64,000 nucleotides of DNA from Cordylochernes scorpioides (Eukaryota; Arthropoda; Arachnida; Pseudoscorpiones; Chernetidae). Numbering within the stretch: the stretch's first letter is position 1; each line of letters opens with the position of its first letter. Shown in pieces: positions 1 through 64,000 of the stretch. Location of the stretch: positions 23,191,583-23,255,582 of the forward strand of contig CP092882.1 of NCBI GenBank assembly GCA_030710605.1. The letters run 5' to 3'. The position numbers and the translations under genes were made by a program. The notes beneath the pieces are model-generated. The model did not search any database. It saw only the letters and a program-made list of their open reading frames with translations, and was not told the DNA's origin.

Positions 1-1496
1 CAGTGGTGCTGATATATCTATAATACCCCCAAAGGATAAAAATAGGATGCCTAGCTCTGATTATAAATTATATGCAGCCAATGGTACAGAAATTGTTACC
101 CATGGAACAAAGGTTAGAAATTTGGATATCGGACTTCGACGTCAATTCCAATGGCCTTTTGTAATCGCCAATACTAACAGAGCTATAATAGGAGCAGACT
201 TTCTGAACAACTTTGGATTGGTAATTGATATAAAAAATAAACGCCTAATTGATGGGATAACTAATCTTTCCATAAGAGGCGTCATTCAGTCAATCTCACA
301 CATGGGAAATATTAGCACTCTAAATTCATTATCCAAGGTCAGCGCTATCCTAACCAAATATCCTAACCTATGTAGGCCACCATCAGATTTTGTAGAAGCA
401 AAACATAGCGTTAAGCATTATATTCCTACAAGAGGTCAGCCAATTCACTCAAAAGCCCGTCGCCTAGATTCACAGAGATTAACTTTTGCTAAGGCAGAAT
501 TTCAATATATGTTGAATAATGGAATAATTAGACCCTCAAATTCTCCTTGGGCGAGTCCACTACATTTAGTTTCAAAAAAAAAAAGGACGAGTCATTAAGA
601 CCTTGTGGTGATTATAGAAGACTCAATGCAGTTACACTTCCAGATCGTTATCCAATCCCTAGACTGGACGATTTCCACCACATCTTAAAAGGTACTCGTG
701 TGTACTCAAAAATAGACCTATGCAAGGCATTCTATCAGATTCCAATTGCTGAAGAGGATAAACCAAAGACTGCCATCATTACTCCTTTTGGGCTATTCGA
801 ATTTAATGTAATGAGTTTCGGTCTTAGAAATGCTACTGCTACCTTTCAGAGATTCATGCATGAAGTCTTAAGAAACTTACACTTTGCATTTGTCTACTTA
901 GATGATATTCTGGTAGCCTCTAAAACGGAAGAAGAGCATTATAGCCACCTAGAAACCTTATTCAGCAGACTAAATTCCTATGGATTAAGAATCAATCTTT
1001 CTAAATCTAAATTCCTAGTACAGGAAATTGATTTTCTAGGATACCTAATTACCTCTCACGGTGTGAAACCACTCCCAACAAAGGTTAAAGCTATTCTAGA
1101 ATATAAGAAACCAAAACAGTTCATGAATTACGCATATTTTTGGGAATGCTAAACTTTTATCGTACCTTTTTAAACAATGCCGCAGAGACTCAGGCAATCC
1201 TTCATGAATACTTGATGGGAGCCAAGAAAAATGATAGAAGCGAAATAAAATGGACTAAAGAAGCTGAAGTTCAGTTTTAAAAATGCAAACAAGCCCTAGC
1301 TAATACAGCACTGTTAGCCTACCCCGATACTGAACTGCCTATCTCACTCTGTACAGATGCTTCAGATCGGGCAGTTGGATCAGTTCTCCAACAGCTTGAC
1401 AATAATAATTGGAAACCAATAGCATTTTTCTCTAAAAAATTAAATCCTGCTCAATGCAATTATAGTACATATGATAGAGAGCTTCTCGCAATATAT
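1..1496 (+). pseudogene. pol: Ty3/Gypsy pol, protease to RNase H part, broken
   Basis: Pol remnant of a Gypsy-type LTR retrotransposon cut by the window start. The first codons read SGADISIIPP, the end of an aspartic protease (D/T)SGA site whose Asp lies outside the window. Reverse transcriptase follows: CGDYRRLN near 605, IDLCKAFYQIP near 713, and the catalytic FVYLDDILVAS near 890. RNase H is visible as CTDASDRAVGS near 1350 and YDRELLAIY near 1470. Disablements seen: a reading-frame change at the 11-A run 574-584, another near 1130, and a TAA at about 1277. Family and order (PR-RT-RH-IN) are standard for Metaviridae. It cannot make a functional polyprotein as read, although the homopolymer break could be a sequencing error. 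Confidence 0.9.
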
Positions 1497-3017
1497 TTGT
1501 CTATCAAATTCTTCAAGCACCTGCTTGAGGCACGTGAATTTACAATTTTGACTGATCACAAACCTTTAATTTACGCATTCAAACAAAAAAATGAGAAAGC
1601 TTCTCCTAGACAATTAATACATCTTCAATACATCTCCCAATTCACTACTGACATCAAGTACATAAAAGGTATTGACAACATAGTCGCCGATGCTCTTTCA
1701 AGAGTTGATGCTATCACAACTATCGACTATGAAGAGATCGCCAAAGAACAAACTGGTGATTCAGAACTACAAAACCTGATATCAAAGAATACTTCTCTAA
1801 AATTTAAGCAATGCCCACTACAATCAGGCAAATTGTTATGGTGTGACGTGTCTACTAATAATATTAGACTATTCATTCCAATTAAATTCCAAATGATGGT
1901 TTTTAGGAACTTCCATGAACTCTCACACCCAGGCATTAAAGCCACTACTAAACAATTAACGTCAAGATTTATATGGCCCAATATGAAAAAAGACATTAGG
2001 AAATGGGCTCAAGCTTGTGTCAACTGCCAAAAGTGCAAGGTGTCGATACACACTAAATCAGAAATAGGCAAATATCAAGAAGTGGATGAAAAATTTAGTG
2101 TTGTCCACATCGATCTAATTGGTCCTTTACCTCCATCGAATGGTAACATCTACTGTCTGACCTGCATCGACAGGTACACCAGCTGGATGGAAGTTGTTCC
2201 GCTACCAGATATAAAGTCTGAAACGGTAGCGAGAGCGTTCTACGAAAACTGGATTGTTAGATTTGGAGCACCTCATACAGTGATATCAGACCAAGGAAAG
2301 CAGTTTACTTCTCAGCTTTTCAAAGATTTAACAACGCTTTGTGGTATCAAACTTCGTCATTCCACGGCGTACCACCCTCAGTGTAACGGGAAGATTGAAA
2401 GGCTTCATAGAACCATTAAAACTGCCATTCGTGCCCGCAATAATATTAAGTGGACAGAAACGCTGCCAACAGTTCTCCTAGGCTTGCGTGCTGTGTGTGC
2501 TATCAACAAAGATAACAACCATTCTTTGTCTCAGATGGTATATGGCAAAACCATCAGACTGCCTGGCGAATTCTTTGATGATTCCAAACATCACCTGCAT
2601 GCTGAAGAATTTGTTCAACAGCTTCAAAAGCAAATGGAATTGCTCAAACCCTTAAATGAAAAACATCATTCGAGGACTAAAGTATTTGTTCATAAAGATC
2701 TGAAAACATGTTCACATGTATTTTTAAGAACGGACAGAGTAAAAAAGGCTTTAGAGCCACCTTACGAAGGTCCTTTCCAAGTGCTAAGGAGAGAGGAAAA
2801 ATATTTTATCATCAAAATCAAGAACAAAGAAGTGTCAGTTTCAAAAGACCGATTAAAACCAGCATATTTATTAAACACCTCTCAACCTGAGGAATCTGCT
2901 AAAGACAACACTTCAATCAGACAACCCGTGGAGCCACCAGTAGACATCAGGAGGATTTCAACACGAACTGGACGGACAATAAAACCCCCTGTCAGATTCC
3001 AGGACTATCAGACGTAA
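1497..3017 (+). CDS. pol: Ty3/Gypsy RNase H end and integrase (open segment of broken pol)
   Basis: A 506-codon open stretch continuing the same pol. It starts inside RNase H (TDHKPLIYAF, then NIVADALSR). The integrase zinc-binding HHCC region comes next (HELSHPG, then CVNCQKC) and the DDE core after it: Asp in VVHIDLIGPLPP, Asp in ISDQGKQFTS, Glu in NGKIERLHRT. The C-terminal part ends in RLKPAYLLN and a basic tail. The first ATG is only the first Met of the open frame, not a biological start, because this protein is released from Gag-Pol. Integrase would join LTR cDNA to host DNA in the nucleus. All catalytic residues are visible, but the upstream parts are broken, so the copy is probably inert. 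Confidence 0.88.
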   Translation: MSIKFFKHLLEAREFTILTDHKPLIYAFKQKNEKASPRQLIHLQYISQFTTDIKYIKGIDNIVADALSRVDAITTIDYEEIAKEQTGDSELQNLISKNTSLKFKQCPLQSGKLLWCDVSTNNIRLFIPIKFQMMVFRNFHELSHPGIKATTKQLTSRFIWPNMKKDIRKWAQACVNCQKCKVSIHTKSEIGKYQEVDEKFSVVHIDLIGPLPPSNGNIYCLTCIDRYTSWMEVVPLPDIKSETVARAFYENWIVRFGAPHTVISDQGKQFTSQLFKDLTTLCGIKLRHSTAYHPQCNGKIERLHRTIKTAIRARNNIKWTETLPTVLLGLRAVCAINKDNNHSLSQMVYGKTIRLPGEFFDDSKHHLHAEEFVQQLQKQMELLKPLNEKHHSRTKVFVHKDLKTCSHVFLRTDRVKKALEPPYEGPFQVLRREEKYFIIKIKNKEVSVSKDRLKPAYLLNTSQPEESAKDNTSIRQPVEPPVDIRRISTRTGRTIKPPVRFQDYQT

Positions 3018-3167
3018 CTCTGTTACTGGCAAGGGAGTGATGTAGAGAATCATATTATTTTATTTCTTATTATTTTTTTTCTCTTGCCTATATTGATGAT
3101 GTATATATTAATTGTAATTAACCTTTTTGTGCACCGAATCGTGACTTCGCGACTGGAAAGGGAGTAC

Positions 3168-3404
3168 TGTGGGGGCTGAGAGATTCCTTCCAGCCTGCTG
3201 GGATGACGCAACACGTGGCGCCATGAAATAGGAGATGACTACCACTACTTGGCACAGCGGCGGTCACCAGAGAGGACCGAATGTGATTCCAGGGTGTTGT
3301 GTTTTTTGTCTTCCCATATAAATGTAGCCAACAAGAAACGCCAATAAAACACTAACTTGAGAGACTATCTGAGCCATCGCTGGACCATAAATCGACACAC
3401 CACA
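3168..3404 (+). repeat. probable 3' LTR of the first Gypsy element
   Basis: The sequence starts TGTGGGGGC directly after a purine-rich stretch (GGAAAGGGAG, 3155-3164). It contains a TATA-like CATATAAATG (3315-3324) and an AATAAA signal (about 3343), and fades near CACACCACA about 3404. The 5' LTR is outside the window, so the ends cannot be checked by comparison. Boundaries are inferred. The stretch 3018-3167 is AT-rich 3' untranslated sequence. It contains a second purine tract (CAAGGGAG near 3030) that could mark an alternative LTR start. Confidence 0.55.
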
Positions 3405-3464
3405 CGTCTATTGACAAGATGTAAATAAAATTTTGTTGATTGTCAATTTTCTAGAGAGTTGTTG
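3405..3464. repeat. dispersed repeat fragment shared with 18920-18975
   Basis: TTGACAAGATGT followed by AATAAAATT and TTGTCAATT here matches 18928 onward closely. This suggests that the Gypsy LTR or its neighbour sits in a copy of a dispersed repeat. Nothing coding. Confidence 0.5.
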
Positions 3465-3600
3465 GAAGAATAGTATAAAAGATGATTTTCGACAGCCAAG
3501 ACCCTGGATCGAATCCCGCATTGGGCGCTTTTTCTGAAGAAAAAAGTTTTTCAATGCCCCCCCATTCTTGCAGAAGTATGTGTGTGTGACCCCACTAGTA
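3465..3600 (+). mobile_element. tRNA-derived SINE-like fragment
   Basis: A perfect pol III B box, GGATCGAATCC, lies at about 3507-3517, followed by CGCATTGGGCGCTTTTT. The expected A-box position, about 40 bases upstream, is degenerate (TAGTATAAAAG). A second copy with the same layout (A-box-like TAGTCTAAACGG, then AGGATAGAATCCC and GGGGGCTTTTTTT) lies at 55165-55300. The shared order and T-rich tail suggest a tRNA-derived SINE family rather than a functional tRNA, because no cloverleaf can be drawn. Confidence 0.5.
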
Positions 3601-3798
3601 ATTGCAATTTACCAAACAGGGTTCTGGCACATTATATCAGGAAAGTACAAAAGTTGAACTGCTTTTTTACATGTGTGAACATATGTTGCACTTGCAGCAA
3701 AAAGCAGTCGCTAACAACTACCCACCATAATTATCATGGCCTGCACCACGTGCATTGAGGATGATGAAAAATACTTACAATTTTTTTCTCCTTGTCAA
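3601..3798. other. no gene seen
   Basis: AT-rich sequence between the SINE-like fragment and the Helitron. I see no ORF, repeat unit or RNA gene. Confidence 0.5.
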
Positions 3799-4518
3799 TC
3801 CCTATATATATAAAAGTCAGTGTATGTATGTATGCATGTATGTGTGTTTGTTCCTATGTCGGCTATACACGTCCACAATACGTAACTAATCTGACTGAAA
3901 TTTTAACAGTATATAGAATAGAATCTGGAAAAACTTAGAGTGAAAGTTTCAGGTCTCTATCCCGAATATTCTTCGAGTTATTTGCAAATTGAGTTGCAAA
4001 TTTGCCCTTTCGCTCGCAAGCAGCGCCTCTAGCGGTGAAGATGGGAGGTAATATCAGCGAACCTAATGTACATGTAAAACGTGTTTTAACAGGACATAGA
4101 GAAAAATCTGGAAGAGATATTTATCGGATCTTTAGCCAAGAAAGTTGAAATTTACAGGTTCTGGGCAAAAATAGTTGTTTTTTAGTCAGAAAATGATTAT
4201 GGCAATATTGCTGTATCATGTTTGATTATCAGATACAAAATTATATCAGGAAAAAATCCAAAAAGCAGAGACCATGGGTGAAGCCAGTTCATTTTTAGTA
4301 TGCAGGAACAAAATTCTAACAGAAAACATTCGTTCGAGCAGAAGACACAAAGCCAAATCATCTCTTTATAAAAATATCGCTTCTCAGACACAAAGTTTGG
4401 AGCGGGACGTTTCACAAGAATGACATCCACGGCGCCAATTTATAATTGTAAAGAATAGTATTTGAATAAAAACATTTAATCGGGTAAAACCCGGGCGTTG
4501 CCTGGGTCATTTGGCTAG
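3799..4518 (+). mobile_element. non-autonomous Helitron, complete, 720 bp
   Basis: It begins with TC (TCCCTATATATATAAAAGTC) after an A at 3798 and ends CTAG before a T at 4519, the A^T insertion signature of Helitrons. A GC-rich hairpin, ACCCGGGC / GCCTGGGT with loop GTT, lies just upstream of the CTAG end. There are no terminal inverted repeats and no target duplication, as expected for rolling-circle transposition. The last 150 bases match the minus-strand element 23457-24650 closely, including TTTGGAGCGGGACGTTTCAC. No Rep/helicase is encoded, so it would need an autonomous Helitron elsewhere. Confidence 0.88.
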
Positions 4519-5790
4519 TTTCCTATATACTTCTCTGCTATTTATCGCATATTTTCCATGGTACATTCACTATGTAATAACCTTCTCAAACAACTTTCTA
4601 TTCTGCCTTTACTGCAATGATAAAATACTGGGGAGGGAAAGACCAACCATCTACTCTAGGTTTTACTTGTTTAGAGTGGAGAACTGCACATACAACAATA
4701 TGATCCTTGAAGGCCTCCAAAGCAATGAGCAAATAAAGAACCTCCATGGAGAAAGGGACATCATGTTTTCCCACTACTCAATGAACAACTATACGGGCTA
4801 CACCACCGTTTTCCTTGAAGTTGACAATTAGGTAGCCGATTTCTTATATAACTGGTCTAAGCTTTCTATATCAGGATTGATATCACGCGCTAAGAAAGAA
4901 GCTTCCCCCCTCAAACAATATTACTGTAGCTTCCATCACCGCGTCACAGCCTGCCTTGCCTCCCAACCTATTTGCTACAAGTGTGGCATGACTGGTTACG
5001 AGGGTCACTCTTGCCCAAACTCAATAGCCAATGTCGCAATTGCTACAAATTGAGCGAAAAAAAAGAAGATATATTCAACCACTTCGCCACAGCCCAGACT
5101 TGTCCCCTGATGAAGACCAAACTGGCAACGATCACCAAGAATGTCAAGCCATTCAAGATTCTGCAAGCCTTCCTTAGGAAGTATCCCTCTGCTTGCCAAA
5201 GAGCTGACGTCATATTACTACAGGAATTTCCTTGATAATTTTAAATGTCCTGACTCCAATTTTCTCACATTTCTCCCTAATATAAGCTATGCCTCACTGG
5301 ATTTTTTTTATCAGATCAGACCATCATCCCATCCTGCTTAGCTCTTCTGACGCCAACATATCCACATCCCTAGTCCATTTAGGCAACCAGTGTATTATGA
5401 TCTGTTCAGCTTACTAGTGTAATAATATACCAGATTTTAGCTGTCTTCCCTTTTTAGAGTCCCCCTCAACAGTTTCGGCTTTCAGTGTATTCACGGCATT
5501 GATGCCAACGCCCACTCTTTAACTTGGGGTCGTCGAGCCTCCCGTGATACCTGTGGGATCAACTTGAGGGGCCTTTAGCTCCTGGAAACCCCCACAAATT
5601 ACACCTGTTACAAAAGGATTCTTCCCTCTTTCATTGACATCCATTTTTGCTGGCATCAAATCCCCCTTCTGTCCACGCTTCCAGAACATGTCTCGCGGAG
5701 ATGGCCTTTCCTGACCACCTTCAAATTATCACTACATTTACTGGCCTCATCTCTATCAATTGAACTATTTCTGGGTAAAATAATTTTGCC
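4519..5790 (+). pseudogene. dead non-LTR retrotransposon (CCHC ORF1 plus endonuclease remnant)
   Basis: Two decayed parts are recognisable. First, ORF1-like sequence (open 4511-4831, then after a stop up to about 5235) contains a zinc knuckle CYKCGMTGYEGHSC near 4965. This is CX2CX4HX4C with the His replaced by Tyr, followed by further Cys pairs (CRNC). Second, at about 5490-5660 one frame reads GIDANAHSLTWG and, after a stop, SFIDIHFCW. These are the Asn/His and Asp signatures of the endonuclease/exonuclease/phosphatase fold that opens LINE ORF2. No RT survives. The first bases overlap the Helitron end, so the LINE is probably the older host of that insertion. Clade is undecided (Jockey- or I-like). 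Confidence 0.6.
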
Positions 5791-6310
5791 GTTTAGGATA
5801 AAATAGCCATTGCTGTGGATGAAGTTTCATTAGTGCAGATAAATTAGGGTTGTTGTCGATTGTTTCATTGTTGTAACTAAAGTCGTCATTGTAGTGGGCA
5901 AAACATCATTGCTGCGAATAAATTTGTCATTGTTGTGATTAAAATTTCTTTGTAGCGGAAAGTTGTGATTGTTGCGGATAAAGTAATCATTGTTGTGGAA
6001 AATTTTCGTCATTGCGTATAAATTAATCATTGTTATATGGGTCTAGAGACTCATTGTTGCCATTTAAGTTTAATTGACATGATTAAAGTCGTCATTTTGT
6101 GGGTAAAATTTTCTTGTTTCGATTAGTCATTGTTGTGGATAAAGTTTCATGGTTGCGGATAAAGTAGTTAATTTTATGTATAATTTCATTTATGCGGATA
6201 TATAAATTACTCATTGTTGTGAATAATGTGGTAATTTTTTTGTGGTTAAAGTTCCTTGTTGCGGATAAAGTAGTCATTGTTGTGGACAAAAATCTATGGT
6301 TGAGTATTAA
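5775..6310. repeat. degenerate minisatellite, about 18-25 bp unit
   Basis: Roughly twenty imperfect copies of GTCATTGTTGTGGATAAA alternate with TTGCGGATAAAGT. Unit length varies through small indels. The short ORFs on both strands here are by-products of the repeat. Confidence 0.8.
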
Positions 6311-6367
6311 GCAGGATGGAATTAAACAATATAATTTGGGGATTTCTATAAATTATAAATATACATA

Positions 6368-6690
6368 TATATTAAAAACAAAATAGGCAAATCTTGACCG
6401 CTCACAATAGCTTTTTTTTTTACGGCAGAGCGCCATCTAGTGGAGCAGAAATTAACTAAACGTTGATCTAACTTGTTCCCTGATATTTGGCCAACCCATT
6501 TTATTGATAAATCATGAAAATCCAACCATGAATGAGTTTCGGGCTGTTGGCCCTCGTCACCTTTGCAGCCAAAATTTTGTTCCAAGAGGCTTCCAGTGAA
6601 ATAAATAAAAAAAGGATATTTAAGACCAAATTTGCGTAAATGCGCTAAACATGTAAAAAATAACAAAAAATAGAAAAATATCAAGTGTTG
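6368..6690 (-). mobile_element. Penelope-type fragment with hammerhead-like core
   Basis: The segment shares its whole course with the foldbacks at 6696-6870 and 62370-62760: GACCGCTCAC, GGCAGAGCGCCATCTAGTGG, TGTTCCCTGATATTTGGCC, then TTTATTGATAAATCA. On the minus strand, 6560-6537 reads GTGACGA, stem GGGC CAACA GCCC, then GAAA. That is the hammerhead order with the first C of CTGANGA changed to G. Similar cores in Penelope-like elements are established knowledge. No ORF is present. Confidence 0.6.
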
Positions 6691-6695
6691 ATATT

Positions 6696-6870
6696 ATGAA
6701 CAAAATACTGACCGCTCACATGAGCTTTTTAGATGGCAGAGCGCCATTCAGTGGATCAGGGAACAAGTTAAATCAACGTTTAGTTGATTTTTGTTCCACT
6801 AGATGGCGCTCTGCCATCTTAAAAGCTCATGTGAGCGGTCAGGATACGCCTATATATATTTTTAATACCA
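6696..6870. mobile_element. palindromic foldback element
   Basis: The left arm (ACCGCTCACATGAGC, then AGATGGCAGAGCGCCA) returns inverted as TGGCGCTCTGCCATCT and GCTCATGTGAGCGGT by 6841. It is a compact version of the 62370-62760 foldback, lacking the central hammerhead part. It probably derives from two Penelope-type 3' ends in inverted orientation. It carries a CTCF-like site, CCACTAGATGGCGCT, near 6797-6811. Confidence 0.7.
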
Positions 6871-7440
6871 ACACCTGACATTTTTCTATTTTAAGTTATT
6901 TTTCATATATATATGTCACAATTTATAAATATTATCTTATATATCGTCTAGTCTTAACCTGCAAAATATTCCTTCCCAATCACTTTTCGTGTTTGTAAAT
7001 AATATAAATGTGTCTCTACCTTATGAAAAAAAAAAAACCCTTCCATACCTCCAATGCATTGTAAACAATCTAACTTTTTCAATCTGTAACAAATGAAGGA
7101 ACAAAAGTTAAAATGAAATTCAGCGCTCTGACAGTCTGGAAATAAGCCAGCTAAATAACCTGTGTGAGAAATAGAGGGGTGTACAGTTAAAATTAGATGC
7201 TTCTTCCCCATCTAAACGTGTCATACATTTTGATATGACGTATCAACAACTGATTGGTTCCTCAAATCAGGTGACCCTCAGGTCCAGGGCAGATGGTACA
7301 CAGTCAGCAGAGAGTGAGAGTACAGAGTTGATAAATCAGCAGCGGAGATGAGCAGGACTCATAGTCCAGTCCCGACTTCACGCTTGTGAATATTCTATCT
7401 ACTTCAGGACTTTTCGCTAACTTCCAGTCAAGCCTTAAGG
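6871..7440. other. no gene identified
   Basis: AT-rich to about 7230, then a more balanced segment (7240-7440) with an inverted CCAAT box (GATTGGTTCC near 7252) and AGAGTGAGAGTACAGAG. It could be promoter or 5' untranslated sequence, but no TATA box or coding exon can be tied to it. Confidence 0.4.
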
Positions 7441-7456
7441 ACACTTCAAATCACCC

Positions 7457-8104
7457 ATGGTTTACGAACCACCTTATTTCCATCGTTTTTGTTTGGGAGC
7501 TTCTTGTTTCCGAAATACATCGTGTGTCTTGTTTATATTTAACAAAGGAGAAGCCACTTGGCCATCGGCTGCAAAAACAGAGTGGAAAGTCCCGATTGAC
7601 TGTTTAGCTGGAAGAGATATATTTCTCCCTTATTTGTGGGCTTTCGAGATCACGACCTATTCAAAGCGCTGGAATTGTCCGTGTAATAGCAGAATACAAG
7701 ATGAAATCATGCATATAACATTTGGTTGCTTTTGCTTGGGGTAACAGAGAGGGGAACTCTTGGGCGACTTATCCTTGTCTCACAATCCGATAGTCAACAA
7801 ATATATAACTGGATGAATACAATGATGTTTGATCAAGGTCTTCTCTTTGGTTTATATGTATACTACAGGGTCGCAGTCAGCCTTCGGAGGAGATTAATGA
7901 ATTCCCCGAATGTCGTGGTCCATTTGGATGAGGAAAGCGAAGACTAGAACGCTGTTGATTCGCCTTTTCAGTGATGCGCTAACCATGACATATGCACGGT
8001 GGAATCTGTGGCCATGCGGGACATGCGTTGGACATGGAAGCTATTGTTGGGTTCAGTGTTGCCTGGAGTATAGGAGTTCCATCTATGATTCCTTCCTGCG
8101 ATGA
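7457..8104 (+). pseudogene. possible degraded DDE transposase (Merlin/ISXO2-like)
   Basis: Overlapping short frames can be read as one decayed protein. RWNCPCNSRIQDE (about 7669) resembles the N-terminal Trp/Cys zinc part of IS1016/Merlin-type transposases. SPNVVVHLDEE (about 7905-7935) resembles their first catalytic Asp-Glu motif (usually GPGxVVEIDE). The spacing of about 85 residues is plausible. Several frame changes and stops separate the parts. No TIRs were found. This is a weak family guess; it could equally be unrelated decayed coding sequence. Confidence 0.27.
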
Positions 8105-8124
8105 ATCTGTATAAGACCGGTGGT

Positions 8125-8185
8125 CTTAATAAAAAAGCATCTCTTGATCGTGCAACAAAAAGTTGCTGATGGCTTGCGCCACCTA
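8125..8185. repeat. half copy of the 21482-21602 foldback
   Basis: AAAGCATCTCTTGATCGTGC followed by AAAAAGTTGCTGATGGCTTGCG matches one arm and the centre of the palindrome at 21482-21602. Only one arm remains here. Confidence 0.6.
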
Positions 8186-8249
8186 TCGTAATAAATATAA
8201 ACTATTCGATGATTTTTATTTCTTACAGAATTAGCCAAATACCCATTCT

Positions 8250-8560
8250 TGATTAGTCAAGAAAAAGCTAACCACGTACGCTTTTCGGGCTGTTGGCCCT
8301 CGTCAGCGTAATGCAAGCTCTACCTCAACGAAAAAAAAAAAAAAAAACCTGGTCATTTAGGTATCCTGAAAAATCATGAAACGGGTAGTTAAGGCCAGAA
8401 TTGCGTGAGAACGCCAAACAATGTGAAAAAATAGTACAAAAATGGAATGGTACTAGGATCAGGCGAATAAATGAATAAAAATACATCTCCTGAATAAAAT
8501 TCTGAATAAAAATATATTTTTTCACCTTTTTTTCAAGGGAGGAGGGGGGAGCAATCATTT
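8250..8560 (-). mobile_element. Penelope-type fragment, minus strand
   Basis: The minus-strand order matches the fragment at 6368-6690: hammerhead-like core, GCGTACGTGG, then TTGACTAATCAAGAATGGG. The plus strand shows CGGGCTGTTGGCCCTCGTCA, nearly identical to 6540-6558. A 15-A run at 8332 probably belongs to a tail. No coding potential. Confidence 0.55.
8283..8306 (-). ncRNA. hammerhead ribozyme-like core
   Basis: Read on the minus strand: CTGACGA (8306-8300), a 4-bp stem GGGC/GCCC with loop CAACA, and GAAA (8286-8283). CTGANGA, stem II and GAAA are all canonical. Stem III and stem I are poor, so activity is doubtful. Confidence 0.5.
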
Positions 8561-8675
8561 ATTGATATTTTACACGATATATTTTCTCTAATTGTATGTA
8601 AATTTAATAATAAAAATAATACTCAACAGAATCCAGGAAAGGGGGAGATGGGGCATTCTTATATATATATATATA
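8561..8675. other. AT-rich spacer with (TA)n
   Basis: AT-rich sequence ending in a (TA)n tract at about 8660-8678, the microsatellite into which the first Naiad-type cluster appears inserted. Confidence 0.6.
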
Positions 8676-10061
8676 TAGTGTAGAAACTATATAACAAAAT
8701 TATAACAGTGATTCTAATTTTAAAAACTTAAGGAGCAAACTGATAATAATGATAACTTATATCAGTTAGATTTGATTAGATTAGCAAGCTAAATCTAAAT
8801 TAATTATAATAATAAATAGTTATTTAATTTTATAGTCCAGTTTTGTATTAAGATTATCTTCACTATTATGATCATTTAAATACAAATTATAAAATTTGTA
8901 AAATGTTATTAATTTGTAGATAGAGAGAGAAAAAAAAAATCCTTTACTTCTATTACATCCTCAAGTTAATTATATATTTATAATTAATAACAATAAAAAA
9001 AATTAACAAAGTAACGTCTATTACATCGGCTTTTACACGTCATTCAGACATACTCTAATCCTATATATAGAATAATCGAAGAGATAATATATATAATAGT
9101 TAGAAAAAAGAGAGAAAGACAGAACCATGCACTTTTAACCAAACTAATAATAAGGAAAAAAAAAAAAAAAAAGAGTTTTATAAAGAAGGTAGATAAGATT
9201 ATTAGTATATATATATATATTTTTTTATGATTTTATATTTTATCCTTTTTTTTTTTTTTTTAAAAAGATTTTTAAAGGTTTTTTTATTTTATAATATGAT
9301 TATAAATAGTTGTATTTAGTAATATATCTATAGTATGAATTAACATTTGTTATAAGTTTGGATATTATGTTTTGAAACCCTAATGGTAGACCAGACATAC
9401 ACAAAAAACTTTAAATTGAAATAAATTGGAAAAAGAGATCTGCTGGAACGGGGATCATCAGATAAAATTCCAGCGACATTTCAACCCCTTCTTTATTATG
9501 TCATAGATCTCTATTAAACCGTATTTTATGTGTTAATATTAAGTTGTTTCAGTGAAATATTTAAATGAACATATAACAGATACAAGTGTTAACAAATTCA
9601 AACTGTAAACCTACCTTGGCCGCTGCGTCCTCCATTGTGTATATCTATTTCTGGCTGGCACATGTCGCGGGAGGGGAATGTCCCCCCACATTTCAAATTT
9701 AGACCATTTATTCAGAATTTTTTTTGAACAACAAGAAAATTAAAGAAGATAGGAAAAATAGTTAAAGGAAGAAAGCTAAGTTTTATAATCTTTACAGATA
9801 GTTATATCAAAATAACTGATTTAACACTTATTCATCTTTTAATATTCCTTTAAAAAGGCAAATTATAAGAGTTTAATAAAGCTATTAATTGTGCAAATTC
9901 ATCTTTATTTAACTTCCATTTTCCTCCCCAGAAATTGGAGATTAAACAAAAATGAACTATATACTTTAACACTTTAAAAATCTTGTGAAAAAATCTTTTA
10001 ATCAGTTATTTAATAAAAGTTTAATTAACTGTTAAAGATTATAAATTTGTATTAGTTAATA
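8676..10061 (-). repeat. Naiad-type family 1: 3' UTR and pseudo-LTR
   Basis: On the minus strand this follows the RT fragment 10062-11013 and runs to the (TA)n tract. Parts 8690-9370 reappear inverted at 11021-11590 and again at 11673-12202. The order of blocks (ACGTCATTCAGACATACTC; AACCCTAATGGTAGACCAG; RT end) parallels the pseudo-LTR of the second family at 41919-43140, although the sequences have diverged widely. It carries the pseudoknot motif at 9442-9488. Confidence 0.75.
9442..9488 (-). ncRNA. pseudoknot motif with GAAA and CTGATGA (Naiad family 1)
   Basis: Minus strand: helix A GGGG, TT, GAAA, linker TGTC, helix B GCTGGAA, linker TTTTAT, CTGATGA, T, CCCC (A'), G, TTCCAGC (B'). A and B cross, giving an H-type pseudoknot. 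The same order with different but still complementary helices occurs in the second Naiad family and in an abundant repeat. Function is unknown. Confidence 0.6.
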
Positions 10062-11013
10062 TTAAGAGAAATTATAGAAAGTTGATTTCATAAATGGATA
10101 TTTCCATTTATTTTTTTTTAAATATTTTATAATTGATATACTGTTGAAATATTTTACTTGTTTGATACTAAATTTGTTTTTAATAAATTCCATGTTTAAA
10201 TTTTTAACATCTTCTATGAAATTATCTAATATATTATTTATTCTATAAAATCTTAGAAACTGACCATAATATATACCTTTACAGCAATTTAATGATATAT
10301 TAGAATTCATATTACAGTATTTTATAATATTGAAATTATAATTACTCTTTTTATTATAAACTCTAACAGCACTATTTGTAAGGTCTATATTCAAGTCTAA
10401 AAAGTTAACTTTTTTGTTTCTATAAATTTTTTCATTGTTCTTAAGTTTCAAGTATTTAGGATATATTTCAGGTATTAATTTTTTAAACAGTGGATTATTA
10501 AATATTATTATGTCATCTACATATCGGAATATTTGCCAATTAATATTATTTTGTAGAAAGTATTCTCTTTCGTACCAGAACAATATTAAATTTGCTAGTA
10601 ACGGACTAGAAGAAGTACCCATGGAAACGCCTTCTGATTGAATATATATTTTATTTTTAAATTCTATATAGTTAAAATTTAAAAATGTTTCCAGTAGAGT
10701 TTTTGCTGTTTTAAGATCTAATTTAAATGTTTTATATCTGTTATGAATAATTTTAATGTAGAAAGTTTTGTCATTAATTAATTCATTAAATAAATTGGTT
10801 ATTTTATTATTTAGATCTCTTAAATTTATTTTAGAATATAGGTCCTCAAAGTCAAATGTGTGTACTGTTTCAATGTTTGTCCAATTGTTCATTAAATAAT
10901 TAATGATTTTTTTATTTGAGTCGATAAATTTATAATTATATTTATTAGTTAATTTATTTATAATAAATTGTAGTGTTGAGGCTAATTGTATATCAATATT
11001 TTTTATGACTGAA
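10062..11013 (-). pseudogene. Naiad-type Penelope reverse transcriptase, 5'-truncated
   Basis: The C-terminal reverse transcriptase of a Penelope-like element, clearly homologous to the last 310 residues of the 826-aa protein at 48683-51163. Motif A is TFDFEDLYSKI, motif B GVSMGTSSSPLLANL and motif C the catalytic YVDDII. The longest ATG frame is 10062-10892. The same frame is open upstream to 11013 (SVIKNIDIQLAS), where coding sequence ends abruptly at a junction with an inverted pseudo-LTR. The N-terminal GIY-YIG nuclease and the linker are missing, so it is a 5'-truncated copy. The remaining frame has no stop, indicating a recent origin. Confidence 0.88.
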
Positions 11014-11595
11014 TACCAAACTTATAACAAATGTTAATTCATACTATAGATATATTACTAAATACAACTATTTATAATCATATTATAAAATAAAAAAACC
11101 TTTAAAAATCTTTTTAAAAAAAAAAAAAAAAAGGATAAAATATAAAATCATAAAAAAAAATATATATATATACTAACAATCTTATCTACCTTCTTTATAA
11201 AACTCTTTTTTTTTTTTTTTTTCCTTATTATTAGTTTGGTTAAAAGTGCATGGTTCTGTCTTTCTCTCTTTTTTCTAACTATTATATATATTATCTCTTC
11301 GATTATTCTATATATAGGATTAGAGTATGTCTGAATGACGTGTAAAAGCCGATGTAATAGACGTTACTTTGTTAATTTTTTTTATTGTTATTAATTATAA
11401 ATATATAATTAACTTGAGGATGTAATAGAAGTAAAGGATTTTTTTTTTTTTTCTCTCTCTATCTACAAATTAATAACATTTTACAAATTTTATAATTTGT
11501 ATTTAAATGATCATAATAGTGAAGATAATCTTAATACAAAACTGGACTATAAAATTAAATAACTATTTATTATTATATATATATATATATATATA
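11014..11595 (+). repeat. inverted pseudo-LTR fragment, Naiad family 1
   Basis: Reverse complement of 8690-9370, joined directly to the truncated RT. Inverted pseudo-LTR junctions of this kind are a known trait of Penelope-like elements. It ends in (TA)n at 11574-11595. Confidence 0.75.
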
Positions 11596-12230
11596 GTGTA
11601 GAAACTATATAACAAAATTATAACAGTGATTCTAATTTTAAAACTTAAGGAGCAAACTGATAATAATGATAATTTATAACAAATGTTAATTCATACTATA
11701 GATATATTACTAAATACAACTATTTATAATCATATTATAAAATAAAAAAACCTTTAAAAATCTTAAAAAAAAAAGGATAAAATATAAAATCATAAAAAAT
11801 ATATATATATATATACTAACAATCTTATCTACCTTCTTTATAAAACTCTTTTTTTTTTTCCTTATTATTAGTTTGATTAAAAGTGCATGGTTCTGTCTTT
11901 CTCTCTTTTTTCTAACTATTATATATATTCTCTCTTCGATTATTCTATATATAGGATTAGAGTATGTCTGAATGACGTGTAAAAGCCGATGTAATAGACG
12001 TTACTTTGTTAATTTTTATTGTTATTAATTATAAATATATAATTAACTTGAGGATGTAGTAGAAGTAAAGGATTTTTTTTTCTCTCTCTATCTACAAATT
12101 AATAACATTTTACAAATTTTATAATTTGAATTTAAATGATCATAATAGTGAAGATAATCTTAATACAAAACTGGACTATAAAATTAAATAACTATTTATT
12201 ATTATATATATATATATATATATATATTTT
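11596..12230 (+). repeat. second pseudo-LTR fragment in tandem, ends in (TA)n
   Basis: About 78 bases (GTGTAGAAACTATATAAC onward) repeat 8677-8755 in direct orientation. Then 11673-12202 repeats the 11021-11575 block, shortened in its A/T runs. A (TA)n tract closes it at 12203-12227. Confidence 0.75.
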
Positions 12231-12267
12231 ATAAAGATAAACTAGACGTGTTTATTGATATCTATAT

Positions 12268-12345
12268 TCATTGATTGGACAAGGTCATTGGTGGCGTCCA
12301 CCGCGGGAAAGACGCCGCCACCGATGGACTGCTAGAGTTCTTTCC
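12268..12345 (-). mobile_element. 3' end fragment of the Tx1-like LINE
   Basis: CATTGGTGGCGTCCACCGCG followed by GGAAAGACGCCGCCACC matches 24665-24725, the minus-strand 3' end of the Tx1-like LINE. Only the last 75-80 bases are present. Confidence 0.6.
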
Positions 12346-12379
12346 AAAGAGAAAGAGGGGACTCCAGAAGCCTATACAG

Positions 12380-12595
12380 TAGAGTTTCCCATGATAGACT
12401 ACAACCTAAAAACATGAACAAACCTGATCTCTCCGTAAGGTAGGTAGTCTCTTAGCATAGATTGTTATGTCAAGCCTAGTCACGAGGTGTCTTTCAACCG
12501 AAACAGAGTCTCTGATGAGAGACCAGCTCCATGAGCGACCTTATTTCACCATGTTTTTAGGCTATTGTCTATCATGGTAAACTACTCTCTATTGT
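12380..12595. repeat. interrupted palindrome
   Basis: CATGATAGACTACAACCTAA AAACATG returns inverted as CATGTTTTTAGGCTATTGTC TATCATG, arms about 30-40 bases with a spacer of about 130. The spacer contains a small hairpin GTCTCT GATG AGAGAC near 12509. No coding sequence. Confidence 0.5.
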
Positions 12596-12715
12596 AACAT
12601 AAAGTATACAACATTTGGTAACTGAGTTTTCTGCTTAGAGTAGACATTTTGATGTTTTATAAATTAAAATATTACTTTTATTATAGATGGGAATTTGGCC
12701 GGGAGGATATTGATA

Positions 12716-12867
12716 TACAAAGACAAAGATCACCTCTCTGGTCAAAATCGACGTCTAAGCTTGACGCCATCTATTGACCGTCGCTGCCACTGTGACTGGT
12801 GACAGTCAATAGATGGCGTCTAGATTTGACGTCTATTTTGACGGGAGAGGTGACCTTTGTCTTTGTA
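12716..12867. repeat. 152-bp near-perfect hairpin (MITE-like)
   Basis: The ends TACAAAGACAAAG and CTTTGTCTTTGTA pair, and the arms stay complementary for about 62 bases apart from a few mismatches. The inner ends are TTGACGCCATCTATTGAC and GTCAATAGATGGCGTC. The loop is about 25 bases. It looks like a full foldback MITE. No TSD is evident. Confidence 0.75.
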
Positions 12868-13400
12868 GAATGCCTTTATTAGTATTGAGTTAGTTTTAAA
12901 AACGTAATGTTTGATAGTCAGATGAAGAAGAAGTGTCCCAATTCTGTTGATATGGTTGTTTTTCTGAATATGGAAACATCACAAATTCTTACGAAATGGT
13001 AGCTATCTCACTATCCCATTTATAAATTGATTTTCATACTTATTTATTCAATTATATACTTGAATATTCTATTTTAAAGTTCTTTAATTTTTCCAAGACT
13101 GCAAGGAGGAAAACAGACCTAACAAAGTAATTGAACTGTGTCGAAATATGTTTTTCTTCACAAGATGCAACCATTTACTCAATAATCTACTTCTTCACTG
13201 TGTTCTATGCACGAAAAACAATGTATATAGTCTCAACTTTGGTACATAGATATTCTTTCCTTTTCTTATTTTTCTCTTTTCTGAGCGAGGATTCAGTTTC
13301 TTCCCCTGCTTCTCATTTCTTTTTAGATTCATTTCTAACAGGAGAATCGTCTGTAAAGACGGAATGTTTTAATAAAGGCTTGTGTTGTGTAATATACTTG
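12868..13400. other. no gene identified
   Basis: AT-rich. A 92-codon frame at 13131-13409 has no recognisable domain and is judged chance. Confidence 0.4.
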
Positions 13401-13558
13401 AATATTTAGATAAAAAAAGGCATATATTGGATTGCATGAAAGATTTATTTGCTATATTTCGGTTAGCTGAACGTCAACCTTTGTCAAGTAAACCGAAATA
13501 TTGGCAAATAAATCTTATATTCAATCCAATATATGCCTTTTTATTATCTAAATATTTG
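13401..13558. mobile_element. Penelope-type foldback
   Basis: Arms: AATATTTAGATA, AGGCATATATTGGATTG and AAGATTTATTTGC return inverted by 13558. The centre on the minus strand reads TTGACAAAGGTTGACG TTCA GCTAACCGAAATA, a hairpin followed by GAAA. The same terminal hairpin occurs at 54222 and 60735. Confidence 0.65.
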
Positions 13559-13719
13559 AATATGGATTGCTCTATATTCAATACTTGTGTATAGTATCCA
13601 AAAGTCTGAAAAATTACATGAACCCCATTTAGGTTATTGAATGGACAATTTAAAATATTTTTTAACCCTCTTAGTGAATTATTACAAAAATTGATGAGAA
13701 ATTTAATGAAGATAAATGA

Positions 13720-14090
13720 TATGAAAATTCGAAACTATTATAGACGCGTATGATTCTTTTTGAAAATAAACAATTTCTACTGTCCTTACTGCAATGGAAA
13801 AATTTATGGGAGGGCCTGGCTCATTAGTGGTGAACCCTCCCAGTTTATGTCCATAGTTCATCTAAAATACCCATTCCAATAGTCTAGTATCAGTATCACT
13901 ATAAAAAGAAGATGGAAAAATGCAATATAACAGCAGTATGGTAGATTAAACTGGCGAAACCGCTGGGAGGGTTCACCACTGATGAGCCAGGCCCTCCCAT
14001 TAATTTTTTCATTGCAGTAAGGACAGTAGAAATTGTTTATTTTCAAAAAGAATCATACGCGCCTATATTAGTTTCGAATTTTGATAACAG
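13720..14090. mobile_element. motif-bearing repeat, inverted pair
   Basis: Two copies of the window's most frequent non-coding repeat face each other. The left copy (13730-13850) is minus and the right copy (13930-14080) plus. Shared blocks are ACTGTCCTTACTGCAATGG, GGGAGGGCCTGGCTC and TATGATTCTTTTTGAAAAT. The right copy contains an intact pseudoknot motif; the left has lost the GAAA segment. Other copies lie near 14770, 16030, 17990, 19600, 54800 and 55500/60220. No ORF is present, so it is non-autonomous. Confidence 0.75.
13951..13999 (+). ncRNA. pseudoknot motif, repeat copy with CTGGC/GCCAG
   Basis: Helix A CTGGC, GAAA, CCGC, helix B TGGGAGGG, TTCACCA, CTGATGA, A' GCCAG, G, B' CCCTCCCA. 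Both helices are perfect (5 and 8 bp). At 60224 the same positions are TTGGC/GCCAA and TGAGAGGG/CCCTCTCA, so both helices have changed in a compensated way. Confidence 0.6.
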
Positions 14091-14159
14091 ATGACGCGCT
14101 AATGCATCATACTATAAATGATATGGTTCACAATTTGATGATAAAATATAAACAGCTGT

Positions 14160-14430
14160 TCTCAAGGAAGGAAGGCTCCTCCATCCTGTCCTCCTCCAGA
14201 CAAGGACAGGATCTCTCAGTTCAATGTTGAGATGATACTTATAGAGATATGTCTTGGTAGAAACCAGGATGGTGTTGTCATCCAGACCTTGCCCGAAGAC
14301 CCAGCCCTGCAGGTCAGGATGATGATGGTAAATGTCTCCCAGGTGAGAGAACAGCGGCAGGACCAGTACCTAGCGTCAGGTCGCTGGACCCACAGACAAC
14401 ACAAGACTGTTGGACCGAGGCTTGGTGAGC
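14160..14430 (-). pseudogene. Tx1-like LINE C-terminal fragment
   Basis: The minus-strand frame 14404-14216 reads RYWSCRCSLTWETF. It aligns with the tail of the LINE at 24700-25146 (HRYWSCRAV) and with 18652-18905. A neighbouring frame gives CVVCGSSDLTL, a Cys-pair finger expected there, so a frame change has occurred. Only the end of ORF2 is left. Confidence 0.45.
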
Positions 14431-14469
14431 TGTATGTGTCAAAGTGTGCAGAGCTAGTTATTAAATAGA

Positions 14470-14769
14470 GATATTAGACTACAATATATAGCGTTTGTAA
14501 GATGATCAACTTCACTCTCAAATAGGACACATTTATACTATTTTATTACTATCATAACTATTTTGTAGGCTATTATATTCATTTTATTGAAAGAAAGGAA
14601 AAAAAAAAAAACACTAAGTTATTTCCCATCAAAATCCACAAACTACACCAAGAAAGCCAAGTCTTACCTCCAGACTATGGAATTATTATCTTAGAGAAGC
14701 CTGGTTGAGGAGATATACCATTCTTAGGGCTGATTGACCTGAAATATTAAAATACCTTTCTTTAACAAA
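14470..14769. repeat. dispersed repeat, hAT-free copy
   Basis: Matches 16225-16346 joined to 16849-16985 (blocks TATTACTATCATAACTATTT, AGAGAAGCCTGGTTGAGGAG and ATACCATTCTTA). This copy lacks the hAT element found in the other and so represents the empty site. Confidence 0.7.
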
Positions 14770-14929
14770 ATTCATATCACCACTGATAAGCCAAGCCCTC
14801 CCAATATTTTCTCATCGCAGTAAGGACAGTAGAAGTTTGTTTTATATTTAAAAATAAACATTCGTGTTTTAATGCTTCTATTTCTTAAAATACATATTTC
14901 TCTAGTAATTTATGACTATACAATAACTT
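14770..14929 (+). mobile_element. motif-bearing repeat, left part
   Basis: Continues at 15779 after the LINE insertion. It starts within the motif (CACTGATAAGCCAAGCCCTC), so helix A and GAAA are missing. It matches 18015-18155. Confidence 0.7.
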
Positions 14930-15770
14930 ACATACGGATCAGAAATTTGGTTTAAATATTTAAACAATCGTTCTAAACAAAAACTGAATTCCATGCAGTA
15001 CCAGGTCATTTTATGGGCAGTCAGAGCATATAAAACTACTTCATCAAACTGTGTGCATAGTCTGGCAAAAATTCCACTCCTAACAGACTATATAGAATCT
15101 AGAATAATCAAATATGATCTAGCTCAATTGTCCACTGAAGATCTAATTGCTTACGAACCCCATGCTCCAAGTATAGTCAAATCATTCTTACACGCAAAAA
15201 TGAAGGAAAATTTTGATAATACTAATGAAATTTTCAGAAGCTTTTTCGTGTCTGGAATCCCAAGATTTTTTCGTCCAAATTTTTATAATATCCAATTCAT
15301 TACAGATCATGGTAATTTTGGGAAATTTTTGTTAACTATCGGCGCGGTGAAGGAACCGGGATGCTTCTGCGGAGGTGAAATTCAGGACTCGAAACATTTA
15401 CTAATGAATTGCCCAATTTTCCGGGTTTATAAGGAAAACAAGTTTGGTCGTATTGGACAGCTTGATGAATTTGTAGACGATAAAGAGAGGTATAAAAGTT
15501 TTGATCAATTTTGCAAATTCATTTACGACTTTCTTTTGAAATGGAAAAGGGAGAGGTACTTAGAAGGAAAAGAATTGCGATGCTTGCTTTGTGTGTTTTG
15601 CTTTGTTGTTGTTTTTTTCTCTTCGGACAATTTTCTTTGGTTAATTATGTAAAATAATGAATTGAACAGGATTGTATATAGCCGATTTGTTGTGATGTAG
15701 AGAGAGGTATCGACGCAAATGTCCCTGAGTTTGGGACATCGCGTTTCATGATGTTAATAAATAAATAATA
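14930..15770 (+). mobile_element. 5'-truncated LINE (R1/I-like ORF2 end)
   Basis: Inserted into the motif-bearing repeat, with AATAACTT on both sides (14922-14929 and 15771-15778) as likely target duplication. The open frame 14993-15652 (219 codons) is the C-terminal end of an ORF2: TDHGNFGKFLLTIG, then CFCGGEIQDSKHLLMNCPIF, the CxC...H...C finger found after RT in R1/I/Jockey-group LINEs. RT itself is missing. The 3' UTR has a hairpin GTCCC/GGGAC (about 15711-15728) and ends in an (AATAA)-rich tail. A second copy is at 20350-20775 and a tail at 41355-41420. The first Met is not a biological start. Confidence 0.8.
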
Positions 15771-15778
15771 AATAACTT

Positions 15779-15890
15779 TTAGGAAACTGTATTTAGGGCT
15801 GAATACTTTTTTAGTGGAATGGTTCAGCGAATATGTAAAGTAGTTTCGCTAGAATTGAATAAAATTTGGTTAAAGTTTACTTCAGAACTT
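15779..15890 (+). mobile_element. motif-bearing repeat, right part
   Basis: Matches 18163-18275 of the uninterrupted copy (GGAAACTGTATT, GGTTCAGCGAATATGTAAAG, TTCGCTAGAATTG). Confidence 0.7.
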
Positions 15891-16224
15891 TAATATATAG
15901 CGTTTGTGAGAGGATCAACTTCATTCTTGGAGGACAACACACATTTATATAAAATGAAAGGATTCAAGCACGAATGTTTTTTTAATTCATAAAACAAACC
16001 TCTACTATCCTTACTGCGATGAAATAATATATTGGGAGGGCTTGGCTCATCAGTAGTGAACCCTCCCAACGGTTTCGCCAATTTAAACCACCAGATCGCT
16101 TCTTAGAGCTCTAATACTGTATTGGACGATTCTGCTTATATACGCAGCACTGAAGGGTGGAATCTCAGAAATGGGTTTCAAGAAAACTATGAACATAAGC
16201 TTATAGGACAGTACAGAATTACAT
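15891..16224 (-). mobile_element. motif-bearing repeat, minus copy
   Basis: Contains the motif at 16032-16081 and the usual neighbours ACTATCCTTACTGCGATG and GCTTCTTAGAGCTCTAATAC. Continues into CTTTCAGAAATGG-like flank shared with 17880-17990. Confidence 0.65.
16032..16081 (-). ncRNA. pseudoknot motif, repeat copy with 9-bp helix B
   Basis: Minus strand: TTGGC, GAAA, CCG, TTGGGAGGG, TTCACTA, CTGATGA, GCCAA, G, CCCTCCCAA. Helix B is extended to 9 bp because a T replaces the usual C on one side and an A is present on the other. Confidence 0.6.
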
Positions 16225-16985
16225 TATAATTTTACATTTATAATATTATTACTATCATAACTATTTTGTAGGCTATTATATTGATTTTAATTAAGAAAGG
16301 GGAAAAACTAAGTTATTTTCCAATCAAAAAACTCAATGAATGGACTACCTAGACCAGGGGTCGGCAAAATTTTGAGTCGGAAGAGTCAAAAATTACAATT
16401 TACAAAATTTCAAAGTTTTTAAAGAGCCACAAAATAATTTATTGCCAACAATAAATAGTACTAAATCGAAGACCATATACAGAAAATAAAGCCACAAAAA
16501 ACAAACAAACCAAGACCCCATTAATGAAGAAGATTTAACAAATTTTTAATCCAAAACTTGGACAAAAATTCAAGACTTAGACATTCTGGAACACCTCATT
16601 AAGAACATAGAAAAAAAAACAAACTATCCAATCGAGTAAATATGAATTTGATGAAACATTAAAACGCACACACATTAACCAAATAAGAAAGCAATCGATG
16701 TAGATAGAATTTATAATTCCTTCATTTTTTCAAACAATAAATAGTATTCGTATAAATAATATTTACGTATGGAACTATATAAAGAGCTTCACATCCAAAG
16801 AAGCGCATGTAGCTCACGATCCGCAGTTTGCCCACCCCTGACCTAGACCAAGATAACCAAGTCTTACCAACAAAGTATGACTATGGATTGATTATATTAG
16901 AGAAGCCTGGTTGAGGAGGTATACCATTCTTAAGACTGATTGACCTGGAATATTAAAATACCTTTCTTAAACAAAATACATATAT
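16225..16985. repeat. dispersed repeat, copy interrupted by hAT MITE
   Basis: Same repeat as 14470-14769, split by 16355-16840. Confidence 0.7.
16355..16840 (+). mobile_element. non-autonomous hAT element, 486 bp
   Basis: Terminal inverted repeats CAGGGGTCGGCAAA and TTTGCCCACCCCTG. The 8-bp target duplication ACCTAGAC is present on both sides (16347-16354 and 16841-16848), diagnostic for the hAT superfamily. The subterminal AAGAGTCAAAAATTAC and GAGCCACAAAAT resemble hAT MITEs ending in CAGGGGTCGGCAAA. No transposase ORF. The empty site is preserved at 14470-14769. Confidence 0.92.
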
Positions 16986-17094
16986 AACACAATAGTTCAC
17001 GAATTTATAAAATTAAATTTGAAGTCTCGAGATATCATTCAACCAGAACGTATCATCCATCCACCCCGCACGTATATTTTCAAAAAAATTTTGA

Positions 17095-17320
17095 TTTTCA
17101 AACAGAAATAATGTAGTATAGTTTTCTCTCATTATATAGTAGGTATTTAAAATATGTATATAATAACGTGTATATAAAAATGTATTTATTATTAAATTGT
17201 TAAAGTGATAATCCTGTTGAAGGACTGACAAGTCCGAAAGCCTGAAAATAAAAAAGTTGTACAAGAAACTTAACCCTGGAAGCTTTATTTATTTTATAAT
17301 AAAATACATATTTAATTATA
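17095..17320 (+). repeat. Penelope-type 3' end repeat (copy 1)
   Basis: Very similar to 29848-30062. The core reads CCTGTTGA, A, GGACT GACA AGTCC, GAAA, GCC, which is the hammerhead order but with the A of CTGANGA replaced by T. It is followed by AAAATAAAAAAGTTGTAC. No ORF. Confidence 0.55.
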
Positions 17321-17329
17321 AGGCGATAA

Positions 17330-17480
17330 CCTGCCATTTATATTCAGAAATGGAAGCTTTAAAACACGAATATTTCTTTTTAAAGTCGCAGTAAAGACAG
17401 TAGAAGCTTGTTTTATATTTAAAAATAAACACCCGTGCTTTGGTGCTTCCATTTTTTTTATATATGGATGGCAGGTTATA
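17330..17480. repeat. short inverted repeat
   Basis: TGGAAGCTTTAAAACACG and CGTGCTTTGGTGCTTCCA face each other around a block (GCAGTAAAGACAGTAGAAGC) of the motif-bearing repeat. Confidence 0.5.
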
Positions 17481-17925
17481 GCTTTATAGTTACTTATATC
17501 TAACTATTGAACTTATTGTTTGTGGAAGAGCATTGCTCGATGCAAATATTCATGTAATTCTACTATCCTAAAAGATTATGTCCATAGTTTGCTTGAAAAC
17601 CATTTCTAAGATTCCACCCTTCATTGCAGCTTTATAGTTACTTATATCTAACTATTGAACTTATTGTGTGTGGAAGAGCATTGCTCGATACAAATATTCA
17701 TGTAATTCTACGGTCCTAGAAGATTATGTCCGTAGTTTTCTTGAAAACAATTTCTAAGATTCCACCCTTCATTGCAGCTTTATAGTTACTTATATCTAAC
17801 TATTGAACTTATTGTTTGCGGAAGAGCATTGCTCGATACAAATATTCATGTAATTCTACTATCCTAAAAGCTTATGTCCCTAGTTTGCTTATAAAACATT
17901 TCTAAGATTCCACCCTTCATTGCAG
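17481..17925 (+). repeat. 148-bp tandem repeat, three units
   Basis: GCTTTATAGTTACTTATATC recurs at 17481, 17629 and 17777, exactly 148 apart. Each unit includes AAGAGCATTGCTCGAT, TTCATGTAATTCTAC and TTCTAAGATTCCACCC. The unit is part of the left flank of the motif-bearing repeat; one diverged unit is at 55530-55650. A local triplication. Confidence 0.85.
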
Positions 17926-18275
17926 CATATATAAGCAGATTCGTCCAATACAGTATTAGAGCTCTAAGAAGCGGTCTGGTGGATTAAATTGGTGAAATCG
18001 CTGGGAGGGTTCACCACTGATAAGCCAAGCCCTACCAATATTTTTCATCTCAGTAAATACAGTTGAAAAGTTTGTTTTATATTTAAAAATAAACATTCGT
18101 GTTTTAATGTTTCCATTTCTTAAAATAGATATTTCTCTAGTAATTTATGACTATACAATAACTTTTAGGAAACTGTATTGAGGGCTGAAGACTTTTTTAG
18201 TGGAAAAGTTCAGCGAATATGTAAAGTAGTTTCGCTAGAATTGATTAAAATTTGGTTAAAGTTTACTTCAGAACT
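17926..18275 (+). mobile_element. motif-bearing repeat, uninterrupted copy
   Basis: The longest unbroken copy. It runs through TCGTCCAATACAGTATTAGA, the motif (17989-18037), TTTGTTTTATATTTAAAAAT and TTCGCTAGAATTG. It is the reference showing where the LINE (14930) and the Jockey element (55673) inserted. Confidence 0.75.
17989..18037 (+). ncRNA. pseudoknot motif, slightly degenerate repeat copy
   Basis: TTGGT, GAAA, TCGC, TGGGAGGG, TTCACCA, CTGATAA, GCCAA, G, CCCTACCA. One wobble in A, one mismatch in B and a G-to-A change in the CTGATGA box: an ageing copy. Confidence 0.45.
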
Positions 18276-18287
18276 TCATAGATGCTC

Positions 18288-18651
18288 TCTCTCTCTCTCT
18301 ATATCTCGCATATGCTGGATAATTAAAGCCTGACCAATGCTAGAGGAGGATGACTGTAGAGCTAGGTGATTGGCCAGTTTGGGCTGACAAGTTAATTGGC
18401 TGCAGGTGATGGGCCAATAGCTGCCCTGTCATTTTTAGGTGACATCCTGATACCCTCACACAGTCCAGAGCTCCATTCACTACATATAGCATACTCTTGG
18501 TCAAAGGAGAGATGAATCAGTTGTTTAACAAGATATAACTTCATAACAAGAAAGAAGAGACTTTAGCATAGTTATTATTTGCTACAGTTCTTGGATATAA
18601 TACAGATCGGCCAGAAAAGATGATACATTTTAAACCAGGCGTATAACAACC
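18288..18651. other. (CT)n and promoter-like segment without gene
   Basis: (CT)n at 18288-18302. Then a balanced-composition stretch with CCAAT-type motifs (GATTGGCCAG near 18370, AATTGGCTGC near 18395, GGCCAATAGC near 18412). No TATA box or ORF can be linked. Confidence 0.35.
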
Positions 18652-18910
18652 TTATGATAGGGTATAGATTATTTCTGAATCTCTAATAATCAAATGAATA
18701 TGGCGCCTCTTCCAGCGCTGCAGAGTTTGGTGGAGAATCGCCAGTGGGTCTCCAGCGACACCATGCATTTCGCGATCTACGAAGAATACATAATCGTGTG
18801 CTTCGCCGCTGAGATGGTGAGCAGGACCAGTAGCGGTGGGCAATGCAGATACTATTGTACATCGTGTATATAATGCATATTATATTTTTAAAATAGTGCA
18901 GACTGTGCAC
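18652..18910 (-). pseudogene. Tx1-like LINE C-terminal fragment
   Basis: The two overlapping minus frames contain IAHRYWSCSPS and HDYVFFVDREMHGVAGDPLA. These align with HRYWSCRAV and CDLVFCDMPLD of the LINE tail at 24700-25146. One frame change lies between them. Composition is GC-richer than the surroundings, as in the parent LINE. Confidence 0.45.
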
Positions 18911-18919
18911 TTTGCATGT

Positions 18920-18975
18920 TTTGACAAGATGTCAATAAAATTATTTAAATTGTCAATTGTCTAATAATAAAATTT
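18920..18975. repeat. dispersed repeat fragment shared with 3405-3464
   Basis: TTGACAAGATGT, AATAAAATTA, AATTGTCAATTGTCTA. Nothing coding. Confidence 0.5.
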
Positions 18976-19554
18976 GGGAGATTAAAGATAGTAAAAACAC
19001 TTACAACCGAAAAGATGATATAAATAATAGAATTAAATGACAATAATGATAACAGATAGAATCATCAATATATTATAACTATTTTAAAACTTCGACATAT
19101 GCAAATTAGCGGCTATTTTGCATATTTTCGAGCTTTCTCTCTAACTTGATGATAATGATTTCTTATTATCACTATATATCTCTTCTACTTTCCATGAGTT
19201 TTAACTTTTTTGTAAGTTTTACCATCTTGAATCTCCCAGGATTTCTTTTAATTTGATTCTTTGCGTACGAAACAAATAATAGGAACAGTATATCCAGCAT
19301 ACAAGAAATTTAGTCCTCTGGATACTTTGTTGATTCGATTAAAAAATGTAATATTTTTGTAAATAAATCTTTGACTTTATTTTTTAATAGATCAAAATCC
19401 ATATTCTAAGTCATTAGATAATAAAAAGGTATTTATTGGATTGATTCCATTATTAAATATCAAATGTATAAATTTATTTTTTTGTTTTGAAAATATAAAG
19501 CCTCCTATTCATACTTAAACAATTAGATAATTAAAGGGAATATATCAAAATTCG
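18976..19554. other. AT-rich, no gene seen
   Basis: No ORF above noise. 19420-19460 resembles the arms of the 13401-13558 foldback (TATTTATTGGATTGATTCC). Confidence 0.4.
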
Positions 19555-19700
19555 AAACTATTATAAACGTGTATGATTCTTTTTAAAAATAAACAATTTC
19601 TACAGTCCTTACTGCAATAGAAAAATTAATGGGAGGGCCCCTGGCTCATCAGTGGTGAACCCTATTATATAACAGATGGCGCGCTAATGCATCATGATAT
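19555..19700 (-). mobile_element. motif-bearing repeat, truncated
   Basis: Contains TTCTACAGTCCTTACTGC, GGGAGGGCCCCTGGCTCATC and CAGTGGTGAACCCT, then breaks off into ATAACAGATGGCGCGCTAAT. That flank also borders the copies at 14090 and 54790. The GAAA half of the motif is missing. Confidence 0.65.
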
Positions 19701-20026
19701 AAAAGGGAATATATATTGGATTGAATCCATTATTTAAACCAATATATTACTTTTTTTATTTGATAGAAATAGAAGAAGCCTTTAACGCTTCATGACTTGT
19801 TTATTTATGTCTTTTAAATTTGTTTTAAATATGTATATTGCCACGTGGAAAATTATGGAAGACAAACTTCAGGATGAGACAACAATTTATTTAAGGCAAG
19901 AACAAACTATGAAGGATAAACAAAAGATAAGCAATGAGGGAAGTTTACAGAGTGGTAAAATATAAACATTAAAAATGATACTCGATTAATACTAGTGTAA
20001 AATAATAAATGCTTCACTACAATATA
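19701..20026. other. AT-rich, no gene seen
   Basis: Contains a further piece of the 13401 foldback arm (ATATATTGGATTGAATCC). Otherwise nothing. Confidence 0.4.
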
Positions 20027-20195
20027 CAGTAGAACCTCCCTGTAAAGGACACCTAGTTACAGAGCCAAAGTGTCCTTTAGGTGTTCTCTTACCGGAGAGT
20101 TGCTAAAGAGTAAAAATGGCATTTTTGGCAATGAAAACTGTCCTTTATAGAGAGGTGTCCTCTAGCGTGAGTGTCCTCTCATGGATGTTCTACTG
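20027..20195. mobile_element. pogo/Tigger-type MITE, 169 bp
   Basis: Ends CAGTAGAACCTCC and GGATGTTCTACTG are inverted repeats, each flanked by TA (20025-20026, 20196-20197), the Tc1/mariner target. The inside is semi-palindromic around AAAGGACACC and GGTGTCCTCT. No transposase. A relic copy is at 31768-31858. Confidence 0.8.
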
Positions 20196-20349
20196 TATTA
20201 GTATTAAATATTTATATATTGAGACACAACTATCCCGAGCTAGGAAAGGGAAAATTTTTGAGAAAGGTAAATTTTTATTAGTTTTCAGTAGGTTAATGCT
20301 ATATAGCATAAAATATAGAGTATAAAAGATCTATATGCTATTTTCCGTT

Positions 20350-20775
20350 CTAACTTTTATAATACCTAGTTTACAACGAACCACGGAAATTTTAAGGGAT
20401 TTTTAGCAACAATTGGAGCGGTTGAAGAATCTAGCTGTCTCTGTGGAAAGGAAATCCAGGACTCGAGACATCTACTGCTGGAAATGCCCACTCTTCTTTA
20501 GCGCTAGACAACAGACAGTAAACAATGTTGTAGATCTATATCAATTTGTAAATACTAGAGATAATTATCACAGATTTAAACATTTTTGTAAATATATTTA
20601 TGATTATCTTTCTAAACTCAAAGGATCAGGTTTCTAATAGATCTCATTATTTTTTAAATTAATTAATTTGCTGTATAATATGTTTATAAGTGCTCCTGTT
20701 TAAAAATTTAAATCGACGCAATTATCCCTAATCGGGATATCGCGTTTTGTATGTTGAAATAAATAAATATAGGTT
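20350..20775 (+). mobile_element. 5'-truncated LINE, same family as 14930-15770
   Basis: ORF2 end with NHGNFKGFLATIGAVEE, then CLCGKEIQDSRHLLL, after which the second half of the finger is altered and a frame change follows. The 3' UTR has ATCCC/GGGAT in the hairpin position (about 20726-20741) and ends in AAATAAATAAAT. Shorter and more decayed than the first copy. Confidence 0.75.
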
Positions 20776-21133
20776 TAATTATATTGGTATATACATACAA
20801 TATAATACACTAGCTATAAACTAGATGGAAGTTTTTTAAATAAACCCTAGAAGAGAACAATTTGACATACATAGGCCAATAAAATAACAAATTAAGAAAC
20901 CAAGCCAAACACTTCGTTAAAAAATCTTGGCGAGACAGGGTAAGACAAAAAAGGTTTTCTTCCTGACAAGAAGACATCAATGGAGTAAAGGCATCCCGTT
21001 TCTTTTTTATATTTTTTCCTTCACAGTCTTGTGGCCTCGTCGTAGTTAATTTATAAAGTGACTGATGTGCTATATGTGATACACATGTTGAAAGGTATAT
21101 GTGATGATATGGAGTAATGAATTACAATTAATA
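20776..21133. other. no gene identified
   Basis: AT-rich. CAAGAAGACATCAATGGAGT and CTTGTGGCCTCGTCGTAG are unassigned. No ORF of note. Confidence 0.35.
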
Positions 21134-21324
21134 TATAACGAATCAAAAGTTTTTACGGAGGAGTATCTTTTATTATATTTTGTGCAAGCTTTCGAACTTT
21201 GCAGTTCTTCCACAGGCGGTAGTATTTCTGTGCTATCCATGCCTGTGGAAGAACTGCAAAGTTCGAAAGCTTGCACAAATATAATAAAAGATACTCCTCC
21301 GTAAAAACCTTTGATTCGTTATAC
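21134..21324. mobile_element. Penelope-type foldback, 191 bp
   Basis: Arms of about 80 bases: TATAACGAATCAAAAGTTTT and GTGCAAGCTTTCGAACTTTG return inverted, ending AACCTTTGATTCGTTATA. At the inner end CCTGTGGA, AGAAC TGCAAA GTTC, GAAA has the hairpin-GAAA order seen at 17210 and 29968. The short ORFs on both strands are palindrome by-products. Confidence 0.75.
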
Positions 21325-21481
21325 ACTTATACCAATTGTACGGAGTTTACCTGTAGAAATTAATACAATTAATGTGTTGCGGATAGGATTCCTGGCTGAT
21401 GAAATGGTTTCTAGGTAAAAATATCAGGCTTATAGGAATAATATGACAAAATAGTAAAATATGACATTATACTGGGATAAG

Positions 21482-21602
21482 GTTCATAAATTAAGAAAAA
21501 GGCATCTCCTTATCGTGCAAATGAAAGTTGCTGATTCCGAGAGATGTCGCAAGCCATCAGCAACTTTCTGTTGCACGATAAGGAGATGCCTTTTTCTTAA
21601 TT
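21482..21602. mobile_element. foldback element, about 120 bp
   Basis: AAAAAGGCATCTCCTTATCG and TGCAAATGAAAGTTGCTGAT return inverted as ATCAGCAACTTTCTGTTGCA and CGATAAGGAGATGCCTTTTT. A half copy is at 8125. Confidence 0.75.
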
Positions 21603-21845
21603 CTAGAGAGAAGTTTCTTTTCAAAATCTTTAATCTTTCGTTTTCGGACTTGATTTGGTGATAAATTAATGGCTTGATTTAACAATTCAATAGAATAATC
21701 CAATGTAATAATATTAGTAAAAAATATCAGACCTCCAGGGAGAAGTTTCGTTTTAAATTCTTTAATCTATAGCTTTCGGGCTTTTGATTTGGCAATAAAT
21801 TCATGACTTGAGTGAATAATCCAATAAAAATAATCCTTTGTATCT
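21603..21845. repeat. two direct copies of a segment of about 125 bp
   Basis: GAGAAGTTTC, TCTTTAATCT, GATTTGG and CAATAGAATAATCC recur about 125-130 bases apart (21609 and 21738). Diverged; no coding sense. Confidence 0.55.
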
Positions 21846-21884
21846 GTCCTGGTGTGGAAATAACACCTACCCACATTTTCTCAT

Positions 21885-22262
21885 GTTCAGAAATGGCCGC
21901 AGCCTTGCAGAAAATTGACATGGACCCAGAGAAAAGCAGATTTACACACCCAAGATAGTGGACATTACTACTGCTGTGATAGAGATGCATGGAGACATCT
22001 GAGGCTCTTCATTGGACACGACAACAAAAACTAATAAACAAAGACCTAGAACAGCAACTTCACACACCCAAGATAGAGGACATTGCGACTGCTGTGATAG
22101 AGATGCATGGGGACATCTGAGGCTCTTTATTGGATACGACAACAACAGCTGATAAACAAAGACCTAGAACAGTAGCTTTACACACCCAAGATAGAGGACA
22201 ATGCGACTGCTGTGATAGAGATGCATGGGGACATCTGAGGCTCTTTATTGAACACGAAAAAA
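21885..22262 (-). repeat. 118-120 bp satellite, three units
   Basis: Minus-strand units of the satellite that fills 63300-64000. The block TTGGACACGAC recurs at 22010, 22130 and (changed) 22248. It begins with ATGGCCGCAGCC, then GCAGAAAATTGACATG, a flank also present at 61345, so the satellite travels with common flanking sequence. Confidence 0.85.
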
Positions 22263-22439
22263 TGATGTTTGATCTATAATTGATAAAAGGGAATGTTTTG
22301 AAATGATTTGTCTTGATAATTTCGATGAAGAGAGATTCCAGTCTACTGATGCTGCTTATCCAGTCTTATCATTGTTGTAGTGGTGTATCCTGGAAACCAG
22401 TTCAATAACACTGAAAGACGCAAATACAATAGCAAAAAT
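22263..22439. other. no gene identified
   Basis: AT-rich segment between the satellite and the LINE tail; nothing recognised. Confidence 0.3.
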
Positions 22440-22745
22440 CATCACCAAAACCAAAATACCTCAGCCCATATGCAACCTTAACATTAACAGAGAATTAACG
22501 GGAACAATTTCAAGAATCAGAAAAGGACATTTTAAAGGAATGAAGATAAACCTAGATATGAATAGATCCTACAGGAACTGCAATAACTGTCACAACACCC
22601 AACTTACTCCAGACCATATATACAGTTACCCGGCCATCCTTGCAATTCTCTATATGGCAGACATCAATCCAGAAGAGGACAATCATACGGACAAGGCATC
22701 TCAGTTGGCCGATATTGTGATCAGGGTGCACGGACCGATCTGATC
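22440..22745 (+). pseudogene. C-terminal fragment of LINE or RNase H-type protein
   Basis: The frame reads ELTGTISRIRKGHFKGMKI, then YRNCNNCHNTQLTPDHIYSY. The pattern T-S-R-x-R-x-G-H followed by CxxC...H is typical of the region after RNase H in arthropod Jockey/I-group LINE ORF2 proteins. Open for about 100 codons including the part before the ATG at 22540. No RT nearby, so a truncated remnant. Confidence 0.5.
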
Positions 22746-23273
22746 TGCTCCATGGACACATGGACACCACCACCAGTGATGTACCCATTCTTACAGTACT
22801 GAAAGCTGGTAACTGCATTGATAAACTACACTCATGGACAAAACTTATGGAAGTGGAAAGTCTTTGATGTCGTTTTTTTCGCCCAGAGGCAATTTTGTTC
22901 ACACTTGGTTATTTCGTGTGTCTTCAATAAAGGTCACTGTAATAACTTTCTGATTTATTGTCTCAATGCCGATATACATGCTAAAAGGTAACAACTTCCT
23001 TAAGTTTTGTCCTTGTTTGTGTCTTTATCTCGTTCTGTCTTTAGCTAACTTTCACGTTTCCTCCAGGATCAATTCTGTGATTTGTCTAATTTGTGTTAAA
23101 TCCATTTTCTTCTTTATTTTATATCTTCCCTCTCCCCTCAACAATACATTGAATAATGGCTTTCTCTAAGAATTCTTCCCATATTCTAATGATATGTCCA
23201 TAATTGAATCACACACAATCTTTTTGGATCGTTAGTGAGTCTAGGCTTCTCGAATTGGTTCCTCTTGAAGTCT

Positions 23274-23304
<31 letters not shown>

Positions 23305-23456
23305 AAGCTACTTTATTACATCGTTCATTAAAGATTGTATAGATTTAAATGATATAAACAAAAAAATAAAATTAAATAAGATTATATAATGATATATGTG
23401 AATGAATAAAAATACATTTTAAAAATATCAATAAATATACATATATTTATAAAATA
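22746..23456. other. no gene; (GA)n microsatellite
   Basis: Low-complexity and unassigned sequence. (GA)n at 23277-23300. A 67-codon frame at 22966-23169 is hydrophobic and pyrimidine-rich and judged chance. Confidence 0.4.
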
Positions 23457-24650
23457 CTAGACGAATGACCCGGGCAACGCCCGGGTTTACCCGATTAAAT
23501 GTTTTATTCAAACACTATTCGTTACAATTATAAATTTGGCGCCGTGGATGTCACTCTTGTGAAACGTCCCGCTCCAAACTTTACCGTCAGATTAGTTACG
23601 ATATACACATGTGTAAATCTTCAAATCGAGCGAGCGTCTATAAATATCTCGATTTAGATCAAGTATTCTAATTATTAAGCGAACTATTATTAATAAAATT
23701 TTGAGAAGATATCGATTTTAAACGTATTTATAACCTTGATAGAGGGCGCTGTTCGTGAGCTAAGTAGAATAATTTGAATATATATTTTTAATATTTAATT
23801 TATATATAATTTAAAATAGCCTATCGTTTTCCTCGTACTTTTTTACCTATGTATGGAAATCTTGGTACTGTAAAAAAAAAAACTTTGCTTCAATAATATA
23901 TATAAAAAAAAAACACCCAGGCTAAGTTTCGAACCAAGGTTGTGGAAATACGAAGCCGCACACCTAACCATTAAGCTACGCTTGGCATCAAAAATATTCG
24001 CATGCAAAGCTATTTCAGGCATTACATATTTCTAACGACCTTTTTGAAATAGGTTTTTGAAACATGGAAATTATAATACTTCAAATAAATAGAAATAGAG
24101 TGAACACAAATAAAACATACCAAATATTTCGAATTAGAGCAGTTATTTTAAACGGCGAATTAGATCAGTTATATCAAAAAATGAAAATATATAAATAAAT
24201 AAAACATTCCAAATATTTCAAGAGCAGTTATTTTAAACGGCGAATTAGATCAGTTATATATAAAAAGGAAAATATATAAATAAATAAAATCTACCAAATA
24301 TTTCAAATTAGAGCAGTTATTATATAAATATTTATATTATATGTGTTATTAAGCGAACTATTATTAATAAAATATTGAGAAGATTTAGATTTTAAACGGA
24401 TTTATAACCTTTTAATACTTGATAGAGGGCGCTGTTCGTGAGCTAAGTAAAATAATTTGAATATATAGTTTTAATAATTATATTTATAATAATATATAAT
24501 AATAATAATAATAATATATTTTTTAAAATAGACTATCGTCTTCCCCGTTATTTTTTACCTATGTATGGGAATTTTGGTTTGAATTAGTGTACTACTGCGA
24601 ATTTGTATACCGGACATACATACAAACATTCATTTTTATATATATAGAGA
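23457..24650 (-). mobile_element. non-autonomous Helitron, complete, 1194 bp
   Basis: Minus strand: starts TCTCTATATATATAAAAATG at 24650 after an A and ends CTAG at 23457 before a T. The terminal hairpin ACCCGGGC GTT GCCCGGGT is perfect. Its 3' 150 bases match the Helitron at 3799-4518. Internally it has direct repeats (GATAGAGGGCGCTGTTCGTG at 23740 and 24421; CAGTTATTTTAAACGGCGAA at 24140 and 24225). It carries a tRNA-like sequence on its own strand. No Rep/helicase. Confidence 0.88.
23915..23989 (-). other. tRNA-like pol III boxes inside the Helitron
   Basis: Minus strand: A box TAGCTTAATGG fits TRGYNNANNGG and B box GGTTCGAAAC fits GGTTCRANNC, spaced as in a tRNA. The 5' end GATGCCAAGCG is tRNA-like, but anticodon arm and acceptor pairing are poor. 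Hence a tRNA-derived SINE head or tRNA pseudogene rather than a working tRNA. Confidence 0.55.
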
Positions 24651-24656
24651 TATAAA

Positions 24657-24699
24657 AAAGTCTTCATTGGTGGCGCCCATCGCGGGAAAGACTCCGCCA
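24657..24699 (-). mobile_element. 3' UTR of the Tx1-like LINE
   Basis: AAGTCTTCATTGGTGGCGCC and the following CGCGGGAAAGAC match 12268-12345, marking a conserved LINE 3' end only six bases from the Helitron boundary. Confidence 0.6.
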
Positions 24700-25146
24700 T
24701 CAATAGACCGCCAGAGTTCTTTCCCACAGAGTGGGCAGGTCGATGTTATGGCTGGCATTACCCACCTCAAAACCAAGATGGTATTTGTAGATGGTAGCCT
24801 TCGATAAACTTGTTATTGCCTCGGGATGGAGGCCGACGCCGAAGAGCCAGGCCAGTAGATCAAGGGGCATATCACAGAAGACGAGGTCGCAGTGGTAGGG
24901 TCGCACGGCTCGACAACTCCAGTATCTGTGGATCCAGCGACCCGTCGCTGGCACAGGTGGCACGCCTTGAGGCAGAATGTCCATTATAGGGTAGAGCGTG
25001 GGGGTCAGCCGTAGGGCGACATCTGCGTCGTGCTCTGAGAAGCAGTTGTGACGCAAGTCAGTTCGGGAGATGGAACGAGGCACGTTCACGGGGATAACCC
25101 AGCGCGATTCAAGCTTTCCAATAGAATGTGTCTGCAGCCGTGCCAA
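24700..25146 (-). pseudogene. Tx1-like LINE ORF2, C-terminal tail
   Basis: A 148-codon open stretch containing ATGRWIHRYWSCRAV and CDLVFCDMPLDLLAWLFG. A neighbouring frame shows CHLC in the expected finger position, so a frame change separates the Cys pair from the rest. It closes the ORF2 of the LINE whose RT lies at 25979-26671. Copies of this tail occur at 14216 and 18652. Confidence 0.6.
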
Positions 25147-25275
25147 GTCTAGTGCAAGGCGCGCGCTCTAGCTGTTGAGGCTGGTAATGGGCGCAGCCAT
25201 TCCCCGCAGGATGATGGTCTGCGCCTCGTACTTCACATAATAGCTGGAGCTGGCGTTTGCCTGCAGGAAACGCCG

Positions 25276-26027
25276 TTAGAAGCCCCCCAAATGCTGCGCG
25301 TCCAGGAACACGGTCCGCGTTGAGCGCTCTGGGACAGGAATATCATAGGAGAAGACTCGAATAGTCGTCTGTAGGCAGCGCTTGGGAGCTAGCAGGTCTG
25401 GCGGCCGCAGGAAACTGTTGTCGCCTTGTAGACGCAGACACCTCAGGTTGGCGGGGTACAAACCATGGTAGTCCGGTTCAGAGACAGTGGACGCGGCTTC
25501 CCAGAGGCTCATCAGTCTTCCTTGGTGAAAGCCAGACCACAGGTGCCAGCGCGGTTAGCCACGCCTGGCTGCGGCCCAGCTAAAAGAAGCCTTTGGGAGG
25601 CTTGGACTCACTTCAGGCAGACGAGCCGAAGCTGGCCCGCGATGCCCAACAGGCCGACGCCATCCTAAGAGACAGGACGCGCCAGGATACCCCCGGGAAG
25701 CCACGATACTCAGCTTTAATTCAACACGAAGTACGCTAGCCGTGCCTCTATCCAGGCGATAGTGAATTCAGATGGAACGTAGCCGTGGAGGTGGTGCAGG
25801 ATGGAACCCAGGACCAGACTATTGGCCGCGCGGGCACGCCCCACCATCGACAGGCCGCGGGTGAAGGGAGACCACCTCGCGATGGCTCGCTCCAGCAGCT
25901 CCATCAGGTGGGAGGTCTGGCAAGCGCGGTGTTCCCGGCGGTCATCGTGCAGCCCAGGGCAGTCATCGACTCGGACGTCTAGGAGATTCCCAGAGGAGAA
26001 TCCGTCCGATGCATCCAGGAACCGCAC
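25276..26027 (-). pseudogene. Tx1-like LINE ORF2, thumb and post-RT region
   Basis: The frame 26027-25716 contains RWSPFTRGLSMVGRARAAN and HHLHGYVPSEFTIAWIEARL. This is the LS-x-x-GR and following helical pattern after the RT of L1/Tx1-group LINEs. The frame 25512-25276 continues with YHGLYPANLRCLRLQ. Frames differ, so at least two indels or stops interrupt the protein. Confidence 0.6.
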
Positions 26028-26750
26028 CAGAGCTGGCAGCTCTTGTTGAAGTTGACTGCCACCCCGGAGGCCATGCGGAACTCTTCTAAGATTAGGGGCA
26101 CAATCTCAAAATGTGGGTCGTTTCTGATGAAGATAACGATGTCATCCGCATAGGCGATCACGCATTTGCGACCCAAGATTCTCTCGAGGTGGCGTAGCAG
26201 AGGCCCAACTCCGATGCTGAAGAGGCCAGCGCTGAGACGGCAGCCCTGTCTCACCCCGTTGAGAAGCGAGAAGGCCTTGGTGTAGACATCTCCGACCCGG
26301 ATGGCGGAGTCTGCCTCTCCGTAGAGGACAGCAACCCACCCGAGGAAAGCAGATGGCAGGCCTAGTTTCTCCAACGGGGCGAGCAGGTAGATTCTGTTAA
26401 GGTTCTCGAACGCCAACTTCAGGTCCAGAGAGAAGACAGCCAGCGGCGTGTCATGTCTCGCTGCCCAGGTGACTTTGTCCGACACTCGCGCAATATTCCA
26501 GGAGAATAATCGTTCCGGAACGGCGTAGGTCTGACACTTGGGCACAAGGTCTGGCAGATGACGGCGTAGACGGCTCATGAACACGCCGCCGATAATAATG
26601 TAGTCTGTCGTTGGGAGGCCGATTGGACGGAATGCCTGTAGACTTAGACAACCGTGAGACTTCGGCAGCAAGTGACCTTTCTACGTCTTGAAGATGGGGG
26701 AAAGTCCCCGAGGAGTTGAGGAGCCTCGAAGATTTGCTAAAGAACTACCG
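25979..26750 (-). pseudogene. Tx1/L1-group LINE reverse transcriptase
   Basis: A 230-codon frame from 26671 plus a little upstream. Motifs in order: FRPIGLPTTDYIIIGG, QTYAVPERLFSWNI, FSLDLKLAFENLNR (motif A, Asp present), LNGVRQGCRLSAGLFSIGV (motif B, usual QGCPLS has Arg for Pro), VIAYADDIVIF (catalytic YADD), and GVAVNFNKSCQLW. The set fits the L1/Tx1 group. The protein would reverse-transcribe LINE RNA at a nick made by its endonuclease. GC content is higher than the surroundings. Open here but broken on both sides, so dead. Confidence 0.85.
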
Positions 26751-27639
26751 AGAATACATTTTGAAATGGTTTGACAAACTCGCAGGGTAATTCATCTCAT
26801 ACTGATGCACAGCCGTTTGGCAGGCGGTGGATGGCTTCCACTATCTGGTTGCGGGAAATATCAGCGAGAAAGAGCTGGTCCCACTCGTCGAGCTCCAAGG
26901 GCGGTCACTTCAGCAAGGAAGTCGGCGATGGCTTAAGCCAAGCTAGGAAACGTCTTAGCTGGCCCCCGGAGATGGCGTTGCCGTCGTCGTCGGTGAAGGT
27001 GGAGGGAGAGCGACGTCTGGCTCGGAGGGAACGCCCGAGGTCCGACAAGGAAGGATAGTCGGAGCGGGCAGTGTCGTCCTCCAGTCTCCGCCTCAGGAAG
27101 TGGCTTGCTCTCTCGATGTATCACCGCCGGACTCGGCGATGGCAGGTGAGAGGGATCGTATCTCCGCGACCAGATCTGCCTTGATCCTGGTCCATTGTTC
27201 TCATAACATTGGGGGTAAAGAATTTTCTAAGTCTTCCGATATTTCATCGATGAAGGTTTCCATTCGATCGACGAACAGGTCTGACGGTAGCAGCTTGCCG
27301 ATGCAGGGAAGTCTTGTAGGAGCTGGTTCTCCTACTTGGATCAGGACGGCACGGCGGTCCGATTAGGCGTAGACTACAGTTTAGTATTGGGTGACGCAGT
27401 CGCAGAAGCTTGACGTGCGACGACCCGACTTCTGAAGATTGCGATGTCGACGAGGTCAGCTTGGTCCAGGAGATCTTCCTGGGCTTCTACTGAACTCGAT
27501 GCCAGGTCCTTAGTCGACACCTCAGAGATTTTATAGATCCGCGCATCTTTTTACCACGAGAACTGCAATGGTCTACAGTTGGCGGCATCGCTCTTCAGCA
27601 GCATGAGAGACGTGGGCGCTGACACACGTTATGGAGATT
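26751..27639 (-). pseudogene. LINE ORF2 linker between endonuclease and RT, decayed
   Basis: GC-rich sequence of LINE-like composition between the endonuclease and the RT, without a continuous frame. Short frames on the plus strand here are shadows. Confidence 0.5.
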
Positions 27640-28010
27640 CCCTGGTGAGTTTGATGAAAGAAACCTTGACAGGCCATAGGATCTGCTGCCGGTGAACAAC
27701 GACCCCAGCCGCAAAGACTCGGGTGAGTCCTGACCTCACGGTGGTCGTTGCGGAGACAAAAACGGCGCTGTAGCCGAGGTTTCCTACGTGATCCAGGGAC
27801 ATGACGTTGGTCTCCTGCAGGAAGCATATATGAATCTCATGCTCCTTGAGAAAACAACAGAGTTTGATTCTCCATCGAAGAGTGGCGATGCCTCATATGT
27901 TCAGGGTTGTAATTAGGAAGTTAATTTGGGCTGCCGAGAAGAGTTCCTGCCGTACGAGAGTTTCTTGTACAGGGTACTGTTAGTTTCTTTTGTAAGAGCC
28001 ATGAGCTAGA
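27640..28010 (-). pseudogene. Tx1-like LINE AP-type endonuclease, N-terminal part
   Basis: The minus-strand frame from about 27915 reads TLNI, a stop, then GIATLRWRIKLCCF, HEIHICFLQETNV and GYSAVFVSATTTVRSG. The FLQET Glu is the metal-binding residue of the endonuclease/exonuclease/phosphatase fold. Stops show decay. The unassigned 28010-28140 region upstream may be 5' UTR. No ORF1 is found, so the element is probably 5'-truncated. Confidence 0.65.
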
Positions 28011-28140
28011 AGGCCAGGTTGGGAGGAGGGTAGGGGGTGGGTGCAACTTGGAAGTTGGGTGTCGCCTGGTTGAAGCCGAAAAGATTCTTTTTCTAACGTT
28101 ACATATCGACCAAGATTTCAAAGTCCATTTGAACCTAGGC

Positions 28141-29078
28141 TTCGTTTAGGGATAGGTGTCTTTTTAAAGCTGAATTCAAATGAACACTAAAATTTGTTTT
28201 CTTGAATATGAAAATAAATAATTTAAATATATATACTTTATTTATACTACCTCGGAGATATTTTTAGAAAGTATTTATGCTAAAAAAGAAAATTTAAACT
28301 CATTAAAAAACTTTTTATTTGTTTAATGATGATTATTATATATGAACCATGCGCTTTTTTCAGGTCTCTGAATCTTAAATTGAGAAAGAATTGAATGCAT
28401 AGCCTATTTTTCATTATGAACAAAATATATATCAATTTTTATCTAGAAAAGTTGAATCGAACGAATATGAAGAAAACAAGAAACGTTTAAAAAACGCCAA
28501 ACGAGCGCCTAAGAAACAATTTAAAATTCAATACATCCTGCTACCTAAAGGCATCACAAAAGGCCTGAAGCTTTTAAAAAATTTCTAAGAGGATTAGCGA
28601 AGGATGACAAAAAGTGGGAAAGAAAACGGATTATTTTTTTTTTCACCATCGATTTTTATACGAGATAAAGCGATTAGTCTTTGGTTGTGCAGGAGGAAAG
28701 ACAAAGAGATTTGCTTTGGGCGAGAAATTGCTCGAATTTTGAAGCAGACGAAGATAGAAAAGCTGTAAATTGGATTAAAAATTTTTGAATATTTTTTTTT
28801 TGGAAATATTGAATTAGAGGAGCGAGAATAAAAGCGTTGCTATTTTTTTTGAAAGGCTTGAATTTTAAATGTATTTTATACACACAACTCATAAAAGGTG
28901 TATTGAAATTGTGTTAGCCTGTCTATAAATAATTTGTTATAGCTATCTGTAAAACTTTCAGGAAAAGAATTAGTGACAGAAAATAAATGGATTAAAATCT
29001 TGAATAACACATTTTGGATTCTAAAAAGTTCTATTTATTGTTTATTCATATATATTGTTACACTGAATAAAAGGCGCA
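28141..29078. other. no gene identified
   Basis: AT-rich, no continuous frame of note on either strand and no recognised repeat. It lies upstream of the heat-shock-type promoter. Confidence 0.4.
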
Positions 29079-29358
29079 TTCCAGAATGTTCTAGAAAGTA
29101 GAACAATTGCAGAAGAACTGATTAGCAAATTTAAATCGATTATACAAAGCTTAGTGCCGGCTGCTTTCTGATTGGCTGATCAACCTTGAGCGTTCTGGAA
29201 ATATCTACTCCGGGATATATAGGGATGAGGGACTCATGGAGGGAAGAAGAACGAAGCTACGTGGTGAACTCCAAGCAAACGCGAGCTGCTGTTTCAAGAG
29301 GTCGGACTGCTGCTTATCGCCGAAGCCGGTGAATTTTGTGGAAGATTCTAGAAGGTTC
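29079..29358 (+). promoter_or_regulatory. heat-shock-type promoter without recognised gene
   Basis: A perfect four-unit heat shock element TTCCAGAATGTTCTAGAA at 29079-29096. A further TTC-GAA pair at 29193-29200. An inverted CCAAT box GATTGGCTGA at 29170. A TATA box GATATATAGG at about 29214. A second four-unit element, GAAGATTCTAGAAGGTTC, lies downstream at 29341-29358. HSF trimers bind alternating GAA/TTC units five bases apart. The likely transcript starts near 29245, runs plus, and reaches a CAG/GTAAG donor at 29503. Confidence 0.6.
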
Positions 29359-29502
29359 TACAAACTTCCCTCTCCTGTTCTGTTCCTGTTTTCCTTATTT
29401 GTGCTGCAGTTTGTGAGTTTGCGACTGCAGTATTTTTTTACGTTGTTTTCTTTTGTATTCATCTGCAATTATTTTATTGTTTTGGCTTAACCCTTTAAGC
29501 GC
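29236..29502 (+). other. possible first exon (84-codon ORF, no domain)
   Basis: Starts about 20 bases after the TATA box. The 84-codon frame at 29236-29490 has a basic, Cys-containing N-terminus and a hydrophobic C-terminal half, and matches no family I know. It is followed by CCAGGTAAGA (29502-29511), a perfect 5' splice consensus, so this could be an untranslated or coding first exon. No matching acceptor or second exon is visible before the mariner at 30086. Confidence 0.3.
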
Positions 29503-29510
29503 CAGGTAAG

Positions 29511-29847
29511 ACGATGTATCGGTTTGATGTGACTTGATGCTCCTTTTCTCCTTAAAAAAATCTAATGAAAATTAATTAATTGTATTTTAAAGCGTATATT
29601 CTGTTGCATTGTGTTTCATATGAATCATAAAAGGGTTTATTTAAAAAAAATAATAATATAAAGAATAGTTTAATGTCTTTTGAAGGTTAACAATTATCAG
29701 GAATGACCTTGAAAACGGCCGGCACCTAAAGGGTCCCTGAAGATCCTTTGTACCCACGAATATTGTTTTTTTTGTTAAGTAACAACGTAACAAAATATCA
29801 ACACGTTAATAATTATAAAGAAGGAAAATTGATAAAGATATAATTAT
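29511..29847. other. AT-rich, no gene
   Basis: Contains CGGCCGGCACCTAAAGGGT, an imperfect inverted partner of ACCCTTTAAGCGCC at 29490. Otherwise nothing. Confidence 0.35.
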
Positions 29848-30062
29848 TTCCTAACAGAAATAATGTGAAATATTTTTCTATCAATTTATAATAAGTATTT
29901 AAAATATGTATATAATAATGTATATAAAAATTGTATTTATTATTAAGTTGTTAACGTGATAATCCTGTTGAAAGACTGACAAGTCCGAAAGCTTGAAAAT
30001 AAAAAGTTGTACAAGAAACTTAACCATGGAAGATTAATTTATTTTATAATATAATTATGTAT
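29848..30062 (+). repeat. Penelope-type 3' end repeat (copy 2)
   Basis: Matches 17095-17320 along its length. The core is CCTGTTGA, AAGACT GACA AGTCC, GAAA, GC, followed by AAAATAAAAAGTTGTACAAG. Confidence 0.55.
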
Positions 30063-30085
30063 AATAAAACTTTCATTGAACGATA

Positions 30086-30156
30086 CTAAGTTGTGTCCAA
30101 TAAATAATGAGACCGGTCAAAAACAAAGAAAAAATGAAATTATAATTTTTTTAAAG

Positions 30157-30195
<39 letters not shown>

Positions 30196-31419
30196 GAAAG
30201 TTTCAGCTACAGTGCGGTATATCACATCACGTGATTGCGCGCGCAGTCGATAAATTGTAAGCTTATAAAAAGAACGCCTTGCATAACAACTTCTAATTTG
30301 TAATGGATAGAAAATTCGAACAACGAATTGTATTAAATTTTGCTACAAAATTGAAAAATCGGCTTCAGAAACTTTAGATTTGTTGAAATTGGCATTTGAA
30401 AATGAAAATAAGCACACCACATTTAGATGGTTTTCACGATTTAAAAATGGAATGGAATCGGTGAAAGATGAGAAGCGTGTTGGACGTCCAATTCTGCACA
30501 GGAACCCTGAAAAGGTGAGCCAAATTTCAAATTTGATAAAAGAAAATCCAGGAATAGGGTTACGGGACATTGAGGAAGAAACAGAGATATCAAAATCATT
30601 AGTTGGATCGATAATTAAAGAAGACTTGCAGTTAAAGAAAACACCTTCAAAATTTGTCCCTAAAATGCTCACAATCCAACAAAAGAAGAATCGCGTTGAA
30701 GTTGCCAAAAAATGCTTGAAATGGTGGAAGAAAACCCTAATTGGAAGGGAAAAGTAATAACTGGAGACGAGACATGGGTTTACGGGTATGACCAGGAAAC
30801 AAAACGCCAATCCATGGAGTGGTAGGAAAAGATGAACCAAGAACGAAGAAATCCCGACTTTTCAAGTCAAAAAACAAAGTCTTATTGTTCACGTTCTTTG
30901 ACATAAAGGAAATTGTGCATTACGAATATCTAGAGGAAGGTCAAACAATCAATAAGGAGTCTTATTCTGGCATTATGAGACGTGTAGGTGAATCAATTCG
31001 TCTGAAAAGAAGTGAAATGTGAAGTTCCAAAAATTGGATTATCCATCATGATAATGCACCACCACACACCGCTACATCTGTACTGACTTATTTGGCTAAA
31101 CACGGCATCCAATACTTCAACAACCTCCCTATTCCCCAGACGTAGCTTCAAATGATTTTTTCTCTTTCCAAAATTCAAAATGGCTCTAAAAGGAAGGAGA
31201 TTTGACACTAGAGAGTCCATCATAGCGGATTCGAAAAAGGTCTTGAAAAACATCCCGAAAGATGCCTTTTATAAATGTTTTAAATCATGGGAGAAGAGAT
31301 GGAAATTATGTATAGATGCGGGAGGGGACTATTTTGAGAAATACTAATGAAATTTTTATCAATCATTCTATTTTTTCTTTTTTTTTTGACCAGTCTCATT
31401 ATTTATTGAACACACCTTG
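30086..31419 (+). mobile_element. mariner element, about 1.33 kb
   Basis: Terminal inverted repeats of about 36 bases (TCCAATAAATAATGAGACC and, inverted, TTCAATAAATAATGAGACT) end at TA dinucleotides 30084-30085 and 31420-31421, the mariner target. Size and layout are typical. A 31-A run (30163-30193) lies between the left TIR and the transposase start. Confidence 0.93.
30303..31348 (+). pseudogene. mariner transposase, frameshifted
   Basis: It starts ATG at 30303 (MDRKFEQRIVLNFATKL), then a frame change. The frame to 30757 has the helix-turn-helix part (WFSRFKNGMESVKDEKR, then GRPILHRNPEKV). After a stop at 30755, GDETWVYGYD gives the first catalytic Asp. EIVHYEYLEEGQTINKE and, in another frame, IHHDNAPPHTA give the second Asp region. 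The C-terminal FFLFPKFKMALKG and YFEKY parts are also recognisable. At least three frame breaks, so inactive. Cut-and-paste DDD transposase family. Confidence 0.88.
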
Positions 31420-31767
31420 TATTTGTGCTCAAAAATAATTGAAATATATGAAGTCTATAATTTCTACAATCACAAAAGTATATCTGAGAGATCAAGAAAC
31501 AATTAGCAAATAAATTATTCTTATTTATCTTTAGTCAAGGATGCAGACCTAGATGGAGTAAAAATAAAATATGAAAGTAAAAAATATTAGTTTAAATTCG
31601 TCTATACAATATCGGTGAGGCATCCCCAATGGCAAAGAAAATTTCTCTATACAATGAGGAGATCCTTATTAATTTGTCTCAATTCCAATTTCAGGAAAAC
31701 TTGAAAATTCTGGCTTTCTCTGAGGTAATGACCGCTAGTATTTCTTTGTTCAGGCCTTTTTAAAATA
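31420..31767. other. no gene seen
   Basis: AT-rich sequence without recognised repeats. Confidence 0.35.
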
Positions 31768-31858
31768 CAGTAGAATTTCTTTTAGAAAGAACAACACCTA
31801 CTTGCAGAGCCAAAGTCTCTTTAGAGAGAGGTTTCCTCTTACCGTAGAGCAGATAATA
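31768..31858. mobile_element. relic of the pogo-type MITE
   Basis: CAGTAGAATTTCTTTTAGAA, AGAGCCAAAGTCTCTTTAG and CTCTTACCGTAGAG align with the left half of 20027-20195. The right end is missing. Confidence 0.6.
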
Positions 31859-32084
31859 AGTAATAATTGATTAATTAAAATACTTTTTGATATGAAATTT
31901 TATTAAAATTCACTGAAAATGATAAATATTTCAGTTACCGTTATTGAACAATTAGATTAATATGAGTAAAAATAAAAGTGGCACGGACGAAAATTGTATA
32001 TTGAGTGAAGAGATAAAATATTTGATGAAAACACTTACTATATTCGGCTGCTTAATATTAAATCACATGAAGTTCGAAATTCAT
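31859..32084. other. no gene seen
   Basis: AT-rich. Confidence 0.3.
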
Positions 32085-32446
32085 GATTAGTAGGCTAACC
32101 TAACCTAACTCAACCACGCTGCTATAGGTTAGTCATCTCGTCTGCTAATATAGCTGTACTCTCCTCCGTTTCTTACATCTTTCTAATTGATGTTAGAGAA
32201 ATTTTGGCGATTTATTTATAGATATAAATAATTGAACGATGTTTATTTACTCAAGTAGAGCTAATGATTAGTAGGCTAACCTAACCTAACTCAACCACGC
32301 TGCTATAGGTTAGTCATCTCGTCTGCTAATATAACTGTTCTCTCCTCATTATTACATCCTTATAATTGATTTTAGAGAAATTTTGTCGACCTATTTATAG
32401 ATTTAAAGAATTAAACGATGTTTATTTATTCAAGTAAAGCTAATAT
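32085..32446. repeat. 181-bp tandem duplication
   Basis: GATTAGTAGGCTAACCTAAC starts at 32085 and again at 32266. The two units stay similar through CGCTGCTATAGGTTAGTCAT and CGATGTTTATTTA. Each unit holds two CCTAA repeats, the arthropod telomere unit, but only two, so no telomeric meaning is claimed. Confidence 0.8.
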
Positions 32447-32694
32447 ATTTGTATTACTACACCTATAAAAGACATTACAATGATGCTTCATATATTATTT
32501 TACAAGTTTTATATGCATTTCATCATGTTGTGCCATTGAAGACGCTTCTTTAGATGATTCAAACCATAGCCAAGATCCTTGCACTATTTGTACATAAGCA
32601 ATAGAAATTTATAAATTATTTAAGTTTAATATATTATATAGACAAGTAAAAGTTTTGGTTAATGAGTAATTTATATTAGAAATTTATATTTGTT
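32447..32694. other. no gene seen
   Basis: AT-rich. Confidence 0.3.
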
Positions 32695-32766
32695 GTTGTC
32701 GTGTCCAATGAAGTGCCTCATATGTCTCCATACATCTCTATCACAGCAGTCGCAATGCCTTCTATC
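32695..32766 (+). repeat. satellite fragment
   Basis: TTGTCGTGTCCAATGAAGTG and CATCTCTATCACAGCAGTCG match the first 70 bases of the 115-118-bp satellite unit at 63300-64000. Confidence 0.8.
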
Positions 32767-33022
32767 AAATATATATTTTTAGAAAACATATATGAATATT
32801 TTCTATTTTTTACATATATAAAAATATTCATTATGAATAAAACACTCATACACGTTGTATTAAAAAGCACTAATCACCTATATATGTACCTTAATCACTA
32901 TATATTATTTCAATTTCACATTTTAAAACGAAATATCGTTTCCCCGCTCTAGAACTTCAGATTAATGTTTGGTTTCCGTTTGAGTTTCACCATAGCATAT
33001 GTGACGTTTCTAATTTACATAT
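32767..33022. other. no gene seen; ends at LTR target
   Basis: AT-rich sequence ending in the ATAT target (33019-33022) of the Gypsy element. Confidence 0.4.
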
Positions 33023-33362
33023 TGTTACATCATGATTAATGGCGTATTTCTTATATTAGTTTTAATATATTTGAAATTTAAATTATATATTTATTTATTT
33101 TTATATAAAATATTCTATGATATTTATTTAAAACAGATTATTAATTTATCATCATTTGTATTTAGGTACACTGTGACTTCACTGCTCTCTTTGATGTGAG
33201 AAAATAAATAAAGGATTCTGGTGGCTACTTAAAGAAGACTTATCTCGTTATTCCCTTTTATAAATTTCTAGGATGGTTGAAACACGCTCTGGTAAGATGC
33301 AGGACCCAGCACAGGAGAGAATCCAGGCTGAAGAGTCTGCCAAGCCGCAACCTGGTGCAACA
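33023..33362 (+). repeat. 5' LTR, 340 bp
   Basis: Begins TGTTACATCATG and ends GGTGCAACA. Contains AAATAAATAAAGG (about 33204), a probable polyadenylation region. Unusually, the gag start codon (33273) lies inside it. Confidence 0.93.
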
Positions 33363-34421
33363 ATTGGTAGAGATGCTAGTTCCGACCCAGTTGTCCTGAA
33401 TCCCAACATCGACATCCCCAAGTATGATGGAACGGAAGACCCTCGCCCATGGATTGAATCTCTTGAAGAAATTGGCTTCTTGTACCATTGGGCAGACTAC
33501 ATTATCTCTCGTTATGCCGCCATGAACATGACGGGAAGCGCTAAAACCTGGTTGAATTTACACAAAGCTAGTTTCACGAGCTGGGAAAATATTAAAATCC
33601 GCCTCATTCAGGATTTTTCTTTGGACGCGAATAAAGAAGAACTTAGAATGAAGCTCAACAGAATGCAACACTGGAATGAACCAGCAATCAGGTTCGCGGA
33701 AGACATTCTAGTGTTGTGCAACAAGGTTGACCCCGCAATGGAAGAAGAAACAAAAATTGAACATGTTATTGGAGGACTGAAAAAAGAGTACTCATTCGCG
33801 CTCTACCTGAACCCTCCTAAAACGACCGATGACCTTCTTGTCGTGTGCAAGAAAATGGATTATTTTGAAAAGAAGTATCGGGAACGTGTGGAGAAATCCA
33901 GAAACCTATATAACGGTCCACGCTATTCTAGACCCCAACAACAATCGAGGTACGTGCCGCCGACTGCCGCACGAAACTACCAGACCACTTCCAGGTCCCA
34001 AGCCCCTGTTTCCAATAATTACAAGAACGACTCCCCTCCTACCCCCAGACAGTATCGAAACAACTTTCCCCAGCCCTCTACCCCTAGACGTCCTTATAAT
34101 CCTAACTTTGTGCCGAAACCAAACCTTCAGAGAAACACTTACAATAAAAGCCAAGAAGTGAGCAAAAATAGGACGGAAGATGGAAGACCAATCTGCTTTA
34201 AATGTAACAAGCCAGGGCACGTGGCCCGTTATTGTAGGGTCAAGTTTATAAGAATCCTAGAAGAGGATCCAGCAGATACCCAAGAGAAGGTCGAAGAAAA
34301 ATGCCAAATGAATGAAACATCAGAGAAATCAGGACCTCGGCTTTATGCTGATGTATGTCATAGCACACAGACAAATATTCCTACCCGGAATAGATATTCC
34401 GTGTTGGAAGATTTAAACTAA
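33273..34421 (+). CDS. gag: Gag polyprotein of Gypsy element
   Basis: 382 codons from the first ATG, which lies 90 bases inside the 5' LTR. The frame runs through the LTR end and the PBS. A retrotransposon-gag capsid domain is recognisable at about residues 55-200 (WADYIISRYAAMNMTGSAKT, FTSWENIKIRLIQDFS). Then comes a Pro/Arg/Asn/Gln-rich RNA-binding stretch (about 210-295) and one zinc knuckle CFKCNKPGHVARYC (CX2CX4HX4C). Gag would package the element RNA in cytoplasmic particles. The last codons are GAT TTA AAC TAA, part of a frameshift signal. Intact. Confidence 0.9.
   Translation: MVETRSGKMQDPAQERIQAEESAKPQPGATIGRDASSDPVVLNPNIDIPKYDGTEDPRPWIESLEEIGFLYHWADYIISRYAAMNMTGSAKTWLNLHKASFTSWENIKIRLIQDFSLDANKEELRMKLNRMQHWNEPAIRFAEDILVLCNKVDPAMEEETKIEHVIGGLKKEYSFALYLNPPKTTDDLLVVCKKMDYFEKKYRERVEKSRNLYNGPRYSRPQQQSRYVPPTAARNYQTTSRSQAPVSNNYKNDSPPTPRQYRNNFPQPSTPRRPYNPNFVPKPNLQRNTYNKSQEVSKNRTEDGRPICFKCNKPGHVARYCRVKFIRILEEDPADTQEKVEEKCQMNETSEKSGPRLYADVCHSTQTNIPTRNRYSVLEDLN
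33365..33382 (+). other. primer binding site
   Basis: TGGTAGAGATGCTAGTTC starts two bases after the LTR end. TGG complements the CCA end of a tRNA, as usual for Gypsy elements; which tRNA cannot be decided here. It lies within the gag reading frame. Confidence 0.65.
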
Positions 34422-36199
34422 GCGTCGCGCCTGAATCTGTCAATCAAAGCAAGTCGACCATAAACGGAATCAAGAAGTTGGACCCTAAATACAAATTAAA
34501 AATTAATGTGGACAAGATAGGGACTTTTGAAGCTTTGGTTGATACAGGTGCTGACCTCTCAGTGGTCGACCTCAGAACGGCCCTCGATACAGGCCATGGT
34601 ATAAGTAAACTCGCAAAAATTTGTGCAGGACCCGATGGAAAAAAATTGGACATGGTAGGAAGTATATTTTTAAATATAAAAATTGATGACGAAACATTAT
34701 CACACAACTTTGTGATATTGAAAACGCATTTACGGACATTAATTCTTGGGAGAGATTTCCTTAAGAAAATGAACGCAAAAATAGATTGTAAGCAAGAAAC
34801 TATAAAATATGATTTGACGAATAATCATGACGAAATCAATTTTGAAATGTTGAAAATAAAGAGTGCCAAGGATTCCATTGTACCGGAATGTTCCATGAAA
34901 TTGATCAAGGCATTGGTAGAAACAGAGGATGGAGAATATATTATCGAAGAGAGCAGCAAAATGTTTCAAACAAATGGACTTCGTCTAGCAAGAAGCTTGA
35001 TCAATGTTATAAATAGGGAAACACACATCTGGATAACTAATCCGTATCCTCGACCGTTAAAAATAATGAAAAACCAAACATTGGCTTTTGGAAGTAGTCC
35101 AGCGAAAATAAATGTGAGTCGAGAAAGAGAGGTAGAAAAGAACGAAGAACCTAGATTCCAAATAAACGAAAATCTTTCACCAAAGGAACAGAAGGAGTTA
35201 AAACAAGTTTTAGAAAGGTATGGAGATCTTTTTTCATCGAGATTAGGGAGAACCAATTTGGCAAAACATCGGATAGACACAGAAGACGCGAAGCCAATTA
35301 AACACAAGCCTTACCGGGTAAGTGCTAAAGAACGAGATATTATAAAAGAGCAAATTGACGAGATGCTTACAGAAGGCATAATTAGGCCATCTTCTAGCCC
35401 CTGGTCTTTTCCAGTAATATTGGTCAAGAAGCGAGATGGTAAATACAGATTTTGTGTGGACTACAGAAAACTGAATAATGTGACAGTAAAAGATGTCTAT
35501 CCGATCCCTAGAATAGACGAAGTTATGGATACTCTCCAAGGATCTACACACTTCTCAGCAATAGACCTCAGATCTGGATATTGGCAAGTTGAAGTCGAAG
35601 AAAGAGACAAAGAGAAAACAGCTTTCACTACAGCGCATGGATTATATGAATTCAACGTGATGCCTTTTGGACTTTGTAACGCGCCTGCTACCTTTGAGAG
35701 AAATATGGAGAATATGCTTGGAAATCTGAGATGGCAAATTTGTTTGTGTTATCTGGATGATGTTATCATATATAGCCCGGATTTTCCAACGCACCTCAAA
35801 AGACTTGAAGCTGTTTTTAGATGTTTTCGTGAATCTAATTTAAGGTTAAACGACAAAAAATGCCGATTTGCTTTTGAAGAATTGGAGATTCTCGGCTATA
35901 TAACGAGCAAACATGGTATAAAACCCGCGGAACATAACATCAAAGCTGTCAGAAATTTTCCTCGACCCAAAAAGGTCAAAGAAGTACAATCCTTTTTGGG
36001 AATGTGTTCATATTATAGAAAATTTATCAAAGACTTTTCAAAAATTGCTGACCCTTTGACCAACCTTATAAAAAAAAAGTGTATCATTTACCTGGACAGA
36101 AAGACAAGAGGAAGCGTTTCAAACCCTAAAAACAGCACTATTAAGTCCACCAATTTTAGGTCACTTCAATCCAAATGCACCTACTTATGTTCATACTGA
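34394..36199 (+). CDS. pol: Pol: protease and reverse transcriptase (first open segment)
   Basis: Open in the -1 frame from 34394. There is no ATG at the start, as expected for Gag-Pol made by frameshifting. Aspartic protease: ALVDTGADLSVVD, then LILGRDFL. Reverse transcriptase: FPVILVKKRDGKYRF, then SAIDLRSGYWQVEV (motif A), MPFGLCNAPATFER and CYLDDVIIYS (catalytic YLDD). The connection domain starts with SFLGMCSYYRKFIKDF. After the A run at about 36069-36077 the frame turns to nonsense and stops at 36199, while the correct reading continues in another frame. All catalytic residues are present. Confidence 0.9.
   Translation: MFRVGRFKLSVAPESVNQSKSTINGIKKLDPKYKLKINVDKIGTFEALVDTGADLSVVDLRTALDTGHGISKLAKICAGPDGKKLDMVGSIFLNIKIDDETLSHNFVILKTHLRTLILGRDFLKKMNAKIDCKQETIKYDLTNNHDEINFEMLKIKSAKDSIVPECSMKLIKALVETEDGEYIIEESSKMFQTNGLRLARSLINVINRETHIWITNPYPRPLKIMKNQTLAFGSSPAKINVSREREVEKNEEPRFQINENLSPKEQKELKQVLERYGDLFSSRLGRTNLAKHRIDTEDAKPIKHKPYRVSAKERDIIKEQIDEMLTEGIIRPSSSPWSFPVILVKKRDGKYRFCVDYRKLNNVTVKDVYPIPRIDEVMDTLQGSTHFSAIDLRSGYWQVEVEERDKEKTAFTTAHGLYEFNVMPFGLCNAPATFERNMENMLGNLRWQICLCYLDDVIIYSPDFPTHLKRLEAVFRCFRESNLRLNDKKCRFAFEELEILGYITSKHGIKPAEHNIKAVRNFPRPKKVKEVQSFLGMCSYYRKFIKDFSKIADPLTNLIKKKCIIYLDRKTRGSVSNPKNSTIKSTNFRSLQSKCTYLCSY
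34412..34418 (+). promoter_or_regulatory. -1 ribosomal frameshift site TTTAAAC
   Basis: T TTA AAC in the gag frame, directly followed by the gag stop TAA, is a perfect X XXY YYZ slippery heptamer. The pol frame is -1 relative to gag and opens at 34394, so the overlap is 34394-34421. Slippage here would give a Gag-Pol fusion. No strong downstream stem is obvious to me. Confidence 0.75.
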
Positions 36200-37886
36200 T
36201 GCGTCCAACATCGGCATAGGTGCAACACTTGTCCAAGACATCGGTGGTGAAGAGAAGGTGATCTCATATTTGAGTCGTACCCTAAGTAAAGCGGAGCAAA
36301 ATTATTCAACCACTGAAAAAGAATGTCTGGCCGTTGTCTGGTCAATGTCAAAATTACGACCCTACCTTTATGGAAGACACTTTAAAATAGTAACAGACCA
36401 TCACGCCTTATGCTGGCTCAAAAACTTGAAGGATCCAACAGGTCGATTGGCAAGATGGGCATTGAAAATTCAAGAATATGACTTCGATATAATACATAAA
36501 TCGGGAAAGAAGCATCTGGACGCCGATGGCTTATCTAGGGGGCCCTTACCAGAAACTGATTGGGATGAGGATTTTGAAAGGCTTTTTTTAAATCAAATAA
36601 CAGACGAAGAGGATAAATTTATCGAAAGTGTTAAGAAAAACCTTAATGGAAGCAGGCGATCAATTGCGCAAAACTTTAAAGAAGAAGATGGATGCCTCTT
36701 TAAGAAAAACCCGAACCCTGAAGGCAGGGCGTGGTTGCTTGTGGTTCCAGAGAATAAAAAGAGAGAAATTATGAAAGAATATCACAATCATATGTCGAAT
36801 GGCCATCTGGGTGTCGCCAGAACCATGTACCGAATAAAGAGTAAATACTTTTGGCCATCCATGCTAAAGGATGTCTCAGAATTCGTTAGGACGTGTCACC
36901 TTTGCCAAAGTAGGAAAGGCTCAAACCAATTACCTTCTGGACTACTACAGCCCATCCCCCCAGCCAACTTTCCTTTCGAAAGAATTGGAATTGACTTTGT
37001 TGGTCCACTACCATCTACGAAAAACAGGAAAAAATGGATAATCGTGCTGTCGGACTACTACACTAGATATGCAGAAACAAGAGCAGTCTCGGAAGCAACA
37101 GTGAAAGAAGTTTCTAAATTTCTAGTAGAGGATATTTTTCTTCGGCACGGAGCCCCACAATATCTTATTAGTGACAGAGGCTCTCAATTTACCAGTAATT
37201 TAATGAAAGAGGTGATGAAAACGTGCAAGATTAAACATTGCTTCACAACGAGCTATCATCCCCAGACTAATGGATTGACAGAGCGGTTAAATAGAACATT
37301 GATCAATATGCTCAGTATGTATGTGAACACTGATCAGAAAAATTGGGACGAAATACTCCCATTCATCACTCACGCTTACAATACTACAATTCAGGAAACC
37401 ACAGGATATTCTCCCTTTTTCCTGATGTTTGGAAGAGAACCCACGTCTCTTTTGGACGACAGGAATATCTCGGTGGACATTGACAAAGATGATTATGATG
37501 AATACATAAAACATCACTTAGACAAAATAAACAGAACAAGAAAATTAGTTATTAACAACACAATAAAGACTCAAGAAAGAATGAAAAAGAACTATGACAA
37601 GAAACACATGGAAAGAAGCTACGAACCAGGAGAATTAGTAGCAGTTTGGACACCAATTAGGAAAATAGGAAAGTGTGAGAAACTACTGAGAAAATATTTT
37701 GGCCCATATAGAATATTAAAGAAGCTGTCCAACGTAAATTACTTAATTGAACCAAAAGATAATCCTGGCCAAGACCCATTGATTGTCCATGTCTCAAGAA
37801 TCAAACCCTATTTTGAAAGAATTGATGAGGTCAATCACGAGGACGTGACGACCTCTGGAGAGGGGGAAGTGTTACATCATGATTAA
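36085..37886 (+). CDS. pol: Pol: RNase H and integrase (second open segment)
   Basis: Continues pol after the homopolymer frame change; the first Met of the open frame is at 36258. RNase H: YVHTDASNIGIGATL, TEKECLAVVWS, VTDHHALCWL and HLDADGLSR. Integrase: zinc region with HNHMSNGHLGVA and CHLCQSRK; DDE core Asp in IGIDFVGPLP, Asp in ISDRGSQFTS, Glu in NGLTERLNRT. The C-terminal part (GPYRILKKLSNVNYLIE) resembles the GPY/F module. The frame ends at the PPT, and its last codons overlap the 3' LTR start. Intact from 36085 on. Confidence 0.9.
37857..37869 (+). other. polypurine tract
   Basis: GGAGAGGGGGAAG immediately before the 3' LTR, the expected plus-strand primer site. Confidence 0.85.
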
Positions 37887-38209
37887 TGGCGTATTTCTTA
37901 TATTAGTTTTAATATATTTGAAATTTAAATTATATATTTATTTATTTTTATATAAAATATTCTATGATATTTATTTAAAACAGATTATTAATTTATCATC
38001 ATTTGTATTTAGGTACACTGTGACTTCACTGCTCTCTTTGATGTGAGAAAATAAATAAAGGATTCTGGTGGCTACTTAAAGAAGACTTATCTCGTTATTC
38101 CCTTTTATAAATTTCTAGGATGGTTGAAACACGCTCTGGTAAGATGCAGGACCCAGCACAGGAGAGAATCCAGGCTGAAGAGTCTGCCAAGCCGCAACCT
38201 GGTGCAACA
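37870..38209 (+). repeat. 3' LTR, 340 bp
   Basis: Same length and, as far as I can compare, same sequence as 33023-33362, including the copied gag start region. It ends before ATAT. Confidence 0.93.
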
Positions 38210-38213
38210 ATAT

Positions 38214-38510
38214 AACCAAAATATTTCATTTAAAAACCATGAAAAATATGTTGAGTGATATTTCAATAAAAGGAATATTTAACAAATTAAAACATTAAGA
38301 CGCTAATGTTTCTTTTCACAAATAAATCACACTTTTACTGTCCTTACTGCGATGGAAATATTTCTTTGTATAAAAGGAATATTTGCCTTAAAATTCCTAT
38401 ACAAATCCATTGGTTTTGGTATTTTCATACGAAAAGGATATAGTTCAAGTATTTAAATTTTAAAATATAAGAGAAATATCATTTAAAAGGTGTGATATTT
38501 AGCGATATAA
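38214..38510. other. no gene; fragment of motif-bearing repeat
   Basis: AT-rich. CTTTTACTGTCCTTACTGCG at 38331 is a short piece of the motif-bearing repeat. Confidence 0.5.
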
Positions 38511-38996
38511 TCTATATATATAAATGAATGTATGTGTGTGTGTCCTTTATGCCTGACCAAACCCCTCATTGGAACGCCATGAAACTTTGGGAAGTTATTT
38601 AGTATAGTACTGGGAAGGTTTCTAGCAAATACAATTTTTGAAATAACTTTTCGCCTAAAAATAATCAAGATAAATATTCTAATTTATCTGTTATAATTCA
38701 ACAATCTGCTCTAAATATTATCAGGATGATACGATGATTTTGTAATGTAGAAAATTAGGAAAGACAAAATTCAGGATGACACGGCAATTTATTTGAGACA
38801 AGAATAATGATACAATTCCAAGGCAAGATACAATTCCTTTAACTTCCAATTACCGAGGGAACCAATTAATATTGATTTTATTCAACTTATCGAGTATTTT
38901 TCAAGGGACCGGGAAAAAATGTGCACTTTATCGAGAGATTCGTTAGACAAACCTTTACTCGAGTAAAACCCGAGCGAAGCCGGGTACATCCGCTAG
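38511..38996 (+). mobile_element. non-autonomous Helitron, complete, 486 bp
   Basis: Starts TCTATATATATAAATGAATG after A (38510) and ends CGCTAG before T (38997). Hairpin ACCCGAGC GAA GCCGGGT, slightly imperfect, lies before the end. Its interior differs from the two larger Helitrons, so it is another family with the same terminal rules. Confidence 0.82.
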
Positions 38997-39639
38997 TTTA
39001 TAATAAAACTCAACCATCGTCGATAAAAAAAACAAAATTTTCAGAAATAAAATTATTCAAGATATCAATACCATTTGTACTTTCGCATTGAAAAGAGAAT
39101 AAATAGCCAAAGATTTGGTGATTCCAGAGTAGATTTATCCTGAATACTTCAATTAAACCAATGTTAGAGTTTTTACATATTCATCCTTTCCTTTACAATG
39201 TAACAAGGCAGCAAGCAATCTAGGGTCAGGTTTCTTTAACTGTTTTTAATATCTCCCATTGAAGGGCATGAAAATTGACAATTAAAAATAGTTTAATGAC
39301 ATCTAGCCAACGGTCAAAAGAGAGTTTACAGAGTTTAAAATAGTAGAGAAAATATATACACTAGACGAGGCCTTCTCCGAAGTTATGTCTGGATCCTATG
39401 TTGAAGAGCATGTTGGTCCAAAAGCTAAAGAAATAAAGATAGTTAAAAAACATGTCCCTGGATTGCTTGTTGCTTTTGTTAAAATAACAATGGTGTACGA
39501 TAATTTATTTCTTTTTAATAGAGAGAGGGCGAAACATTTTTTATGATTCAAAAATACAAGTTATAAGTTTGTTATAAATTTCTAATTTCTAACTAAATAT
39601 ACTTCTGTCTAAATACGTATATTGGAAAGAGAATGCTAA
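38997..39639. other. no gene seen
   Basis: AT-rich; no repeat or ORF recognised. Confidence 0.35.
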
Positions 39640-40250
39640 TCAATTCCAATCATTCCCCAATCATATAAGTTTAAAAGACAAAAGAAAAGTCTGGAAAAAG
39701 CTATTTATGAACATAACGAATGATGAAATAATGAATTTCAATCACTCTCTCCACGAATTATATAAGTTTACGAAGACAAAAGTAAAGCTTCGCAAAAATC
39801 TATTTATGAAGATAAACAATGGTGAACTAATGAATATCAATTCCTCTCTTTCCAACACCAATCATATAAGTTTACGAAGACAACAAAAAAAGCTTCGCAA
39901 AAAGCTATTTATGAAGATTAAGAATGATAAAATATTGAATTTCAATCTCTCTCCACGAATCGAACAAGTTTACGAAGACAAAAAAAAAAAAGCTTCGCAA
40001 AAAGCTATTTATGAAGATAAAGAATGATAAACTATTGAATGTTAATCTACTCTCCACGAATCGTACAAGTTTACGAAAACAAAACAACAACAACAACAAC
40101 AAAAACTCGCAAAAAGCTATTTATGAAGATAAAGAATAGTAAAATATTGAATATCAATCTCTCTCTCCACGAATCATATAAGTTTACGAAGACAGAAAAT
40201 AAAGTCTCGCCAAAATCTAATCATGAAGATAAAGAAGAAAAGAAAATAAG
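39640..40250 (+). repeat. minisatellite, about 100-112 bp, six units
   Basis: CTATTTATGA recurs at 39701, 39800, 39905, 40005, 40117 and (changed) 40217. Each unit includes CACGAATC, TATAAGTTTACGAAGACAAA and AGCTTCGCAAAAAGC. Length varies by A- and CAA-runs. The Lys-rich ORFs here are repeat artefacts. Confidence 0.85.
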
Positions 40251-40559
40251 GAAACTTTACAGTTTATAAATATCTCCATGAAGTCGAATCATTCTTTGAC
40301 AAGGCTTTTGATTGAATTCGATCAAACTGAAAAGAGATAATAAATAACAAAATATCCAGAAATATACTTCAAAATTATGTATAAAGAATGGAAATGAGGC
40401 TCAAGAAATTGTCAGAAGTTTACGATTTGATGTCTAAAAGAAAGCACTGATTTAATTTGGAGAATATCACGGAAAAAGACCAAATGATACAAAGAAAGAG
40501 CTAATTTCAAGGTCAGAGTAAATATTAAAGATTCCGAAAAAATTTCAGGTAAGAATTTC
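40251..40559. other. no gene seen
   Basis: AT-rich, continues from the minisatellite without an ORF. Confidence 0.3.
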
Positions 40560-40930
40560 TCTATTTCTCTTCTTCTTCCTTATCTCCACTCAAACATATT
40601 AGGGTATCAAGTTGTGACCCTTGATGGTGTCTGTTTGACAATAATCATGACTGGGTGAAGTAGAATGCGTCTGCCTTTATCATTAAGACTGGAAGCACTA
40701 TTCAGTGGCAGGCCGACTTGGCTCTAATAGAAATGGCCGCCTCTGACATGAGGAACAGACGCCATGTGCAGCCGCTCCTGACATGGAGTATAAACGCTGC
40801 TCATCCTGTATCCCTGGATTAGGAGCCCTTACAGGGTACTATCAGCCGGGCCAGCTGAACCCAGGTTTTTTAGTGAGCTTGTTACTGCTCCCCCTCCTCC
40901 TTTTTTCATCCGGGCTTTTACCGGCAAAGG
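40560..40930 (+). repeat. unclassified GC-richer segment, possibly LINE 5' end
   Basis: Stands out from AT-rich neighbours: ATGGCCGCCTCTGACATGAG, CAGCCGGGCCAGCTGAACCC, CATCCGGGCTTTTACCGGC and AAAGGCGGAG. Such GC-rich leaders occur at LINE 5' ends, but no ORF follows and the class is not recognised. Confidence 0.3.
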
Positions 40931-41354
40931 CGGAGTTTCTCTATTTCTAAATTCAATTAAAGTGAAAACATTGGGCCTCCAGGGATAAGTTTATTTTGGA
41001 AGTCTAATGTTTTCACTATAAGATTGATACAAGGGATTGTTTTCTACAAAATTTTATTCCCATTATGAAATTTGGACTAAAGCAAAGGAACCCAACTCTT
41101 CTATCAACCTCATATAGAATCCCCTCTTTCTTGAAACTTATCTACTGATGAGAGCCACAGGTTCAATTGGACCATTCTGAAGTTGGGGTTATTCTATCCA
41201 ATATCGATTGCAGTATCAAATAACCAGATATTGGATAAAAATACATAATGTAACCTGACTCAATGGATTAAATCATTAGACTGCATCTTTAGACGTTGTT
41301 GACCTAGAGAGTCCAGCTCTTAGATTATATCAAAGACCTATATTTGAAAAGAAG
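40931..41354. other. no gene seen
   Basis: AT-rich. Confidence 0.3.
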
Positions 41355-41425
41355 ATATTATTTATTTCGACTCAGAGCGCTATGTCCCCCTAGGGACACT
41401 TGCACTTTAAAGATAAACAAAAATT
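41355..41425 (-). mobile_element. 3' end of R1/I-like LINE
   Basis: Minus strand: GCAAGTGTCCCTAGGGGGAC, ATAGCGC, then GAAATAAATAAT. This matches the 3' ends at 15704-15765 and 20717-20770 in layout, with GTCCC/GGGAC forming the hairpin. Upstream coding sequence is not recognisable. Confidence 0.6.
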
Positions 41426-41867
41426 TTGAAAGAAAAGAAAGAAAGATATTTTAAATATGTACAGAATTAGTATGCAAGTTAGTTAGATGAAAAGATTAAA
41501 AATATATATATCAACACAATTTTGATATATGTACAAAGATTTGCTATGCAAATTTAGTTAAATGAAATCAAATTGTAAAGTATTGTGTGTATTCGAGAAA
41601 AGCAATTTACAGTTTAAAAAAGTCTTAAGGAATATTTTAGAATGAAAATATGCTAGGTATTAGAGACTTATTCAATTAAAACAATACTAAAAAAAGTTTC
41701 TAAATAAAAGCATTCCAATGGAATTTAGTAGTTTTTTTTTAAATAAAATTCAAAATAAGAAAAGAAGATATATACACGACAAAACTGTCTCTATCAGTAG
41801 TGTGATATTGAAAAATAATTATAACAATTTGAAATGAACATAAATATTTTAGAATTATTTTCTATAA

Positions 41868-41870
<3 letters not shown>
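41426..41870. other. AT-rich, no gene
   Basis: Nothing recognised; leads into the (TA)n tract. Confidence 0.3.

Positions 41871-41918
<48 letters not shown>
41871..41918. repeat. (TA)24 microsatellite, left target flank
   Basis: 48 bases of TA directly abutting the pseudo-LTR. The other end of the Naiad pair also abuts (TA)n (52580-52621). Confidence 0.95.
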
Positions 41919-41920
<2 letters not shown>

Positions 41921-43141
41921 ATAAAAGTTGATAATTATTTTTGTGTTTAAGTTAGATGAGATTAAAAAGTTCTTTATATGTATTATATTTATATCTTATT
42001 AAGGAGAGAAAAATGTAATAAAAGTAATTATATGTTAGAATAATATGTTTTTATTTTAGATAGAAAAAAAAAAAAAAATTGAAAAATAAAAAGAAAATTT
42101 AACAAGAAAAGAAGATTTAACAACGTAACGTCTTTTAGCATCGGCTTTTACCCGTCATTTAGACATACTCTTAAAATAAATAGGAATAAAGAAGAGATTT
42201 ATAATGATTATATATTTATTTTTTAGTAAAAGAGAGGAAAGAGATAAAGAAAGAACCATACACTTTTATTTCAAACAGGTAGAGAATTGAAAGGTTGTTA
42301 GTATTTTTTTTGGTTAATTAATAGTTTTTGTAATTTTTTTATATAATTTTTTTTTTTTCCTATATAATTTTAGATTTTTTTTTTTCCTAAGAGTAAGAAT
42401 AATATGAAATAATGTTTTTGCCTAGTTAAGGATAGATAAACATATTTTAAATCTTTGTTGCCTATTAGAAATTATTTTTTGGAACCCTAATGGTAGACCA
42501 GGACATTACACAAAAGGAGATTTGGAAAATCTATTGGAGAGAGAAATCTGTGGTACCAGGGCTCTTCAGATGAAAATACCACAACCCATTTCACCCTTAC
42601 TTCATTATGGATTGATTTCTCTTCGACCATTAAACTGTATAATTAAATTAATATTAGATATCATAGAAGGAGGTTGTTTACTTACTTATTCAAAGTGGCG
42701 TCTGCCGCTCCCTCGAGACAGCGCACATGTGTGGATGTAACATCTGTCTGTCAGGGACCCTCGACACTGTTCTAAAAGTAACCTTCCCTTTTTTAGGAAA
42801 TCTTATTTTTAAAATTGTTAGAAGTTAGAAAAGCTGTCAGAAAAGAATCATTAGAAATTTTAAAGATTGTGAAAATATGTATTAAAATTTTGTTTTCATT
42901 GATATAAGTTACATTTTTATTAAAATTATAAATTAATTGAATAATAAAACATTTATTATGCTTCAAATTCATTTATATTTGTTTTCCAGTTCCCTCCCAC
43001 AGTAACTGGAGATCAAATTGAATGAATTTAATGCTTTATAATCGTTATCATATAATTAATATATTTAAAGTCATAGGAAATATATTCAGTAATTCTATCA
43101 TTTGTTTTAGTATAAGAGTAGAATATAAGTTGTTGGTTAGA
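41919..43141 (-). repeat. pseudo-LTR and 3' UTR of minus-strand Naiad element
   Basis: Nearly identical to 46222-47085 (same orientation) and to the reverse of 47084-48090 and 51410-52390. It follows the pseudogene 43142-45619 on the minus strand. It contains a pseudoknot motif at 42549-42597. Confidence 0.85.
42549..42597 (-). ncRNA. pseudoknot motif (Naiad family 2, copy 1)
   Basis: Minus strand: AGGGT, GAAA, TGGGT, TGTGGTA, TTTTCAT, CTGAAGA, GCCCT, GG, TACCACA. Same as the copies at 46853, 47394 and 51708. Confidence 0.6.
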
Positions 43142-45619
43142 TTAATTGGAGAAGTTTGAAGTTTCAAATTTATAATTATATTTATTATTGCTTAGGTATT
43201 TGTGTATTGACAGCCTATTGTAAAACTTTACTGTTTTGTATTTAAAACCATTGTTTAAATACTCTTTATTAAGATTTTTAATGTCTTTAATAAAGTTTGT
43301 TTTAATGTTGTTGATTCTATAAAATCTTAAAAATTGACCAAAATATATGCCTTTGCAGCAATTTGATGATATGTTGGAATTGACATTACAGAATATAATA
43401 ATTAAAATTATAACAATTTCTTTTGTCATATGTTCCAATTGACTTGTTTGCAAGGTTTATATTTAAGTCTAAAAAGTTAACCTCCTTGTTATTAGTTATC
43501 TTTTCATTATTTTTAAGTTTCAAATATTTAGGGTATATTTTGTAAATGACATTATTGAATTTTGGGTTATTCAAGATAATGATGTCATCTACATAGCGGA
43601 ACATATGCCAATTTACATCATTCTGTAGGAAGAACTCTCTTTCATACCAAAAAAGTAATAAGTTTGCTAGTAGAGGACTGGATGAAGTTCCCATTGGAAC
43701 ACCTTTAGATTGAATGTATATTTTGTTTTTAAAATTAATATAATTAAAGTTTAAGAAGGTTTCAAGTAATGTTTTTGCTGTTTTGTTATCTAATTTAAAT
43801 GTTTTGTATTTGTTGTGAATAATTTGAATATGGAATGTTTTATCATTAATGAATTCATTTATTAAGCTGTGTATTTTATTATTAAGGTCTTCTAAACGTA
43901 TGTTAGAGTAAAGATCTTCAAAATCAAATGTATGAACTGTATTGATCTTTTGTAGGTTATTTGTTAGGAAGTTAATGATTTTTTTATTAGAATCTATGAA
44001 TTTATAATTATATTTGTTAGTTATTTTATTTATTATGAATTGAAGTGTTGAAGCTAGTCTTAAATCTGTTTTTTTATGACTGAGTTTATTCCTGATGTGA
44101 TTGTTCTAAATGAGATTGGTGTTTTATGTAATTTAGGAATAATATAAAATTTCGGTATGTTTGTGTTTTTGTTGTAATTAATGATTTTTAGTGTGTTTTC
44201 TACATTTTTAATATCTTTTTTTATTTTAGTTTCAGTTGTTTTTATGAAAGTGTATTTACTGTTGTTATTAATTTCATTTTTTAGAAGGTCATGATATAAG
44301 TTTTTACATATAATGGATAAATTATTTGAACATTTATCTATTGGACATATGATAAAATCTTTTTGTAAGTTTTCAAAATTGTCTTTTAAGGAATTAATTT
44401 CCGATTCATTAGGGATTGTGTATTTTAGTGTGTTGTTATAATAGTTTTTTATTTCTTTACTTAATTTATATTTCCATTCTAGGAAAGTAAATTCAGGAAT
44501 TCTGTGTTTTATACTAGTTTTATTAATGAATATATCGATGTCTTTTAATATAGATTTAATTGTATTATTGAAATTGTGTTTGATCTGAGGTATATATTTA
44601 TATCCTCTATTTAAAATGTTTTGGAGTTTTGGTTCCAAAAAAGAATAATCGCTAGTTAAAATATGACCTGTGAATTTATATTTATCTAGAACATTGTGGC
44701 AATTACATTTAGATTTTTTAAAATTTGTTAGATTATTAATAAACGGGTTATAATTGCATAATATACTGCCAATATTCTTGTTATATTTCAAGGTAGTTTT
44801 AAAATTTAAACCTTTTATAGGAAATAAACTGTTAATAGATTGGTCATTAAATATATCATTAAATTTGAAATGATCAAATAATTTGTTATTGAATTTAATA
44901 ATAATGTTAATTTGGTTATTATTTTGTTTAATTTTTCTGTATTTGAAGATGTCGTTTGTGATATCTGTTAATCTATTAGAAAGATTGTGAATTTTAATGT
45001 GTTCTACAAGTTTTATAAGTTTGCTATTATTTAATTTGAATAATGTTTTAATAAAATTTTCAATGAAATTTTTTGTGTACATTTTGTTTGTGTCTAATAA
45101 GTTATTAAAGTTTATGAAGCCTAATTTGTTGGTAGTTTTACCTCTGGTTTTGACTGAGTTATTATTAGAGTTATGTTTTTTGTATTTATTACTAATTTCA
45201 TAGATTGATATTTCAGATGGTTGTGGTGTGTATGTGTGGTTAAGTTCGTCGTTAAGTCCATAAGGGTATAAAGTGTTGTGTTGATAAATGTAATTGTTTT
45301 CTAATAATAATCGTTGTTTTTTGTCCTGACAAATGTCAAGTATTTCTATCATGTAATTGTTAAAGGTATGTATTTTATTGTGTTGTTTCATGTATGTGTT
45401 ACCAATTGATTTTTTCGAGTGGTTTCTATGTAAATTTATTCTTATGTTTAAAGGATTGCAAGTTTGTCCTATATATGAAAGTTGACAAGTTTGGCAAGTT
45501 AATTTATAAATAGTGTTTTCTATCTTACAACTAGGTGTTTGAAATGTGTCATGGTTCTTGAAAGTTGGGCAAGTTTGACATTCCTTATTTAGACAATTTT
45601 TAGCGAGTTTAGAGAACAT
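43142..45619 (-). pseudogene. Naiad-type GIY-YIG/RT protein, two frameshifts
   Basis: Minus-strand twin of the 826-aa protein at 48683-51163, nearly identical. The first 519 codons (45619-44060) are intact: GIY-YIG nuclease with IYKLTC and SYIGQT, then the KCNC motif. One base is lost near 44075-44085, just after SVIK, and about two bases near 43395-43405, after NCYNF. The catalytic YVDDII (frame 43694-43386) is therefore out of frame with the nuclease. Substitutions elsewhere are few (e.g. Leu for Trp in FKTTxKYN). A recently dead copy. Confidence 0.92.
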
Positions 45620-46221
45620 AGAAGGGGTGCTAACCCAAAAATGTTTGTAGTTTTTTTTAAGTTTTTTAGTTTGTTATTCTTTAAAACGTTTTTTTTTTTA
45701 TTAAAAATTATTTGCTATATATGTTAGTTGAAATAGTTAATAATTTGTTTGATAATAAATATAGATTGTTGTATGTATATCTGTAGTAATTGTAAGAATA
45801 ACTAATAAAAAACATCTTTAAACTGACTAAAACACTGAGAAAAAAAAAATTCTGTGAGTATTATGTGATTATAATTACTTTTATATATATATATTATTTT
45901 AATCTTTCCCCTAAGATATAAATTATACCTTTTGGATATGTAAATAACAGAGTTTGTCTATTAAAAATTGAAATCTTAAATATAACTTAAATTAAGTTAT
46001 TATCATAGAGCAAGCTCGTATGAATTTATATGAAATGTAAATAATAAAGTTTATCAAATAAAATTTTAAATCTTAAATATAATTTAAATTAAGTTGATAT
46101 TATAGAGTGAGTTAAGATGGATTTATATATTGATATAACTATATTTAAAACTTTTAATAATAGTAATATTTATATATAAAAATGAAATTCTATTAGATTA
46201 GCAAGCTAAATCTAAATTAAT
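45620..46221 (-). other. 5' untranslated region of minus Naiad element
   Basis: AT-rich leader matching the leader 48090-48682 of the plus element in reverse. It includes GGGGTGCTAACCCAAAAATG next to the start codon. Confidence 0.75.
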
Positions 46222-47085
46222 TATATAAGATAAAAGTTGATAATTATTTTTGTGTTTAAGTTAGATGAGATTAAAAAGTTCTTTATATGTATTATATTTA
46301 TATCTTATTAAGGAGAGAAAAATGTAATAAAAGTAATTATATGTTAGAATAATATGTTTTTATTTTAGATAGAAAAAAAAATTTTTGAAAAATAAAAAGA
46401 AAATTTAACAAGAAAAGAAGATTTAACAACGTAACGTCTTTTAGCATCGGCTTTTACCCGTCATTTAGACATACTCTTAAAATAAATAGGAATAAAGAAG
46501 AGATTTATAATGATTATATATTTATTTTTTAGTAAAAGAGAGGAAAGAGATAAAGAAAGAACCATACACTTTTATTTCAAACAGGTAGAGAATTGAAAGG
46601 TTGTTAGTATTTTTTTTAGTTAATTAATAGTTTTTGTAATTTTTTTATATAATTTTTTTTTTCCTATATAATTTTAGATTTTTTTTTTTCCTAAGAGTAA
46701 GAATAATATGAAATAATGTTTTTGCCTAGTTAAGGATAGATAAACATATTTTAAATCTTTGTTGCCTATTAGAAATTATTTTTTGGAACCCTAATGGTAG
46801 ACCAGGACATTACACAAAAGGAGATTTGGAAAATCTATTGGAGAGAGAAATCTGTGGTACCAGGGCTCTTCAGATGAAAATACCACAACCCATTTCACCC
46901 TTACTTCATTATGGATTGATTTCTCTTCGACCATTAAACTGTATAATTAAATTAATATTAGATATCATAGAAGGAGGTTGTTTACTTACTTATTTAAAGT
47001 GGCGTCTGCCGCTCCCTCGAGACAGCGCACATGTGTGGATGTAACATCTGTCTGTCAGGGACCCTCGACACTGTTCTAAAAGTAA
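46222..47085 (-). repeat. 5' pseudo-LTR of minus Naiad element
   Basis: Same sequence as 41919-42780. It meets the inverted pseudo-LTR of the plus element at about 47085, giving a head-to-head junction. Confidence 0.85.
46853..46901 (-). ncRNA. pseudoknot motif (Naiad family 2, copy 2)
   Basis: Identical helices and boxes to the copy at 42549-42597. Confidence 0.6.
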
Positions 47086-48275
47086 ATTTTAATACATTCA
47101 AAATTTTAATACATATTTTCACAATCTTTAAAATTTCTAATGATTCTTTTCTGACAGCTTTTCTAACTTCTAACAATTTTAAAAATAAGATTTCCTAGAA
47201 AAGGGAAGGTTACTTTTAGAACAGTGTCGAGGGTCCCTGACAGACAGATGTTACATCCACACATGTGCGCTGTCTCGAGGGAGCGGCAGACGCCACTTTG
47301 AATAAGTAAGTAAACAACCTCCTTCTATGATATCTAATATTAATTTAATTATACAGTTTAATGGTCGAAGAGAAATCAATCCATAATGAAGTAAGGGTGA
47401 AATGGGTTGTGGTATTTTCATCTGAAGAGCCCTGGTACCACAGATTTCTCTCTCCAATAGATTTTCCAAATCTCCTTTTGTGTAATGTCCTGGTCTACCA
47501 TTAGGGTTCCAAAAAATAATTTCTAATAGGCAACAAAGATTTAAAATATGTTTATCTATCCTTAACTAGGCAAAAACATTATTTCATATTATTCTTACTC
47601 TTAGGAAAAAAAAAAAAATCTAAAATTATATAGGAAAAAAAAAATTATATAAAAAAATTACAAAAACTATTAATTAACTAAAAAAAATACTAACAACCTC
47701 TCAATTCTCTACCTGTTTGAAATAAAAGTGTATGGTTCTTTCTTTATCTCTTTCCTCTCTTTTACTAAAAAATAAATATATAATCATTATAAATCTCTTC
47801 TTTATTCCTATTTATTTTAAGAGTATGTCTAAATGACGGGTAAAAGCCGATGCTAAAAGACGTTACGTTGTTAAATCTTCTTTTCTTGTTAAATTTTCTT
47901 TTTATTTTTCAAAATTTTTTTTTTTCTATCTAAAATAAAAACATATTATTCTAACATATAATTACTTTTATTACATTTTTCTCTCCTTAATAAGATATAA
48001 ATATAATACATATAAAGAACTTTTTAATCTCATCTAACTTAAACACAAAAATAATTATCAACTTTTATCTTATATAATTAATTTAGATTTAGCTTGCTAA
48101 TCTAATAGAATTTCATTTTTATATATAAATATTACTATTATTAAAAGTTTTAAATATAGTTATATCAATATATAAATCCATCTTAACTCACTCTATAATA
48201 TCAACTTAATTTAAATTATATTTAAGATTTAAAATTTTATTTGATAAACTTTATTATTTACATTTCATATAAATT
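47084..48275 (+). repeat. 5' pseudo-LTR of plus Naiad element, about 1.19 kb
   Basis: Runs from TTTTAATACATATTTTCAC to TTACATTTCAT and recurs in the same orientation at 51410-52580. Direct pseudo-LTRs flanking one ORF are the known Penelope-like layout. Confidence 0.85.
47394..47442 (+). ncRNA. pseudoknot motif (Naiad family 2, copy 3)
   Basis: AGGGT (A), GAAA, TGGGT, TGTGGTA (B), TTTTCAT, CTGAAGA, GCCCT (A'), GG, TACCACA (B'). Confidence 0.6.
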
Positions 48276-48682
48276 CATACGAGCTTGCTCTATGATAATA
48301 ACTTAATTTAAGTTATATTTAAGATTTCAATTTTTAATAGACAAACTCTGTTATTTACATATCCAAAAGGTATAATTTATATCTTAGGGAAAGATTAAAA
48401 TATATATATATATATAAAAGTAATTATAATCACATAATACTCACAGAAATATTTTTTTTTCTCAGTGTTTTAGTCAGTTTAAAGATGTTTTTTATTAGTT
48501 ATTCTTACAATTACTACAGATATACATACAACAATCTATATTTATTATCAAACAAATTATTAACTATTTCAACTAACATATATAGCAAATAATTTTTAAT
48601 AAAAAAAAAAAAACGTTTTAAAGAATAACAAACTAAAAAACTTAAAAAAAACTACAAACATTTTTGGGTTAGCACCCCTTCT

Positions 48683-51163
48683 ATGTTCTCTAAACTCGCT
48701 AAAAATTGTCTAAATAAGAAATGTCAAACTTGCCCAACTTTCAAGAACCATGACACATTTCAAACACCTAGTTGTAAGATAGAAAACACTATTTATAAAT
48801 TAACTTGCCAAACTTGTCAACTTTCATATATAGGACAAACTTGCAATCCTTTAAACATAAGAATAAATTTACATAGAAACCACTCGAAAAAATCAATTGG
48901 TAACACATACATGAAACAACACAATAAAATACATACCTTTAACAATTACATGATAGAAATACTTGACATTTGTCAAGACAAAAAACAACGATTATTATTA
49001 GAAAACAATTACATTTATCAACACAACACTTTATACCCTTATGGACTTAACGACGAACTTAACCACACATACACACCACAACCATCTGAAATATCAATCT
49101 ATGAAATTAGTAATAAATACAAAAAACATAACTCTAATAATAACTCAGTCAAAACCAGAGGTAAAACTACCAACAAATTAGGCTTCATAAACTTTAATAA
49201 CTTATTAGACACAAACAAAATGTACACAAAAAATTTCATTGAAAATTTTATTAAAACATTATTCAAATTAAATAATAGCAAACTTATAAAACTTGTAGAA
49301 CACATTAAAATTCACAATCTTTCTAATAGATTAACAGATATCACAAACGACATCTTCAAATACAGAAAAATTAAACAAAATAATAACCAAATTAACATTA
49401 TTATTAAATTCAATAACAAATTATTTGATCATTTCAAATTTAATGATATATTTAATGACCAATCTATTAACAGTTTATTTCCTATAAAAGGTTTAAATTT
49501 TAAAACTACCTGGAAATATAACAAGAATATTGGCAGTATATTATGCAATTATAACCCGTTTATTAATAATCTAACAAATTTTAAAAAATCTAAATGTAAT
49601 TGCCACAATGTTCTAGATAAATATAAATTCACAGGACATATTTTAACTAGCGATTATTCTTTTTTGGAACCAAAACTCCAAAACATTTTAAATAGAGGAT
49701 ATAAATATATACCTCAGATCAAACACAATTTCAATAATACAATTAAATCTATATTAAAAGAGATCGATATATTCATTAATAAAACTAGTATAAAACACAG
49801 AATTCCTGAATTTACTTTCCTAGAATGGAAATATAAATTAAGTAAAGAAATAAAAAACTATTATAACAACACACTAAAATACACAATCCCTAATGAATCG
49901 GAAATTAATTCCTTAAAAGACAATTTTGAAAATTTACAAAAAGATTTTATCATATGTCCAATAGATAAATGTTCAAATAATTTATCTATTTTATGTAAAA
50001 ACTTATATCATGACCTTCTAAAAAATGAAATTAATAACAACAGTAAATACACTTTCATAAAAACAACTGAAACTAAAATCAAAAAAGATATTAAAAATGT
50101 AGAAAACACACTAAAAATCATTAATTACAACAAAAACACAAACATACCGAAATTTTATATTATTCCTAAATTACATAAAACACCAATCTCATTTAGAACA
50201 ATCACATCAGGAATAAACTCAGTCATAAAAAACATAGATTTAAGACTAGCTTCAACACTTCAATTCATAATAAATAAAATAACTAACAAACATAATTATA
50301 AATTCATAGATTCTAATAAAAAAATCATTAACTTCCTAACAAATAACCTACAAAAGATCAATACAGTTCATACATTTGATTTTGAAGATCTTTACTCTAA
50401 CATACGTTTAGAAGACCTTAATAATAAAATACACAGCTTAATAAATGAATTCATTAATGATAAAACATTCCATATTCAAATTATTCACAACAAATACAAA
50501 ACATTTAAATTAGATAACAAAACAGCAAAAACATTACTTGAAACCTTCTTAAACTTTAATTATATTAATTTTAAAAACAAAATATACATTCAATCTAAAG
50601 GTGTTCCAATGGGAACTTCATCCAGTCCTCTACTAGCAAACTTATTACTTTTTTGGTATGAAAGAGAGTTCTTCCTACAGAATGATGTAAATTGGCATAT
50701 GTTCCGCTATGTAGATGACATCATTATCTTGAATAACCCAAAATTCAATAATGTCATTTACAAAATATACCCTAAATATTTGAAACTTAAAAATAATGAA
50801 AAGATAACTAATAACAAGGAGGTTAACTTTTTAGACTTAAATATAAACCTTGCAAACAAGTCAATTGGAACATATGACAAAAGAAATTGTTATAATTTTA
50901 AAATTATTAAATTCTGTAATGTCAATTCCAACATATCATCAAATTGCTGCAAAGGCATATATTTTGGTCAATTTTTAAGATTTTATAGAATCAACAACAT
51001 TAAAACAAACTTTATTAAAGACATTAAAAATCTTAATAAAGAGTATTTAAACAATGGTTTTAAATACAAAACAGTAAAGTTTTACAATAGGCTGTCAATA
51101 CACAAATACCTAAGCAATAATAAATATAATTATAAATTTGAAACTTCAAACTTCTCCAATTAA
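48683..51163 (+). CDS. Naiad-type Penelope-like protein: GIY-YIG endonuclease + RT, intact
   Basis: 826 codons, no stop. Residues 9-31 hold a Cys cluster (CLNKKCQTC). Residues about 36-125 form a GIY-YIG nuclease: IYKLTCQTC, SYIGQT (49-53), Arg60, His64 and Glu107 in LLLENNYIY. A CxC motif (KCNC, 304-307) lies in the linker. RT follows: PKLHK (495-499), motif A TFDFEDLY (564-571), motif B GVPMGTSSSPLLANL (640-654), and catalytic YVDD (676-679). N-terminal GIY-YIG, a CxC linker and C-terminal RT is the permuted order described for Naiad elements; ordinary Penelope elements have the nuclease at the C-terminus. It would nick chromosomal targets and copy element RNA, and RTs of this group are relatives of telomerase RT. 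There is no in-frame UGA, so the Cys residues are ordinary, unlike the selenoprotein Naiads reported in spiders. Likely still active. Confidence 0.93.
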   Translation: MFSKLAKNCLNKKCQTCPTFKNHDTFQTPSCKIENTIYKLTCQTCQLSYIGQTCNPLNIRINLHRNHSKKSIGNTYMKQHNKIHTFNNYMIEILDICQDKKQRLLLENNYIYQHNTLYPYGLNDELNHTYTPQPSEISIYEISNKYKKHNSNNNSVKTRGKTTNKLGFINFNNLLDTNKMYTKNFIENFIKTLFKLNNSKLIKLVEHIKIHNLSNRLTDITNDIFKYRKIKQNNNQINIIIKFNNKLFDHFKFNDIFNDQSINSLFPIKGLNFKTTWKYNKNIGSILCNYNPFINNLTNFKKSKCNCHNVLDKYKFTGHILTSDYSFLEPKLQNILNRGYKYIPQIKHNFNNTIKSILKEIDIFINKTSIKHRIPEFTFLEWKYKLSKEIKNYYNNTLKYTIPNESEINSLKDNFENLQKDFIICPIDKCSNNLSILCKNLYHDLLKNEINNNSKYTFIKTTETKIKKDIKNVENTLKIINYNKNTNIPKFYIIPKLHKTPISFRTITSGINSVIKNIDLRLASTLQFIINKITNKHNYKFIDSNKKIINFLTNNLQKINTVHTFDFEDLYSNIRLEDLNNKIHSLINEFINDKTFHIQIIHNKYKTFKLDNKTAKTLLETFLNFNYINFKNKIYIQSKGVPMGTSSSPLLANLLLFWYEREFFLQNDVNWHMFRYVDDIIILNNPKFNNVIYKIYPKYLKLKNNEKITNNKEVNFLDLNINLANKSIGTYDKRNCYNFKIIKFCNVNSNISSNCCKGIYFGQFLRFYRINNIKTNFIKDIKNLNKEYLNNGFKYKTVKFYNRLSIHKYLSNNKYNYKFETSNFSN

Positions 51164-52574
51164 TCTAACCAACAACTTATATTCTACTCTTATACTAAAA
51201 CAAATGATAGAATTACTGAATATATTTCCTATGACTTTAAATATATTAATTATATGATAACGATTATAAAGCATTAAATTCATTCAATTTGATCTCCAGT
51301 TACTGTGGGAGGGAACTGGAAAACAAATATAAATGAATTTGAAGCATAATAAATGTTTTATTATTCAATTAATTTATAATTTTAATAAAAATGTAACTTA
51401 TATCAATGAAAACAAAATTTTAATACATATTTTCACAATCTTTAAAATTTCTAATGATTCTTTTCTGACAGCTTTTCTAACTTCTAACAATTTTAAAAAT
51501 AAGATTTCCTAGAAAAGGGAAGGTTACTTTTAGAACAGTGTCGAGGGTCCCTGACAGACAGATGTTACATCCACACATGTGCGCTGTCTCGAGGGAGCGG
51601 CAGACGCCACTTTGAATAAGTAAGTAAACAACCTCCTTCTATGATATCTAATATTAATTTAATTATACAGTTTAATGGTCGAAGAGAAATCAATCCATAA
51701 TGAAGTAAGGGTGAAATGGGTTGTGGTATTTTCATCTGAAGAGCCCTGGTACCACAGATTTCTCTCTCCAATAGATTTTCCAAATCTCCTTTTGTGTAAT
51801 GTCCTGGTCTACCATTAGGGTTCCAAAAAATAATTTCTAATAGGCAACAAAGATTTAAAATATGTTTATCTATCCTTAACTAGGCAAAAACATTATTTCA
51901 TATTATTCTTACTCTTAGGAAAAAAAAAAAAAATCTAAAATTATATAGGAAAAAAAAAATTATATAAAAAAATTACAAAAACTATTAATTAACTAAAAAA
52001 ATACTAACAACCTTTCAATTCTCTACCTGTTTGAAATAAAAGTGTATGGTTCTTTCTTTATCTCTTTCCTCTCTTTTACTAAAAAATAAATATATAATCA
52101 TTATAAATCTCTTCTTTATTCCTATTTATTTTAAGAGTATGTCTAAATGACGGGTAAAAGCCGATGCTAAAAGACGTTACGTTGTTAAATCTTCTTTTCT
52201 TGTTAAATTTTCTTTTTATTTTTCAAAATTTTTTTTTTCTATCTAAAATAAAAACATATTATTCTAACATATAATTACTTTTATTACATATTTCTCTCCT
52301 TAATAAGATATAAATATAATACATATAAAGAACTTTTTAATCTCATCTAACTTAAACACAAAAATAATTATCAACTTTTATCTTATATAATTAATTTAGA
52401 TTTAGCTTGCTAATCTAATAGAATTTCATTTTTATATATAAATATTACTATTATTAAAAGTTTTAAATATAGTTATATCAATATATAAATCCATCTTAAC
52501 TCACTCTATAATATCAACTTAATTTAAATTATATTTAAGATTTAAAATTTTATTTGATAAACTTTATTATTTAC

Positions 52575-52580
<6 letters not shown>
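51164..52580 (+). repeat. 3' UTR and 3' pseudo-LTR of plus Naiad element
   Basis: A short UTR with GTTACTGTGGGAGGGAACTG, then the pseudo-LTR (from about 51410) identical in order to 47084-48275. It ends at TTACATTTCA against (TA)n. Confidence 0.85.
51708..51756 (+). ncRNA. pseudoknot motif (Naiad family 2, copy 4)
   Basis: Identical to the copy at 47394-47442. Helix A AGGGT/GCCCT (one G-T pair), helix B TGTGGTA/TACCACA. Confidence 0.6.

Positions 52581-52621
<41 letters not shown>
52581..52621. repeat. (TA)20 microsatellite, right target flank
   Basis: Counterpart of 41871-41918; supports insertion of the Naiad pair into a TA microsatellite. Confidence 0.93.
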
Positions 52622-52624
<3 letters not shown>

Positions 52625-53291
52625 GGAACTAAAAAAACTAAATTAAAGTAAAGCTGGTAGGTTAATGTGAGTGATGTGGTATTTTTTTGGTTTCCTGAGG
52701 GATCTTCTGAAAAGTTATGATATTTTAGATGGTCTAAAAACCACAGCCACACGTTATTTGGTTGTCATTACGAAGTGCTAAACTCTGTGAGTGAGTGTGA
52801 AGACACATCCTTAAAATTAGATTTTCACGTGAACTTACTTATTGGGTTTGAAATCAGCAAAATTAAGTATTAAGAGAAATATATCAATAGAAATTAATTT
52901 ATAAAATTTACAAACCAGGTGAAGACAAAAGATAAAGAAGGGACTCGGTGACAATACTTATCTAACCATAAAGTCTGAATTCTAGGCTGCTGTGTGTAAC
53001 AGATGTTCCAGATGGGGAGCCACGGACTTGTCTTCGTTTCAGTTCTACTAACGGCGTTGTTGCGAGGATCTAGTTAGTAATTGGACAGTACTGGGGCAGC
53101 GGGTTGGGGGTTCAGTTACTTACACCTCTGAGGTAATGATAAAGTCATAAAATGTCCTTTCCTTCGAGTCGGTCAGGCGATTGTCGTTATCGTCCATTCC
53201 ACGGCGGCCATGGGACATTTAACCCTGCGTGCACGTGGACTGGAACTCAACTTCCCTCCTCCGATAGCTTTCTCGCTCCACAGACCAAGGA
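52622..53291. other. unique-looking sequence, no gene supported
   Basis: Composition becomes more balanced from 52980 (ATGGGGAGCCACGGACTTG, GGGGCAGCGGGTTGGGGG). No repeat matches within the window. Possible host sequence. Confidence 0.35.
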
Positions 53292-53591
53292 CTAGGTACT
53301 GATTACTAGACTGCTGGTTCTGGCGCAAAACTTTGATGGGAGGCCTCGCGTGATGACGTAAGTCCGGCTTTCAGCGTTGTCAGTATCAGCAGGGCTGTAG
53401 TCAACCTCTAGTTCCCTCCATTCCACTTTGTTGCCAATAGAGTACTCTACATAGGGTACAGCGAGCTGTCGGAATGGGAAGTTGGGCTCAGAGGTGTAAG
53501 AGACTGATGGAAAAGACAGACAGCCTCTAACTCCCCTCTGTGTTATGTATCTAGATATCACAGTGGAGCCCTCACCGTGTCTAGTTAGCAT
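53292..53591 (-). CDS. hypothetical 99-codon ORF, not recognised
   Basis: Reads MLTRHGEGSTVISRYITQRG at the start and VEWRELEVDYSPADTDNA in the middle. Balanced amino-acid use, a charged C-terminal half and no low complexity, in a stretch with no repeat match in the window. There is no signal peptide or membrane segment. It could be an exon of a host gene or of an unknown element. No splice sites were convincingly found on either side. I do not recognise the family. Confidence 0.25.
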   Translation of the reverse strand: MLTRHGEGSTVISRYITQRGVRGCLSFPSVSYTSEPNFPFRQLAVPYVEYSIGNKVEWRELEVDYSPADTDNAESRTYVITRGLPSKFCARTSSLVIST

Positions 53592-53884
53592 TTAGGTAAA
53601 TGTCTTTCTTTAAGCTCCCTCCTTATGTAACTGAGTCCCTTCTTTATAAATTTGTCTTTCCGCGGCATTCATTTTCTTTTAACGTCAAATAAATCAATAA
53701 TTCAATATATTTTGAGATATCTCTCCAGTCTCCTACAGAAAACAAAATTGAAAGTTCACCTGTGAGGGTTTATTAAACCAAACGTGTAATATTGAAACTG
53801 AATTACTAATCTTGGTGTTCTGATTCTTCTTAGCTTCGGTTAAGTTCAAATTGACGGTTTGGATGTCGAGAAGCTGTCGCCGAT
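53592..53884. other. no gene seen
   Basis: Intermediate composition, no ORF or repeat recognised. Confidence 0.3.
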
Positions 53885-54195
53885 GTGATGTTGTTAGATG
53901 TAAGATGTTTTTAAATGTAAAGGTGTTGTTAGACGTAAATATTTTATATGCAAGATGTTGTGTTAAAGGTAAAGTTGTTGTAAATATCTAAAAAGATGTT
54001 AGATGTAAAGATGTTATTAGATGTAAAATATTAGATACAAAAATGTTAGATGTAAGATTTTGTAAGTAAATATGTTGTTATATGTAAAATATATATGATA
54101 TAGTATATATATGAGATGTTAAATGTATATGTTGTTATATGTAAAGTGGTTCTTAAATGCAAATATGTTTTTGGTTGTAAATATATAGTGCATTG
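53885..54195. repeat. degenerate minisatellite, GATGTAAA/GATGTTGTTA
   Basis: About fifteen imperfect copies of TTGTTAGATGTAAAGATG-like units with variable length. Confidence 0.7.
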
Positions 54196-54204
54196 AACAC
54201 ACAT

Positions 54205-54305
54205 TAAATATGTTATAACACCTTGATAAAGGTTGGCGTTCAGCCAACTGAAATATTGGTAAAATAAACGATATTTTGATCCAGTATATGCCTTTTTAAT
54301 TAAAA
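54205..54305 (+). repeat. Penelope-type terminal hairpin
   Basis: CCTTGATAAAG, GTTGGC GTTCA GCCAAC, TGAAATATTGGTAAAATA, then TATATGCCTTTTT. Its inverted counterpart lies at 60718-60800 and a related one in the foldback 13401-13558. Confidence 0.6.
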
Positions 54306-54508
54306 AAAGTTAGAGACGTAATAGGTTGTTGGATGTATATAGTTGTTGTGTTAGATGTTAGATACAAAATGTTGCTGTCACTGAAACGTCGCGATCTAAA
54401 TATTATTGGTCGATATATAGCTATATGTTTTCTAAACCAACTTCCAACCAACAAATGATCTTCAAAACTATTTACAGGACGTTCATCTTATGTAAACATT
54501 ATATAATA

Positions 54509-54700
54509 CTAGCCGAATGACCGGGCAACGCCCGGTTTTTACCCGAGTACAATTTTACCTGAGTATATCTATAGAAAATTTAAGGTTTTGATTTTAAAAA
54601 TTAAATGATACTCGTTGCGATTATATATTATGACCCGTGGCTTCGCCCGGGTTCTTCCTGAGTGAATATTTGCCCAATGTATATTGCTTTAACAAATATT
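54509..54700 (-). mobile_element. two nested Helitron 3' ends, truncated
   Basis: Minus-strand 3' end CTAG at 54509-54512 with hairpin ACCGGGC GTT GCCCGGT. A second end, GACCCGTGGCTTCGCCCGGG at 54631, follows with its CTAG lost. No 5' end is visible for either. A relic of the second type is at 60595-60700. Confidence 0.6.
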
Positions 54701-54779
54701 ATTTATTATGTTTATATCTTATCACTCAAAAAATGGAATAATTTGAAAAATTGAAATTGAAAATGAAACACAAAATGTT

Positions 54780-55100
54780 AAGATGCATTAGCGCGCCATC
54801 TGTTATGTAAATTCGAAACTATTATAGACGCGTATGATTCTTTTTAAAAAATAAACAATAACTACTGTCCTTACTGCAATAGAAAAAATAATGGGAGGGC
54901 CTGGCTTATCAGTGGTGAACCCTCCCAGCAGTTTCGCTAGTTTATGGATGATTAAATTGGCGAAATCGCTAGGAGGGTTCACCACTGATACACTCTCCCA
55001 TTAATTTTTCCATTGCAGTAAAAACAGTAGAAATTGTTTGTTTTTTAAAAAGAATCATATGCGGCTATAATAGTTTCTAATTTTGAAAACACAAAATATG
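54780..55100. mobile_element. motif-bearing repeat, inverted pair
   Basis: Same foldback layout as 13720-14090, starting from ATGCATTAGCGCGCCATCTG. The minus copy keeps the whole motif; the plus copy (from 54957) lost GAGCCAAGCC after CTGAT. Confidence 0.7.
54892..54940 (-). ncRNA. pseudoknot motif, repeat copy with one mismatch in A
   Basis: Minus strand: CTAGC, GAAA, CTGC, TGGGAGGG, TTCACCA, CTGATAA, GCCAG, G, CCCTCCCA. An A-C mismatch in helix A, and CTGATAA in place of CTGATGA. Confidence 0.45.
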
Positions 55101-55164
55101 TGCGATGACAGAGAAATATATATATGATGACATATTAATGGGAATCCTCCCATGATATCTATGC

Positions 55165-55300
55165 GGGGGAGTCAGTGGACGAGTAGTCTAAACGGCTGGT
55201 TTTCATCCGCTACGACCCAGGATAGAATCCCACCATGGGGGCTTTTTTTAGAATTAAAAAAATGATCAAATGGCTCTCGATAGAATGAGAATTCTATAAT
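55165..55300 (+). mobile_element. tRNA-derived SINE-like copy
   Basis: GAGTCAGTGGACGAGTAGTC, TAAACGGCTGG (A-box region), CCAGGATAGAATCCC (B box, one change) and GGGGGCTTTTTTTAGA. Related to 3465-3600. Confidence 0.5.
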
Positions 55301-55479
55301 AAAATAATTGACAGATTATAATGCAGTATTTTTTGGGCAAAAATCCATTCCAACACAACCTGAGCGTATTTTTTTTTAAATTTCCTTAAAGCTATGATGA
55401 TGTTTAATGATAATATTAAAATTGATATAATCATCATTATCAATATTTTTCATAAGACATTTTATTAAATTAAATTTAA
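55301..55479. other. AT-rich, no gene
   Basis: Nothing recognised. Confidence 0.3.
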
Positions 55480-55672
55480 TTGCCATCTATCGTTAATATT
55501 TAATAACAATTAATATATAATATTTTGCGGAAGAGCTTTGCTCGATGCAATACCTTGAAATTATATGTATGTTCCTCTACAGACTTATAAGCTTATGTCC
55601 ATATTTCACTAAACACCCCTAAGCTGCCTTCCATAGAAAATACAGGGTATATTTCAAACCAATCCAATACAA
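55480..55672 (+). mobile_element. motif-bearing repeat, left part
   Basis: GAAGAGCTTTGCTCGATGCA and AAGCTTATGTCCATA match 17525-17590. The repeat resumes at 60189 after the Jockey insertion. Confidence 0.7.
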
Positions 55673-55675
55673 CAC

Positions 55676-57098
55676 ATGAGAAATCCAGAATTGATGAGTC
55701 CTGCGCGAAAATCCCGAACCATGGAAGACCTCCCTGCACCAGAAGTCCCCAACACTAATTTTCCCAACCCCAAATACCTGGTAGGTACCCGTAAATATTC
55801 AAGTTGGAAACTGCCAGAATGCCCAGAATTAAAAAATGAAGAAAATTCTCAAGCGTTGAAAAAAATACTGCGGCGCGGTCGAAACCACCTTTGCTGAGCT
55901 AATAAATTTTATTGACTTTTACGAAAAGGAACTGTGCGAACTTCGCTCAAACTACCTAGAACACGATACTACAAAAGCTCCCGCGAAGCGCCCAAGAGAA
56001 AAATCACCAGTAGCCGCAAAATAAACAACAACGCAAAAAACAACCTGGTGCTCCAACCAAAGGTCACAATCTAATCCTGAACCAAAATTACAAAAGAAAC
56101 AGCTTGAAAAACCTCATGAAGCAGAAACAGTCGAAATGGAAATCGAAGTGACACCAAACAAAATCCCAAATCATGAACAAAACCATAAAAACTCGAACTC
56201 ATCAAAGAAACCTAACGAAACGTCGAATAACAAACCTAACAACCCCACCCCTAACCCCAAGATCAGAATCCCACCAATTAAAATAAGCGGAGTAAAGGAA
56301 TGGTAAGGCCTTAGAGATGGTTTTGTCAAGTGTGCAAAACAAAAGCCAGAATTTTACACATCAGGGCGACACAACAACGTTCAGACTCACACAACATCAG
56401 ACTACCGGACATCTACCAAGTGGTTGGAAGATCGCCACTACACCTTCCACTTCAAGATCTTAGACGACGAAAAGAGCCTTTGACTGGTCGTCAGAGGTCT
56501 CGACCGCTGCATCACCATCCCCGAAATACAAGAGGATCTGGAAAACAAGGAATTCGAGAGGTCCAAACTTGCAAGACTACGAAAATCAAGAACAAAGGAG
56601 GAGTTCCCACTAATCCAGGTAACCCTTCCTAAGACTGCAAGGAATAAATAAATCTACAATATCACAGATCTCTGCGACATGAAGTGCAAAGTCGAGGCTT
56701 ACAGGGCTCCCAAAGGCCCCGGACAATGCCATAGGTGCCAAAACTTTGGACACTCTCAGTTTGAATGCAGGGAAACTCCCGGAAGTGTAAAATGTGGAGA
56801 AAATCATTTCACATCCGAATGCACCAAAGAAAAAGAAGTCCCACCTAAATGTGCAAACTGCCAGGGTCAGCATACAGCAAGTTGGCGTGGTTGCCCACTA
56901 TACAGAAAAATAAATAGAGTGCCCCAAACCCAAAATAATCAGAACAATACAGAAAAAGAAAAATCAAACCCTACAGGTCCAAACCCTTCTGAAATTCCCC
57001 AACCCATTCAAAACAAGAGGATCTGGAAAACAAGGAATTCGAGAGGTCCAAACTTGCAAGACTACGAAAATCAAGAACAAAGGAGGAGTTCCCACTAA
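55676..57098 (+). pseudogene. Jockey ORF1 (Gag-like, CCHC), degraded
   Basis: A discontinuous frame. An N-terminal Pro/Ser/Lys-rich part is followed near 56280-56500 by ISGVKEW, YTFHFKILDDEKSL and LVVRGLDR, the pre-zinc-finger RNA-binding domain of Jockey Gag proteins. Then three Cys/His knuckles: CHRCQNFGHSQFEC, KCGENHFTSEC (incomplete) and CANCQGQHTASWRGC in the frame 56679-57098. Premature stops include those near 56022, 56304, 56481 and 56648. A block of about 131 bases at 56530 is repeated at 57014. ORF1 would coat element RNA. Dead. Confidence 0.8.
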
Positions 57099-57278
57099 TC
57101 CAGGTAACCCTTCCTAAGACTGCAAGGAATAAATAAATCTACATGTTAATAAAGAACGTCCCAATCCTCCTTCAGCCACTAAGGTCAACCAACTAGAGAG
57201 CGCTATCAAAAAGGCTCTCAGTGACCCCGCAATAATAGGCAACATTATGAAGAACGTTGTAGACACCATCAGATGTAA

Positions 57279-58031
57279 ATGAATTACAAAAATATGTATA
57301 AAAATAGCCTTCGAATCGTTCACTGGAACGCGTGTAGTCTCCGAAACAAAAAACAACAATTCTCAGAATTCCTGAACGACCACGACATCGACATCGCACT
57401 AGTGTCAGAAACCTGGCTTAAGCCGTGCCATAAAATGAGGATTCAAAACTTCATCACCCTCCGCAACGACAGACTAACCGGACAAGGTGGTGGAACTGCC
57501 ATATTTATCTACAATAAGTACAGCCATGCACCTATTCATGCCACCACCTCAAGCCTGGAAACAACAGGAATTTCTATCAAAAACAAAAACGGGTTAAATA
57601 TGAACCTGTATTCGTGCTACAAACCACCAAACACCTATCTAGATCAAACCGATATCTATAACATTTTTTCAACGGACACACCGACCATTATAGCAGGGGA
57701 CCTAAACTGCAAACATCCTGCCTGGGGTTCCACCACCACTAACCCAAGCGGGAGAAGGCTCCAAAACGCAATCAACGTTATGGACCTAGATGTGAGCTAC
57801 CTCGACGAACCTACTAATGACTCACCTCCAGACATCATTGATATCGCCGTGCACAAAAACATCTCCCAAAGCGCATACTCTAAAGTCCTGCACGAACTAA
57901 CCTCTGACCATCTCCCAGTACTACTTGTGCTACAGGATTTCAAAATCTCCTACTTAAATACAAAAATAAAAATTACAGATTGGGCCCTTTTTTCAAGTAC
58001 AAAATGGAAATCGCTGAACCTCCTGAACTGA
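57279..58031 (+). pseudogene. Jockey ORF2: AP-type endonuclease
   Basis: 250 open codons. RIVHWNACSLRNK opens the fold. ALVSETWL gives the metal-binding Glu, AGDLNCKHPAWGS the Asp-Asn pair, PPDIIDIAVHK a structural Asp, and LTSDHLPVLL the catalytic Asp-His. All expected catalytic residues are present. The frame ends at 58031 before RT is reached, so the nuclease is separated from RT by stops in 58030-58570. Confidence 0.88.
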
Positions 58032-60074
58032 TCCTAGACACATATTTAAAAATAGACGAGGCCATTACACACATTTAAGACAAATGGTGCAAAATTTGAA
58101 AGATTCAACAAAATATAAGGACCGGGAACTAGAACGAAGATATCCACCTCACATTAAAGAAAAAATACGATCCACCAACAGACTAAGAAAAAAAAAAAGA
58201 AAAAAACCTGCGACCCCCGAGATAAATCAGCCTACATGACGGCCCGGAGAGAATCACAGAAACTTACAAGAGAGCACGATAACATCAGCTGGGACCACTT
58301 TATCGAAAACTTGAAAGTCACGGACCAAACCATATGGAAAGCCATCAAACGATTATCCAATTCTGAAAAACAAGAAATAACACTGAAGACAAACAATGGG
58401 CAGACACTAACCACAGAAGAAGCAGCTGAATCATTTGCCAACAACTATGAAAAACAGTTCACCCCCTATCCCTATACATCCCACTCCAAACCTACTCGTA
58501 CATACACCAAATGTGTGAATTCATACATGAAAAAAAAAAAAAAAAACAGGACTAGAACCAACAAACATTGGTGAAATATAGGCGATTATTGAACATATAC
58601 CAAATAAAAAAGTTCCCGGAATCGACGAATTACCTAATGAAGCTCTCAAACTGCTCCCTAATCACATACTAGCATCAATAACCGAAATATTTAACGCATC
58701 ACTGCAGCTTGCCCACTTCCCCGACAGATGGAAAACGTCCATTATTTGTCCCATACTTAAAAAAGGAAAATCCATGCATGAACCAACAAGCTACAGGCCC
58801 ATCTCACTGCTACCTGCCATCTCAAAACTATTCGAAAGAATTGTTTTAAGAAGACTTAAAAAATCCCTAGAAGAAAAGAATCCACTCAGACCTGAACAAT
58901 TTGGCTACCAACTCAAGCACTCAACATTGCACCAGCTAGTTGTTGTCACTGAAAAAATAAGAAAAGCCATGGACCTAGGACAAATAACAGGAGCCGTGTT
59001 CTTCGATATCTCCAAAGCATTCGATAAAGTCTGGCATGAGGCCCTTCTCTACAAAATGTGCAAAAAGCACCTTCCTGGAGACATCATAAAAATAACGTAA
59101 AACTTCTTAACGAATAGAACATTCAAGGCACGAGTCAAAGACGAACTGTCAACAGCTAGGAATATCCTTGCTGGGGTCCCTCAAGGATCAGTCACAGGAC
59201 CAACCTTATTTGACATATTTATAGACGACTTCCCCTGTATTGAAGACACCTCTTTACACCTATTTGCCGATGATACCGCCATTTTGGCCTCGACATACGA
59301 CTTCTACAGACTCCACATGAAGCTCCAAGAGGCCTGCATCTTTTCCACGCTCTGGTGTAAAGAATGGCGAGTCACAATGAACCCCCAAAAAAGTGAAGCA
59401 ATAATTTTCTCCAGAAAAAAAGACAAAATTAAGAAACCTTTAGACGAACTCTTCGTCTTCGAAGACAATATTAAATGGAAAGAGAACATTCGATACCTAG
59501 GGATGACCCTAGACGAGCACCTAACCTTCAAAAAACACACATCGAAAACAGAATTAATTTGGCGAAAGCAGCCCAACACCGATTATCCCTACTTCTAGGA
59601 CCGAAAAGCAAATTATCCCTTCATTGCAAAAGAACCATTTACACGTCAATAATAAGACCAATACTCATATACGGCCACCCCATTTTTATGACAGCACATA
59701 AGACCATCCTTAAAAAGTTAGAAGTCTTTGAAAATAAAATGATCAGAAAAATCATGTCTCCACCCTGGTTCGTTCGGAACGATCTAAATTTCGAAAACAT
59801 CAATGACTACATTATTAGACAATCATTTAAATTCTACGAAAAATCCGAAAAATTAGAAAATCCCACCTTTAAGGAAGCCACAAACTACAAATGCGGAAAA
59901 GGGAAAATAAGAAATTTAAAACCTAGACAAATTCTCCATCAATTAAGCCGAATGACGAAAAGTGGAAAAAGGAAAAAACAAACCCACCTTGAATATCAGA
60001 CAAGCCAGACAAAACCTTCTCAAGAACAATATCCCCAAGGACCTGAGAATCCGGACCCAACGACATCAATATAA
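58032..60074 (+). pseudogene. Jockey ORF2: linker, reverse transcriptase and C-terminus, broken
   Basis: A linker frame at 58236-58574 (LTTEEAAESFANNYEKQF) precedes the RT. RT starts SYRPISLLPAISKLFERI (58783), QFGYQLKHST and GAVFFDISKAFDKVWHEA (motif A). After a TAA at 59098 it continues with AGVPQGSVTGPTLF (motif B) and LHLFADDTAILAS (catalytic FADD, about 59258). The frame 59475-60074 gives the thumb and tail (GPKSKLSLHCKRTIYTSII, PILIYGHPIF). At least one stop and one frame change lie inside RT. The domain order fits the Jockey clade. Confidence 0.88.
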
Positions 60075-60188
60075 ATTATAATTGTAAATGAACCCCTGTA
60101 CATCCCCCACAGTATATTGTAAATATGATGATCTAGGTTGCTCTTTTTGAGCGGCACCTAATAAAGTTATTTGGAACTTGAACTTTTG

Positions 60189-60330
60189 ATCCAATACAAT
60201 AGTAGAGCGGTCTAGAGATTAATTTGGCGAAACCGCTGAGAGGGTTCACTACTGATGAGCCAAGCCCTCTCATTCAATAACTCATATCATTGCAGTAAGG
60301 TCTGTAGAGATAATATTCGATGATATTTAA
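60189..60330 (+). mobile_element. motif-bearing repeat, right part
   Basis: Resumes with the duplicated ATCCAATACAA, TAGAGCGGTCTAGAGATTAA, then the motif and TCATTGCAGTAAGGTCTGTA. Confidence 0.75.
60224..60272 (+). ncRNA. pseudoknot motif, repeat copy with TTGGC/GCCAA
   Basis: TTGGC, GAAA, CCGC, TGAGAGGG, TTCACTA, CTGATGA, GCCAA, G, CCCTCTCA. Both helices perfect and different from 13951-13999 by compensated changes. Confidence 0.6.
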
Positions 60331-60594
60331 AAGAAAGGCATTGCCAAGAAATTTTATATTTGTCTTTTTTTTACGAAAATAAATGATAAAACTACTCAAT
60401 CATTTATTTTAAAGATAAATTGATGTTTGTTACTGCTACAGCCGAAACTACTTAAAAACAATTGAAAATATTTGCATGTTTATAGCTGAACATATATAGC
60501 TTAACGTAAAATCCATTCGAAGCCTAATATTAACCAAATAACTATTTGTTTAATGCATATAATGCATATTTTGGTGTTATATAAAAATTATTAA

Positions 60595-60800
60595 ACACTA
60601 ACTAAATGACTCAGCTTTGCTCGGCTTCACCCTGAGTTAATGTTTGTCAGTCAAATATTGTTTTAATAAATGTTATTTATTTATTATTATATATATATCA
60701 TTATATTTAAATAAAAAGTCATATATCGGATCAAAATATCATCTATTTTACCAATATTTCAGTTGGCTGAACGCCAACCTTTATCAAGGTATTATAACAT
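60595..60800 (-). mobile_element. Helitron end relic and Penelope-type hairpin
   Basis: 60595-60700 resembles 54620-54700 (CAAATATTGTTTTAATAAAT). 60718-60800 is the inverse of the hairpin at 54205-54305 (AATATTTCAGTTGGCTGAAC, GCCAACCTTTATCAAGG). Confidence 0.5.
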
Positions 60801-61344
60801 TTTAAAGTATGTCAACAACAAACTCAGCGCCACACAACGTCAATAGAATTAAGTTTTAAAATATTTTTGCTTATATTCAATAGGGAAGAAAAAGAAACGA
60901 TATTCAAAACCATATCATTATATATATAACTCTAATTTTAGTACCCATGAGGATTCCAAAATTAATTTATGATTATTACCACCATCACACAATTATTTTT
61001 TTACATTTTCAATTTCTAATATTCAAATGATTTCACTTCAGAATGATTATAAGATAGATTAATAAAATATAATTTATAAATTTAATTGCCATCTCTATCG
61101 ATAAAATCTGCAACAATTTTCAGTAATGTGTTTCTTTTTTTTTTTTATCTCTAAAGACTTTACTATAATGATAAAAGTTATTGAATGAAAAAAAGCGCTA
61201 TAATAATAATGTATATTATTTGTTAAAGCATTATACTTTCACTTGGGAAGAGCCTGGACAAATATCACGGTCAAAATTATAATTTTAACGAATATTATCG
61301 TTTCCAAGGTGACTAACGTGGCAACGGCACTTATTTTCCAATGA
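60801..61344. other. AT-rich, no gene
   Basis: No ORF, repeat or RNA gene recognised. Confidence 0.35.
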
Positions 61345-61500
61345 AGAATGGCCGCAGCCTGGCAGAAAATTGACATAGACCCAGAGCAGTAGTTTTACAC
61401 ACCCAAGATAGTGGACATTGCTGCTGCTGTGATAGAGATGCATGGAGACATCTGAGGCTTTTCATTGGACATGACAACAATAACAACAACGAATATTATT
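61345..61500 (-). repeat. single satellite unit with flank
   Basis: AATGGCCGCAGCCTGGCAGA, AAATTGACATAGACCC, then one satellite unit ending GAGGCTTTTCATTGGACATG. Same flank as the array at 21885. Confidence 0.8.
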
Positions 61501-62369
61501 CAACTTGAAATAACCTATTTTATCTTTATTTTATACATATATATAATAATTTGATTTGGACCCTTTTTTGATTGTTGATTGTTATGTAAGATCCTGTTGA
61601 CTTACTGTAGGGTTGGTGGCTTGTGGTGGTTGATGGCGCAGTCGTTTGGTCGAAATGGTAGGGTTTTCACAGGGGAAATAACGAGAGGGAACACAGGATG
61701 GGGTTGAAAATAGGACCTCGCGAATAAGGGAGAGAGGGTTTTGAGACTAATGGGGCACTTTGCTTTCACATGCTCGGAGAAAAGAAGATGTTACCTTGGT
61801 GAGAAGGGCTTAGCACGTCTTGCTCCACGTCAGGTCGAGCTCCCTACTGACTAACTTTGGGTCCGGGATTTTCCTCGTTAACTCTCTATGCCTCTCATTG
61901 GTTGAAATCGTCTACGTGGTTACATTTGGTTGGCTGCTGGTTTTTCATGCTGAACTCTGATTGGATATTGGTACCTCCATTGTCTTTTCATGATTACCAT
62001 CCTCCAGGAAGAAGAAGGTCTTTGAACTTAGTTTTATAGTTCCTGGGTAATGACCATTACTTCCTGGATAATGAAATCCTGGCAATGGCTGTTCTCTCTT
62101 TTTCGCGAGGCCTAACTTTTATTAAAACCTTTTGAACGATACATTGCATATATTGTGGTGGGGATACATCTTGGTATATACACATTATGACATATATTCT
62201 CAGGTGAAACTTCATTCATGTAAAACCTGGGCGTTGCTCTGTTCACACATTCGACAAGTTTATACATAATTTATTCAAATGGTTCGTTTTTAGTTGGAAT
62301 ATGAATTTATTTAAATAAGAGGCTTAGAACTGGCTGTCATTCTATATATGTATTAAAAACAAAGAAGGC
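61501..62369. other. balanced-composition segment, no gene supported
   Basis: 61590-62110 has several ATTGG boxes (CTCATTGGTTGA, ACTCTGATTGGATATTGG). The 60-codon ORF at 61857 shows no domain. It could be an LTR or promoter fragment, but neither a partner LTR nor a gene is visible. A Helitron end relic (AAACCTGGGCGTTGC) lies at 62223. Confidence 0.3.
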
Positions 62370-62760
62370 ACACCCTGACTACAATCATATGTGCTTTTTA
62401 GATGGCAGAGTGCCATCTAGTGGAACAGAAATCAACTAAACGTTGATTTAGCCTGTTCCCTGATATTTGGCCAACCCAATTTCTTGATAAATCAAGCCAT
62501 CCACGAACGCGTTTAGCGCTCGTCAGTGTGGAGCAGGGTGTGTCTCCACCCTGAAGAGCGCCAACAGCGCGAAACGCGTTCGTGTATGGCTTGATTTATC
62601 AAGAAATTGGGTTGGCCAAATATCAGGGAACAGGCTAAATCAATGTTTAGTTGATTTCTGTTCCACTAGATGGCGCTCTGCCATCTAAAATGCTTTTGTG
62701 TGCGGTCAGGATATATCATTTCTTTTTAAAATACCAACACCTGACATCTTTTTTTAAAAA
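62370..62760. mobile_element. Penelope-type foldback, about 390 bp
   Basis: Arms of about 130 bases: TAGATGGCAGAGTGCCATCT, GGAACAGAAATCAACTAAAC, TGTTCCCTGATATTTGGCC and TTTCTTGATAAATCAAGCC all return inverted by 62711. The centre holds two hammerhead-like cores in opposite orientations. It ends with AATACCAACACCTGACATC, as at 6863. The best-preserved member of the 6368/6696/8250 family. No ORF. Confidence 0.8.
62551..62586 (+). ncRNA. hammerhead ribozyme-like motif
   Basis: CTGAAGA (62551-62557), stem II GCGC/GCGC with loop CAACA, GAAA (62571-62574), stem III ACGC/GTGT with loop GTTC, then A as the potential cleavage base (GTA). Core and stem III fit the hammerhead consensus. Stem I with the flanks is weak. 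In the other orientation a partly deleted core (CTGACGA) lies at 62514-62520. Confidence 0.5.
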
Positions 62761-63299
62761 TTACTTTCCACACACAGACACCACCCACATACTACTCCCC
62801 CCAACACATAAATGTAAATATAAACTCCAATCACAATAATTCAAATATCAGTTTATTGTGTAAAAATTCAATATATTATATATAAATTAATCATTGAGTG
62901 TAAAAACTAAACGATAAGACGATAGTAGGAAAGCAATAAATATCAGCAATTACCTGAGCAGACGATACATTTCGGGATGGTCGGCCTGACACATTACTGT
63001 CAACTCCAGCCGAATATTTATATTTTATAGAGCACTAAACTTTAATCTGGCCGGACGATCGATGTAGAAATCTCTGCCAAAAGATGCGCTTCGCTGGCCC
63101 TTCGCTTCCATTTTGGAAGTCATTACACACTTTTCGTCTGCTTAATCCGAAAATTAAATTAGTCGTCCCTTGGCAGAGACAATCGACTGCCAGTCTATTA
63201 TTCTATATTAATGGTCTTCTACACGATGTTCTCTTGTCCTAAAAATTGCGATAATACTGCCAGAAATGGTTATTTTATTTTCTTATGTGTATATATGTT
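62761..63299. other. no gene identified
   Basis: AT-rich, then 62960-63190 with more balanced composition (GGCCGGACGATCGATGTAG). CTGCCAAAAGATGCGC and CCTTGGCAGAGACAATCGAC form a loose inverted pair. No ORF. Confidence 0.3.
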
Positions 63300-64000
63300 G
63301 TTGGTATTGTTGTTGTGTCCAATGAAGAGCCTCAAATGCCCCTATGAATCTTTATCACAGCAGTCGCTATGTCCACTATCTTGGGTGTGTAAAGCTACTG
63401 TTCTGGGTCCTTGTTTATAAGTTGTTGTTGTGTCCAATGAAGAGCCTCAAATGCCCCTATGAATCTTTATCACAGCAGTCGCTATGTCCACTATCTTGGG
63501 TGTGTAAAGCTGCTGTTCTGGGTCCTTGTTTATAAGTTGTTGTCGTGTCCAATGAAGAGCCTCAGATGCCCCATACATCTCTATCACAGCAGTCGCTATG
63601 TCCACTATCTTGGGCGTGTAAAGCTGCTGTTCTGGGTCTTTGTTTATAATTTGTTGTTGTCGTGTCCAATGAAGAGCCTCAGATGTCCTTATTGATATCT
63701 ATCACAGCAGTCGCAATGTCTTCTATCTTGGGTGTGTAAAGCTGCTGTGTTGAGTCTTCGTTTATTAGCTGTTGTTGTCGTGTCCAATGAAGAGTCTCAG
63801 ATGTCCCCATACATCTCTATCACAGCAGTCGCTATGTCCTCTATCTTGGGTGTGCAAAGCTGCTGTTCCGGGTCTTTGTTTATAAGTTGTTGTTGTTGTG
63901 TCCAATGTGAAAAGTTTCAGATGTCTCCATACATCTCTATCACAGCAGTCGCTATGTCCTCTATTTTGGGTGTGTAAAGCTGTTACTCTGGGTCCATGTG
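63300..64000 (+). repeat. 115-118 bp satellite array, six units, continues beyond window
   Basis: GTCCAATG recurs at 63317, 63432, 63547, 63664, 63782 and 63900 (spacing 115, 115, 117, 118, 118). The unit includes GAGCCTCA, CATCTCTATCACAGCAGTCG, CTATCTTGGGTGTGTAAAGC and TTTGTTTATAAGTTGTTGTT. Frames of about 65-80 codons run through the units but only restate the repeat. Related units at 21885, 32695 and 61345. Confidence 0.93.

Follow-up and report, generated by a model that had tools for sequence, protein, structure and literature searches.

A 64,000-nt window of the genome of the pseudoscorpion Cordylochernes scorpioides (contig CP092882.1, positions 23,191,583 to 23,255,582, forward strand) contains Naiad-type Penelope-like elements (PLEs), here named family 2, whose pseudo-LTRs (pLTRs) carry what is very probably a self-cleaving hammerhead ribozyme. 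The predicted ribozyme has the non-circularly permuted SGC order and occurs once per family 2 pLTR, on the sense strand. This kind of ribozyme is known; its Naiad-type carrier is apparently new. A preliminary description of the window had proposed a two-helix pseudoknot (helices A and B) in the pLTRs of two Naiad-type families, as an RNA element used instead of a canonical hammerhead. Both helices are real but make up only part of a five-helix fold, in which helix A is hammerhead stem II and helix B is an interaction helix between stems I and II. The element is not of a new kind, being a hammerhead in an order already published (PMC10085705). The preliminary description had overlooked stems I and III, the outer helix C, and a second repeat family with an SGC motif (family 3), and had not recognized the motif as a hammerhead.

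The CTGANGA and GAAA sequences were taken as the hammerhead boxes, which fixes the positions of the three stems. In the family 2 copy at 51684 to 51764 (plus strand, as are all positions in this paragraph), the whole motif, a type-SGC hammerhead with a closing helix C, opens with the 5' strand of helix C (GAGAAATC, 51684 to 51691), which pairs with its 3' strand GATTTCTC at 51757 to 51764. Block S follows, with the 3' strands of stem III (ATCCAT, 51693 to 51698) and stem I (ATGAAG, 51700 to 51705). Because a single A (position 17, 51699) separates these two stems in the substrate strand, the cleavage triplet is AUA (51697 to 51699), and by analogy with the SGC ribozymes of PMC10085705 position 17 is the predicted cleavage nucleotide, with the cut at 51699/51700. 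Block G provides the stem II 3' strand (AGGGT, 51708 to 51712); the GAAA box comes next (51713 to 51716), and its last A is the first base of the stem III 5' strand (ATGGGT, 51716 to 51721, pairing with 51693 to 51698). Beyond the 5' strand of helix B, the stem I-II interaction helix (TGTGGTA, 51722 to 51728), block C supplies the stem I 5' strand (TTTCAT, 51730 to 51735, pairing with 51700 to 51705) and, on the far side of the CTGAAGA catalytic box (51736 to 51742), the stem II 5' strand (GCCCT, 51743 to 51747). The 3' strand of helix B (TACCACA, 51750 to 51756) pairs with 51722 to 51728. The junction strands of the core run substrate, then GAAA, then CUGAnGA. Ordinary hammerheads instead show one of the rotations of CUGAnGA, GAAA, substrate. 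Family 2 has the complete hammerhead core, with both boxes and stems I, II, III, B, and C; the core-proximal pair of stem II is a G-U, and stem I is made mostly of A-U pairs.

Family 2 is a pair of near-identical PLEs in inverted orientation at about 41.9 to 52.6 kb, each with pLTR copies at both ends, and (AT)n microsatellites lie on the outer sides of the pair (41870 to 41917 and 52580 to 52621). The open reading frame (ORF) of the plus element (48629 to 51163, plus strand; 844 codons stop to stop, first ATG at 48683) encodes an N-terminal GIY-YIG domain followed by a reverse transcriptase (RT), while the near-identical inverted coding region (43386 to 45673, minus strand) consists of two overlapping open frames (43386 to 44105 and 44060 to 45673). 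The RT maps to residues 517 to 703 (E 2.4e-10). GIY-YIG was found at residues 54 to 134 above the Pfam cut-off (E 1.7e-6) when residues 1 to 174 were scanned alone, and was absent from the match list when the whole 844-aa protein was scanned, even with E up to 10. Between endonuclease and RT, a CxC motif was recognized by eye, as CNC in family 2 and as CxC in the aligned relatives P0001 to P0004. This arrangement of N-terminal GIY-YIG, CxC, and RT is reportedly the Naiad layout (Craig et al. 2021); the further features reported there for Naiads, pseudo-LTRs, tandem or inverted insertions, and microsatellite targets, are likewise present in family 2. Naiad elements are reportedly widespread in invertebrates and are said to have been described (Craig et al. 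2021) as being without canonical hammerheads, unlike other PLEs; the minimal type I hammerheads of PLEs are reportedly due to Cervera and de la Pena 2014 and Lunse et al. 2017.

A protein search that scored 7991 candidates returned seven distant relatives, which come without DNA flanks. No relative of the family 2 RT was found in viral or prokaryote contigs; alignment A1 as a query in viral contigs, alignment A2 in prokaryote contigs, and the relatives P0002 and P0001 in viral contigs gave none either. AlphaFold models the family 2 protein poorly (mean pLDDT, 52.6; pTM, 0.42).

The motif is present in all four family 2 pLTRs, the other three copies lying at 47370 to 47450 in the upstream pLTR of the plus element (plus strand; predicted cleavage, 47385/47386) and at 46845 to 46925 and 42541 to 42621 in the minus element (minus strand; predicted cleavage after 46910 and after 42606, respectively, in minus-strand reading). 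Over 87 bases covering the motif, the four copies do not differ, so that for covariation they amount to a single sequence. Family 1 (9 to 12 kb) is a truncated relative of family 2, of whose RT ORF only the C-terminal 319 aa are present (10062 to 11021, minus strand; 74% identical to family 2 over that part), and it carries a motif at 9434 to 9512 (minus strand; predicted cleavage after 9497, minus-strand reading). On the sense strand, the motif starts 521 nt after the RT ORF in family 2 (51163 to 51684) and 550 nt after it in family 1 (10062 to 9512). The preliminary description was right that both families keep the GAAA and CTGANGA boxes, and its helix sequences AGGGT/GCCCT and TGTGGTA/TACCACA were recovered at the positions given in four of four family 2 copies, as were GGGG/CCCC and GCTGGAA/TTCCAGC in family 1. 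The family 1 core has a defect in stem II, a U.U together with an extra U beside GAAA, and this motif is probably inactive or slow. Upstream of the motif, both Naiad families have a GC-rich segment (51524 to 51630, plus strand; about 9600 to 9690, minus strand) ending in GTAAGT/GTAGGT, by eye possibly a splice donor in the pLTR leader.

Base-pair changes between families 1 and 2 were counted on a structure-guided alignment. Among the 32 pairs compared, 21 are identical and 11 differ; 8 of the latter are doubly compensated, 2 are broken, and 1 is gapped. The compensated pairs are spread over all helices (one each in stems I and II, two in stem III, three in helix B, and one in helix C), and the broken ones in family 1 relative to family 2 lie in stem II and at the outer end of helix C. 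Helix B spans 7 bp, and its three differing pairs are all compensated (family 2 to family 1, U-A to G-C, G-C to C-G, and U-A to A-U), as had been claimed. An earlier alignment with helix B and stem III out of register, which gave four compensated, seven broken, one gapped, and one one-sided-but-paired change, was rejected, and the MAFFT alignment A3, which misplaces the GAAA box, was kept out of pair counting. The covariation sample comprises two distinct Naiad sequences and four family 3 copies, from one window in one species.

Family 3 is a dispersed repeat that shares the hammerhead core with the Naiad motif and has different stems; BLAST at E 1e-4 detected no similarity between it and the Naiad pLTR. 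We recognized no ORF belonging to it, and some copies form head-to-head inverted pairs; it may be a retrozyme-like element, a pLTR, or another kind of repeat. The type-SGC motif lies at 60206 to 60271 within the repeat copy at 60199 to 60275 (plus strand; box at 60252). Further copies lie at 13928 to 14003 (plus strand; box at 13979, score 19), at 16032 to 16108 (minus strand; box at 16053), where stems I and III are partly decayed, and at 17966 to 18041 (plus strand), where the box reads CTGATAA and the ribozyme is expected to be inactive; partial copies are found near 54937 (minus), 54950 (plus), 13843 (minus), 19663 (minus), and 14777 (plus). Copies that carry the family 3 boxes and the copy at 17966 to 18041 belong to this one repeat, and some copies are damaged. 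The core consists of GGCGAAACCGC, helix B GGGAGGG/CCCTCCC, and CACCACTGATGAGCC, with AGCGGTC-TGGTGGA upstream. In alignment A4, which excludes eight further rows that are truncated, deleted within the motif, or without it, 93.9% of the cells (25 pairs, four copies) are paired, compared with at most 57.1% when the partners are slid by one to three columns. Covariation is modest in these four sequences, one of them with a broken box: three pairs have changes in both partners, and 43 of 500 shuffles show at least as many. A nested fold recovers stem III plus helix B only at 60203 to 60276; it recovers helix B in the copies at 13930 and 16031 and gives a different fold at 17968.

Since one family 3 copy adjoins LINE-like ORFs (57279 to 60074, plus strand) on their 3' side, a link between the two was considered; it was dropped, the other copies lying elsewhere. 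The LINE-like element, named by eye, has endonuclease-type and RT ORFs in broken frames, and its RT has no relative in viral contigs. By eye, we also recognized a Gypsy-like LTR retroelement (33264 to 37886, plus strand), in which gag- and pol-like ORFs lie in different frames and overlap. Upstream of the 17966 copy, three 148-bp tandem units (17480 to 17926) run directly into TATATAAG at 17928 and look like a promoter-type array. Given the position of TATATAAG, we would guess that the family 3 ribozyme may stand at the start of a transcript. On the 3' side of the family 3 ribozyme, a sequence like CATYGCAGTAAGGACAGTAGAA may be part of a larger repeat, because it recurs without the ribozyme in the 17386, 38360, and 61188 regions.

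The alternative that fares best overlaps with our own explanation: the motif could be a genuine type-SGC hammerhead that is active only when bound by the protein of the element, or a relic, as was reported for the Anolis Poseidon hammerhead. We consider this unlikely, though it deserves serious weight. The core defects in family 1 and in the family 3 copy at 17966 would suit a relic, and a PLE hammerhead was not cut unless protein was added (PMC11167929). Family 2, on the other hand, retains all core residues and stems of 5 to 6 bp, unlike the minimal type I hammerheads described for PLEs in PMC7761336, and the SGC ribozymes assayed in PMC10085705 cut on their own, at 0.007 to 0.19 per min.

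Distinctly less probable is a template-recognition pseudoknot bound by the RT, which resembles or descends from a hammerhead and does not cut. The similar distance of the motif from the RT end in the two families is what such a structure would lead one to expect, and for a canonical PLE, the first 172 nt of the ORF have been hypothesized to hold a protein-binding motif (PMC11167929). RT binding does not predict, however, that GAAA, CTGANGA, and a UH cleavage triplet are conserved in hammerhead register, nor that the same core appears in family 3, a repeat without similarity to the Naiad pLTR. Of the two options left by the preliminary description, a ribozyme or an RT recognition structure, the first has good support from the hammerhead core, the stems, and the compensation between families, and we regard ribozyme identity as likely. 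The motif could additionally bind the RT, the two roles coexisting.

Because gap placement in an alignment is a choice, the helices were also evaluated with an alignment-free parser against shuffled and drift nulls. With the boxes kept, 0 of 2000 shuffles reach the observed helix total of either family. In the drift null, family 2 was mutated randomly with 22 substitutions and four one-base indels, again with the boxes kept, and 0 of 2000 versions reach the family 1 helix total of 32. Taken singly, helices B and C are unremarkable (helix B alone is reached by 40/2000 shuffles of family 2, 37/2000 of family 1, and 111/2000 drift versions, and helix C alone by 101/2000 drift versions); it is the full helix set that stands out. 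In both families, a nested free-energy fold, blind to hammerheads, yields a three-way junction of helix C, stem III, and helix B, and its two loops contain the strands needed for stems I and II. Folding energies are mildly better than those of shuffles (z of -1.28 and -2.28 for the two families, with 19/200 and 5/200 shuffles folding at least as well).

A strict SGC scan of the window with stems of at least 4 bp returned four matches, the family 2 copies, compared with none in 50 Markov windows. Scanning for all six block orders produced SGC matches only, at the same four copies, and 100 Markov windows (one strand each) had no match in any of the six orders. Both strict scans missed family 1 because of the extra U beside GAAA. 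Box-anchored scoring was anchored on CTGANGA and allows that bulge beside GAAA. Among the 32 CTGANGA boxes of the window, eight score 19 to 26 over stems I, II, III, and B, and a ninth scores 15; five of the eight are Naiad copies (24 to 26), and the remaining three are family 3 copies (19 to 23). DNA patterns searched in viral contigs (at least 120, 16, and 3 stretches) served as controls. Among 953 control boxes (139 viral loci among the matches listed; boxes fewer than 100 bases from the start or 50 from the end of a locus strand omitted), the best score is 19 and none reaches 20, so that seven of the eight window boxes beat every control and box 13979 (19) ties the best, under a scoring devised after the motif had been seen and with control loci mostly chosen by a box pattern. 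The SGC block order used in the scoring is one that was published independently. No pattern-matched viral stretch scores as an SGC hammerhead, the best of the boxes scored being the 19 just given. The pattern GAAATG..TTTT..CTGANGA, composed after the copies had been seen, matches five times in the window and never in 100 shuffles. It is very improbable that the motif resembles a hammerhead by chance or that helices B and C are inverted repeats at the DNA level, marking a transposon end: shuffles or drift reach helices B and C alone fairly often but not the full set, stems I, II, and III cross and so form no simple inverted repeat, and the strict scans, the box pattern, and the box-anchored controls all speak against it.

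Rfam gave no hammerhead match in the whole window at the gathering score, and no hammerhead family at 51640 to 51820 or 17930 to 18080 with E up to 10. The unusual order of the three parts could explain why ordinary ribozyme searches miss the hammerhead in Naiad elements.

If the motif is the hammerhead that we propose, helix C would close an RNA of two adjacent hairpins, one built on stem III and the other on helix B. Stems I and II would then join the two hairpin loops, AUGAAG-UA-AGGGU-GAA on the stem III side and UUUCAU-CUGAAGA-GCCCU on the helix B side, and this loop pairing would gather GAAA, CUGAAGA, and the AUA triplet into a standard hammerhead core. By analogy, we infer that family 2 RNA would then cleave itself behind the final A of AUA. 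The motif occurs in both pLTRs of every family 2 element, so two cuts, which in the plus element would fall at 47385 and 51699 and thus 4314 nt apart, might further release a unit-length RNA carrying the ORF. For a canonical PLE, hammerhead cleavage was seen only with added protein, hammerhead catalytic mutants still supported insertion in vitro, and the search of the same study for RNA-seq reads with an end at the cut site found none (PMC11167929); PMC7761336 describes the role of PLE hammerheads as unknown.

It has been suggested that canonical PLEs have type I retrozymes as partners. A broader proposal, which we put forward tentatively and regard as somewhat doubtful, is that Naiads in general kept the hammerhead as its SGC form, paired with RT-dependent SGC repeats like family 3, with helix C accommodating the zero linker between stem III and helix B. 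If true, there would be a second, parallel system of PLE, ribozyme, and retrozyme, built on a rearranged ribozyme. Such a hammerhead, invisible to nested models, would resolve the Naiad exception among PLEs and suggest that PLEs generally rely on a pLTR hammerhead in their life cycle, and non-circularly permuted ribozymes would gain a genomic home and a biological setting.

Among known ribozymes, the closest comparison is with type SGC, one of the natural non-circular hammerhead permutations, including the HRIMA-1 motif and SGC variants, described by Eckert, Friedrich, Weinberg and Weinberg (NAR 2023; PMC10085705). That set was drawn from metatranscriptome, metagenome, and RefSeq searches; type SGC self-cleaves in vitro, 583 examples are predicted, and compensatory rescue of each stem was demonstrated for one SGC ribozyme. 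The Naiad motif matches type SGC in the S-G-C block order, the hammerhead core residues, the crossing stems I, II, and III, the short I-II linker, and the helix that connects the other sides of stems I and II, which is helix B here. The linker between the 3' strands of stems I and II has 2 nt in family 2, whereas three are typical in PMC10085705. Families 1, 2, and 3 are all of the zero-linker sort, with stem III directly at the interaction helix, an arrangement called not obviously compatible with the known crystal structure in PMC10085705; in families 1 and 2, unlike type SGC as published, helix C is added, and III and B are connected through a three-way junction. The Naiad motif also differs in sitting in retroelement pLTRs. 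In the main text of PMC10085705, no retroelement is given as a carrier ("Penelope" and "retrotransposon" each appear a single time, among the references, and Naiad is absent), and the accessible portions of the openly licensed literature, including PMC11167929, PMC7761336, and PMC10941475, report no SGC hammerhead in a Naiad or any PLE. Sequences of the Naiad sort may already be among the 176 SGC variants of PMC10085705.

Family 3 resembles the non-LTR retrozymes of animals in consisting of dispersed repeats with hammerheads. As presented in PMC7761336, retrozymes have type I motifs around units of about 150 to 300 bp, whereas family 3 has the SGC order and some copies in inverted pairs. With the minimal type I hammerheads of canonical PLEs, family 2 shares a hammerhead located in the pLTR and repeated because the pLTR is repeated (PMC7761336, PMC11167929). 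Those hammerheads, as described in the same two sources, belong to type I in the circular order, have a stem III that is very short or absent, and may depend on dimers; the predicted family 2 ribozyme, in contrast, has the SGC order and a stem III of 5 to 6 bp and would be expected to function as a monomer.
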